Positions 1-64,000 of a stretch of 64,000 nucleotides of DNA are shown piece after piece. The stretch spans positions 84,562 through 148,561 of the forward strand of contig JAPYMA010000467.1 in NCBI GenBank assembly GCA_035041965.1. The letters run 5' to 3'. The notes beneath the pieces are model-generated. The model was not told the origin of the DNA. It saw nothing but the letters and a program-made list of their open reading frames with translations, and searched no databases. The translations under genes and the position numbers were made by a program. Each line of letters begins with the position of its first letter. Positions within the stretch are counted from its first letter, which is position 1. The stretch is from Anisakis pegreffii (Eukaryota > Nematoda > Chromadorea > Rhabditida > Anisakidae).

Positions 1-3000
1 GCAGCTACGGGCGAGAGGAGTGTCAGAATCGCGAACAACCTGCAGTTGTTTATTTGTTATCAAGCTGCAGTTATATTTGCAGCCAATCTAACCTGATAAC
101 AGATCGAATGAAGCGTGCTATTATGAAATCAACATCTGGATCACGTTTCTCCTCGTCACTGTCTTTCTTATTCGACTCTGTGATCAGCGTATTCAGCAGC
201 GAATCGATGTGCTGAAAGATGACAGCATGACTGAGCCATACAAACCATACTAACAACAAACCGATTCGGTGCATTTGGCGAGTAAAGTAAAGACGAATTT
301 ATCGAGGTGCGACGTTCCACTTTGCTGATTGAGCTGATAAACTTCTTCGAGCATCAACGTATCTCTGAAATGCAACAATCGTCAAGTGATCAGCTCAGCA
401 CGCATCAAAAAACAACACTCACTTCTGTTGTTTCTTCACACCGATCATGATAACACTCTTAACCGATCGCCAATCTGTTAACAACTTCATGAATGCTGTC
501 CGTGCAAATTTCGGTGGTTCCAAGTCGTGTTCAGGAGTAACTCCATCTAAAAGCATCTCTTCATGTCTCATTCCACTCACAACTAAATGACGGTAAAGCT
601 ATTTAGCAGATGATAGTTCAAAAACAAGTGAATAATACCTGATGAAGGTTGTGTTTTCGGTTTATTCGAATTCCCTCTTCGTTGATAATGCTCTTGTTCG
701 ACAAGCTGCCGTCCGACGGTTCTCGCCAAGAACAACATCAAATGTTCACCACTAAAACGTCCATAAATCGATCAACCTAGAAATAATCATCAAAAAACGA
801 ACCGTGCGTTAACCTGATTAATCAGGTCAGTGCCGTGCAGCAACGTCTCCAACAACTTCTCCCTGCGCGCTCTATTCCCAACTACCAATGCCTTACACGA
901 ACACTTCTCCCAGCAGTCACAATAAGCTGTCGGCGAGGTGCGTTTCAATCTGAATAACAAACGTTTTTTTTCCCAAACGAATAGAAATGCGAGAAAAAGC
1001 AACTAACTTGCAATCGTGATTTCGATGACACGTGAATGCACACTCCGTACAACAACACAGCGTTCCAATCAAGCCACACGTCTTACATTCGAATATATCC
1101 TTCAATTCACTTCATATATGTCTAGCACTCACATATCCAATAATAAAAACTCTAAAAGAATGCCTGATTGATATGCTCATCCCCGGTCCACGTGAAACTA
1201 CAAGTATCATTGACACACAACACGAAAAGTGGTGAATCATCGGGTTTACTCCCTACTGGGAATACTGTTGCATTGATTATTGAGTCTGCGTTGACCGCTT
1301 TCTTACCACTTTGTACTGAAATGAAAACGAGTGAGAAACATGTGCAAATATAATGAAAGAAGTAAGGTAAGACCAACGTGTCGTTGTCGTTAACACTTCC
1401 TTGTGCAGATTCTCGATAGCCGTCCAGATGAAGTAAGCAGCCGAATAAGCTCGCACGTTGATCGCACACATGAATGGTGTATGACCATGAATATCTCTGA
1501 AATGTAGTAACCACCGACTAGAATCACTCAGACGAATAACAACACCGCAACTGTAACCGACTTCGTTGTGAGTAAATCATGCAAATAGGTGACGGTAGTT
1601 GGATGTCGACAGAGTGTTTTCACGATCTCGATTGCATTTGTCTGTCGTTGTTTCGGTTCGGACACTGGTGTGGCGAGGATTGGCATCGAATCTGCAAATT
1701 GTGAATCAACATAAACCTACTCAGTCCATCAAAATGAACCTACTATCATCAAAAAACAGCGGTGGTTGCTTCTTGCTGTCCTCGAAACTCTTGGCGATAT
1801 CGGCGAGCACTGCAAAGCAATAGGTTATCGATGAATAACAATGAACAACAACGAAGTAACTCACCATCCTCAACACTGCTCACTTCATGTCCTGATCTGC
1901 GAATCGGATTCATCAGCTCACGCAGTAATAACTGTTCATTGCTCGGCTCAGTGCCACGTCTCCTAAGAATGCGTTGCCAACGTTGGTCGTACGATGCGCG
2001 AGTTTGCTCGGCTGCATTCATTTCCACTTCTATATTATTACGCTACTATTAGCGATCCGATGCGATCACCCCATATAAACTACAATACTAACGTTGTTGT
2101 GTAGACGCATCATCTGTGTCTTCATCATCTCGATTCGTCAACGAGAACGCATTCATTACAGCTGTATGTATTACATTGCGATTGCCATCACATCGTGCAT
2201 ATACAACCTCCGACATTATCACGTCTACTGAAACCACAACCCGAAATCATATAATACCATCTCCTTCAAATATCGATTCTTACCTGCTTCATAAAATCTC
2301 ATCGTCTTCTGCCTATAGATTTCAAAGAACGAATACAACTGAAAGCGCTAACCAGATTCCTTTCTCAAAGCATCCAGAACACACTCGACAGCCTTTGAAT
2401 CGCAATAAAGGATTGTTTGTATTAAAGATGGTATGGCTGGGTGAACGGATGTCGGTGATGGCGCTATCAGTGCGGCGATGATTGCTGTGCGGTTGCTTTG
2501 TCGTGATGATCCTAGATGAACTTATTTTCATGTTATGTTCCCTTCGCTAGTACCAAAATAGTCTTTATAATTCTATCAACACAAGATTTGGAAAGAGTGG
2601 TAGTCAAGTGACCACAATTTGAAGCTCTACATCAACGTATCAGTAAAATGCAAATCGAAAGCGACTAACCAGTGGCAGCGTTCGATGGAGTGCTCATTCC
2701 GAAACTAGTCGCGTCACTACCTTGCTCAATTGGCCTCAACCCGATCGCTGAATGTCGAATCGATGCAAACCCGAGATAAACCGGTTCTCTAAAGCCACCG
2801 ACAGCATCACGACACATCGGTATTATCGAACCATTCCCATCACGAATTACGGTTAATGATTCCTGCAATACAAACAAACGAATATCCTCTCTCCAAATTG
2901 ATAATCACAATAATTAAACTATGAGCAAACTCACATCACCATAATTAATCAACTGCGGTGTTAATTGCGGTACGCCACTCAACGCTACTGAGTTCATGGG

Positions 3001-6000
3001 AAGGAGGTGATCGGTGAGAAGTTTGCCAAATACACTCACTCGGATTAGATGCATACGACCACGCTTCTCGACGAGCATCCGCACTCCTGCAGATTGTCCA
3101 TCAGTCTTTGCACAGAGTTTTCAACTGAATCAACAACTGACCAGTATTATCAACAGTGACCGAGTGCAACTTGCGCGCCGATAGCCAATTTGGCAGTTGT
3201 ATTTTAGTTAAGTGCATCTGGAAGTTATCGGGTGATCGTGACGTGCGATTGCTGGGTGACACAATGACGAGGTCATCTTTACGCATCAGTCGAATCTTGG
3301 CCAGTTCAACGAGCTGATTAGTGCCTCCAGCATCCAGCTTCGAATTCGCATCGCTCGCCGATTTATAAACGATTCCGCAGTACGCACCATCCACCTAAAT
3401 ACTTCACCATCAACTAACACTCTTCCTGCACCACCAGCCAAATCAGCATCATAAATACTCACAATCTTAACGATGGCCGTGTCTTGCGAGTTTTCTTCGT
3501 GAATGAAAATTACGTCGTTCAACGCCCAAGCCGTTTCACGAAACGTCGGCGTTACACTCTCTTCACGCGGTCGTTTTCCATTCTCTACAATATCAAATAT
3601 AAACATTTTCTCTTCCATCGAAACTTTCTCCAAGAGCAAATTTTAGAGCCTCTGATCGACTCAGATTGAGTATGAACGTCAATATCGAAACAACAAGCAA
3701 TAAAAGCAAGAGATAAAGCAATCGAATGTGCCTTCAGCTATACAGAACAACTAAAGAAGCTACTCCACAATACCAACTATTCATTCAGTTTCAACATCTC
3801 TCAAGTGAATCAATGTCTATGATCAATTCAAACCATTTCCATCAAATGTGTGCTCACAGACCCATAATAGAAACTAGCGAAGATTATCAATGCTCTCCTT
3901 TAAATAGAGTAATGACACATTCCTGGAATATATATGATCACACTCGATGGAAATGGAGATATACATAATATCTGTGCTGATCACATCCCACTTCTCTGAA
4001 TTCGGTTACGAGCTTCTTATTTCTCCAAACTGCTCATCCACTTCCAGATATTGGCGAACTCTAAATAATTCAGTTCCTCCAAAATCGTAACTCATCGCCC
4101 TCGTAGACCAACACTCGATACTATATATAAAGCAACCTAGACTAATGCGCCGTTCGGTCCTTCCTCACCGCACTCTCATCAAAACAAATGAATATAAATT
4201 GACTAGTGCACAATTGCTGCACACTTCACATGCATAACTCACTCACTCAACTAAGAAGACCGTAACGGCGCAAAAACAAGACAGTACATCACATGCAATC
4301 AATGACAAATCATTCTCAGAAGTAATCACGACAGGTCTACTGCAAATGCAACACAACACTAAGTGGGAAAGTGAGTGAGGAAGGAACGATACGCAATGCA
4401 TTAGTGAAGGATGACTCAACTCACGATTCAGAATGCTCTTCTTATGAGACGAGCACGACGCCGAGCTGAAGGCTTGTCTAGCTTCGCTCTCATTCTGTTG
4501 GTCATCACCTGAATGCTTTTCTCGTGTACTTGATTCGTCGTATTGTGATGGTGTTTGCACTCGAAACCTGCACAGTTCCGCTAATGTCCATGCTGATTCC
4601 ATCAACGTCCCGATCTATAAATACCTCTATGTATTCTTGTATCAACGTTGACTGTGCAATCACTTACCATCGGTACTCCAGAGACAAAGCTAATCGCAAT
4701 CGATCCAGCCATATAAATGGGATGAGACTTGGTTCGTACTTCGCATCCCTCAGTGATTTCACTCACGTCGAATGTCACATGACGTCTCGAACGTGACCGA
4801 ACTCGCTCCCAGAGTTTGCGTCGTTCGTTGAATGGATAAATGCCCCTTAAACACCAGATTTGATGTTAGCATCAAATCAGACCAATAACAACATTCAACT
4901 AACCACCAATAAAAGTTGTTGTTGAGTGTTCTGACCAACGAGAACATTGGACAAGCGTACAAAGCGACAGCCTTCTCACCATCAGGCACGTCACTCAACG
5001 GCATCATCAGCAGTTTGGATACACGTTTGCCACATGCACCTGCATCCATGAATGATGCCACTCGATTCGCTGATGTTAGGATGCACGCTCGATACGCACA
5101 CGTCACTATATCCACGATCTTCTCTCCGTTAAAGCCCTTAACCAACATGGCAAAAATCATGCTTCAGCTCTTAATTCGTTTTATAATTTAACTATTCAAA
5201 TGAAATATGAACTAGAACCAACGTTCGCTAAGATGGCTTTAGCGAAAGGATGTTGTGCTACTGTACCATTGCTACTCTTCCACGACCATCCATAAATGAA
5301 ACCATCATCAGCCAATGCTATCAATTCACTGTGCATTGACACTATCTTCGTGAATTTTGTGACGCCATATGGCAATTTATCCTGAAAGCAGTGAATTATC
5401 TTTTCATCAGGGATAGATTCATGCCGAACTGATTAAATCGAATAAACGATGAACTAACGTCGTCATCATTCCAATACTGCAATCGATCATAGACTTTAAT
5501 CACTGCATTCGTACCATCCGATGTTGGTTCCTTCGATTTATCGTTTTTCTTTTCTAAGCAATGAATGCTTTTATTCAAACTGCTTGCATTTGCACAATGA
5601 TGATATTGATAAGCGGCTCACCTCCTCGATCGGCCTTGCGCCTGGCAATATCCCTGGCTACGACATAATCGAAGCCATTGCCAGTGGCTGCATAAAAAGC
5701 ATCGTGGTCAATCACTGCCGTTCCTCGAACATCTGATCTCAAGCCTGCATCTAACAAAGACAACAACTCCTCTGGTAAATACGACTCTGAACCTTCGTCC
5801 ATCTCGTCACCTTCAATACACATAACAACAATAACACGAACACAATACTACTACCAATCATAATGAAACACACCGTCCTCGTCATCTCTACTCAACAAAT
5901 TGTTCACAGCTTCGTTAACATTCAGATTGGTCCGTTGCAGCTCGCGTACGATCACATCGCGTGATTTACCTTGCAGCACAACCTCAAGTTTCATTCATCA

Positions 6001-8202
6001 AATCATTAGTTTGACCACAAAAGGGTGATCATTAGTAAAACTGAGGCAAACGGATTGATATCAGTCAACCTGCGCTTGAGCAATCAGATCCTCAGGAATG
6101 GCGCTGAGCGGTACCAATGGTCGTGTACGATCCACTATGACACCAGCCCTTTCGCCGAGTGTTGCTGACCGTCTTGACGTTAACATCACACGTCGTATCT
6201 TCGCAGTACGATTCAAAGCTAAAGCATAATGATTACGCAGTGTTTGAATACTGCCACAAATGAAGTATCAGTTCGAGTAAGCAAACCCTCTTCCAAACCA
6301 ACTAAACTGCACCCATTATTTCTGACAACTTAAAGACCTGAATTCGCGCTTGATGTATTCGTCGCCGACTCACTCCCCGCTGTCGAAGTTCCGCTTGAAT
6401 TCGCTGCTGCACCCAATCCAACAGCACCACTTCCAGATGATGACTTATCATCGGTTCCTGATGACCCTCCCTCACCTCCTGTCCCAGCCCCCGATTCATC
6501 CTTATTCACCGTTAAATGATACCCCAAACGCGCCACTCGACCGTTCTAAAATTCATTTATTTGTTGTATGCAATCATTTAGAAAAGTGATGATAAGTTAA
6601 AAGTGATAATTTGTTGTGACTGCGATACGGCTTAGTCACTAGAAGACAATGTCACAGATATCTGCAGTGCTTATCCAGACGTGATAAAGCCCTGACATTC
6701 TGACGAAGAGTAAATAAACTTTGGGACCCTTAAAAAACCGAAAGGCTACGATTGAAATAAATATCGTTCCCTACGAAATCTCGAAGATTATTACTCGGAA
6801 ACTGAGAACGCGACTCAAAGAGCATCCCTTCAGGAATAGCCGCTGTAGATTTTTAATTGAATTCCCTGTCATCAATTGTTCATTTTCAATCCACTGCTTC
6901 TAATGTTATAATTAATTGCAGTAGCAAACAACAAGAATCACCTTAAAAAGAAAGGCAATATGGCTCGGCCCGACAACCATTTGAATGATATTGTTGGCTT
7001 CGATCTCAGAAAGGGCATACGTCGTGACTGCACCATAACGATTTCGTGAACTTGCTGCCGTTTTCACTCTGAACAAAATCAGCCATTTAATCATTTGCAT
7101 GAGTAGGTAGTCTTGAGTTGTGCGGTGCTCAGCACCTTTTTTTGTGATTTTTTTTTCAAGTTCTAGTCTTTTATCTTGTAATTCAATCAGCATGGTTATA
7201 TCCCTTTCTCGATTTGACTGCATTAATCCTGTTTTGGATTCAACTGATATTCTTTGTATCCTCAAGTATGCACAGCAATACTTTTCAACAAAGAATCTTA
7301 CCTATTTCAGGGGCGTAATCTTATAGAGATTCTATCATTATTCCTTCAGTGAATCAAAAAAATGAATCTTTCCATCTGGATGAAAACTTGGATATTTTGT
7401 TCGGATTCATGAAAGTGTCTTTTATGTCCTTTCTTTTTCTTGGAATATATTTTCTAAGTATTGGAATTTTCTCTGAAAACTGTGCTTCTGGTAGAGGCAT
7501 TCTGAATTCTGTACGATATCTTTGCTAGATTATATTCTATTTTCATCTTGCGATGAATGGAAATTTTCTTTGATGCTTGTACTTTGTTCTGCGTTAATGA
7601 TTACTATATTTTTGTGCTATTGATTGATTTTTATTTTGCGGGATTTAGTTCCATGGATTCAGTGTAAATTCCTTCTTTTGATAAGACATTTCGATATCTG
7701 CGATAAGTATTACTGCAGAGAGCGATCAAAATGGTAAATAAATGATCGAGATCGACGAGTTCAATGTAGATCAATAATGAAATGAGATCAGTTTGAATGA
7801 AGTCGATCAAATGATCACTTTATGAATCACTGTAGAGCGATCATAATGATGATTAAATAATCGAGATCAAGGAGTTCAATGTAGATCAATAATGAAATGA
7901 GATCAGTTTGAATGAAGTCGATCAAATGATCACTTTATGAGTTACTGTAGAGAGATCATAATGGTGATTAAATGACCGAGATCAAGGAGTTCAGTGTAGA
8001 TCAATAATGAAATGAGATCAGTTTGAATGAAATCGATCACTTCATGAATTTAGAGTGCATGTGGTGGAGAGTAGTTATAGTAGTGCTCTGTGAGATGTGT
8101 TTGTTGGTTAACGTGCAAGTGAGAACCATACCTTTCCAGTAGTGACTGATCATTGCCAGGCAGTGGCTGTGCGAACACAAATAACTGTTTCTGATCGTCC
8201 AT
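1..8202 (-). CDS. ubr-5: UBR5/HYD-type E3 ubiquitin ligase, N-terminal part (3' end beyond the window)
   Basis: This is a HECT-family N-degron E3 ligase. The start codon is at 8202-8200 ([18 protein letters not shown]), eight bases after a TTTCAG acceptor. Coding exons I can place include 8132-8202, 6942-7068 ([11 protein letters not shown]), 6338-6545 (glycine/serine-rich), 6070-6250 and 5874-5982, the UBA domain (ending [11 protein letters not shown]). Others lie at about 5622-5811, 5437-5570, 5220-5385 and 4760-5160 (beta-propeller part), then about 4600-1750. The UBR zinc box lies at about 1500-790, with motifs [36 protein letters not shown] and [10 protein letters not shown], so its cysteine/histidine set looks intact. 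Exons at about 753-650, 560-430, 370-290 and 200-80 continue the match ([34 protein letters not shown]). The MLLE and HECT domains must lie left of base 1. Assignment rests on remembered similarity to human UBR5; exon edges beyond the first five are approximate. Confidence 0.93.
7712..8045. repeat. 115-bp tandem repeat, about three copies, in the first intron of ubr-5
   Basis: The phrase GAGTTCAATGTAGATCAATA recurs at 7757, 7872 and (one change) 7987, giving a 115-base period. Each copy is rich in GATC (GATCAAATGATCACTTTATG) and contains GAAATGAGATCAGTTTGAAT. Copies differ at a few positions, so the array is fairly young. It lies wholly within the first intron. Confidence 0.85.
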
Positions 8203-8209
8203 TTGTCTT

Positions 8210-8215
8210 CTGAAA
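8210..8215 (-). promoter_or_regulatory. Probable SL trans-splice acceptor of ubr-5
   Basis: On the minus strand AAATTTCAG is followed by eight bases and then the ATG at 8202. This is the usual position of a nematode spliced-leader acceptor. A cis-spliced 5'-UTR intron would look the same. Confidence 0.55.
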
Positions 8216-10288
8216 TTTATTTATTAAATTCTATTCGTTCGCGAACGAAGTTTCATTTTGAATTCAACAATGAAACTGACACGGCCAAGTGCACTTCAGA
8301 ATTCGACAGAAAAAAACGGAACGGAAAGCACACGTGGTTATGAGTTCGAACTAATGATTGGTTGGCTGATTGTGCTTTAATGATGGTACAACGTTACGGA
8401 ATAACTACAACCCGACGGGATTTAGCAACTGCACAAGAATGCTAACTGCTTACGATCAATGAAAGTGGACTGAGTAGGATGATCAGTGTGAGTGGTTGGA
8501 CTGAGCACTGATTGCATGCAAATTTTGAACATGAGTGATGAGTTCGATCTCTTCGCTCATCCTTGCATTACTTTAAGCGCACAACATCAAGAACGCACTC
8601 ATGAAAACAGCACATGCTCATCGTATTGATTGGTTTAATGCAAACGTTTAGAAGTATAAACATCGGGGAATGATACCATCGCTTTACTTAGTATGATTGC
8701 AAGCGGTAACAGTTACTGTTGCTTGCTAATATCACACATTCTAGTCTAGGAGCATTTTATGGATTCATTTCATTTCCTGAACATCCAGCTCTCAATGGAT
8801 CATTCATAGTACAAAATCGAATCGAACGTCAGAGAAGGAAGTGTGAATAGCAAAAAGAACACACGCAAAGTCCATTTCACATCGCCATTTTATCTGTTGC
8901 ACATCTCCCATGACGATGTCGAATATCGAAATGACATTGATTCTACTTTAATCATTTGCATAACATATCCCCTTGAATGCTGCTTTAGCCCAACCTGATA
9001 GTTTACAGGGAAACACTTTGATCTGATTCAATCAAAGCAATGAATTTTTTGGAATATTTCAAAAAAAATCCAAACTTTTCAAAGCATTTTTAATTAGCGC
9101 TATAACACGGCACTACGGAGAACAAAAGGTTACGGCGTCGTCGCAATTGGCCATAGAGCGCAAGGGCGGAGTTACAGAAGAGCATGCGCAATTGTGATTG
9201 TGACTAAGCGCTTGAATCATAGAAACTTATATCAAATGTTCACCGGAATTGGATGAAATCTGCTACAATTTTGGAAAGAAGTCAATCTGAAACTGTTTCG
9301 AATTGATTCTGAAAGAAAGAACGTAGCAGTGGTCCGGGCTCATTCTGAATGGATATACAGTGCGTTTTTATGGACCGAATCTTTGTTAGAAATATCAACC
9401 ATCGTTTCCTAATTGTTGATCATTTCTTGATTTCACAAATCTTTATTTCATTGGCTTCACATTTTTTCTTTATCTTTGGACAGATACTTCGTAGAGTTCG
9501 TTGAAGGCCCTCCTTTTCTCTAATGACTGTTCTCTGTTCAGTTCACTTCCCCACGATGCCGTCGTGACTCCACCCTCCTCCCGTCGACACGCTCGTATGG
9601 CAAACTGCGTATACACCAGTATTATCAATTCAAGAGTAAACGGCTTTGAGTGGTGCTCAGAAAGGTGCTCATACGGTGATGCGATGGAGGAAACTCGCTA
9701 TTGCAATCAGTCATTGCGAGATCCGAGTAATTTCAAACATCCTCTGAAAACGCGATGCAAAGTAGTCTAATGATTAAGCCTGAACCTAAGCTTAAGCTCA
9801 AACCTGGCTTAAGCCAGAGTGTGTGTGTATGCATAAGTTGCTCAGCATCAATTGAAGAATGCTCTGGTTATCACCATTAGCTCTTAAAAAAGCCTGAAAA
9901 TAGTGGCTCATCCTCTGTATAATTTTAAACATTCCTCGAATCGCACGTATCAAGTAACTATGCAATGGTTTCACAAAATCAAGCGTCATGAAACGTCATT
10001 TGAAGTGGTAGAGTGCAGATGAAATTGGCTATTGGATGGTGTAGATGTTTCTTTGAGCACCAAAATCCTTCATTAACCACCTCCTAACTTCGTGGCGTCC
10101 CATCACGTAAAAGTATGCAGTTATGACGGCAATATCCTTGATTTTCACGAGGCAGTTACCCTCGCTTTCCTAACGTCCACTCATTTTCCCTGAGAAGCTA
10201 CTTCGGTAGGCGCTCAATAATTGCGCACTGCCAATCCTTCAGGAAACGCCCACGGACAAGTAATCCTCTCTGGACGCAAAATCCTGGA
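8216..10288. other. Intergenic, upstream of ubr-5
   Basis: No gene recognised. It holds the presumed ubr-5 promoter. A short open frame at 9501-9770 has no recognisable domain and no clear splice partners, so I do not call it. Confidence 0.5.
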
Positions 10289-10361
10289 TGACCCTGTTAG
10301 GACTCGAACCTACAGTCTTCGCTTTAGGAGAGCGACGCCTTATCCGTTAGGCCACAGGCCC
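10289..10361 (-). tRNA. tRNA-Arg (anticodon CCT)
   Basis: Read on the minus strand, the cloverleaf is: acceptor GGGCCTG, D-arm GCCT/AGGC, anticodon arm TCGCT-CTCCTAA-AGCGA with CCT at positions 34-36, and T-arm loop TTCGAGT. The A-box-like TGGCCTAACGG and the B-box GGTTCGAGTCC both fit RNA polymerase III promoter consensus. A TTTT terminator follows a few bases after the 3' end. No intron is seen. There is one acceptor-stem mismatch (3-70, G-G) and one at the base of the T-stem (49-65), so a decayed copy is possible. CCT reads AGG arginine codons. Confidence 0.82.
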
Positions 10362-10870
10362 GACTGTTATGTTTGCCGTTGTATGATGTATTGAAATTGA
10401 TTCATTCCAGTTAACAATTAGCTGAATACTGGTGCCTGTACGTAATATTATAAATAATTATGAGCGATCCTATTATACAGTTATAATTTTATTATCCTGT
10501 TGGTCGGTAATTGATAATGCGTTGTAATGAGAGCATCAACAACAGTATTCGCAAGTTTATCGGAGAACCCGATGAATTCCTTATACCAAGTAATTGATAA
10601 AATGAATTCGCAGATAACAGAAAAGTTGATATGATCTAATGATCGTGGTACAAATATATGATCTAAACACATCCAACTGTTCGTGCATATCACTTTTTAA
10701 ATTCATTTTCGGATCTTAACTTTACTTTTTATATGATACATTCATGAGTAATAAAGTTAATTCCAGAAACAACAGTAACAATTCTACCAAAAGCAGATAA
10801 AAATGACAATCACCAATGCAATAAAAGATTAATAACAACTCTCTACATGATCGATCATTTGATAATGACA
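10362..10870. other. Spacer between tRNA-Arg and cobQ
   Basis: AT-rich sequence holding the 3' flank of cobQ. A minus-strand AATAAA (forward TTTATT at about 10488) is a candidate but distant poly(A) signal. Nothing else is recognised. Confidence 0.4.
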
Positions 10871-12448
10871 CTAATCAGTTGTTTGCACTATACCATCACA
10901 ACAACTCCCCTTAAGTATTTGATACATCAAATCTACATTGAGATGTTCCCTCAGGTGTGCTGCTAGTTTATCATATTGTTCCTCTTTGAACTGTGCATAA
11001 TCAAACTCGGTCTTTTTACTCAATTCGCCGAGGTGACCTTTTAAAAGGAGATCGATAAATGGTGCATTATCAAGAATGCCATGAATATAAGTGCCCATGC
11101 AACGCCCCTCTGCCACGTAACAACCCTCCTCAGTGCCATCATCTAAAACATTCAACGGTGTAACTTCACCCAACATCTCAGTAATGCCGTTATGTATTTC
11201 ATAACCGCTACACAGCTGATCACTTCCGAACACCTTAAATTTCGTCTGACACGTTGTTTTAATATTGTTCATCGTTGTAGTGACTGGTAGCAGAGAGAGA
11301 CCTGGTAAACAACGAATATCGCTTTCGACTGCATTCGGATCTCGCACCTCTTTACCCATCAACTGATAACCTCCACAAATACCCAGAATGGTTGCATTGC
11401 CGTCACGATATGCTGATACTATTGCCTTCGCTACACCATTCGCACGTATTTCCCGCAGATCATCGATGGTATTTTTAGTGCCAGGTAGTAAGATGATATG
11501 TGCCTTCTGGATTTCACTTACATTATTCGTGTAGAAGAGATGCACTCGTGGGTCACGTTCTAAGCTATCGAAATCGGTGAAATTGGATAAATGTCGCATC
11601 AGTATAACTGCAACATTGATCTTGTTTTGACTCGAGAGAGCGTTACGATGACGTGTTTGCAGTTGCACACAATCCTCTTCTTCAATGTAAATATCTCGAT
11701 AGAATGGGATAACACCCAACACAGGTACACCACATATCTCTTCGAGCATTTTAACTCCCGAATCAAACAATCGAATATCACCTCGAAATTTATTGACAAT
11801 TATTCCCTTGATGAGACGACGATCTATAGGTTGCTGCAGAGCGATAGAGCCGTAGAGAGATGCGAAAACACCACCGAGGTTGATATCTGCGACCAGAAAG
11901 ACGTCTGCTTGCGCGTGACGTGCCATCGGCATATTCACCAAGTCTCGATCTTGCAGATTCAATTCAGACACACTTCCTGCACCCTCCATCACGATCGGGT
12001 TGTACTTGTGCATTAAGCGATCGAAGGCTGCACATACCTGAAAGAAAATTAAAAAGATAAGATAAAGCATAGCGTTAAAAGTAATTACCTGTGTTCGTAA
12101 CTCATCAATTCGATCCTTACAAAAATATGTCGATGCCGTACTATTCCCAATGGGACGACCATTCAAGACGACCTGAGATGTGCAGTCGGTTGTTGGCTTC
12201 AGAAGAATCGGATTCATGTCAGTTTCGCATTGTACACATGCAGCTTCGGCTTGCACGGCTTGCGAGCGACCGATTTCGAGGCCATCGGGCGTAACGAATG
12301 AGTTCAGGGCCATATTCTGCGCTTTGAATGGGGCTGGATGATAGCCGTCTTGCTTAAATATACGACATAGTGCTGTCGCTAATACACTTTTCCCAACATC
12401 ACTCGCTGTTCCGGCCAGCATTACAGGGTGCAGACGAGTCATCTCCAT
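10871..12448 (-). CDS. cobQ: Cobyric acid synthase (CobQ/CbiP), intron-bearing, bacterial-type gene
   Basis: In bacteria this glutamine-dependent enzyme amidates adenosylcobyrinic acid a,c-diamide at side chains b, d, e and g during cobalamin synthesis. There are two exons: 12089-12448 (120 codons) and 10871-12037. The 51-base intron at 12038-12088 starts GTAATTAC and ends TTTTCTTTCAG. The spliced product is 508 residues, normal for the family. N-terminal ATP-binding synthetase domain: P-loop-like GTASDVGKS (residues 13-21), FKAQNMALNSF, EGAGSVSELNL and NKFRGDIRLF. C-terminal class I amidotransferase domain: nucleophile Cys341 in ILGICGGYQLMG, GYEIHNG (398-404), and His439 in GTYIHGILD. All expected catalytic residues are present. 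There is no frameshift or internal stop. The sequence style recalls Bacteroidota CobQ (from memory, not searched). No other corrin gene is nearby, so the cellular role is unknown. Confidence 0.95.
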   Translation of the reverse strand: MEMTRLHPVMLAGTASDVGKSVLATALCRIFKQDGYHPAPFKAQNMALNSFVTPDGLEIGRSQAVQAEAACVQCETDMNPILLKPTTDCTSQVVLNGRPIGNSTASTYFCKDRIDELRTQVITFNAMLYLIFLIFFQVCAAFDRLMHKYNPIVMEGAGSVSELNLQDRDLVNMPMARHAQADVFLVADINLGGVFASLYGSIALQQPIDRRLIKGIIVNKFRGDIRLFDSGVKMLEEICGVPVLGVIPFYRDIYIEEEDCVQLQTRHRNALSSQNKINVAVILMRHLSNFTDFDSLERDPRVHLFYTNNVSEIQKAHIILLPGTKNTIDDLREIRANGVAKAIVSAYRDGNATILGICGGYQLMGKEVRDPNAVESDIRCLPGLSLLPVTTTMNNIKTTCQTKFKVFGSDQLCSGYEIHNGITEMLGEVTPLNVLDDGTEEGCYVAEGRCMGTYIHGILDNAPFIDLLLKGHLGELSKKTEFDYAQFKEEQYDKLAAHLREHLNVDLMYQILKGSCCDGIVQTTD

Positions 12449-15400
12449 TCAACTCTATCTCCTCAAAAATTACAACAAAACCATTAACTGCTCTCCTCAA
12501 AATCATAACCACACGTGAACTCATGAGCACGCACGAATTCACAATCCATTCTCCACTCAACATGCAAGAGGTCAATGTCTTTCCTTCTTTGCTAAAAAAA
12601 CGTGATTAATGAAATGAAATCGTAAATTTTTATAAAGAATGAAATGGAAAATTCAATAAAATCGAGCGGAAATCGATGGAAATGTGAACAGAAAAGAAAT
12701 ATATAAAGAAGTGAGAGTAATATGGAAATAATGTTCAATTTGAAAATTTGTGAAGCGATAGCAAACTTCTGTGTGATACAAATATAGCTTTCATCTTTGT
12801 TGTTTTACTCTCTCTTTCCAATACTCTTTCAACATAGCTCTCAACGTTCCAGCTAAAATTGCTCCTTTTACAATTTTCAGTGCTAATTACAACACAATCG
12901 AAATACTGATTATTGTTTTTTTAAATAAATTGTTTGCAAATCCCGATTATTCTCTCGATCCCGGGATTAAGATTTGATCCCGGAATTGGAAAGCAGTTTT
13001 TAAATATAGAAGCGTGACATGTTCTAAGCATTATTTTTGAAGCAATGTGTTCATTATTAATCAGAAAGCAGTTTCATTCCCATGAAATTTCGCAGACCTC
13101 AGCAACTCCTTCAACTCTCCCGATCAATTAATTTTTTCTACCTCAAAAAAGCAATCTCTATAAATCGAAACACGCTCTCATGGCTGACGAACTCATTTTC
13201 TACCTTCTGAGAATGAAAAAAGTGGTGTTTGCGACCATATTGGCGACTAATGATGTTGCATAAAGGAGCTTTAGTGTCTCATAAGTAATTTCTGATACTG
13301 CTTAAGAAAGCATTTGTCGAGTTTCAAAACTGCATCAATATCTTTAATTAACGAATAATGAATGATGACCGCACATCAAATATTAGCAAGCAATTTATAC
13401 TTCACGATGATTTTTGTGTTTTCTGTTCCAATGAAAATACCTCAGTAGAACACGTGATACCCACTTCATAACCCGAATTCACTCCGTTGTATCAGTCACT
13501 GAAACAATTTGTTCAGTTGTTGACATACTGCTTATAACCACCCCTCGTTTCATATGTCCATCCAAACAATCTTTCTTTTAACTGATCCTATTCCATTTCA
13601 CTCGCCATTTCAGTTCATCATTTACGTTCTCATCAAACTTGAGAACAACTCATTTCAAAATTAATTACAAAGGATGTACTAACTAACAACTGCTCTAATA
13701 TAATAACGTTGTTGAATTCCATGTTTTTGCACTCGTTAAATCTGCTAATAATTAAGTGATAGTCAACATCTAGTTCGAACCATTGATATTTAGCTAGTAG
13801 GATGATTGAATGACTCGATGTTGTGTTCGTGCTAAACTTATAATAATTGACTTTTGATAGTCAGTTGTTCAGAATATTACACTTTATTATTGTATACTTG
13901 ATGTGAAATGGAATGCTTCATTTGAAAGATTACATGCTTGCTGGATAGCAATAATCACAGCTAACTACTCACTATTAAACTCAACCAGCTCGAATTCATA
14001 TCTTTCAAAAATTCTCAGTAATTGTTTGTTACTTCAGCAAATCATAACTTGCGATTAGTGTTTGCAAAATCCCGACGATTTTTCAATATCATCAGGTCCG
14101 ATAACTTTTGAAATATAAAAGTATCACGTGTTCAGCACATCCTCGTTCATTTATAATTCATTTTGCAAATCATACACACAATAGTATTTTAAACAAAGCA
14201 TTCACATCAGAAAACAAATACAATTCAGATATAACATCAAGAATTAAATTTTCTGCAACAATATCTTGACTTTTTCTGTAAATAATTTCAATGTATTAAT
14301 AATCGTGTATCACAGTTCGTCATGAGATTCAATCATTCGGGTATTCAAAAGAGGTGTTTGTATTACCGATTAACATCAGATCAAATCAAGAACTGCGAGG
14401 CAAGCGTTTAACTGACTGATCACCTCATTGATAGAGAATGCTTTCGGTGTTGCCGAAAAAACTAGCCTAAAAGTCAGGACGACATCACTCACCATCCATC
14501 TGATTCTTGTCGAGACGACGAACATCACTCACTTTCCATTCATTCAATTCCTTCTCTCATTTCCAAATTTCATTCAAATCTCAAATTCATGGAACAAAAC
14601 ATTATTGATTAATCTGATGTGTCGAATCAGTTAAGGTAGGGTGCAACAGTTAAAGTAGAACAGCGCAGTAGCAATCACATTAAATATTCATGCATTTTCA
14701 CGATAATCATTAGGCTCGCCTCAGTCGTCACCTATTACACGTAAATAAACATTTTATGCATATATTTATATGTTCACTAAAAGATAACTCCTTGGCTGCT
14801 TCAGTCGTTAATCCAGTTTGCATTAAGTTCACTCACTACTTTTCAAGATAACACAGAAGCTGAATATGCTGCATGATGAGCTAGCAAGAAAAAGAATAAA
14901 AAGAAGAACTCACAACCAAGCAACAATATCTCACTCAAGTCCTTTTCCAATATTCCTCGTCACATCGATAAATTTTTCCCCAATGCAAAGCATCGAATCC
15001 AAACTTTTGCCATCCATCGATTCACTCTAGCAATAATAAACTCCTCTCTCAGAATGCACATCGCTCAATATTAAGTAATCAAGCGCACATTCGTTCATAC
15101 TTCGTTGTGTGTAACTTGTAATCCGAATCACTCACAAACAAGAACTAACTGATTGCAGTCCTAAAATAAATGTCCTCGTGGCAATAAGAAGTTGGTGTAT
15201 CGATGAATTAACGAGTTCGTTTCAATGGAACGTAATAGTTATAATGACACCATTAAGAATGTTACAATAATAATGAATGTTGATCAGAAAAAAATCACAT
15301 GCAAACAAACAAACACTCCGTACATACTTTGCAGAAGGCGAATGCTTGAGGTGAGGTGCAGCATTGCAACGTGATATTTCTATATGTAAATTGCTGGTGT

Positions 15401-17914
15401 TCAATCAATTAACTGTTGCAACTCGAGTTACTATTGATTGGTGCTTACGACTGACAAATGACCTCTCCAGTTGATATCATCCCAAATGAATATCATCTCT
15501 CAATTTCTCCAATTGATTCCCAAATGAAACTTATCTAAATCGCCTAAGGTGATCTGCCATTTCATAAACACAACACACTTTCACATCGCTTTGCAACAGT
15601 GTCATAACATCAAGTTTCTTCTAAAAACTTGATTCAAAATCTTCAGTCTGTTCAAACTCAGTAACTCGATCCAATCTGTATTCAGTACCGCTGAAGTCTG
15701 TACATGCAGTGGGTTGACCTTCTTGCAAACGAATTTTAATCAGTGTCCATTAAGCAGAATGCATAATGCTAACCACATTTGCGATGTTAAAACAACATGA
15801 CAAAATGAACTGAGCAATAAAGAAATAAAGAACAACAGTGCTACCTCCCGCCCATCAGTTCATCCATCAACATCCACATCCACTATCTAACCTTCCACAA
15901 ACCCCTCTATCCATGTCCATCTCATCATCAAATCGAGATCACAACCGCGTTGCATTCATTTACTTATCTTCCTTTATGCATCTGAACCACATCAAATATC
16001 AAACTTCATCCATTTCCATTCCTCACCTAACTGCTACAACACCGCACCCATCCATCCACGTTTCACTGCCTCTAGCGAAATACCATCTTACCTTATAACA
16101 ACAACAATAAACCCTGCTTTGTGCCACCATCGCAGTACGCTTCTAACGCTAACCTCTAAACTCTCGTTGATATTCCGCCACCTAAGCATCGGTACGGGTG
16201 GATGAGTGGATCAAGAATGTCTCACCTAAACTCAACTGTTCGTTTCCGTTAGATGATAAACCTATGGGTAAGTATATCAATAAAATATATTTGATATGAA
16301 ACCATATTTTCGAAATGACAACAAATCAAATGAAAATGATAAGACGTATTCACAAAGATTGGTGTTGAAGAGGATGTTTGGATGCACTCGCCAGCAGCAG
16401 CACATCTATTCACTCATCCAACCTGTCTATCTTTTTCATTGAGTTTTGACTCGATCATTAAACCGTTCTTTATTATGTGCTATGATGAGATGCGATTATT
16501 GGCTATGTATTTTACATTTATTGAACTTATCCAATAATGAATATAAAAAAGAACTGGTCCACATTGGATTCCAAATATGACTATGAAATCAACTTTATCT
16601 CTGATTCAGTTCGAAGTCAGTATTCCAATGGAGCTTATTGTCCGAGTGTACGAAATAACGATGGCTACTTGATATTATGCCATGTGATCGACTGTTCATC
16701 AATATGATCACTCGATCGCAATTAAATTTTTTGAACAGCTAGGCAAGTTCGGGGAGAGCCAGCCTCTGCCACCAGTTGATTTCTCTAGTAATTATGAAAC
16801 AAAAGAGAAGACACGACGTAAAATAGTAATAATTAGTGTTAACACAAACAAAAAACAAAAGATGGAAAATAGAAGAGTAAATAAATGATATGAGAATGAG
16901 ATTGATGGTGATCGTTGATATTATCATTTGACATGCGATACAAAACGTACATTCGCTTCGATTTCGAAATTTTTGTTTATTTGTCAGGTTTTGAATTAAA
17001 TTATTACTCTCATCCATTCATATTCACCTCAAATTATATTAAGCAAGCGCTAAGGGCATGCCCGATAACACAATTCCAATCTTTCGAATACATCCACCAA
17101 AACACTATCATTCATCAGAAAATGTTTACGATTACCATCCATAGGTACTAATGATCGCTATTATCATTGTTATTCCATGTTCAGTCGCTGTATTAAACAT
17201 TTATTAATAAATGTGACCAATCAATCATATTAATCAAGAGTTATCACCACACAGTTATTATTACCATTCTCGACAATCACGACCTCTGCACATACCTCTG
17301 CAAATAAATTAAATGTATTCAAGTGATTAATCCGAACGACAATAAAATTGCAATGAACGACTATCAGCTCTATTGCTTGCGCCCCAACGTTAATTACATT
17401 ATATAAATTGTTCGATCGAACAGCTTCGTGCATATTGTAAGTCGATTCATAAACAATAAACTGATTCCGATGCACCTTCGCTGCATATAATTCGTTTCAT
17501 TACTCACCTCCCGAATTGTAATATCTGTGATCTATTGATTATTCATCGGAACACGACCAGTAACAATGACGCGTTGCAATGCTATCTTTATGTCCCACAT
17601 CTTCTTCATTGAATCTTCATCCACTTTATTAACATCATCAACTCCTCGCTCTTTCATTATTAGTTAAAAAGCCAACTCCAACTGATAACTACCCTAAAGA
17701 TTTACTTGACTACTGTCAACTGCTGCTTGGATTTTCTCCCTGCGTATTTCTTGCGCCGAACTCTGAATAGATTCATTCTCTAATCGCTCATCATAATCTA
17801 TCTCGAGGTCAGTCTTTTTAAAAGTCATCATCGAGCCATACTCGTTCTGCCAACATCGTAATTCCAGTAAAACACTCCATCAAATGTTCTAGCCAGACTT
17901 CGGATCCAAGCTAG
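12449..17914. other. Long AT-rich intergenic region between cobQ and CAP
   Basis: No gene recognised. It holds the presumed cobQ promoter and the upstream region of CAP. Several short open frames (for example 15838-16098 and 16739-17017) lack recognisable domains. A diverged repeat pair is listed separately. Confidence 0.5.
12925..14170 (+). repeat. Two diverged copies of a short dispersed repeat
   Basis: About 12930-13040 and about 14055-14170 share an ordered set of phrases. Each has TTTGCAAA(A)TCCCGA, then a C/G-rich GATCCCGG or CAGGTCCGA segment, then TTTTTAAATATAGAAG or TTTGAAATATAAAAG, then a CACGTGTTC or GACATGTTC word. The similarity is partial. Confidence 0.4.
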
Positions 17915-20900
17915 ATGTCCTCCTACCTGCGACGTGCTATAAATTGTTGTTTCTGTGCGAAACAACGTCGTAATCGCACCTCATCATGTGATGATAGTGA
18001 TGACAATGAATACGATGTTAAGACTGCTATTGTTCCATCACCACACGTCTGTTCTACCACATCCAATAACAAACCCTATTCGAGCACAACCTCACCCGCA
18101 CCACGCATTCAACGACCATTCAATTGGCAGTTGGATTTGAGCACCATTTTCTCTGAATCACTCGAATTCCAAGATGAGCAGCAACCTGAGATGCCAAGTA
18201 ATGCTAATGCAACTGCAAACAATAATGATTATGAGCACAACGTAAGTTTTTTTCAATTTGCACAGCTTTTTCGCATTTATTTTGTTGATATTCCTGCTTA
18301 TCTTTTCATTTCGGCATCCCTTTCATTGGTCGACCCCAGAATGCATTTGCACTTTATTTCATCGAGAGAATATTTGGTGAATGATCGTTTCCATTCTCTT
18401 ACGCTTAATTTCTGCGGATTCCCACTACCCTTTCGCTTTCCTATTATATTATGCCTTTCCTCATTCACTTCAATGATTCATATTTTACCACTTCCTTGAA
18501 TTGCATTCCTAACGCATCTCGAAAGGATTTCTATAAGACGACTTGCCACGAAGCCATCGCTGAGTTCGAGTCGTATTCCTACATAATGGCCGTAAATCTA
18601 TAGACTTGTCCAAAGACTATCATCGTCTGTCGTATCCAAAGAATGCATGACTAAAACATCTGGATGCATAATGCCCCGAATACATCCGCATTCGGATGAA
18701 TCCCTCTATTCGTATGTCTTCACTCGTTTCCTTCCTTCATTCTCGTCAACATTCGTATTCTCTTCCTCCATTGCCACTCGCTCGCGTGCCTCCCTCCTCT
18801 TTTGCCAAGATAAAGTGATGCGTTATTCACAACGCTGATGAGTAATCTTATATCGAACAAATGCTTGTTACAAATCTGTGATTGCTGTTCTATCGAATGA
18901 TTATTCATTTTGTTTTCCGCATTCATTTACTTATAAAACGGACATTTGCTTCCATACATTTGCCGAGTGTTGAATATTTTAAACCACTTTATTCGATCTT
19001 CACTTCCCATTAAAATTTCATCGTTTCCATTGGAAGTTTCACAGTATTCAACAGTAGAAGTGAATTTTCGTCCTCCAACGTTGTCTAAGTCCATGCCAAT
19101 CTTTACGAATTCACTGGGATATCCTCCGGATAAAAATAGGCTAAGTCTAGTCATCAGAAGTCTTTTATTAAGCTTGTTGAACTATTTGTTCGTTGAAAAT
19201 GCAATTTTCAGTTCATTTTCACGTAATCAAGCAATGTATTGTATAAACATTTCAAATTTTCGTTCGATTTTTCGGTATTCATTTCATTCTTTCCGAAATA
19301 AGAACGAAGTGGAGTCGAGTGTGATTCATTCATGCATTGTTGCCGGTGACGTTGATATGATATTGCTGTGTGCATATCAACGCGCATTCAAAACAACTAA
19401 TGTTCTGGTCAACAATAACCGTCTCATGAAGTTGTTATCAATTTATGTTCAGTAAATGGTTGCGACGTATTTTATTGTTTCCTTTCATTCGTTGATTAAG
19501 CTTGCATGCTTTGTGTGTTGTTGAATGGATTGATCCTTTACGGTTGCTCTTTCATTCCAATTCATTTTAACGTTTAATCTTCGTTATAATTAAGATTGCT
19601 TACGGTATTGATGCTCTTAGGTATTCCTTGAAATTCAGTCGTGTTTCTGTTTCAATTTTCGTTCTCAGAATTAACCAAACTGTCAACCTCATCAGTTTTT
19701 ACGAATCGTATCAAACTTTTTCTGTCTATTATATTTATGAAACGGTCTCAATTTAGCCAAAATTTGATATTTATTTTGAAACTGATTAGGAATTTTAGTT
19801 TGTGAGAGATTCCATGTGTGCCACACGTAGATCTTATCATAAATGAGATTCTAAAATCCACTTGAATGACCTATTAATAATTGCAGGTTTTCCAAACCCA
19901 TCAACCCGCGCTATTGTTACCACCTTTACAAATGAGTGCGCCATCAGCCGATTTGGAACGATTTCTGCAGAGGTTGGAGTTGGTCACGACTCGACTCGAG
20001 GCAATCAGTGCTCAGAAACCGACACTTGCACCGAAACCTGGCAGTAAGGGCGCATCACCACCTGCTCAGAATGGTTGGTGAATTAGAAGGAAAAGCATAG
20101 GAAAGGGGTGGGAGAGGGTAAGGTGGGAAATGTGGTGAATGAGGATTAGGGAAACGAAAGGGAAGATTCGAGTAGGGCTGAATTGCGGGATTTCAAGAAG
20201 GGATGTTTGTTTCGGGTCGAACATGAATAGGATGCTCAGCGAAACCTACTTTTCTTATAGAAGCTGTGAGAAGAACTGCAAATGAACTCTTCAGATGCAT
20301 AAGGTAAAGGTGTTTGTTAAAACTGATCTCATCCCGACTAATCTCAACACCTCTATAAATGCTGAAACGTCATGCATAATTTCTTCTCAATATTCCATCT
20401 ATCACATTGAACCAATCACATAGGTGCATCCATCCACAACGATAATACCACCTCAAAACTGAGCAGTTTATATTAAATGCAACGCGCAAGGTGCTTATAT
20501 CCGCTCTATACGCAGCCTCTCATCACTTATCTTCTACCATATCACAGCCCAAGTCGTTATTTGTTATCTTATTTTCATTGCATCCGTTCTTTTCGTTGTT
20601 CAAATTTCGACATGAATAAAACGGAGTTACATCTCTTATTTGTTCTTATTCATTTGTCCACAATTTGGTTACCGAATAATGCTGTCCGTCGCATCTTGAT
20701 AGATGCATCAATTTCTACACATTACTAGCTCATTTGCAATTAAATTTACTTCCTTAACCAATTTCTGCTTGTCCACATATTCCCAATCTGCCAGCGATAT
20801 GTACTTGTTGATTTAGTGCACAGTTTCGTTGCAGTCAGGTGCAGTTAGGTCTTGCTTCATTTGCTGGTGGTTCAGCCGATCGATACGAAGCCAGTAGCTA

Positions 20901-23900
20901 TCATATCGTGATATTTAAGCTGATGATTATTACCAGATGTGCTACTTATTATTTTTACATCTGATATCAATTCAAATTAATCACTGAACTGATTTATGTG
21001 ATGATTGATACGTAGGTTCGTACATATATTACTTGAGGGTGTTACAGCTGTAGCATTAACAACAAGAATTTGTGTTCGTATCGGAAAGATGAGATGAAAG
21101 ACTGCTTTAAAATGAAGCAGAAGGTTTAGTGAATTGAATGTGTTCTAGCACATGGTTACTTTAACAAACGGTTTAGCATCTTTCGAGAAGGATGAAGAAA
21201 AGAGATACGACAAACTGTATGTAGCCGATAGGAGCTGAGGAGAAAGCTTAGGCTAAATGTTGTAGGTGTATATCTATGCGGTATGATGCATACAAGCAAC
21301 AATATCTCTGCACATATATTATCCACATATATCACCCAAATATCCACATTAACCACATCCCTGCTAAGACTACTTCAACAAGGCACTAATGTTATTCAGA
21401 GAGAAGTAAAGAAGCAGATATAAGCTGAGCTTTACCTCATTCCTATACAATACTTCAGTTTCAAAGCAGTCTTTCTCTCTAACTCCTGGAAAACTAGTAG
21501 TACCGTTATCAGTATCACATCCACTTGATTTTGTATAGCATTCAATCTATCTTTCTTACTGCATTACTTCATTGTAAACCCAACTCACCCCAAACCTTCA
21601 TGCTTTGATTTCACTCCTTCAATTCACCTCAGATCTATCTTACTATTACACTTCTCTTTCAGTCCTCGATTAGTGGATCCCACTCTACCAAGGCCAGTGC
21701 TATTGCTCTTGATCTACTCATAGTTCTGATATAATAGTATTGACAATTGAATGTTAGTTATAGTTACCGTAATATCCTGATGGCTTCGTAGTCATATGCA
21801 TCAGAAATTAATGCTTTGATGCTCAAGGTTGTTATCTGTTCTTCATAGTTTATGTCTATCCAGAATATAGTATACTTGGTCTTAGAGGTATTTTCGCAGT
21901 CGGTTCAGCTTAACCTTTTTTTGCAAACTGAGGAAAGCGGTAGCTGAGATGAAAGGATTACAATCTGCATCAAAAAACTAGCCATTGAAATCAATTGTTC
22001 ATTTTTGTAAATTGAACTTTCAATAAGTTCAGAAAGTATTTATGGGTTGATCATTATGAAATGTTTTAAGAAATTCCCTGGGTTTGTTGCGCTGAAGTGT
22101 TTTGCGCTAGGGTGAGGGTGATAGATATGTATACTCGATGAAGATAAATAGACGAATAAATGATTGCAGTTCGCATAAGGATGTGGTTATATGATATTGT
22201 AGTTCAGTTGATGACTTCGTTATTCATATTGCTAACGACTCATCTTTTGCAAATCCAGAACGAACGTTACAACTTTCGAGACTTAATTTCATCTCGTATT
22301 TTGCATTGTCGTTGAATATAGCTTTTGTAAAGTGATCGTAAAAAATATTCATTCGTTTGCAAAATCATAAAAATTCGAGATGCTTCAATTCTTCTTTTAG
22401 TTCACTTTCTCGAAGGATTATTTCAATGATTCGTTCTGTTCACTTCAAAATAAATTGAAGTTCGTTTCTTAACTGCGGCTGAATGCTGCTCTCAACCTGC
22501 CATCTACAGATTTATTTTGTCGATTTTGTTGCAAACAAACTTCATTCATTCTTTACCAACAGTAGTTTATGAGAGGCTTTGTTCAGTTATGTGTTCGAAT
22601 CAAGTTAGATAGTTTGGATCTGGTTCGTTATATTAATAGTAGCAGTTGCAATGTTTGTCGTAGGCTTCATTTTGCAAAAATGGAGACTCGGATTGCTACT
22701 TGTTATATTGAGTGAATTGCTGTTTACCTTCACTTCCAGATAATTTCACTAACCTATCCACTCATCGAGTCAGTGCGAAAAGATACGAATTTTGCAAAAG
22801 TTTTGTTGTATGATGCTGAAAATAATGATCAAGTATATACATTTAAGAATAATTCTGAATCTGCTTTCAAGGTGTGAACTTTTTTTCCTCCGATCCTAGA
22901 TTTCGATCTTAAGTTTTTGAATTTGTAATCCTAAGCCCTCTAGTGAAAATTGCTTGACGGGATCAGTCAAGAAAGTTTATGGATGGACTTGACAGTTCAA
23001 AAACTTAAGATCGTTAGTGTCAGGTTGGAGTTTTTTTTAGGTTGTTTCGTTCGAGTTCAAGATGAGGAACTGTTGCGGATATCGCATACGAAGATGTGTG
23101 CATGATATATAATAACAGTTTGCATTTGCGTGCTTTTTAGACGGAAGCGGAAAGATGTGTTCAGATTGTTCGAAAGAGTGATGGGAGGTGCTGATCAATT
23201 AAAGCGATGAATCAGTTAATCAGGAATAACAAGTGTTAATACTTAATGTGCCACAAAGAACCAAACCACAATACTTGATATTCCACTCAAAGTTTTAGTG
23301 AACCATACTGATTATGATGATATCGAATCGATAAGTGTAGTTTATGAACATATTTCAACGTTTGTCAGTCCGATCTAATGCAATTCGATGAAACGAATTC
23401 AAACAAAACGGAATAATGATTTTGGAGAAGGATTCACATTCCAGAACAATATTTCAGTCAGATTTTTCATCAGCTGTTCATTCACTTCTTATAATGCAGC
23501 TGTTGGCCATTTGTAATTCCATTCGCCATATTCTCATCCTTATTCCACGAATTCTTGTTATATGACGATGGTTGAAGCAAGTTTTGGCTATTCTCAAAAT
23601 GTTAGTGTTTAAAGACTAGAGGTGATCAATTTTATGGGAGAAATAATTACAAGTACATATATAAAGTGATCTCCGTCTTCATATTTGCATGATCAGGGCA
23701 TTTCATGTGGGTATTTCACCGCATCTTGATATTGGCATAAGTCTATCACAGAGAGTCCAGTCCCTCAGATTGATCACCTCTCCATTTAGTGAAGAAAGAA
23801 GAAAGTTTGGGGCTTATATTGAACCGAAACATAATCAAACAATAAAAAACTTTGAACTAAGTTAGGTCTGGTTTTGCTTTTGTTTATTTGTGTATCTTTA

Positions 23901-26900
23901 TTTGCTTATCAATTGAGTTTGAAAAGCTTACTGGAGACTGACGTTTGGAGATTAGATAAAAGATGATTGGCATCATCATCCATTTTGCTATCGGGCACGA
24001 CCGCTATCCTGCATCATGTGTTATGAGCAGTGCTTTTACAGTTATAGATTGTTGGTTGTTAGGAAGTATTGTTATCCTGAGAGCGGTAACAGAGATATCT
24101 GCTCGATTGAGCTGAGTTGTGCTTCACCAGTCAGATATTGTTTAATGCCATATTGCAGTAGACTTAAACTTAGGCTTAGGCTCAGTTTTATATTGCTGTT
24201 AAAGTTAAGTAGTAAACGAAAGTGAAGAAAACTACTTGATGGTGAGCCGAAGTGTAGTTGTGGTGTTGCTAGTTCCTACTGGTTGTTGTTAGTGGGTTGT
24301 GGAATTAAAAGTTGAATTTGTTGAATGTAGAACGGAGGTGACTGGTAATAAACAACGAACGATGCTCAAAAAGAGTGATGAAGTGAACACGAGAGGAGTT
24401 TCAGTAGCGAAAGAAGTTAGCTGTAGAATATCAGCTCATCATTCATCTCATCATTTGTTCAGTTATTTGTCCATTCGTTTATCATCACTACCATTGAAAA
24501 CTTGACTGTGTTAATCTCTCGACTCATCGCTTTCTGTCGTTCAGGGTCATAATCAAGTAAAATTATAGATTCGAATGATGTCCACTTTATAATCATCATC
24601 GTCATCGCAAAAAATAAAAATAAATTTAATTCGACAACTATTAAATCGTTCAACTGCATTGCATCCATCTGTCTCCTTTATTAATCATTTCGATACGATT
24701 ATATTGATCTGTACGCACGTATCTGATACCTTAGGGGTTATGTACTAAGAATCGAAGAACTCTTGCTCATCATCAATGCAAATGATGGCGTATTGATTCA
24801 TCAGTGGTCATCTTGCTACCACTCTTCAGAAATCAAGAATCAGGATTTATCATTGCACTAAGTGATTATATTCACCCACGATGTATTTCACCACCCCAAA
24901 GCCTTACGGGCAGCAATCTACGGCATATCGCACAGTGAGTGGCACTGTACCAGCACGACCCGCGAGCAGCATGGCTGTTTTGATAACGCCAGCTTCTGAG
25001 AGGAATTTAGAAGATTCTTCCATACATGATAGTAATAATCAGTCATCAAGAGTTGATCCTGCAAATCCTTCCAAACAATCCTCATTATCGTCAGCATTCA
25101 AAAAAGTCACTGTCACAGCACCTCCTCACCGAATCGGTACTGAACGTTGGATGCAAACCGGAATGCCGCAGAAAGGACGTTGGAATAGTTCAGTAGCTGT
25201 TTTTGATACGCCACAGAGTAATGAACCTCCAAGGGAGTTCGGTATTAATGCGAGACCGAAAGCATATTCCTCATTTCGTGACAGCAGCATTAAGAGCAGT
25301 GATAATAACAGGTTCCAGCAGTATCAGCAGCCAAACAACACCGAAATAGTCAACACAAGACCAGTGCCAATTCAGGTCGATTCTCAACGGACACAGCCAA
25401 ATCAGTCTGCGCTCGGCATTGGAAGAAATATTCCAGTTCGGTATGAAGGAGTCACGGCTACCGTGCCATCGTCACTAAGTAGCTCCACTTATGGAGCTCC
25501 ACATGACGGATTCCATACTACGATCCATCGTTATGCATCGGATCCACGTCGTCCCAGTTCTGCCGTACCATTCACTGAATACAGCTCATCGCAGATGACT
25601 GCTCCGTTCACATCAGAAACCGAGTCTCGTCAGTTCGAAGAACGATCTGTTAATAGTGGGAATGGAACCGTGCGTCAACAACACGCATCTGAAATCCCGG
25701 TCAATTTCGATCGAGTTCAAACCTTTCCGAATCGACCTGCGAAACAACCATCCGAACGACATAATTATACGAGTCTTCACCGAGTTTCCTCACTGCGCCC
25801 ACCTTTTTTCCAAAGACGCACCACATCCGAGGCGGATGTTTTCAGTAGTCCTGCATCATTCATTCCACCATCTCCTGCTCAAACTCCCCTCTCTTCTACC
25901 GGGGATCACTCGAATGAACCTTCGACCAATGCTATGGTGAATGTGGCTCGTAACGTGCGTGAAGAGCTGGAACAAGATCCGAAGTTTCGTCAACGTGCCG
26001 AATCGACCGGTGAGAAGGGTGCATCGCCTCGCCGTTCAAACCTGACTCAATCTCAGTCTTTTCATGCCCCAAAACAATCACCATCTTTGATTCAGATGGA
26101 GAATTATTTGTCCTACCAGCAACGTCATCAAAGTGAGATGGATCTGAATCGCACATCAACAATATCCCCTGCTACCAATCAGTTAAATTATCAGCAGATA
26201 TTTAGTCCTGATATTGTTCGCAATATGTTCACTGGTGGATATTCACAACCTCACTCTCAAACCTCGAGTGAATCTAACCAGAGTGTGCCCTTCGAAGCGC
26301 AACAATCCCAACCCAGAATACCTTTCCGCTCACCAAATGCGTCACAGGATCAACCAACAACCCTCCAATCATCCGCATCCGATTCAGTGTACCGTAACGT
26401 CCCAATAAGAACCCAGCATGAACCGGTCAAGTCGTCGTTACGTGAACAACCGCATGTTGTCATGAATGGTTCTTTCCAGCGTCAGACCCTTTCCCATGGT
26501 TCAGCCGTTGTCCCAATACCACCACCGAAACCTCAGTTGTATGCTATCTCTCCAGTAGTAACAACAACAACGACCACAAATAACGACCGTTATAGCACTG
26601 CCACCAATGCGACTAACAGATATGTAACTAATATTGATATAAATGCTAATAACGCCATCAATGATAACAATCAATATAACACTAGCAATATTCACAATAA
26701 CGAGTTTCATGGTACGAACACTATTCGAGTGAAAACTGTTGCAGCAAATGGTTTTGAGGGGAAGGATAATCAGAAGGCGACATGTGCAGTGAGCAAAGAT
26801 GCTCCTGCAGATGAGAAGGTGAAAAGTGCATCAAATGCGTCCGGTGGAGTGATACCTGAACGAGCCGTATTCATAACTCGACCTCGAGCGTTGAGAATCT

Positions 26901-29900
26901 CTTTTGATGATGAAGGTGCTTCAGCGGTTCATTCAACACATGTATCTATAACTACCACTCCCACTGGTATCCTTCAAAAAACAACTTGTAATAATAACGC
27001 CACCAAAAACGGTAATAACGATGATAATTCTTCATATTCTGTTCCTGATTCCACTTCTGCTGCTATTAAACCACAAAAACGGGTCGTTTTCCAATGTGAT
27101 CGTGATCGAGAACAGTCTTCGCAAATTGCAGCTAGCGAAGCAGGAGTGTTGACTTCTGATGCCTCTGCTTCATACACCGCTTCCCAAAGCGTTTTATCCT
27201 CAGGTAAGAGAATATCGCATCCGAGTAAATGGAGGAGCCTCTATGGATGGAAGGAGCTCCATTCGACTGGTTGAATATTACTCACTAATTCTAGATATTT
27301 TTATGTCCGACTCATTTGTGTTTTCTAATATTATATTTATACGTAATTATAAACAAACAATGGGTTCCGCTGAGGTAATGCCTATGTTATAAGTTGACTC
27401 AGAATGCACATACAAAAACAATTTCTATCAACGATAAACTATATCATAACCTTTAATCTGCATATTCCTCTCTAAATTCTGATAAATTTCAGTTAATCAA
27501 GAAGTACCGCCTTGTATACGACAGTATGATGATGCAATCGAAGAGCCTTTACAACGATTCCTCAAACTAAGCTCAGATATCGGCGCTGATGTCAAAACTG
27601 CGGTATGATGGTCGCCCTCTTCATATATCATTCTTAGGATTTGGTTTATTTTTTGCCATGCTCGAAATCCCTTCCAAATAACAAACTGATGTGGCATTTA
27701 AGGGTGAAAAAGTGTCATTGGCCTTTACACAGCAACGAAACTTTATTTGGAATGCAGCAGGTCAGAAAGAACCAAGTCAAGCAGAGTTAGCGAATAAGTT
27801 GAGTGGCTTGGTGAAATTGTTAGAGGAGTTGTCAGCGTTTAGAGAATCGAAGCGAAATACACCTCAATTTAATCACCTTTCTGCGGTGAGTGAGGGCATT
27901 CAAGCACTTGGATGGCTTACCATGGTCAGTTTTCCTTTCTTTTGATTGGTCATTATTTTACTTTAATCTCAATTTCAGTGCTAATTAAGGCGCCATTAAT
28001 AGTTGTGGCCGTATGGGTTCATACAGGAGTATATTGAATGCTAGAATGAAGAATGTGGTAATAAAGTTGAAATTGCAGAAACCAACACCAGCACCATTCA
28101 TAAAAGATATGAATGAAGCGTCGATGTTCTTCGTGAATCGTGTTCGTAGCGATAATAAAGATGGTGATAAGGTTTGTCGTTCGAATGCTCATTCACCACC
28201 CAGCATTCTTTAATTTATGTTGCCTTCGTCATGATGTAAGGATACGAGAACGACTGCAAGCTGATGTTAACAAAGTGATTTATTCGAGAAGGATGTCATT
28301 TTTAACATAGAGTGTATTTCAGATCCATTCTGAGTGGACAAAGTCGTGGATTGAACTGTTGAACGCGTTACAGCAATACGTTCGTCAAGTGCACACAACA
28401 GGTCTTGTGTGGAATAGCAACCCTGTAAGTCCAATATTTTGAATTCCCAATCAAACATCCTTTTCAAAGCGAGCTCTCTTTCCAGGGTACATTCGCACCT
28501 TCGTCTGCAGCAGCCATAGCATCAGCTCCGGTACCTTCTGGTACCGCAGGCGGTCCGCCACCCCCTCCACCTCCGCCTCCTATGCTTCCTCCAGGTCTGT
28601 CTGCACGTGCAGCTGATTCTCAGCATAATTGCATAACTACATTTTCACAATGTTGCATTAAAAATTGTTCTCTAAATAAAATTTTGCCTTTATACTAGTT
28701 GATCAAATGAAAAATCACTCACCGTATGGCTTTGATACACTGATGTTTTAAATCGCAGAAGTTTTTGATGCCCGTGGAAGAGCGATAGCATGTTGTTATT
28801 GCTATGTGAGGCAAAGATTGAAGTTCTTTTGAGATCTCCTATCAACGACCACCAATCCTTCGGAAGCGGGTGGTGCAGCAGGTCGTGCTGCGTTATTTGC
28901 GGAGATCAATCGAGGAGCTGACATCACAAAGGGTTTGAAAAAGGTCACTGCCGATATGCAAACACACAAGAATCCCGCCTTGAGGACACAGGTCGCCTAA
29001 TTTCTTCACCATTTCACACTTCTCATCGCTTTCTTTCTGTTGATCTCACATTTCTGTTCATTATTTGCTTCCATTCAGTCCGATGGCATCTAAGATCTGA
29101 GTAATTATCATGTCGAACGAATTATATCTGAACAAACTGAAGGATTGTAGCTTATCAATTTCTTGTTTATCTTATCTGAAGTTACCTTTTAATGAAACGG
29201 TTAAAATTTTAAGGTTCCAGCTCCGGATGATGTAGTAAAATCAGGAGAACAGCATGTATCATCAAAGGATGCTGGCAAGAAGGAAGAAGTTCAGAAGCCT
29301 GCAAAAACATGGCTGGAAAATGGGAAGCAATGGAATGTGGTACGTTGACTTATACGAATATTTGTACCTCAAGAAACTAGAAGGACATATTGAAAAAATA
29401 ACGAATGACTTGATTATGTTTTTCAACACATCCTTATTTAAATGACTTTAATAGCCTAATTGCATAATAATGATATGTAAAGGGTATAAATTTCAGGAGT
29501 ATCATAAAAACAATCCAAATATTATTGTTGAAACAACAAACATGAAACAGACAGTGTATGTGTTCCGGTGTGAAAATAGTGTTATACAGGTGAATGGGTG
29601 GTATTGCTTCATTATCTTGTTTTCGATAGTTACAATGGTCTGATATGAGAATGAACATGTAGGATGGTAGTTATTTGGTAGTTATGAACATGAATCGGTG
29701 TTATTTCAGGTGAAAGGTAAATTGAACTCGATAACATTGGATGGTTGTAAGAAGACTTCAATTGTTTTCGATAGTCTTCTTTCTCAAATTGAAGTGATCA
29801 ATTCACAAGGCATTCACATTCAGGTTCGTATTTTATGCTTGCACGTTTCATCATTGAATTTCCTTCGTATCCGAATCTCACGACATATTCTCATTGGTGA

Positions 29901-30517
29901 TCGCTGTCATCTTAATCAAACGATGCATTGTTATTACAGTTGTATGTTTATTCGGATGTTGTGCATTCGAGTTGTGTGTATCTGCACTGTCGTCATCGTC
30001 ATCAAATGAAATCAGGTGTGGAATTTCAGACTCTTGGAACAATGCCAACACTCTCTATCCAAAAGACTGATGGATGTGAGGTGTACTTGAGTAAAGAGGC
30101 AATCGGTGCCGAAATCGTCACTAGCAAATCGTCGGGAATGAATGTTCTTGTGCCTCAAGGATCAGAGGGCGACTTTGTAAGTATTTCTCATCCTCATTCA
30201 GTTTCAACGTAATGAAATCTGAGGTTTTAGCAAAGGTTCTGGCATGAATTCAAAAGGTATACCTCCTTCACTTATTTTTTAAAAAGCTGCGCTTGGTACT
30301 AATAAAATAGGAATGAAAGAAAATTTGTAAATTCGCCAAGTTGAACATGAATATGAAGAGTTTGTTATTTGGTGGATTGATTAAAAAGAAATCGGTTGCA
30401 TGAGTTAATAGATTAATATAAACATTCAAAACATAGACCGAGTTCCCGATCCCGGAGCAATTCAAGACGGTTTACGATGGTAAAAAACTGCAGACGACTG
30501 CATCGGATATTGTTTAA
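17915..30517 (+). CDS. CAP: Adenylyl cyclase-associated protein (CAP/Srv2), standard-N-terminus isoform
   Basis: CAP recycles cofilin-actin complexes and recharges G-actin with ATP in the cytoplasm. Exons: 17915-18241, 19887-20073, 27493-27602, 27703-27924, 28079-28171, 28323-28424, 28486-28594, 28834-28991, 29214-29339, 29497-29589, 29710-29823, 30030-30176 and 30437-30517. They total 1869 bases, exactly 623 codons, and phases agree at every junction. The coiled-coil N-terminus is [19 protein letters not shown]. The helical domain contains [16 protein letters not shown] and [13 protein letters not shown] proline run ([13 protein letters not shown]) and [11 protein letters not shown] (WH2 region) follow. 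The CARP actin-binding domain is [13 protein letters not shown] through [12 protein letters not shown] to [19 protein letters not shown]. Starting at the internal ATG 19932 would give 498 residues, the usual CAP length. The upstream exon adds a 109-residue head with a CCFC cluster. The acceptor at 27703 is the least certain. Confidence 0.9.
20074..24880 (+). other. Large CAP intron, portion before the alternative exon
   Basis: No coding exon recognised. It should contain the promoter for the long CAP isoform. A 17-base inverted repeat at 22905-23012 is listed separately. Confidence 0.5.
22905..23012. repeat. Inverted repeat with 17-base perfect arms
   Basis: GATCTTAAGTTTTTGAA at 22905-22921 is the exact reverse complement of 22996-23012. 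A smaller hairpin (CTTGAC...GTCAAG) lies inside. It looks like a very small or decayed foldback element in the CAP intron. Confidence 0.7.
24881..27203 (+). CDS. CAP: Alternative first coding exon of CAP: 774-residue disordered N-terminus
   Basis: A single open exon begins at ATG 24881. A stop codon lies in frame just upstream and no acceptor lies between, so this is a first exon. It ends at CTCAG|GTAAGAG (donor at 27204) after 774 codons plus one base. The next CAP exon (27493) needs exactly that phase and continues [15 protein letters not shown]. The whole isoform would be 3678 bases, or 1225 residues. The protein is low complexity: rich in Ser, Thr, Pro, Gln and Asn, with many basic-SS motifs and an Asn-rich stretch near residues 565-610 ([14 protein letters not shown]). 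I recognise no folded domain. It lies inside the 7.4-kb intron between the standard CAP exons 2 and 3, implying its own promoter upstream of 24881. The join is inferred from phase, not transcript data. Confidence 0.75.
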
Positions 30518-31778
30518 GAACGATCGATGAGACTGCAGTGAATTGGATATCGTTTATTGAAGTGCTGCATTCTGTTATGATTAATATTGTGTTTATTTTG
30601 TAGCGAATGTGATAATAATGGTAATGATTACGTTGTTGTTAGCATTATTGTTACTGGTATTAAAAGTTCAACTACCGGTGGAATGGTCACTGTCGAATGC
30701 TTTTTGATTTTGCATTTTGAGTTCGTTTCATCATGCCTTCTGCCTTCACATAATGTGTGCTAAGTATATTATTCGTTCTCTTCATTAGTTACTTCATTTT
30801 ACTTTGTTCCAATTTCTCATTTTCTCCAAACAAATGATAAGTATCATAATTGCCGTTTTATTAATATTATTAGTTGGACTAAGCTAAACTCAAAACGAAC
30901 TTCCCTTTATGTTTCGCGTATGGTTGGAATAACGCTTTAAACGTTTTAATTCAAACGTCTGTCTATTTGTAGTCGCTTATTGATTTCTTTATGAATAATT
31001 CGATTATCATTTTCAATTTTGCATTTTTAAAACAATTTTTCAATCGTTCTCTGTGTTTTATTGTACTATGCCATTGAATCGTTATGATATTTCCATCCAT
31101 CGATTCATAATACTTCAGTTGTTGCTTTCAATGCAGCAATTATTAAAGAATTTCTCAGTTTGATGGTACTTATAGATCGGATTTGAAATAACTCATCGAG
31201 GTTAACGTGAAGAGGTATACGTAAACATCTCTACCACATCTCCGTGAGACGCTCTCGTTGACAAAATGTCAAACATTTTTTTTGATGCCCTTACCAACTC
31301 AACCGTAAAAGGTTGTTCTTCATTGAATTTTCCGCGATCCGAATCCTAAATCTCAGATTATTACTATTCTTCTTTTATTTATTATGAGACATCTGAATAT
31401 ATGAGTAATCTTGAAGCGCTCAATTCTTAACTGAATAAATTCAATCATTAAATCATTATTGTAATTGATTCTGTTCTTTGCATGAAGAATGAATAGATGA
31501 TCTTTTATTTCGAATAAATTCCTTTCAGATTTACCCTGCTTTTGATCCCAATCAAGTATTGATCTGATGCAATAGCTTAATCAAGGGAAAGAGTTGTTAA
31601 ATCTCCATAAACTTGAATGCACGATGGTACCGAGAGCGAATGATTCGAACCGAGCAATGTGAAAAATACCATAAATATAAACAGCAGAGGAGAATGGAAT
31701 GGGTGAAGAAAATGGAAGGGAAGAGAAAGTCGAGCAGATCATAATAACAGTCTGTATCCGAATCATAATTGCAGTGAA
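30518..31778. other. Convergent intergenic region between CAP and carbonic anhydrase 1
   Basis: This holds the 3' untranslated regions of two converging genes. It is AT-rich, with several AATAAA words on the plus strand (for example near 31432). No gene recognised. Confidence 0.45.
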
Positions 31779-33406
31779 TCAGTGCTTCGCAACCGTTTTG
31801 AAAGAACATCTCACACGCCGTTTGTTAACATCTTGCATCGCACGTGCATTATCTCCGACCACGGTTCGTAGCATCTCTAGCTTAAACAACAATACATTAC
31901 AATGCGAGTCCAGTTGACTGCGATGCGTCAGACCTGTTGCATTCCGATCGGTATAGGACGATGTAGAATTGTCCAGAGTGCACATTCAGAAAATGGCGGT
32001 ACCGTTATCGATCCTTCGTATGTATAGTAGTGAAGCTTATCTACAAATTATGCTTCTTGGATTTGTGTCTCGGGAACGTGATTGTTTATTGAAGTAGTAT
32101 CTATTGAAGTATGAGATAGAAAGTATTCAAGGGGTTGTATGTAGTAACCAGGTAATAGGGATGAAAAGTCAAAGTTTTGGGGTATCGGGATGGGTTCTTC
32201 TTTAGCGAGTGATTCCTCGATAGCGCTTAAGAGTGGAGTGAATTTGCTATTGTCTTCAGCGTCCATCTGCAAAACCGTTCAATTTAACGAATGTTATTTA
32301 TTCAGCATGGGAATTTTCGCAGAAATATGTTTACACGTGCAATGAATCACAAATGAAATAACATAAAAACACATCAGAAATGAACTCATTTCTGATGGAG
32401 CAGCTTGCAAAACTGTAAGATAATACAAAAGTTCATGCGAAAATGAATAAAAGTTCACAAAGAACCAGAAAATCTCAAACAACATTCGACTATGTGTGGT
32501 TTCGAATAATTAGATGAAAACGAGATCCATCAACGCAAGGCAGATAGATCTGTGGCCAGCTGACCTCACTCTACCCCAACCATCATTTAATACATCCTAG
32601 TGACTTACCAGAACAAAAACAGCGAGTATTGCTATTCCATTTGATTTCTTTAACGCTTCTTCATAGGTTTTGTGTTCTGTGTCCCAGAACATGAAATGCA
32701 GCTGCAAAGAGAATATAACTTTTGCTCAACAGTTTATCAGTTCCATAATCCCATTTAACTGTTCCCTTAAAACACCTAAATTAGTCACCTCTCCAGAAAA
32801 AGCACGTCCATTAAGCCTGTGTTCACTGCCATCCTCCTCGGTATCGCCCCAATGGCCGTGGAACTCTCTAAATCGATATGTGGCTGGTAAATGACTACCA
32901 ACCAAAGCTAGAAAAGCATTTGTAGGTTGCTGTTCATGAGAGGTTCAATTATTCATTAATATTCAAACGAAACACTAAAGTTCAAGTCTAATTTATCAAT
33001 AACACTTGATTGTTATGCATTCCACTCAGTGATCATCAGCAACTCTGATGTCAATTGAACAATTCGCATTATAGCCACTTAACCGCATACACCTACAGCA
33101 ATGATATAATGAAAGTGCCAACTTGATGTTGCTGTTTCCTTTATTTTCACACTGAATCCTTTCTCCTTGATCTGAAACCTCAATTCATTCACTCCAAAGG
33201 AACAATGAATCAAAATATTAAACCTCAACAGTGGTTGCATCGCCGAGAGTATATGAAAATTTGAGTTGTGACGATTTCAGTGTGGGGTCGTAATCGATGA
33301 TTTGTTTGGTGATATTAATCGGACTTTGTTTCTCGCCACTGCTACCTTCGTGCTCGTCTCCTACAAAAGCATACCGCTGTATGTTGATCGTCATTCTCAT
33401 GCTCAT
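31779..33406 (-). CDS. Alpha-carbonic anhydrase, copy 1 (5' end not certain)
   Basis: This zinc enzyme interconverts CO2 and bicarbonate. Exons on the minus strand, approximately: 33406-33218 (GEKQSPINITKQIIDYDP), about 33170-33125 (GFSVKIKETATSS), about 32915-32790 (YRFREFHGHWGDTEEDGSEH), about 32702-32610 (LHFMFWDTE, NGIAILAVF), 32272-32145 (ending DFSSLLP), about 32040-31932 (YYTYEGSITVPPFSECALW) and about 31890-31779 (NARAMQDVNKRRVRCSFK, stop at 31779). In human CA II numbering, His94 and His96 (FHGHW), His119 (ELHF), Glu106 (GSEH) and Thr199 (SITVPP) are present, so it should be active; position 200 is Val. An acceptor at TTTTGTAG before GDEHEG suggests at least one more 5' exon that I could not identify. 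Confidence 0.85.
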
Positions 33407-33847
33407 AGTAACCTACTAAGATATCACCTTAAAAGTCATTCGAATCAGTATTGCTTTTAAAGTTATCTTCGTTGATTTCATCCATTCGCATTTGTCCCAT
33501 TATCAATACTATCCATCTTTGCAGCCCTTTAGATAGATGATCTACATCCCTTTCAGGTGTTCCACATATTTTCTTCAGCAAATGCCTATTCCGTGCTCAG
33601 TTCGTCAATATTATTTGAAATTGTGCCATTTTACTTACAATTAGACTTATAATAAGTTAGATGCGTTTATAAAAGCAATGCCAATTAAAATCAATGAGCA
33701 AAACGTCTATCAAAAAGTATGGAAGAATATACCATCTGATCCATCAAAAGATCTGCTCGAAAATTGTAAGTAACCGAGCATTCTATGTAGCGATTGTTTG
33801 GTCTGAAACTAAGATTCTGATCTCAAATTTTGTAAGTCAAATAGAAG

Positions 33848-34007
33848 GCGTGCGCTTTGCACAAAGTTATTTGCGAATAGAAATTGAATAAAGCGATTGC
33901 AAACGAATCGGAGGTGTAAAAATATATGAGCAGCAAATAACTCTGCGCTTTGCACAAAGTTATTTGCGAAAACCGTTTAATTGTACGCACTGCGCAATTA
34001 AACGGTT
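33848..34007. repeat. Direct repeat pair plus 13-base hairpin
   Basis: TGCGCTTTGCACAAAGTTAT followed by TTGCGAA occurs near 33850 and again near 33946. Just after the second copy, AACCGTTTAATTG (33971-33983) is the reverse complement of 33995-34007. CTTTGCACAAAG inside the repeat is close to self-complementary. Confidence 0.75.
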
Positions 34008-35293
34008 GATCATAAATAGAACATAAATTCATCGACTTCCGACAGCATTTTAACATTCTAGCGAGGGTCCATAATTGAATATTCACTTTCTTCCACTCAT
34101 TTTATAATTCTAGCGATACAAATGTTGAATCGTTAATGATATAGAATCGTCAAATTATCGGAAACTTGCGCATTTCATCAAAGAATCTGGGAATGAACAT
34201 GGAAATGGACACTTGCAAACAGCAAACAGCCATGCGATCAGATAACCAGATTATGAAACGGAATACAAAAAGCGCAACAACGCGAGGCTCATAAGCGAAA
34301 ACTCACACTATCATTGAATAACCAGAAGCAAATTATCAATTAGTATTTGACGAACTAGTCGATCAGGTGGTAAAGGGTGGAGAGACTGGGTGAACAAATT
34401 TGATCAAAACGAAATCAATTGCACAAATGTTTGGATGCCATAAGCAGTTTCAGTGACAAGAGATTTAAGTAATGAAATTGAGATTTGATGTTTCTTAAAT
34501 TGCAACTGAGCATCAACAACGCAAATACAACTAATTTCGAATCGAGAAGAGCAACATGTAAGACTGAAATTAATTGTTGCGAAGGAATGCTAGGGTATGT
34601 TGTGTAGGGCGTGTTCATTTGAGTGAGAGCAAAACTAGGTGAAGCAGATTTCAATATCCGCATGAGTAAAAGCGGATATTTTTGTCACCATTTCAACTAT
34701 GAATTACATGTCATTTGAAACCTGAAGGCAAAGCTATAGTTTAGTTGGAAGCACTGAACATGATGAATGATGTGATAGTTGAAATGAGGATTTGTGTGAT
34801 GATAACGATGATTATCATGCATAATAACTACTCGGTGTTGTGGATATCATCGTGGCTCTGCGCTGCTTTTATCTGTTATTTTGACTACTGCAGCTGGATG
34901 CAAAACACATGCAGTTTTTCAATATCATGTTAAAAGTACTGCAATCAGCAGATAATCACGAATTGGGATATATCTTTTCCTCCTCCTTTCCACTTTCTTC
35001 TCCCGTTCTTTCTCCCTTTCTTGCACCCTCCTAAGGAGGAAGGGTAACGTCCCTTGTGTTCCCCTGTTGACTACGCCACTTTGATTCTTACTTCGTTAGT
35101 CGTCAAACAACGATGAAGAGTGGCATAAAAGTAGTAATGGTTTCGAAGAGAGCAGTTCAGTACCTTGTGAAAATAAAGTCTTTTTATAGTATTGATTGAA
35201 CGTAGTCAACATATTCATTCCTTTGTTGTGGGAACCATAAAGATAGTCTAGTTGTGGGAACCATAGATATAAAAAATTAATATATACTAGAAT

Positions 35294-35522
35294 GGTAGAT
35301 CAAATAGTAATGTAGTTTTTATTGACAGTTATCTGCGTAAGCATTACGACGACCGTCAGTGATTCAACAACATGTTCCTGAAGATGACATAACGCCGAAA
35401 CGTTGAACATCGCAAAAACCATCTCTAATTGCGCTGGTAATACTTTGTCAATAAAAACTTTGATCTACCTATTACCGCCATGCGCCTTATAAAGGAGGAA
35501 AACTTCCAAGAATTGTTAAATC
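35294..35522. mobile_element. Non-autonomous mobile element, copy A
   Basis: It begins GGTAGATCAAATAGTAATGT and contains TTTATTGACA. Near the right end these recur in reverse complement (TGTCAATAAAA, GATCTACC), followed by a tail ending GGAGGAAAACTTCC. Its central motif GACATAACGCCGAAACGTTG recurs, reverse-complemented at a similar place, in the copy at 54081-54531. Direct repeats ACTAGAA flank it at 35286-35292 and 35523-35529. It has no coding capacity. Confidence 0.7.
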
Positions 35523-35896
35523 ACTAGAACGGTAGTAAATGAAATACGATCTTGAGAGATAGAACCGAAACGTGAGCATTAACATATCTCCGAATGAACG
35601 GCGGACAATTGTTGCAGTAAAGATAACTTATTAATGAGGATGGTGAGTTCGATGAGTTCATATTGTTAATTCGAGCCTTCGGTTATTGCTGTGCGAAATG
35701 TGATTCTGATGAAAATATTATCACTGTTACGGAGCGTGAAGAGTGCGGGAAATGAATGGTGACTGTATGATGAATAGAGCTGTGCATTGCGACTTTACGA
35801 TTTGGTATGGGTGCTTTTTGAAGAGGAAATTGGGAACGATTGAAATTTGAAATGAAACGATCGGATAGCATCTGCTGTCCGATAGCACCTGCTATC

Positions 35897-35914
35897 CAAT
35901 TAAGCGCTTAATTG
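35897..35914. repeat. 18-base perfect palindrome
   Basis: CAATTAAGCGCTTAATTG reads the same on both strands. It shares the CAATTAA word with the hairpin near 33995. No function is evident. Confidence 0.7.
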
Positions 35915-36537
35915 CCTTTCAACTGCAGTTTTCTGCTGAACCAAAACGAATCGTTCCTTTATTCATCCTCAAACTTAGATTCATAGCTGATAACTGCCTT
36001 CAAGCGATAATTAACTATGTTCATTTTCGCTTGGGCACACCCCTTCAATCCTGCTTATTTGATCTAAACAATCCCTTGACAAATTATGCTTTAACTCATA
36101 AATGTGCTCACTTCTAATTATGACTGCATCCGAAGTGCAGTCGAAGTAAAATGAATGTGTGATTATGCATCAGATACATGATGAAATTCAAACGAATCGA
36201 GATGTGAAACTGTTTTACTGGATGTTCATTAAGAAATGACATCGATACAAACACAATTTTAATTATACGCTATAAGAGTGAATCGTGTCTTTTAGCGTCA
36301 TCGAAACAACTTCAAACCTTCAATTACTGGTATGTTTAAACTCACAATCAGACCAGCACAACCAACAAAATGTCACTTCAAATTATTATTGCAAGTAATA
36401 CCCACAGAGTGCAAAGCGGATATAAGCTTTGAAGCTATCAGCATAAAAACAATTATGATGAATGTAAAATTACTTTGATTCACAAGAAAATATCAGTGAA
36501 CTGACAATCAGACTAATAATTATGCGCAGCGATATGA

Positions 36538-39022
36538 TCACTTCTTCTTCGGTACTAATTTAAACGAACTTCTTACCCGTCGATCGTTGACTGATTGCAT
36601 TTCGCGTGCATTATCACCAGTTACCGTGCGCAGAATGTTCAACTGAAATATTTGCGTCGCAACTTATTAAAACACTGCAATGCGAATAAATCATTGCGAG
36701 AATACCTTACTAAATCATATCATTTGCATGCGATCACTCAAAGGAACTGCAAATGAAGATTGAAGATCGATTCATGACCTGTGAAATCCCGATAGGAATC
36801 GGTCGATGGAGAACAGTCCAGATGACGCATTCTGTCGTGATTAGATAATCACGAAAAGGAAAAGAGTTTAAAATACGAAAAGAAAATGATTCATGAATTT
36901 ACAACGTTACCATAAGAATCTAAGGAGACTGAACAAAGGCGAGATAGGAAATGTGATAAGAAGGGCATCAAATATAAGCCATCACAAGGATTATTAATAG
37001 AAACGAATAAGAACAACATGAGAATATGAATATCGAAAGTAAGAATGGCGAATCATTCATCCCACATTTCTTGTTCTGTACGGTTTATCTGTATCGTTGT
37101 AGATTATTGTAAGCCGTATTACTAATAGTTAAGTTATATTTATTACTAATAGTTAAGATGACTAATGATATTAATAGTTAAGGTCACAATATTGATAACA
37201 GTTAAGATTAATTCGAAATCAGTAATAAGCAATTGGAAATTTTGAATTTAAGAGATATTATCACGAGGTGTTGTTATCATTAATAATGTTATTATTACTG
37301 TCAGTATAACACTGTCGTCATTATGAATGTTGTTGTTTACGTCGTTATCATTATCGATTACATTTTCCTATGAATGCTATGGCTATGGTTTAATTACCCA
37401 AGTTTGAGATTAAAAGATTAACGACAAATGCGTATAGTCGTTACACATTCACTGAACGGGGGTTTTGTGAGTGAACCTTGATAAGTATAATATGACAGCT
37501 TTTCTGAAATTCACTACACTTCATGCACTTCTTTGTTAGGCTTTTCAGCGACTTTTCAGAACAAAACATGTAGATAATTTTACCTCTGCTGATCTACCAC
37601 AATCATAAATTGATCTGCCAATTTATTTTGCAACGATGACAAGCATTATTTAAAATGAAAAAGTCTATGCATGTCATCACGAGGTAAAAACTGCGAAACA
37701 TCAAAATTATTTTCATGTTCGGCCGGTCTATCACGATCCATCGCTTGTTGTATTGCGTCGAGCAGCGGACGAAATCGCTCGCTGTCATTCTCGTTTGCCT
37801 TAACAAGACATTTGCACTTATCAACGATCATACTGCTATGGATATGCAACTCGATAAACCGAAAGAAAAACCGCCAATATAGCTATCCCATCGGAGAAAG
37901 CCAAGCACTGCTTGTATGTACCGTATTTCTGCTTCCAGAATGTGAAATGCAACTGAAATACGATTACTTGTTGCAATAGAACATTCAGTTGCTGGTCATT
38001 TATGGAGTGAAACGATATGAATTGCTCATAAAACCCGCAAAGAATCAAATTCTTATCAAATGTTAAAGAGAGTATCATCCATCCACCTCCCCAGAAAAAG
38101 CATGTCTATTAAGCTGATGTCCACTGCCATCCTCTTCGGTATAACCCCAATGACCGTGGAACTCTTTGAGGCGATAAACGTCTTTTAGATGATCAGCGGA
38201 TAGTGCTGAAATGAGCACTTTCATATTCATCAGCATGAAAAGAACATAAAATTTGTTCATATTGCTCTCTCCCTGAGATATAGCTAACTCTTTGTTTATT
38301 TGATGAGGTCAGAAGCCTTCCTGCATCTAATCTCCAACTGAGCAGTAGATGTATATGATGGGATGTAACATTTTGTTTGGTACCACATTCGTTTGAAATG
38401 GACCGTTAAATGATATTTTATGATACGGTATGATCTGAAATATACTCACTAGACGTAGCAGTAGGGCTTGCCTTGCACGTGAATCCTTGCGATAGAATCT
38501 GCAATGACAGTGACATACAACTCGAATTATTAGCGCATTCAACAAGTTATGATGAGAGAATTCATTTTTCAAAGTGAATATGACAATACTTCTGATGAGT
38601 TCGAATATTCATCTAATTGAATCTGGCCTTGAAAATACTCTAACGACTGACAGTTGGTGTGGCAGTCAACGACAAACACTAACTGACTGACTATGAGAGC
38701 TTACCGAGAGAGCGGCTTGCTTTTCATTTGGACATGTGCATTGAAAAATGAAATGTGAGGCTATTACTTGATTGAACAGCATGCATGGGTGCTGCATAGC
38801 TTCTGAATAGCGTTTATACTCTATGATGGAAACAATAAGGATTGATTTGCACTCGATGACGTGATTCCGTCGTGAATCTGCAACTCACTCTGACAGTTTT
38901 GAAATCACCGATCGTGTAACTGAATTTGAGATTCTTTGATTTCAGACTGCTATCGTAATCAACGATCTCCTTGCATATGTCGATCGGTGCTTGTTTCTGA
39001 CCAGTGCTGTTACTGCAATCGT
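36538..39022 (-). CDS. Alpha-carbonic anhydrase-like, copy 2, with lost active-site elements (5' end not certain)
   Basis: This is a tandem paralogue of the gene at 31779-33406, with the same exon order and phases. Exons, approximately: 39022-38887 (GQKQAPIDICKEIVDYD), about 38215-38090 (EFHGHWGYTEEDGSGHQLN, FSGE), about 37955-37868 (LHFTFW, DGIAILAVF), about 37810-37680 (ending FDVSQFLP), about 36830-36775 (CVIWTVLHRPIPIG) and about 36640-36538 (NAREMQSVNDRRVRSSFK). His94, His96 and His119 are kept. Glu106 is Gly (GSGH). The segment equivalent to HYYTYEGSITVPPFS, which carries Thr199, is absent: the exon begins CACGACAG|AATGCG, and LP(c) joins (aa)TGC in frame. I searched 36840-37690 by eye and found no substitute. 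It may be a catalytically weak carbonic anhydrase-related protein or an early pseudogene. Confidence 0.75.
37120..37210 (+). repeat. Short degenerate repeat (TTAATAGTTAAG words)
   Basis: ACTAATAGTTAAG and close variants recur four times between about 37120 and 37205. It lies in an intron of carbonic anhydrase copy 2. Confidence 0.5.
37387..37408 (+). other. Exact copy of the 22-base nematode SL1 spliced-leader exon
   Basis: From GGTTTAATTA to GTTTGAG all 22 bases equal the canonical SL1 exon. It lies on the plus strand inside an intron of the minus-strand carbonic anhydrase copy 2. The next bases are ATTAAAAG rather than the GT donor of an SL RNA gene. No Sm site or SL RNA stem-loops follow, so it is not a working SL RNA gene. 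An ATG 19 bases later opens a 17-codon frame (MRIVVTHSLNGGFVSEP). A reverse-transcribed, trans-spliced mRNA fragment is the simplest explanation. Confidence 0.85.
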
Positions 39023-40548
39023 CTGAAACTGCTCACCATTCAAAAACACCTCGAGTCTTAAAACAAAATTTCTCGGCATTCAAATGATAACTCTCACAAT
39101 CGCTGACAATCTCAAATAACCGATTGAGAAATAGGGCTGTGGAAAAGTGGAACCGTACCTTCAGATGTCAGTGAAGAACTGCTAGATGATCATGAAGTCG
39201 TGGTCATGATCGCCTGTACAATAAGCCCGTGTTAGCGTAATAGAAACAAGAACCCACAAAAATCCTTCACATTTCAATATTGAATTTTAAACTAATCATA
39301 GGCGTTCGCGTAACAAAAACACAGGTCAGATGCAAGCTTTTTACGGCTGAACAACAAGAGACAGAACATTTGAGCTAGAAGCTAATCTTATCTTACAACT
39401 GTGATTACCGACCCTCAATTACGGTTTTATATGCTGAATTATGCCATTAAGAACGTACACTGAATAAAACATCGTAATTATTTGCACATAGTTACTCCAA
39501 ATCTTCTGAAGAGCTGAAATCTACTAACTAACGAAAGTTTCTCCACTAGAATTAGTCCAGTCTACAGCAGATTATAAGTTTCAAATGCAGTGATAAACTT
39601 TATGTGTCATCGAAACAAAGCAAAAATTGCTACGAAACAGGCGAAGCATCATTTCCAACTGAAAGGAAAGATATCAAAAGCAAAGCAATATCCGATTGGA
39701 GAACATCTCAACACATGTTGTATTTGCAGTTGATTTGTACAATATATTCACAAGTCAAACATGCTCCATCTTCTAGTAACCTGAACAGAAAGCTCAGATA
39801 CCATCCTACTAAAACTTCGGTTAGCAAGTTTGACAAGTTAAATGATGGAATTATAATATCAGATGTGATTATTGGATTAGTTGATTCAAATTCGGTATTT
39901 TGATTACATTTGCAAGTCGAGTATCATGTAAAAGCGAGGACTCTTGCAAAATGAGATTAACTTAAAGTCATTATTCTGAGCTACGACGTTACACTGTTCT
40001 CAGAATTGTTTTGTAAATGGTCTCTTAGTCGCTGAACATCGTATTAATGAAAATGTTGCAAACAGAATCGATGGCGATGAGGTGTATCTAATCACATTTT
40101 CAAGCGGACTGATTGCGAAAGGTCAATAAATCAACAAATTAAATGTGAAAAAAATCGTTTTATTAGATTCTCAAATTCGACTACCAAACACCATATAAAC
40201 GGGTTTAATGTACATAATAGTGATGATAACTGACCAAAGTTCGGTCGGTAAAATCCAACGAAGTCTGGTCGGATTCCGATCGAAAAACTTTTAATCCCGA
40301 TCGCTGAAAAGCCGATTCAATTCCGACTGGACCGAAAGTTGGTTCGCTTACCATCCCTAATACATAAACAAGAACACTTCAGTGGGATACGATGGATAAG
40401 TATGCGGACAGGCGACTTATGTAGTTATAGTTATTGCTGGACTACAGAATCGTCGATTATAATCGTGAACAATTTCGACATTCTCAAGTGCGGTTCATAT
40501 TTGATTGAAAGCATATCCTTATTTGGCATCGTCGAGATGAGATTCATT
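39023..40548. other. Intergenic, upstream of carbonic anhydrase copy 2
   Basis: It may hold a 5' exon of copy 2, which I could not identify. A short plus-strand open frame at 39604-39903 has no recognisable domain. The TCGGTCGG repeat at 40234-40342 is listed separately. Confidence 0.4.
40234..40342. repeat. TCGGTCGG-rich foldback repeat, copy 1
   Basis: It starts CCAAAGTTCGGTCGGT and ends with an imperfect inverse, ACCGAAAGTTGG. Several GGTCGGATTCCGA-like words lie between. The same vocabulary recurs at 46200-46463. Confidence 0.6.
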
Positions 40549-42340
40549 CTACTGCATCACGCAATATCCACTTACACACTGCCATCCCGGTGTACAATCC
40601 AGAAAATTGTTACATTTGATCACATCTTCTGAAACATTGTTTCATCGTTTCAAAACACTTATATCTCCAATTCAAGTTCATCTTCCTAATCCTGTACGCC
40701 TCAATATCCACATATTGCAATCGAAACGCCTCATACCCGATCAGAACATCTATTGAACAGCTATTTTTTGATTTGATCTCATCAAGAATAATGTCAAAGA
40801 TGATCATAATAATCGCTAATATCAAAGCTGTTAACGCTCTATGCGAGGTTATGATTTCATGGAAAACGAATTTGCTTGCCTCACCTTTCGGTTTCGGTTT
40901 CTGCTTAGCTTTCTGCTTTTTGAACTCTTCAAGTGTTTCGCATTTTCCTTTGATACAAACGTGAGGTATTGATTGGTCACAGTCCAGCGGTATCTTACAC
41001 TTTGTTGGTTCACCATGCACTGAAATTAATCATTCTAACTAACACTTAGCTCTGGACATGATTATTCAGCTGTTGAAATATTAATCGAGTATGTGGATCG
41101 GATCATGGCAGAGATGGTGAATATGAACGAGATTTGTTAATGAATGTGTCAGGCAAACACAAACCCTTTCTTGAAGACATGCAGGCGAACGCTACTGATG
41201 TGAATAAAATCAAAAGTAATACCGATCGCGTGCATTTCATCATCTTTTGGAAACAACGTATTCCCTTCAACAGATAAAGCGCATCTCCATTGATGAGTCA
41301 AGCTGACATTCTGACTCGTCAGAATTAATTTCTACTCGTAATACTGTAACCGACTGGTCACGAACAAGAAAGATAAGTAACTGAACTGGTAAATGAATAA
41401 GCTAATTAGCAGCGGTGTTATGAACTTCGAAATGAATAACAATCACTGAACTTTAACAAGACGCAGAACAACTTATTAAGATGTATACCCCCTGGACAAA
41501 TAATCCAAGAGATTTGAAAAGTAAATAAGTCGCAATCGATCAAAATTTGTCGAAAACATTCGGTTGTTTGGTTGCGGAACAAGTATAAGTAACGAATAGG
41601 AGATAAAACTGGTTTTACACCTATCCTCATCACAGTTGATATGAACACATCAGAAACAAAATTACTACATTTGACCTCTCCAATTTTATGCTATATTACC
41701 GATCAGCTATGCAAATAAATCATTCTACCTAATAGTGCTAATGATTCCATATCGTTTCTGTATTAACCTCACAAAAACGCGCATCAAATTGATATGCCTT
41801 AATCTATTGCTTTAATCTCGAACATAGAATATTACACGATAAATATTACTCTAATTTACTCTTGAACAAATTACTCTCAATTCCTTTTGAACAATAAATC
41901 GATGCGATATCGTCAAACAATAACACCAACTTAAATGAAATGAAATATGTGTGTATTGCATCATATGCCTATCGTTCCATTCTCAAATTGATGTGTTCTG
42001 TTTTACGTTTCAATCAATACGTCATTTCCATGTACTTCTCTTATTTCGTGCTTCTTATTTTGTTTCATTCCATTGTCTCAAACAGCAAACATTTTATTTA
42101 AGTGGTCCCCATCGCTATTAGTAAAACGCACCAAGAAGAATCATCTAAACGAACGGTACTCCTCAAATTTGTAGATGAATAAAAATGCATGAACAGCAAA
42201 CAAGCAATAGCATTCGAAATACCACACAACGAAATGCAGTTAAAAAGTGATAAAACAATACGCAGTTTGCATAGCACAATGTACATACCACAGAACTGAC
42301 TCAATATCACAACAGTTATCACAGCCCCAAATGATTGCAT
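40549..42340 (-). CDS. Small secreted cysteine-rich protein, 88 residues, two C-x5-C repeats
   Basis: I do not recognise the family. Three exons join in phase: 42289-42340, 40885-41019 and 40549-40628. They total 267 bases, or 88 residues plus stop. The first exon is a signal peptide (MQSFGAVITVVILSQF). The mature part has two similar four-cysteine modules, CKIPLDC...CIKGKC and CNNFLDC...CVSGYC, of pattern C-x5-C-x5/7-C-x4-C with LD before the second cysteine. A lysine-rich linker (KKQKAKQKPKPK) separates them. Donors are G|GTATGT and G|GTGAGG; both downstream acceptors are TTTCAG. The eight cysteines suggest four disulfides and an extracellular role. A role in the cuticle, in secretion or as an inhibitor is possible, but nothing in the sequence decides. 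Confidence 0.75.
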
Positions 42341-42572
42341 TTTATAATACGCAACTGATCATCGCAATACTTCTAAATCAGTGTCAAAAGTTGTAATTTC
42401 CTCAAAAATTCAGTCAGTCATAAAATCAAATCTCATCAGGGAATGCACCTTAGAAGTTGCATTTTCAAGGTCCATGAAAAACTGAAATCAAAGCGATTTT
42501 CAGTGCGGAATGTGAATGATATAATAAAAAAGAACAAACAATAGAGCAATAACAAAGAAATGATTGACTGCA

Positions 42573-44842
42573 TCATCCTTTCAGTACCGTTGCACTTTCG
42601 CGATCATATTCCGCCTTCGTCTTGAACTTATCCACATAATATTCTATTGTTTTTAACAAACCAGCATCGAACTCGGTTGTGCATTTCCACTTCAGTTCCT
42701 TTTTGATCTTCGTAAAATCGATAAAGTATCGACGGTCATGATATGGCCTATCGGGGATGTAACGGAATGTTGGTACCGTCTGCGGCCTGAAATCAAGTCC
42801 ACATCGAAAACGTGTGGACCTCGTATCATCATGAACAAGACTTATCAAATACTCATTTCAAGCAAAACAACCTAAGCCAACAGCCAATCGATCATTCACA
42901 CCTGTTCAGCAGTTTAGCAACAGTTTGATGAATCTGCACTGTCAGATCGTAATTACACTTCTCGAAATCGGTGCCAATATTATACGTCTCTCCAAGTCGG
43001 CCGCTCTCGGTGATTCGACGAACTGCTTCCGCGCAGTCGTCTACATACATCCAATTCCTAAATTAATAACGCATCCACTATAAATGTTATCTAAAGTACT
43101 AATATAACGCTTAAGAATATACCTGGTATGTTGACCATCACCCATCAGAGGGTATGGCTTCTTTTCGATCGCAAGTGCTGTGAATTTTGGAATAAGCTTT
43201 GAGCTGGCTTGTCTTGGACCATAAACGTTATTCATTCGTACCATTACATACGGAATCTTGTATGAATGCTGAAATAGGATTGGATAAAGCGTCGCTTCAT
43301 GACAGTGTAATGCTAGTGGATTAGAATTACAGCACGCTTTGAGCCTAGACTTGATAGCATGCGAAAAGTGCAGAATTCATTGAAGATAAGTAAATCGTAG
43401 CCAACTAATGATTTTATTCTTTAAACGAATGCAATCCATCAATGTTTCTGAACAGAAATCCAACAACTTTTGCGACCCAAACAAAGAAACTGCGAAAAAT
43501 TTCTTCATTACAGTTGAGCATTCCTAAACTTGTCGCACAACAAAGAATTTTCGCTTGATTCCCGGAAAACCGGAATCGTTGGATTTGAGTGGTGAACAAT
43601 TGTAAATAACTGCAATCTTTCAAAGAACAATTTTTTTGCTGGAAAAGGAAAAGGGCTGATGTAAAACGAACCCAGTAGGCATTGATGATTAGTTCACAAG
43701 CAGCTTTACTAGCAGCATAAGGATTTGTGGGATTGGGTAACGACATTTCGCTTTTTGCTGTTCTATCATCCTTTGAATCACCGTATACCTCATCTTTAAA
43801 TTGTTCATTTGATCAATTCGAGTTGGATTGATTCACAATTTGATCACTTGAAGAATTATTTTTTGGATCGTATCGCAATCAGTTTGCGTCCCCTTTCCTT
43901 CTTCGGATGGAGGTGTGAATCTGGTGGAATGCACCGACAAATGAACAGCTGCGTACCAGTGCTGATATGAACGAAACGTCGTAAGTTGTGATAATGAAAG
44001 GTGAGCGCCTCAAGCAATGTGGTTGTCGATAGAATATTCTCATCGATCGTATGCAGTCGATCCGTGTAAGACTCGTCGACGTGCGTTATCGCTGCGAAAT
44101 TAATCACTGTATCAATCTGAATAAATCAAATAAGGTTATCTGTGCCGCGTCGGCCAATGATCATCGGATTTCGATGAAGAGCATTGACCTGATGTTCATT
44201 GAGCAAGTCTGTGATAAGATCCATATTGCGTATCGTTCCATTCACAAATGTGTATCGTTCCGAATTTGCGACCGACGACACTATGTGATCCTCTGATGCA
44301 CCATATTCCAGTTTGTCGATATTCACAATGCTGTATGTTTATATCAATGCACAACTAATACACATCGTAAGAAGGAAGCTAGTAAACTTATTCGAAATGG
44401 AAACGTTTGAATAGGATATGAGTGATTGCTGTTAAAGGTGCACATCCGAAAAGACAAACGACCAATTCTAATTGAATTCGATTTGATATCTTGACATTTA
44501 CATTAAAAATCGACGTAATATCTTCCTAAATATTATCCGGATACGATAGCAACTGATCAAATTGAAACACTTCTGTCACTTCAATCAGGAAAGCGTCTGA
44601 GTAAGAGGGACCTCCATCAGATGACCTCATGTAAGTTGGTCTATTCAAGAAGTCCGTCAAACAGATCCGTTCGAAAGTTGTTCGAGCCTCAGCTTGTAAC
44701 ATCAAAAACTAAAGGCTGACCGAGTTGAATGCCATTTCTCGAAGATATAATTGATAAAGTTTGAGCCGATAAATCCACATCCACCGGTGATTAACACAGA
44801 ATGAGGCTTCGTGCGCACTTGTGTATCTGATGCGGTCGCCAT
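42573..44842 (-). CDS. rml-2: RmlB/TGDS-type nucleotide-sugar 4,6-dehydratase
   Basis: This is an extended short-chain dehydrogenase. RmlB-type enzymes convert dTDP-glucose to the 4-keto-6-deoxy sugar using bound NAD. The start is ATG 44842-44840 (MATASDTQVRTKPHSVLITG), directly after a TTTTTAG acceptor. Exons, approximately: 44842-44727 (GGCGFIGSN, the Rossmann glycine motif), about 44340-44160 (NIDKLEYGAS), about 44115-43970 (DTVINFAAITHVDESYTD, FVHISTG), about 43795-43675 (DEVYGD, NPYAASKAACE), about 43265-43135 (VYGPRQASSKLIPKF, PLMGDGQHTR), about 43060-42905 (NWMYVDDCAEAV, ETYNIGT) and about 42790-42573 (RPYHDRRYFIDFTKI). The ST(D)EVYG and YxxxK catalytic motifs are complete. The symbol follows the C. 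elegans homologue as I recall it; substrate specificity is inferred from the family. Confidence 0.88.
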
Positions 44843-44849
44843 CTAAAAA
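44843..44849 (-). promoter_or_regulatory. Probable trans-splice acceptor of the dehydratase gene
   Basis: TTTTTAG directly abuts the ATG on the minus strand. The 5' untranslated region would then be just the spliced leader. Confidence 0.5.
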
Positions 44850-46199
44850 GTTATATTTGAAGTGACCAAATGTCATTAATATGACGATTAAAAGTGATAA
44901 GAATGAACAATAATCTTATTGACGAGTGTTCACTTAAGGTTAGGACAAGATAATAGTGGTGGATGTGTGTAGTCGAGATATGACAATTCTGCTTAAGTAC
45001 ATTCGACTTGCTAACGAAAATCATCCATTCTGCGGGTTAAGATGTCAGGAACGGCTTTAAGTGGATCTGATCATGCAATATACCGCGCCATGTCAACACC
45101 ACATTCTTGCGTTGCCGATCAATTGTGGGCAATTGCTTCATATATCCTCAAGATTTGATCTACTCATGAAAGCATGAAAGTGCTGATCATGAACGATCAC
45201 GTGCAAGAAAAATCAAGATAACTAAGCGACCTCTGAAGATTTGAACTGAGCTAAAGGTAAGATTCTTGGTGAGAATGTTCACTTTTTGGAATGATCACCA
45301 ACAACATTAGGTGTCATAACTGCTGCTTGAAACAAATTCAAAGATCATCAAAAGCACATCACAACTTCAATAAGCATCCAGGTCCAAGTAAAATGAAAGA
45401 GAATAAACGAAATATAAATAGGATCGATACATTCTCCAATACAACAACGAACAATCTTGAATCAATCCATCCACTACTTTCAGTAGATAACCCAAATAGT
45501 TTCAATGTGTATTATAATCAGTGAACGTCCGATGACCCAAATTAATAAATCATAGATTAAAGTTATCGATTCCGTTAGTCATATTGCGAGTTGTTATCGT
45601 CGAGAGATCATCAAGAACAATTCACTTTCTCGGAACGTGCGTCGCATCATCAACCCAATATTGAATTCACACTGGTGCCCCATTCTCTGTGCACTAATTA
45701 ATTCTGTCAGTTTTACCTCATCAATTATACCCATTTATTGTTTGCGTCATATTGTTGCCATGAAACGAGAATCGGATCAAAAGTTTCTCATGTGGATCGC
45801 ACTTATAAATTTTGGAACGGTTATGAACATCTCAAGACCAATGAACGAAACAAGACAAAGAACATGGGGATTTTATGGGATATCATGAATCCGGGATACA
45901 AATCCGACAATTGACCCAATTTGGTAGAACATTTTCAGATTCTTGATTAATACGCGGTTCCCGACTTTGTGATAAACGCCGATCACCAAACAGAAGGCAT
46001 CAAATCGAGAATATGACATGAAAGATGCACTTCAATACGAATCTTCATCATTTTCTTATTCCTCTCTATCATCAGGCATCACCATTTATTGCTGTCGATT
46101 CCTTTTGAGAATGCTCAAGCGATTTGAGACAACTGAAATTTTTGTTGTCTTCAAGGATGTGAACGGAAATTATTGTGACTGTCGGAATGATGAAAAGTT

Positions 46200-46463
46200 A
46201 AGTCGGTCAGATCCCGACCGATGCATTCCGACCGTTAGAATTTCAAAATGTCACTTCGGTCGGATTCTAACCGAACTGTTTCGACAGTCGTAATGAGAAA
46301 TGTGGAATCGGTCGGATTCTGATCGACGTGTTTCGACAGTCGAATATTCAAGATGTCAATTCGGTTGAATTTCGACCGATCCATTCCGACCGTCGGTAGG
46401 AATTTCCGCTGCCGAAATGATGAAATTGAATGTCGGTCGATTTCTACCGACATTCAATTTCAT
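46200..46463. repeat. TCGGTCGG-rich repeat block, copy 2, ending in an 18-base hairpin
   Basis: Words such as TTCGGTCGGATTCTAACCGA and GTTTCGACAGTCG recur several times in both orientations. The block ends with ATGAAATTGAATGTCGGT (46419-46436), whose exact reverse complement is 46446-46463 across a 9-base loop. Confidence 0.7.
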
Positions 46464-46988
46464 TCGGATGCCATCACTACACAACAAGACCTCCAATCAT
46501 AACGCTGCAGCCCAATGAAAGAATACCATCCGTCTGGATGTTTCATGCTTTTTGGAATGTAAATTCAACAAGTCCGGTAAGCAAAATTTCATCAGAACTG
46601 GCGTTTGAAATCTCATCTCAATTTGAAATCGTTAAATCTCACATTGCACGACGTCCCAAACTGACTCGTCAATAGTTTATTCAAGCCAAAGAATGAACAG
46701 CAGTAACCAATAAAGCGATAACAACAACAGCAATCATTATCTGTTCAAAGAGTAACTTCACACCATTATCACTATCCACAACATTATCACCATCAAAACA
46801 CAACACGTCTGCATTATTACCATCATCATTATAACCAATGTTACTATATAACGAAATAAATAGCAATAAGGATAGTGCCAACACCACAAATCAATCACCA
46901 ATTCCATTACTCAAAATTCTTCAAAATTCCTTTTCAAAACTTTCAAAGGTAGTGAAAAGATAGATGGGTGCTGGTTTGTTGAAAATAT

Positions 46989-47015
46989 AAATAATAATAA
47001 TAATAATAATAATAA
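46989..47015. repeat. (AAT)n microsatellite
   Basis: About nine uninterrupted AAT/ATA trinucleotides. Confidence 0.9.
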
Positions 47016-47223
47016 GTTGAAACTAAATGATAATCAGGAGAATAAAATTTACTTTCATAATAATAGCAACATTTTTTTTCATATAACAAATGAAGAGTGT
47101 ATTGAGAATGTTTTTCAAGAACAGAGAAATCATTTCTGTGAGATACATCTCCTCAGCGATTTGAATGTCGATTAAATTGAAGCGTTTCGCTCTCGCATCA
47201 CCCCAAACCCACACTTACATCGA

Positions 47224-48736
47224 TCACTGATGAGGTGCAGGCTGTTGCTCCGTGCCAGCCGCCTGGAGAATTCATTAATAGTTATAAACAAGTATCGTAA
47301 TAATAACAACCCCCACCTCAGCATGAACTCCGGTGCGCGGAGTGCCTGCAATTCTATCTAGATACGGCTGTACATCATCATCGTCCATCACCTTGAACGG
47401 CGTGTCTTTACCAACTATTGCTATCGTTGTATTCTATAATAATGAAGAATTATAACCGAAATTTTGACAAAAAACTTTGACAGCACAATTCAACTCAACT
47501 ACAATGCCACTCTTTCATCGTTCTGAATCTGATGCAAATAAAAACCTTTTTCGAGAGGTTGTCCTCAGCTGGAAGTGTGTCTCGAAGCGCCAGCAATGCC
47601 AATTCCATTAAATGATCGAGACTGGCTAAAATTAAACAGTACATAACTGAATAATCAGTTCGATTATGGGTAAAACTGCAATAACAACAAACAACAGATA
47701 GATAATCAAAAAGGATACCATCTGGAAATTCGTCCAGGTGCCTTTCCAAGAAAGTCCGTGCACTCTGTGAGCGAGCACCGATCGAACTTGCCAAAGTTTC
47801 AACCACTTCAGCCGAAGGGTCAGTTTTCACGATATGTGCTCCTCGTTCCTGAATAAAGCATCGGTAAATGGAACCAGAAGGCGAATGCTTTCCAGTGCAG
47901 AGAAGCAACGATTGATTAACGACGTGATACGCAACAGACAGATCAAAGAAGTGAGCGATTGAGCACAAAATTCACATCGTAACCAGCAATCACCAATCCC
48001 ACACCAAAAGGACGACGTCCATAATGTTGGGTATTGGCTTGTAACTTCAACTGGATTCGATTACTCAATACATGAATCGGTACAGGCTCCTTGTAGTCCC
48101 ATCGCCAAGCGGCACATTCTGTTTGCAGGAATCGACTGAAATATTCCAGCTTCGTAGTCAATAGAAAAATTACAAACTGTAAGTAGACACAGATCCACAA
48201 CTTAAACATTCAATAAATAAAAAATCATACGAAAAAACTTACGCAAGAATACGACCATCGGATAGAAGACCCGCAATAGAAGCACCGGCATGGATGTCTA
48301 ATTCATAAACTTTCTTTTGATGGGAGCACAGCTCGTTAGCGGCACGCTGCAGTATATCAAGCATTCAGAAAGGTACTGATCGGAAATTTATAAAAAGACT
48401 GATTTTACGCTGATAGTGATCTGAATGAGTGAGGAAAAGATGGTAGGTTATGAAAGTATGAGCTCGACTGAAAGATGAGAGGATAACCTTTAAAGCAACA
48501 AGAACAGCGTGTGTGTTGCTTTTAACACCCACCGTGGCACTGCCTTGTTTCATTGCTTCGACCGCATAATCGACTTGATGCAATCGACCCTGACAGTAAT
48601 TATCAATATAGTAATGATCCTTCAGCGAACAAAAAGGCTGATTGTGAGGAAAATTGAACTGAAACATTGTTTGCAAGGTGAAACGTACCTGTGGACTCCA
48701 AACGGTCACGTCACTATCGTACTGATTACGAAACAT
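47224..48736 (-). CDS. pas-6: 20S proteasome subunit alpha type-1 (alpha-6)
   Basis: This is a structural, non-catalytic subunit of the outer alpha ring of the 20S proteasome. It starts at ATG 48736-48734 ([16 protein letters not shown]), and the first exon ends at 48689. Exon 2 is 48488-48589 ([21 protein letters not shown]), the alpha-subunit signature. Later exons, approximately: 48350-48242 ([13 protein letters not shown]), 48135-47975 ([18 protein letters not shown]), 47850-47720 ([17 protein letters not shown]), about 47628-47545 ([15 protein letters not shown]) and about 47432-47224 ([17 protein letters not shown], ending QQPAPHQ). The order and motifs match human PSMA1 closely, with a shorter acidic tail. 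A TTTCTAG acceptor eight bases before the ATG suggests trans-splicing. It is divergent from the lipase gene at 50210. Confidence 0.93.
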
Positions 48737-48744
48737 GGTTTCGA

Positions 48745-48751
48745 CTAGAAA
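48745..48751 (-). promoter_or_regulatory. Probable trans-splice acceptor of pas-6
   Basis: TTTCTAG, then eight bases (TCGAAACC), then ATG on the minus strand. Confidence 0.5.
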
Positions 48752-50202
48752 TGTGAACAACAACTCCCTTAAAACTTTGAAATGCAATGCTCTAAAATTA
48801 ACTGATTTAGCGAGTATTGATATCAGAATATCGAACAGTGACTCTTCGAAGAATCTCACCCGTGAATTTATTATGCTAATGTGATCACTGGACATGAGAA
48901 AGCAATTCAGTTAGAGTAGTGATTCCGTTTTCAGCACTACCATTCATCGCGGGGAATAAAATGATTATACGGGAAGGAATGTGATCTAGAACTCGACGGT
49001 AATGTAGATCTTGATCGGGAATGAGAATTATCAACCCAGCAGCGGATTGATATGAGTTTCACGAGAAAGCCATTTGTAGAAACGGGCCGCCATGGGCCAT
49101 AAAGCGTCCACAAACAGTTTTTGATCGGGATTTCGCAAACTGAATGACAGTGAATTGATGTTTGAAGGAGACAAGGTGCCGTAATGCACATTTCATCGTC
49201 AAGTCTTGACCAGAAGTCAGACTTTCTCGAAGAACTGAGTCCATTTCGGACCGTGAAGATCTTATGACTTGATTCTGAGTTGATAAGCGTAGATATAAGG
49301 AAAATTTAACTCAAATTCAATATTTCAGCTCGGATTTTTTGCAGAATTGTGTCATTTCGACAAATAAACTGATGACATTGGTGAAAGTGTCTAAGACTTT
49401 TAGTTCCCTGACAAACAGCACCCTTGAAGCGTCGTTCTCGACTATTTTTTTGAAGACGTGTTCACCATTATGGCTTGAGGCTTCAAGATTACCGAACTAA
49501 ATATTAAAAAAGCATGCATGATAACAAAAGAAACGATGATAAAATAAACGACAGATTTACATATGTAAAATAAAAAGTTACATCGACAGACTCACAGATT
49601 TACATAAATAAAATTACATAAAAAATTAAAAACTCACATAAACTATCAACCTTTTTAAATTGACAAATGCACAATTACAGCCAATAACAGCATGATAGGA
49701 ATCATGATGAGATCACAAATTTTGACACCAAATTTTGTGCTGCAAATCTTTACAAAAATGTTGCAGCCCAATATTTTTTAAATTTATCTATTTCTCAAAA
49801 CGATTTTTGCTTTACTGTAATTGCAATGTCTTACATAACTCCCAATCCTCCTGTGATGTTGCCAATCTTTTTTTCAATTTTCAGCCATTTTGAGACATAG
49901 AACGTAACCGAAAAAAGCCGTCATTAACGAAAACATCAAGCAAATGTTGCCTATGATACTCGTTCCATTATAGCGTAATCCTTTAACCTGCTATAAGAAC
50001 GGAGAAGCGACACTCAACAACAGATGCATTCTCGTCTCATTCAGAATCAGCATTCAAAGATACTTGACAACTGATCTTGATAAAGCTTTTGGCAGTATGA
50101 TTTTAATACGTAAACTTGAATACGTAAACTCTCGTTGAATTTTTGCTGCAAAGAAGTCGTTGCGATATTGTTGCTGGTCATAGAATTGAGCAACAAGAAA
50201 TA
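48752..50202. other. Divergent intergenic region between pas-6 and the PAF-acetylhydrolase gene
   Basis: This is the presumed shared promoter region. At about 49550-49640 it holds irregular repeats of CGACAGATTTACATA and ACATAAATAAAATTACATA. No gene recognised. Confidence 0.4.
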
Positions 50203-50208
50203 TTTCAG
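50203..50208 (+). promoter_or_regulatory. Probable trans-splice acceptor of the PAF-acetylhydrolase gene
   Basis: TTTCAG lies one base before the ATG at 50210. This favours ATG 50210 over the upstream in-frame ATG at 50135. Confidence 0.55.
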
Positions 50209-50209
50209 G

Positions 50210-53200
50210 ATGGGCATAACCGGGTCATCATTATCAGGTGATAGGAGTGGTAATAGTACTCAAAATAATGATGGTACTAATAATTCCTCATCCAAATTGC
50301 TCTTACCAAAAGTCGGTTTCGGAAAGTATGAAGTAGGTTGTGCGGATATCATGATTGCAGATGGTGATGAAGGTGATTTGGGCGTATTTGCGCGAATATT
50401 TTACCCATCCGATAGGAATGATGTCCGCTCAGCATCGAATGTTTGTTTCATTTAGTTTTATTTTTGATCAGCACTTAATGTTTACTGTTGTCATTCTCCT
50501 TATCCATGAATCTAACTTTTATAATATGATCGGCATCATTTTTATTTAATTATGCAAGCACTGGAACCAGTACGATTTCCATCCTGCACAAAGTATGATT
50601 AAACACTTGGATTCAAAAATCATTTTAATTTTAATGAATATTTTGCATAGATATGTTCGTTTATCATTTATTCCTTTATCATTTATCTCGCTCGTTTATC
50701 ATTTATTCCTTTATCAATTAATACATATTAATACATTAATACATAATAATTCGTTTTCTTCATGGAAGTAGGTGGATTCTTCTAATCCTATAAATACTAA
50801 AGAAATTGCTGAATCGAATTGAAATAGTTTTAAATTTGAAGTTAGCTGAGCGTTAGATGATCATTCAAACAAATTGTGATCACAATACTGAAACCGCAGA
50901 ACTGTTTCCATTTGTCGATTGAATTTTCATAAATAATCTTCAAATTCCTCTCAGTTCTCAGGGAATTGCAAAAAACTGGAGCTCAACGGTGCATATTAAG
51001 GGTTCAACGCAATCGGATCACAGCGATAGACCAGTTTGGTTACCGCGAAAGGAGTACATTGATGGTTGTGCACTCTACAAGAATACCAGTCCTCGGAAGC
51101 TGAATTTCGTTTTCGATTGGTTTATAGGAGAAAGAAGGTGCGCGTGACGCTACGTAATGAAGTTTGACGAGGATTCAGATATAATATCTGCATACAGGGA
51201 GGCCTACAAACTGAAACATAAAGCCGGAATGAAGAATTTGAGTATAACTGTAAAATAGGCCAAATTCCACAGGTATATATGAATCTGAATTTGTGTGAAT
51301 CATCTGATACTCAGTGCAGTTGACGAAATGATTATTTGCGATTGTGATGGTGTCAGTCAAAAACGCACCCTTCATTCTTGATAAGGAATACAATTTCTGA
51401 TTTGACTCAGGTTAGTTTCCGCTCCGCGAGCATGAGCAGTTTTGAATTAGTGATCAAAATGTTGATGTTGAAGGATAAATGCAAAATGGCATCAAGCGTT
51501 ATATTCTCGATTGGATCAGAATGGGACAAAGAAACAGAATATATCATTTCCTGTAGTCATCTTCTCCCATGGTCTTTCGGCATGCAGACATTTTTATTCG
51601 GTTTTTTGTACGTCACTAGCTAGTTACGGCTTCGTTGTGGCTGCCATTGAACACAGGTCTGATTTCTATTCGAATATATTTATGATAAAATTGGTTCGTC
51701 GATTCACATACAGTGCAATGATATATTGTTCGAGCACAACCATCGCAAGTATTTCGAATTCACCAGATGATTGTATGAATATGGCTAGGGGAAGCTTTAT
51801 TTTTAAATTATCAGTGACTGGTTTTAACGCCGATGATAAACTCTACGTTTTTGCTTGCATATTACAATTATGTCAGAAAGACCCACACACCACAGCAAGA
51901 AACATTTTTGATAAACATTTATGACAGCTTACTTTGCGTGTTTGCGTTCAAATTCAAGGATAGAGGAAAGGTCATGTAAATTATGTTCTTCATGCTTTAT
52001 GAGCCATAATCAGTGGGTGGTTGATTATAATGTGAATGCTCTCCAGAGATCGATCCGCCTGCTGGACATATAAGTTGGATGTTGATCCGGTAAATGGCAC
52101 AACCACAGAGAAGTCGATTAATTTAAGGAAACTGGCATCGACTGATAATGAATTTCGTGTTCGAAATCAACAAGTTTGATTTTCATGTTTTAATATCTAA
52201 TTCACGATTTTACTAACCAATTCATTTTCATGATTTACTATCCAATTGTTGCACTTATGGAGGCCATCATTGTTGAATTCTGCAATACTATTTCGTTGTG
52301 CAGAGAGTAAAGGCTGCTTTCAGTAACAGTAGAAGTGAACATGAATTAGGGATATTACAGTTGCATAAACGTGTAAGTGAGTGCGTGAAATTGTTGAATG
52401 TCCTAGAAGAAATAAACCTTGGGCAGTGCTCATCTACATCGACCGATAGAAAACAAATGGGATGTCGAATTGTATTGGGCAATTCATTCGACTGGTCGCA
52501 GTTCAAGGTTTTTTGAATTTATCCGATTCGAGTTGATTCTCAAATACATTTCGTTCCCATTGTTTTCAATCTTGCAGAGTAATGATGATGAAATTGAAGG
52601 GTCGACTGAATATGAGTAAATCGTCGATTGTTGGTCATTCATTTGGGGGTGCCACTGCAATTGCTGCTTCTGCGTTCTCAACTGATTTCACGGTTTGTTA
52701 ATTTATTTGTGATTGTCGTTGATCAAGATTGCTTGCAACGGATTGCAGACTGCGATAGTGTTGGATGGTTGGATGTTGCCAGTGGAACGCGAACTGTACG
52801 AACGAATTCAGCAACCGACCTTGTTCTTAAATGCTTCATTATTTCAGTGGCCATCGAACGTGAACAGTATGCATAAAGTTACCTTGAACAATAATGGCAG
52901 CACCATCGTCACACTCAAGTCGGTTATCTTTATGCATTGTGAATTTTCAAATTTGGATTGACTGTCTTGAATACAGCATCCTTTCATTTGAATGAATGCA
53001 TTCTGTCAGTAAGATGAAGAGCTTCAATAAATAAAAGTGCATGCTAAAATTTAAAATAGCAATGAATATTATGAATGAGTAATGAGTAGAATGAATCTAA
53101 GATGGCGACGAGCGAAAACTTTCAGTGATACAACGCATCAATCATTCACAGATTTCTCGGTTTTATCACCGGGATTTATAAGCCGTAAAATCGGTTTCCA

Positions 53201-53366
53201 CGGCCACATGGAGCCGCATCGTTGCTATGAAGCGATCCTGGAACTAACAGTTCATTATATCAGAAAGCATTCTTTAGAAGACGATGTCGACTTGAAATCA
53301 GTCATCAATAACTATAATGACTTCGTTTACGAAGGGACGAATTTTGACTTAAAGGAAAGTGCTTAG
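50210..53366 (+). CDS. Platelet-activating factor acetylhydrolase (group VII phospholipase A2)
   Basis: This serine hydrolase removes short or oxidised acyl chains from the sn-2 position of phospholipids. I chose ATG 50210, giving MGITGSS, which fits N-myristoylation as in mammalian PAF-AH II. Exons, approximately: 50210-50439 ([18 protein letters not shown]), 50955-51137 ([17 protein letters not shown]), about 51475-51656 ([26 protein letters not shown]), 52047-52169 ([12 protein letters not shown]), 52304-52508 ([18 protein letters not shown]), about 52578-52695 ([14 protein letters not shown]), about 52725-52918 ([17 protein letters not shown]) and about 53112-53366 ([13 protein letters not shown]), stop TAG 53364-53366. 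The Ser (GHSFGG), Asp (LDGWM) and His (THQSFTDF) triad is complete. Exon phases agree where checked. I see no signal peptide from this start, so it is probably intracellular. Confidence 0.88.
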
Positions 53367-54067
53367 GATCCTCATGCTGTTGACCACTGGCCTGTTAACA
53401 TTTGGCTGTGGTTGAAACTGTATGTTTCATTGTTAATATCATCATTATTATTATTATCCGAGTTGGGATCACTATTGTTGTCATAACTTTATTGATGTTC
53501 ATTCGTTTCATTTTCAAATCGATTTGTCATTTTCTACGAAAATTTATGCACTATTTTCATGTCGATTTGTATTATGTTATTTATGCATTCAGATGATATT
53601 TTACTTGATGATATGTATGCCTTATAAAACTGATATCTTTAAATAATTAATGTGAAGGTAGTATATGATTAATCTAACTATGCATGGACACGTTTCGTGC
53701 AGAGAACATTCGATATTTCGCTGATTTTCTAATCGGAATTAGTCGTTATATGTGTTTGTAAATATGCAATTTTATACATACCAAATACATTTATGATTGT
53801 CTCGTTACCAAATATATTTATGAATGTCTCGTTTATTATAAGTGTTATTTTAATTGAGTTCAACTAAACTTGTTAGTTGCTTGCAGTTATGTTAGTCTGA
53901 TTCTATTTGATCCATTCAGCTGACGACAAAATTTTTTCCGTGAGTGAGAATCGAATTGAAGGAAACTTTTGTCGTGAGCTGAGCAGTGGTCTTATAAATA
54001 GCAATTGCCCTCAGAGTAGTATATAATCCATATTGAAGTGCTGGAACGAAGTAGTATGTAACTCATC
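53367..54067. other. Intergenic, 3' of the PAF-acetylhydrolase gene
   Basis: AT-rich. A duplicated phrase ACCAAATA(C/T)ATTTATGA...GTCTCGTT occurs at about 53780-53830. No gene recognised. Confidence 0.4.
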
Positions 54068-54080
54068 CGTAAAATATGCA

Positions 54081-54531
54081 GGTAGATCAAATAGTAATAT
54101 AGTTTTATTGACAATGTATTACCAACGCAAATAGAGATGTCATTTACAAAGTTCAACGTTTCGGCGTTATGCCATCTTCAGGAACACGTTGTTGAATCAC
54201 TGACGGTGGTCGTACGTATTCGTTGGAGAGATCCAGGGTCAGGGATTATGGGGCAATAGGTGGGGGATTATCAATGAGACGATTGGAGATTACAATAACT
54301 GTGACATAGGGTGAAATTGGGGAGATAAACATTAACATGGTGATGAAAGCAAATAAATAAACGATGGTAATATAATTATGATCTCCATCATTTTAATTAT
54401 ACTTCCCTATGTTGAACTTTGTAAATGACATCTCTATTTGCGCTGGTAATACATTGTCAATAAAACTATATTACTATTTGATCTACCTGTTACCACCATG
54501 CGCCTTATGAAGGAGGAAACTTTTCAGCAAT
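54081..54531. mobile_element. Non-autonomous mobile element, copy B, with 13-base target duplication
   Basis: It begins GGTAGATCAAATAGTAATAT. Near its right end the first roughly 95 bases recur in reverse complement (TTTGTAAATGACATCTCTAT to GATCTACC), followed by a tail GCGCCTTATGAAGGAGGAAA. CGTAAAATATGCA flanks it on both sides (54068-54080 and 54532-54544), a 13-base target-site duplication. It is homologous to the copy at 35294-35522. No coding frame. The long duplication and asymmetric tail fit an element moved by a retroelement (LINE or Penelope-like) better than a classic DNA transposon, but I cannot name the family. Confidence 0.8.
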
Positions 54532-54898
54532 CGTAAAATATGCATTAATTTGTCATAATGCATATGATCGTCATGCGTGCATACAATATAAAATGTTCAA
54601 TAACAAATGAAATGTTTTATGTCGGTATAAAAATAAATGATTATCGCTAACTTGGATGTACACATTTCCCTGAGCCACGCATTTACTCACCAAATCAATA
54701 TTCGTTGAGTATGATGGTAAGATCTATGGATAAAGAACACTTCATAAAACTGCGTTTTTTTACTGCATGGAACTGAATTTTTGAATTGGATAATTAAAAG
54801 CAGACAGTCACTGAATGCAAAAGTATTAACATGAAGTGCGATGGTGACTCACTCAGTATGATTGACGTTGAATGTAACAGTGCAACAAGTATCGCAAC

Positions 54899-55080
54899 AT
54901 TGACTGAAAATCCTCAAAATAATCTCAAAATTATCTCAAGGTTATCTCAAAATTATCTCAAAATTTTCTCCAAATTATCTCAAAACTATCCCAAAATTAC
55001 CTCAAACCTATCGCAAAATTGTCTCAAAATAGCCTTGAAATTATCTCAAAGTTCTCTCAAAATTATCTCAAGCCTACCTA
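54899..55080 (+). repeat. Minisatellite with an 11-base core (TATCTCAAAAT)
   Basis: About fifteen imperfect copies of TATCTCAAAAT follow one another, with variants such as TTTCTCCAAAT and TATCGCAAAAT. The open frame across it (repeats of SQNYLKI) follows from the period and is not called as a gene. Confidence 0.85.
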
Positions 55081-55289
55081 CTATCTTAAAACCTGGAATA
55101 GCCACCAAAGTTGGATCCAGAAAAAACCACAGGCAGAGCTATTTATGGTAAAATTTTGGAAAATTTTGAAAATAGTTTTGGCCATATCTAAGCAACCGCT
55201 TGAGATCAAGGCCTGATATTTAAACAGTAGGTAGTACAATGTAAGATCATTGTCCTAGTGCTCTTAACTCGAAAAAAAAATCGAGTGCA

Positions 55290-58200
55290 AATCTATGAGC
55301 AATTCAGCGCTAGGTGACATAGCATAATAAAATAGCTACACCTCCTCAACAAAGCAAAATCGCTCAGCAAAATATATGATTTCCTGAATCGAGAGATTCT
55401 GATCGATCGATTGGTGTGAAGAGATTGATATGTTACTGGTGAAAGCTGAGGGTACGGTAGACTTGAATGTGCTAACACGTATAACATCACAGAAATTGCT
55501 ATATCTCCTTTTAAAATGGGAATTTCTCAGCAAGCATTACATTTATAGAAAGAAGAGATACAGATTCATCGAACAACGTATAAACATTAATACGTTTACA
55601 AGCAAAACCGAGAAGACGGTAGGCCTGAATGTATCAAACATACATTTCTCTTCTCTTGCATTGCATGTATTGATCCATAGTCATCACGTGCATATCTATG
55701 AGCAATTCAGCGCTAGTTGACACAGCTTTAATAAAATAGCTAGACCTCCTCAACAAAGCAAAATCGCTCGACAAAATATATGATTTTCTTTATCCAGAGA
55801 TTCAGCTTGATCGATTGGTGTGAAGAAATTGATATGTTACTGGTCAAAGCTGAGGGTACGGTAGGCTTGAATGTCTTTAACCGAATGGCATCACAAAAAT
55901 TAATATATCTCCTCGAAAAGTGGGAATTTTCAAGCCGGCATTTCAGTGTTGGAAAGAAGAGATTCTGCTCGATCGAACGGTGTATAAATGATGATATGTT
56001 TCCGGGCAAAGCTGAGAAGACAGTGAGCTTGAATACATCATCAAACTCAAATTTCTACAGTTATGTATAGCCTCCATTGATCTATAGTGATCATACGGGA
56101 ATGTGAATGAGCGATTCAGCGCTAGTTGAGATAGCTTCAAAAAAATAACTAGATCTCCTCAACAAAGCAGAATCGCTCGGCAAAATATATGATTTTCTTT
56201 ATCCAGAGACAGTGAGCTTGAATACATCATCAAACTCAAATTTCCATTAATTAGGATCACAAAAATTAATATATCTCCTCGCGAGCTGGAAATTTTCAAG
56301 CCAGAATTTCACCCTTAGAAAGGAGACATTCTGCTCCATCGAAAGATGTATAAATTGTGATATGTTTCCGGGCAAAGCTGAGAAGACGGTGAGCTTGAAT
56401 ACATCAAACTGAAATTTCTATAGCTATGTTTAGCCTCTATTGATCTATAGTGATCAAACGGGAATGTGAATGAGCAACTCAGCGCTAGTTGAGGTAGCTT
56501 TAAAAAATAGCTAGATCTCCTCAACAAAGCAGAATCGCTCGGCAAAAAATTGTGATATGTTTCCGGGCAAAGCTGAGAAGACAGTGAGCGTGAATACATC
56601 ATCAAACTCAAATTTCCATTAATTAGGATCACATAAATTAATATATCCCCTCGCAAACTGGATATTTTCAAGCCGGCGTTTCACCGTTAGAAAAAAGACA
56701 TTCTGTTCAATCGAAAGATGCATAAATTGTGATATGTTTCCGGGCAAAGCTGAGAAGACAGTGAGCTTGAATACATCATCAAACTCAAATTTCCATTAAT
56801 TAGGATCACAAAAATTAATATATCTCCTCGCTAGCTGAAAATTTTCAAGCCAGAATTTCACCCTCAGAAAGGAGACATTCTGCCCAATCGAACGATGTAT
56901 AAATAATGATATGTTTCCGGGCAAAGCTGAGAAGACAGTGAGCTTGAATACATCATCAAACTCAAATTTTCATTAATTAGGATCACTAAAATCCCTATAT
57001 CTCCTCGTAAACTGGAAATTTTCAAGCCGGCATTTCAGTTTTGGAAAGGCGAGATTCTGTTCAATCGAACGATGTATAAATAATGATATGTTTCCGGGCA
57101 AAGCTGAGAAGACAGTGAGCTTGAATACATCATCAAACTCAAATTTTCATTAATTAGGATCACTAAAATCCCTATATCTCCTCGTAAGCTGAAAATTTTC
57201 AAGCCGGCATTTCAGTGTTGGAAAGAAGAGATTCTGCTCAATCGAACGATGTATAAATGATGATATGTTTCCGGGCAAAGCTGAGAAGACGGTGAGCTCG
57301 AATACATCGAAGTCAAATTTCTATAGTTATGTACAGCCTCTATTGATCTATAGTGATCATACGGGAGTGTGAATGAGCGACTCAGCGCTAGATAAGATAG
57401 CTTTAAAAAATAGCTAGATCTCCTCAACAAAGCAGAATCGCTCGGCAAAAAATTGTGATATGTTTCCGGGCAAAGCTGAGAAGACAGTGAGCGTGAATAC
57501 ATCATCAAACTCAAATTTCCATTAATTAGGATCACATAAATTAATATATCCCCTCGCAAACTGGATATTTTCAAGCCGGCGTTTCACCGTTAGAAAAAAG
57601 ACATTCTGTTCAATCGAAAGATGCATAAATTGTGATATGTTTCCGGGCAAAGCTGAGAAGACAGTGAGCTTGAATACATCATCAAACTCAAATTTTCATT
57701 AATTAGGATCACAAAAATTAATATATCTCCTCGCTAAGCTGAAAATTTTCAAGCCGGCATTTCAGTGTTGGAAAGAAGAGATTCTGCTCAATCGAACGAT
57801 GTATAAATGATGATATGTTTCCGGGCAAAGCTGAGAAGACGGTGAGCTCGAATACATCGAAGTCAAATTTCTATAGTTATGTACAGCCTCTATTGATCTA
57901 TAGTGATCATACGGGAGTGTGAATGAGCGACTCAGCGCTAGATAAGATAGCTTTAAAAAAATAGCTAGATCTCCTCAACTAAGCAAAATCGCTCGACAAG
58001 ATATATGATTTTCTTTATCCAGAGATTCAGCTTGATCGATTGGTGTGAAGAAATTGATATGTTACTGGTCAAAGCTGAGGGTACGGTAGGCTTGAATGTC
58101 TTTAACCGAATGGCATCACAAAAATTAATATATCTCCTCGAAGAGTGGGAATTTTCAAGCCGGCATTTCAGTGTTGGAAAGAAGAGATTCTGCCCGATCG

Positions 58201-61200
58201 AACGATGTATAAATAACGATATGTTTCCGGGCAAAGCTGAGAAGACAGTGAGCTTGAATACATCATCAAACTCAAATTTTCATTAATTAGGATCACTAAA
58301 ATCCCTATATCTCCTCGTAAACTGGAAATTTTCAAGCCGGCATTTCAGTGTTGGAAAGAAGAGATTCTGCTCAATCGAACGATGTATAAATGATGATATG
58401 TTTCCGGGCAAAGCTGAGAAGACGGTGAGCTCGAATACATCGAAGTCAAATTTCTATAGCTATGTTTAGCCTCTATTGATCTATAGTGATCAAACGGGAA
58501 TGTGAATGAGCAACTCAGCGCTAGTTGAGGTAGCTTTAAAAAATAGCTAGATCTCCTCAACAAAGCAGAATCGCTCGGCAAAAAATTGTGATATGTTTCC
58601 GGGCAAAGCTGAGAAGACAGTGAGCGTGAATACATCATCAAACTCAAATTTCCATTAATTAGGATCACATAAATTAATATATCCCCTCGCAAACTGGATA
58701 TTTTCAAGCCGGCGTTTCACCGTTAGAAAAAAGACATTCTGTTCAATCGAAAGATGCATAAATTGTGATATGTTTCCGGGCAAAGCTGAGAAGACAGTGA
58801 GCTTGAATACATCATCAAACTCAAATTTCCATTAATTAGGATCACAAAAATTAATATATCTCCTCGCTAGCTGAAAATTTTCAAGCCAGAATTTCACCTT
58901 CAGAAAGGAGACATTCTGCCCAATCGAACGATGTATAAATAACGATATGTTTCCGGGCAAAGCTGAGAAGACAGTGAGCTTGAATACATCATCAAACTCA
59001 AATTTTCATTAATTAGGATCACTAAAATCCCTATATCTCCTCGTAAACTGGAAATTTTCAAGCCGGCATTTCAGTTTTGGAAAGGCGAGATTCTGTTCAA
59101 TAGAACGATTTATAAATAATGATATGTTTCCTGGCAAAGCTGAGAAGACAGTGAGCTTGAATACATCATCAAACTCAAATTTTCATTAATTAGGATCACT
59201 AAAATCCCTATATCTCCTCGTAAGCTGAAAATTTTCAAGCCGGCATTTCAGTGTTGGAAAGAAGAGATTCTGCTCAATCGAACGATGTATAAATGATGAT
59301 ATGTTTCCGGGCAAAGCTGAGAAGACGGTGAGCTCGAATACATCGAAGTCAAATTTCTATAGTTATGTACAGCCTCTATTGATCTATAGTGATCATACGG
59401 GAGTGTGAATGAGCGACTCAGCGCTAGATAAGATAGCTTTAAAAAAATAGCTAGATCTCCTCAACTAAGCAAAATCGCTCGACAAGATATATGATTTTCT
59501 TTATCCAGAGATTCAGCTTGATCGATTGGTGTGAAGAAATTGATATGTTACTGGTCAAAGCTGAGGGTACGGTAGGCTTGAATGTCTTTAACCGAATGGC
59601 ATCACAAAAATTAATATATCTCCTCGAAGAGTGGGAATTTTCAAGCCGGCATTTCAGTGTTGGAAAGAAGAGATTCTGCCCGATCGAACGATGTATAAAT
59701 AACGATATGTTTCCGGGCAAAGCTGAGAAGACAGTGAGCTTGAATACATCATCAAACTCAAATTTTCATTAATTAGGATCACTAAAATCCCTATATCTCC
59801 TCGTAAACTGGAAATTTTCAAGCCGGCATTTCAGTGTTGGAAAGAAGAGATTCTGCTCAATCGAACGATGTATAAATGATGATATGTTTCCGGGCAAAGC
59901 TGAGAAGACGGTGAGCTCGAATACATCGAAGTCAAATTTCTATAGTTATGTACAGCCTCTATTGATCTATAGTGATCATACGGGAGTGTGAATGAGCGAC
60001 TCAGCGCTAGATAAGATAGCTTTAAAAAAATAGCTAGATCTCCTCAACTAAGCAAAATCGCTCGACAAGATATATGATTTTCTTTATCCAGAGATTCAGC
60101 TTGATCGATTGGTGTGAAGAAATTGATATGTTACTGGTCAAAGCTGAGGGTACGGTAGGCTTGAATGTCTTTAACCGAATGGCATCACAAAAATTAATAT
60201 ATCTCCTCGAAGAGTGGGAATTTTCAAGCCGGCTTTTCAGTGTTGGAAAGAAGAGATCCTGCCCGATCGAACGATGTATAAATAACGATATGTTTCCGGG
60301 CAAAGCTGAGAAGACGGTGAGCTCGAATACATCGAAGTCAAATTTCTATAGTTATGTACAGCCTCTATTGATCTATAGTGATCATACGGGAGTGTGAATG
60401 AGCGACTCAGCGCTAGATAAGATAGCTTTAAAAAAATAGCTAGATCTCCTCAACTAAGCAAAATCGCTCGACAAGATATATGATTTTCTTTATCCAGAGA
60501 TTCAGCTTGATCGATTGGTGTGAAGAAATTGATATGTTACTGGTCAAAGCTGAGGGTACGGTAGGCTTGAATGTCTTTAACCGAATGGCATCACAAAAAT
60601 TAATATATCTCCTCGAAGAGTGGGAATTTTCAAGCCGGCATTTCAGTGTTGGAAAGAAGAGATTCTGCCCGATCGAACGATGTATAAATAACGATATGTT
60701 TCCGGGCAAAGCTGAGAAGACAGTGAGCTTGAATACATCATCAAACTCAAATTTTCATTAATTAGGATCACTAAAATCCCTATATCTCCTCGTAAACTGG
60801 AAATTTTCAAGCCGGCATTTCAGTTTTAGAAAGGCGAGATTCTGTTCAATCGAACGATGTATAAATAATGATATGTTTCCGGGCAAAGCTGAGAAGACAG
60901 TGAGCTTGAATACATCATCAAACTCAAATTTTCATTAATTAGGATCACTAAAATCCCTATATCTCCTCGTAAGCTGGAAATTTTCAAGCCGGCATTTCAG
61001 TGTTGGAAAGAAGAGATTCTGCTCAATCGAACGATGTATAAATGATGATATGTTTCCGGGCAAAGCTGAGAAGACGGTGAGCTCGAATACATCGAAGTCA
61101 AATTTCTATAGTTATGTACAGCCTCTATTGATCTATAATGATCAAACGGGAATGTGAATGAGCAACTCAGCGCTAGTTGAGGTAGCTTTAAAAAAATAGC

Positions 61201-64000
61201 TAGATCTCCTCAACTAAGCAAAATCGCTCGGCAAAAAATTGTGATATGTTTCCGGGCAAAGCTGAGAAGACAGTGAGCGTGAATACATCATCAAACTCAA
61301 ATTTCCATTAATTAGGATCACATAAATTAATATATCCCCTCGCAAACTGGATATTTTCAAGCCGGCGTTTCACCGTTAGAAAAAAGACATTCTGTTCAAT
61401 CGAAAGATGCATAAATTGTGATATGTTTCCGGGCAAAGCTGAGAAGACAGTGAGCTTGAATACATCATCAAACTCAAATTTCCATTAATTAGGATCACAA
61501 AAATTAATATATCTCCTCGCTAGCTGAAAATTTTCAAGCCAGAATTTCACCTTCAGAAAGGAGACATTCTGCCCAATCGAACGATGTATAAATAACGATA
61601 TGTTTCCGGGCAAAGCTGAGAAGACAGTGAGCTTGAATACATCATCAAACTCAAATTTTCATTAATTAGGATCACTAAAATCCCTATATCTCCTCGTAAA
61701 CTGGAAATTTTCAAGCCGGCATTTCAGTTTTGGAAAGGCGAGATTCTGTTCAATAGAACGATTTATAAATAATGATATGTTTCCGGGCAAAGCTGAGAAG
61801 ACAGTGAGCTTGAATACATCATCAAACTCAAATTTTCATTAATTAGGATCACTAAAATCCCTATATCTCCTCGTAAGCTGAAAATTTTCAAGCCGGCATT
61901 TCAGTGTTGGAAAGAAGAGATTCTGCTCAATCGAACGATGTATAAATGATGATATGTTTCCGGGCAAAGCTGAGAAGACGGTGAGCTCGAATACATCGAA
62001 GTCAAATTTCTATAGTTATGTACAGCCTCTATTGATCTATAGTGATCATACGGGAGTGTGAATGAGCGACTCAGCGCTAGATAAGATAGCTTTAAAAAAA
62101 TAGCTAGATCTCCTCAACTAAGCAAAATCGCTCGACAAGATATATGATTTTCTTTATCCAGAGATTCAGCTTGATCGATTGGTGTGAAGAAATTGATATG
62201 TTACTGGTCAAAGCTGAGGGTACGGTAGGCTTGAATGTCTTTAACCGAATGGCATCACAAAAATTAATATATCTCCTCGAAGAGTGGGAATTTTCAAGCC
62301 GGCATTTCAGTGTTGGAAAGAAGAGATTCTGCCCGATCGAACGATGTATAAATAACGATATGTTTCCGGGCAAAGCTGAGAAGACAGTGAGCTTGAATAC
62401 ATCATCAAACTCAAATTTTCATTAATTAGGATCACTAAAATCCCTATATCTCCTCGTAAGCTGAAAATTTTCAAGCCGGCATTTCAGTGTTGGAAAGAAG
62501 AGATTCTGCTCAATCGAACGATGTATAAATGATGATATGTTTCCGGGCAAAGCTGAGAAGACGGTGAGCTCGAATACATCGAAGTCAAATTTCTATAGCT
62601 ATGTTTAGCCTCTATTGATCTATAGTGATCAAACGGGAATGTGAATGAGCAACTCAGCGCTAGTTGAGGTAGCTTTAAAAAATAGCTAGATCTCCTCAAC
62701 AAAGCAGAATCGCTCGGCAAAAAATTGTGATATGTTTCCGGGCAAAGCTGAGAAGACAGTGAGCGTGAATACATCATCAAACTCAAATTTCCATTAATTA
62801 GGATCACATAAATTAATATATCCCCTCGCAAACTGGATATTTTCAAGCCGGCGTTTCACCGTTAGAAAAAAGACATTCTGTTCAATCGAAAGATGCATAA
62901 ATTGTGATATGTTTCCGGGCAAAGCTGAGAAGACAGTGAGCTTGAATACATCATCAAACTCAAATTTCCATTAATTAGGATCACAAAAATTAATATATCT
63001 CCTCGCTAGCTGAAAATTTTCAAGCCAGAATTTCACCCTCAGAAAGGAGACATTCTGCCCAATCGAACGATGTATAAATAACGATATGTTTCCGGGCAAA
63101 GCTGAGAAGACAGTGAGCTTGAATACATCATCAAACTCAAATTTTCATTAATTAGGATCACTAAAATCCCTATATCTCCTCGTAAACTGGAAATTTTCAA
63201 GCCGGCATTTCAGTTTTGGAAAGGCGAGATTCTGTTCAATAGAACGATTTATAAATAATGATATGTTTCCTGGCAAAGCTGAGAAGACAGTGAGCTTGAA
63301 TACATCATCAAACTCAAATTTTCATTAATTAGGATCACTAAAATCCCTATATCTCCTCGTAAGCTGAAAATTTTCAAGCCGGCATTTCAGTGTTGGAAAG
63401 AAGAGATTCTGCTCAATCGAACGATGTATAAATGATGATATGTTTCCGGGCAAAGCTGAGAAGACGGTGAGCTCGAATACATCGAAGTCAAATTTCTATA
63501 GTTATGTACAGCCTCTATTGATCTATAGTGATCATACGGGAGTGTGAATGAGCGACTCAGCGCTAGATAAGATAGCTTTAAAAAAATAGCTAGATCTCCT
63601 CAACTAAGCAAAATCGCTCGACAAGATATATGATTTTCTTTATCCAGAGATTCAGCTTGATCGATTGGTGTGAAGAAATTGATATGTTACTGGTCAAAGC
63701 TGAGGGTACGGTAGGCTTGAATGTCTTTAACCGAATGGCATCACAAAAATTAATATATCTCCTCGAAGAGTGGGAATTTTCAAGCCGGCATTTCAGTGTT
63801 GGAAAGAAGAGATTCTGCCCGATCGAACGATGTATAGATAACGATATGTTTCCGGGCAAAGCTGAGTAGACAGTGAGCTTGAATACATCATCAAACTCAA
63901 ATTTTCATTAATTAGGATCACTAAAATCCCTATATCTCCTCGTAAACTGGAAATTTTCAAGCCGGCATTTCAGTTCTAGAAAGGCGAGATTCTGCTCAAT
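55290..64000. repeat. Satellite array: 177-bp unit organised into about 1.49-kb higher-order repeats (continues past the window)
   Basis: GATATGTTTCCGGGCAAAGC marks each basic unit; successive marks at 56731, 56908, 57085 and 57262 are each 177 bases apart. Units share AAACTCAAATTTTCATTAAT, ATCTCCTCGTAA and TTTTCAAGCCGGCATTTCAG. A second, longer segment (CAGCGCTAGATAAGATAGCT through TTTATCCAGAGATTCAGC) is interspersed and recurs at 58005, 59491, 60074, 60480, 62144 and 63630. The spacings are 1486, 583, 406, 1664 and 1486; 583 and 406 differ by exactly 177, and 1664 and 1486 by 178. Copies to the left (55290-56700) are more diverged than those to the right. The same short open frames repeat in every copy on both strands and are by-products. 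Confidence 0.95.

What the first reader, a model, noticed from the sequence alone, without database searches (positions are those of the whole stretch)
10871..12448. A bacterial cobyric acid synthase gene domesticated in a nematode genome
A full-length CobQ (508 residues after splicing) sits between nematode genes, with a tRNA-Arg and ubr-5 on one side and CAP on the other. It has a 51-base GT-AG intron with a typical nematode TTTCTTTCAG acceptor. The P-loop, the nucleophile Cys341 and the catalytic His439 are all kept, and there are no stops or frameshifts, so selection seems to have preserved it. Animals are not known to make cobalamin from scratch, so one isolated corrin-amidating enzyme is puzzling. 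It might salvage incomplete corrinoids from gut bacteria, or have a new ATP- and glutamine-dependent amidation substrate. I cannot exclude that this transfer has been reported in some nematode group.
Basis: partly seen in the sequence, partly recalled or inferred. Interest (0 to 1): 0.93.

Follow-up and report, generated by a model that had tools for sequence, protein, structure and literature searches.

The report
Bacterial B12-pathway gene inside a roundworm
A nematode genome, probably of the fish parasite Anisakis or a close relative, carries one intact gene of gut-bacterium type for cobyric acid synthase, with a predicted animal-style intron; it was likely acquired by horizontal transfer and would give an animal an enzyme that adds amide groups to B12-like molecules, although five other B12-synthesis families searched for were not found in that genome.

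Summary
The ORF at 10871-12448 (-) encodes a 508-residue CobQ once a 51-base GT-AG stretch is removed (TIGR00313 463.6 bits, cut-off 309.9). None of 108 bacterial/archaeal homologues examined has that insertion. The gene lies between ubr-5/tRNA-Arg and a CAP gene, about 95 kb into its contig, and is the only CobQ match in the 122.7-Mb assembly. An Anisakis simplex protein on a separate 45.8-kb contig differs at 3 of 523 residues and contains the same insertion; the next hits are bacterial, Bacteroides-type, at 57-67%. Trees join it to Bacteroidales-type CobQ (100/100). All 66 positions invariant in the homologues examined are kept, but a DIDRGG motif reads DINLGG. The genome has B12 users (methylmalonyl-CoA mutase, cobalamin adenosyltransferase, methionine synthase) but no match for CbiB, CobU, CobT, CobS or BtuR and no second CobQ/CbiA-type glutaminase. 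It therefore seems unable to make cobalamin from cobyric acid by the known route. Best reading: a domesticated horizontal transfer, likely still a corrin-type amidoligase working alone, perhaps restoring amides on damaged corrinoids. Expression, substrate, and distribution in other ascaridoids are untested. I found no report of it, but the large helminth-genome paper was not held.

The parts
10871..12448 (-). cobQ-like gene, predicted start to stop (508 aa spliced; 525 codons if the intron is retained)
   Evidence: one match in the assembly
12089..12448 (-). predicted exon 1 (codons 1-120)
12038..12088 (-). predicted 51-base GT-AG intron, acceptor TTTCTTTCAG, in frame, no stop; the same 17 residues are read through in the Anisakis simplex model P0001
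   Evidence: absent from 108 of 108 bacterial/archaeal rows; GC 23.5%
10871..12037 (-). predicted exon 2 (codons 121-508 and stop)
12386..12412 (-). P-loop GTASDVGKS, residues 13-21
11870..11887 (-). DINLGG, residues 171-176, where homologues read DIDRGG or close to it (N173, L174 depart)
11375..11377 (-). Cys341, predicted glutaminase nucleophile
11081..11083 (-). His439, predicted catalytic histidine
10289..10361 (-). tRNA-Arg (CCT), neighbour
5875..5982 (-). UBA domain exon of a ubr-5/EDD gene, downstream neighbour
   Evidence: PF11547, 71.9 bits; a UBR-box match at about 1001-1102 has 16.8 bits, below its cut-off of 25.2
17915..30514 (+). adenylyl cyclase-associated protein (CAP) gene, neighbour on the other side; first exon at 17915 assigned by eye

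Best explanation
This is a single-copy cobyric acid synthase (CobQ) gene carried on a nematode contig between host genes, likely acquired by horizontal transfer from a Bacteroidales-type bacterium, likely interrupted by a host-style intron, and predicted to encode a working glutamine- and ATP-dependent amidoligase that would act alone on corrinoid side chains. Shown: the gene, its place, one match in the assembly, its sequence family, the retained catalytic residues, and no match for the downstream families searched. Inferred: that it is transcribed and spliced, that its chemistry is active (glutaminase Cys341/His439 feeds ammonia to a P-loop domain that activates a side-chain carboxylate with ATP), and that its substrate is a corrinoid. 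Because CbiB, CobU, CobT and CobS were not found, it is unlikely to be a step in making cobalamin inside the worm by the known route. The reading I prefer is that it amidates, or re-amidates, the b, d, e or g side chains of corrinoids taken up from food or microbes, for example cobalamin carboxylates formed by acid hydrolysis, so that they serve the worm's methylmalonyl-CoA mutase and methionine synthase. Confidence is about 0.95 for an integrated gene of bacterial origin and about 0.4 for the whole statement with the corrinoid role.
For: Family: TIGR00313 463.6 bits (cut-off 309.9) and NF001989 591.1 bits (cut-off 273). Best protein hit is P0001, Anisakis simplex, on a separate 45,807-base contig; it differs from the read-through window protein at 3 of 523 residues. 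Bacterial origin: 2 nematode plus 31 Bacteroidales-type rows against 10 distant CobQ, support 100/100; best bacterial identity in the aligned set 66.7%. Integration: contig C348, window at 84562-148561, one CobQ match in 122.7 Mb; host genes on both sides. Bacterial DNA polymerase III alpha gives 0 matches, so no bacterial genome is evident in the assembly. Constraint: 66 of 66 positions invariant in 98 (one exception allowed) and in 10 distant homologues are kept, and 192 of 203 positions invariant in the 98; the three most departing bacterial rows depart at 10 of 210, 6 of 206 and 6 of 206. B12 users present: methylmalonyl-CoA mutase, PduO/MMAB-type adenosyltransferase, methionine synthase activation domain. 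CobQ reaction: PMC7242693, passages seen.
Against: No transcript evidence. Residues 173-174 (DR in 104 of 108 homologues; ER 2, DK 1, DQ 1) read NL in both nematode copies, which could mean altered specificity or impaired activity. The gene stands alone: no match to PF03186, PF02654, PF02277, PF02283 or PF02572, no second PF07685 match, no CbiZ. The nematode's 11 of 203 departures exceed the count of every bacterial row examined (highest 10 of 210; median 0). An in-frame stop directly precedes the first ATG, so there is no sign of a mitochondrial presequence there, whereas MCM is mitochondrial (recalled). Whether CobQ accepts a corrinoid that already bears the nucleotide loop is unknown to me; its known product, adenosylcobyric acid, comes before the loop is attached (PMC7242693 passages).
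Confidence: 0.4

Rival explanations
1. A domesticated transfer whose enzyme has moved to a different substrate: a glutamine-dependent ATP amidoligase acting on a non-corrin carboxylate.
For: No match for the partner families searched; two adjacent near-universal residues changed to N-L; the fold class is shared with other amidoligases (CTP synthase, GatD, from a model of only moderate confidence).
Against: 192 of 203 Bacteroidales-type invariant positions and 66 of 66 that are also invariant in 10 distant CobQ are kept, close to the most divergent bacterial CobQ row (10 departures of 210), which points to a largely unchanged site.
Confidence: 0.3
2. A transferred gene without function that has not yet decayed.
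For: No expression data; no DNA from a sister species to test selection; the only other nematode copy seen differs by 3 of 523 residues and may be the same species.
Against: No stop or frameshift; an intron was apparently gained; GC3 0.407 lies below the bacterial mean of 0.57, though inside the range 0.319-0.776 of 80 copies. Random change at the same DNA divergence would leave 34-35% protein identity and on average 14-16 stops (500 simulations for each of 4 bacterial genes), but that comparison also contains bacterial evolution under selection, so it is weak for the nematode part.
Confidence: 0.13
3. Cross-feeding: the worm converts bacterial cobyrinic acid a,c-diamide to cobyric acid and gut microbes finish the molecule.
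For: Explains a lone mid-pathway enzyme; the downstream families were not found in the worm.
Against: Needs export and re-import of intermediates and a steady partner; nothing that I saw in the sequence points to it.
Confidence: 0.12
4. Bacterial contamination or a misassembly.
For: A bacterial gene family; no read data seen.
Against: Intron-like insertion with a host-like acceptor, host genes on both sides, the same gene with the same insertion in a separate Anisakis simplex record on a 45.8-kb contig, no match to bacterial polymerase III alpha in the assembly, and no bacterial relative above 67% among the hits listed.
Confidence: 0.02

Closest known systems
Bacterial cobyric acid synthase CobQ/CbiP (TIGR00313; Bacteroidales type)
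   Same: Full-length homology, P-loop synthetase domain plus class I glutaminase domain, catalytic Cys and His, 57-67% identity to the 119 other proteins listed (118 of them 64-67%)
   Different: Lies in an animal genome, carries a predicted intron, has DINLGG for DIDRGG, a short C-terminal extension against the six bacterial rows shown, and no partner genes found. Of 10 plasmid cobQ genes fetched, 5 have annotated cob genes directly beside them
Horizontally acquired bacterial enzymes in nematodes (for example the ferrochelatase of filarial and other parasitic nematodes; recalled, no call)
   Same: A single bacterial enzyme gene fixed in a nematode genome, touching tetrapyrrole metabolism
   Different: Ferrochelatase fills a gap in heme formation (recalled); here the steps after CobQ were not found
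CobB/CbiA a,c-diamide synthases and CfbB
   Same: Similar ATP- and glutamine-dependent amidation of ring side chains (PMC7242693 passages)
   Different: The five NCBIfam models of this kind score 20.3-39.3 bits, against cut-offs of 254-693
GatD/MurT lipid II amidotransferase and CTP synthase
   Same: Share the glutaminase domain (GatD), or the synthetase-plus-glutaminase fold (CTP synthase)
   Different: Sequence similarity to GatD is weak (21 bits); CTP synthase was not matched by sequence

Membership tests
CobQ/CbiP (TIGR00313) | Full-length profile score over the equivalog cut-off | tested here: met
   463.6 bits against 309.9, profile 1-475 of 477
CobQ/CbiP (TIGR00313) | P-loop and class I glutaminase Cys/His | tested here: met
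   GTASDVGKS at 13-21, Cys341, His439; G13, S16, G19, K20, S21, the Cys and the His invariant in 28 rows
CobQ/CbiP (TIGR00313) | Conserved DI(D/E)RGG motif (my own observation on the alignment, not a published rule) | tested here: not met
   DINLGG in both nematode copies; residues 173-174 are DR in 104 of 108 homologues, ER 2, DK 1, DQ 1
CobQ/CbiP (TIGR00313) | Part of a cobalamin-synthesis gene set in the same genome | tested here: not met
   No PF03186, PF02654, PF02277, PF02283, PF02572 and no second PF07685 match; intron-split genes could be missed, but MCM, MMAB and MetH were found exon by exon
CobQ/CbiP (TIGR00313) | Amidates four side chains of adenosylcobyrinic acid a,c-diamide | not testable with these tools
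   -
Domesticated horizontal transfer in a nematode | Integrated between host genes on a long host contig | tested here: met
   (assembly only; no reads)
Domesticated horizontal transfer in a nematode | Phylogenetic placement with a bacterial clade | tested here: met
   100/100 with Bacteroidales-type rows against 10 distant CobQ; inside or beside them unresolved (30/0); bootstrap not settled
Domesticated horizontal transfer in a nematode | Host-type intron | tested here: inconclusive
   GT-AG, TTTCAG acceptor as in 4 of 8 inferred CAP introns, absent from 108 of 108 homologues; no transcript seen
Domesticated horizontal transfer in a nematode | Expression and selection in the host | not testable with these tools
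   No reads, no sister-species DNA

The most novel reading that the evidence does not exclude
An animal that makes corrin side-chain amides itself: a worm has captured one bacterial B12-pathway enzyme and turned it into a stand-alone corrinoid repair enzyme, re-amidating damaged B12 so that it keeps a B12-hungry fermentative metabolism running.
Probability: 0.28. Interest if true: 0.93.

Novelty: new variant of a known kind. Interest (0 to 1): 0.74.

Why it matters
Cobalamin is described as synthesized solely by prokaryotes (abstract starts of PMC8085122, and PMC10449867). An intact, host-spliced cobQ in a nematode would be an animal gene for one of those steps, and a lone mid-pathway enzyme that seems unable to serve its known pathway. 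It turns the question of whether an animal can repair or remodel B12 into a bench assay with one protein. Ascaridoid worms lean on B12-dependent methylmalonyl-CoA mutase and Anisakis reaches people through fish (both recalled), so a bacterial-type enzyme that vertebrates are not known to have would also be of practical interest.

Tried and rejected
Linkage in the second assembly: I searched a hand-joined CAP protein hoping to see an Anisakis simplex hit on the same 45,807-base contig. So linkage there is not shown, and the protein collection seems thin for ascaridoids. For that reason I draw no conclusion from the lack of other named nematode CobQ hits among the 120 listed (of 7995) and the 120 listed (of 7972).

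Structure: the AlphaFold2 model made from 20 rows is only moderate (pLDDT 71.6, pTM 0.52). It supports the fold class (CTP synthase, GatD) but was not used to place residues 173-174.

A DUF3754 match near 14880-15060 (+) has 20.4 bits, below its cut-off of 27, in a lysine/asparagine/serine-rich reading frame; rejected as a gene. No direct or inverted repeats of 20 bases or more were found in 8000-16000, so there is no trace of a mobile carrier at that setting. The neutral-change simulation is reported as weak because it cannot separate bacterial from nematode evolution.

Seven paired a nematode or Anisakis term with a corrin or transfer term (7, 8, 12, 13, 16, 50, 65). None of their listed titles or abstract starts reports cobQ in a nematode. 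Searches listed only 25 of 443 and 15 of 351 papers. One search lists a paper on possible transfer of transposable elements in Anisakis simplex (PMC12441823, listing only). The large helminth comparative-genomics paper (recalled) is not held. I have a vague, unverified memory that it discusses transferred genes, so a prior mention cannot be excluded.

Full report
What was claimed. A full-length bacterial-type CobQ gene with a small intron between nematode genes at 10871-12448.

What is there. The minus strand of 10871-12448 is one open frame of 525 codons. Profile search names it cobyric acid synthase over its whole length: TIGR00313 446.5 bits unspliced and 463.6 bits once the 51 bases 12088-12038 are removed, cut-off 309.9; NF001989 574 and 591.1 bits, cut-off 273. 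Those 51 bases begin GTAATT, end TTTCTTTCAG, have 23.5% GC against 44.5% for the rest, and code 17 residues that 108 of 108 bacterial and archaeal homologues lack. One of the 108, L081, has a different 24-residue insertion a few residues upstream, so the stretch is not closed to insertions. Four of eight introns that I inferred in the neighbouring CAP gene end in TTTCAG; one of the eight (869 bases) spans further exons, and the method is approximate. The seven others are 100-260 bases, longer than 51. The intron is in frame and has no stop, so annotation programs can read through it, as the Anisakis simplex model P0001 does. No transcript was available.

Where it is. The window is contig C348, 84562-148561, of a 122,655,733-base assembly in 1740 contigs, and this is its only CobQ match. 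On the minus strand, downstream, are a tRNA-Arg and a ubr-5 gene (UBA domain of EDD, 71.9 bits). On the plus strand is a CAP gene whose exons match the CAP protein P0239 (unnamed source) from 19.9 to 30.5 kb, with a likely first exon at 17915 (by eye); the named nematode CAP proteins nearest to it are filarial. A bacterial DNA polymerase III alpha search of the assembly found nothing, while ringing in 10 of 14 control genomes. A separate record, P0001 from Anisakis simplex on a 45,807-base contig, differs at 3 of 523 residues of the read-through protein, none of them within the 17 intron-coded residues. I therefore take the host to be Anisakis or a very near relative; no other marker was tested.

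Where it came from. Apart from P0001, the hits listed that carry an organism name are Bacteroides cobyric acid synthases; most carry no name. The best bacterial identity in the aligned set is 66.7%. A quick tree of 101 rows put the pair on a long stem among Bacteroidaceae and relatives. A careful tree of 43 rows (2 nematode, 31 of 98 bacterial rows chosen for spread, 10 distant) joins nematode and Bacteroidales-type rows with 100/100 against the distant ones, but cannot say whether the nematode copies lie inside or beside them (30/0; bootstrap not settled). GC at third positions is 0.407, against a mean of 0.57 (range 0.319-0.776) in 80 bacterial copies. This fits host adjustment but does not prove it.

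Is it intact? Of 203 alignment positions invariant (at most one exception) in 98 bacterial rows, the nematode keeps 192; of the 66 that are also invariant in 10 distant CobQ, it keeps 66. Left-one-out counts for the 98 bacterial rows have a median of 0 departures, with 10 of 210, 6 of 206 and 6 of 206 at the top, so 11 of 203 is just beyond what these CobQ rows show. P-loop, Cys341 and His439 are kept. Two of the 11 departures are side by side in a motif that is DR in 104 of 108 homologues (ER 2, DK 1, DQ 1) and NL here. I do not know what the motif does. The position that a Salmonella study mutated (D146, recalled) corresponds, by counting against a recalled sequence, to D150, which is an Asp here. 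Purifying selection inside the nematode is likely but not shown: the comparison with bacteria includes bacterial evolution, and no sister-species DNA was in reach.

What it could work on. CobQ/CbiP completes the corrin amides with glutamine and ATP to give adenosylcobyric acid, after which CobD/CbiB attaches the aminopropanol arm (PMC7242693, passages; that passage writes b, d, e and f, while the usual set is b, d, e and g, recalled). In this assembly I found no match for CbiB, no second GATase_3 match and so no CbiA, no CobS, no CobT, no CobU, no BtuR/CobO and no CbiZ. The same kind of search did find, exon by exon, methylmalonyl-CoA mutase, the PduO/MMAB-type adenosyltransferase and the methionine synthase activation domain. 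So the worm has B12-using enzymes but seems unable to take cobyric acid to cobalamin by the known route.

Reading. A lone amidoligase is useful if the molecule it acts on is already complete apart from an amide. Cobalamin loses side-chain amides in acid and the resulting carboxylates are poor or inhibitory cofactors (recalled), and Anisakis adults live in the acid stomach of whales and dolphins (recalled). A re-amidating enzyme would need no other bacterial gene. This is inference, and it assumes that CobQ can take a corrinoid with its nucleotide loop in place. A changed substrate, a non-functional gene and cross-feeding with microbes are the rivals.

Novelty. In the ten searches of the held library none of the listed entries reports cobQ in a nematode (listings and abstract starts only, two of them capped lists). 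The relevant helminth consortium paper was not held. The Anisakis simplex protein is already public under an automatic name. The kind (bacterial gene fixed in a nematode) is known (recalled); a corrin-pathway enzyme, alone, in an animal is a new variant as far as I could see.

Noticed in passing
window 55890-63483: Long satellite array with a 177/354-base unit.
   Followed up: no
window 24866-27274 (+): An 802-residue open frame, rich in Ser, Thr, Asn and Gln by eye, lying inside the CAP gene between its N-terminal exons and its main exons; nested gene or alternative exon unknown.
   Followed up: no
window 7719-8039: 115-base tandem repeat, 2.8 copies, between ubr-5 and the tRNA.
   Followed up: no
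window, about 149 bases upstream of the cobQ ATG (-): TTTTTTTAG, a possible trans-splice acceptor; short upstream ATGs follow it.
   Followed up: no
P0122 and many 865-residue proteins: A large group of bacterial CobQ proteins is listed with an extra AMP-binding enzyme domain (PF00501, PF13193), apparently a fusion; one is named Bacteroides eggerthii.
   Followed up: no
protein collection: CAP hits include filarial and other nematodes but none named Ascaris, Toxocara or Anisakis among the best 120, so absence of ascaridoid hits in this collection means little.
   Followed up: partly
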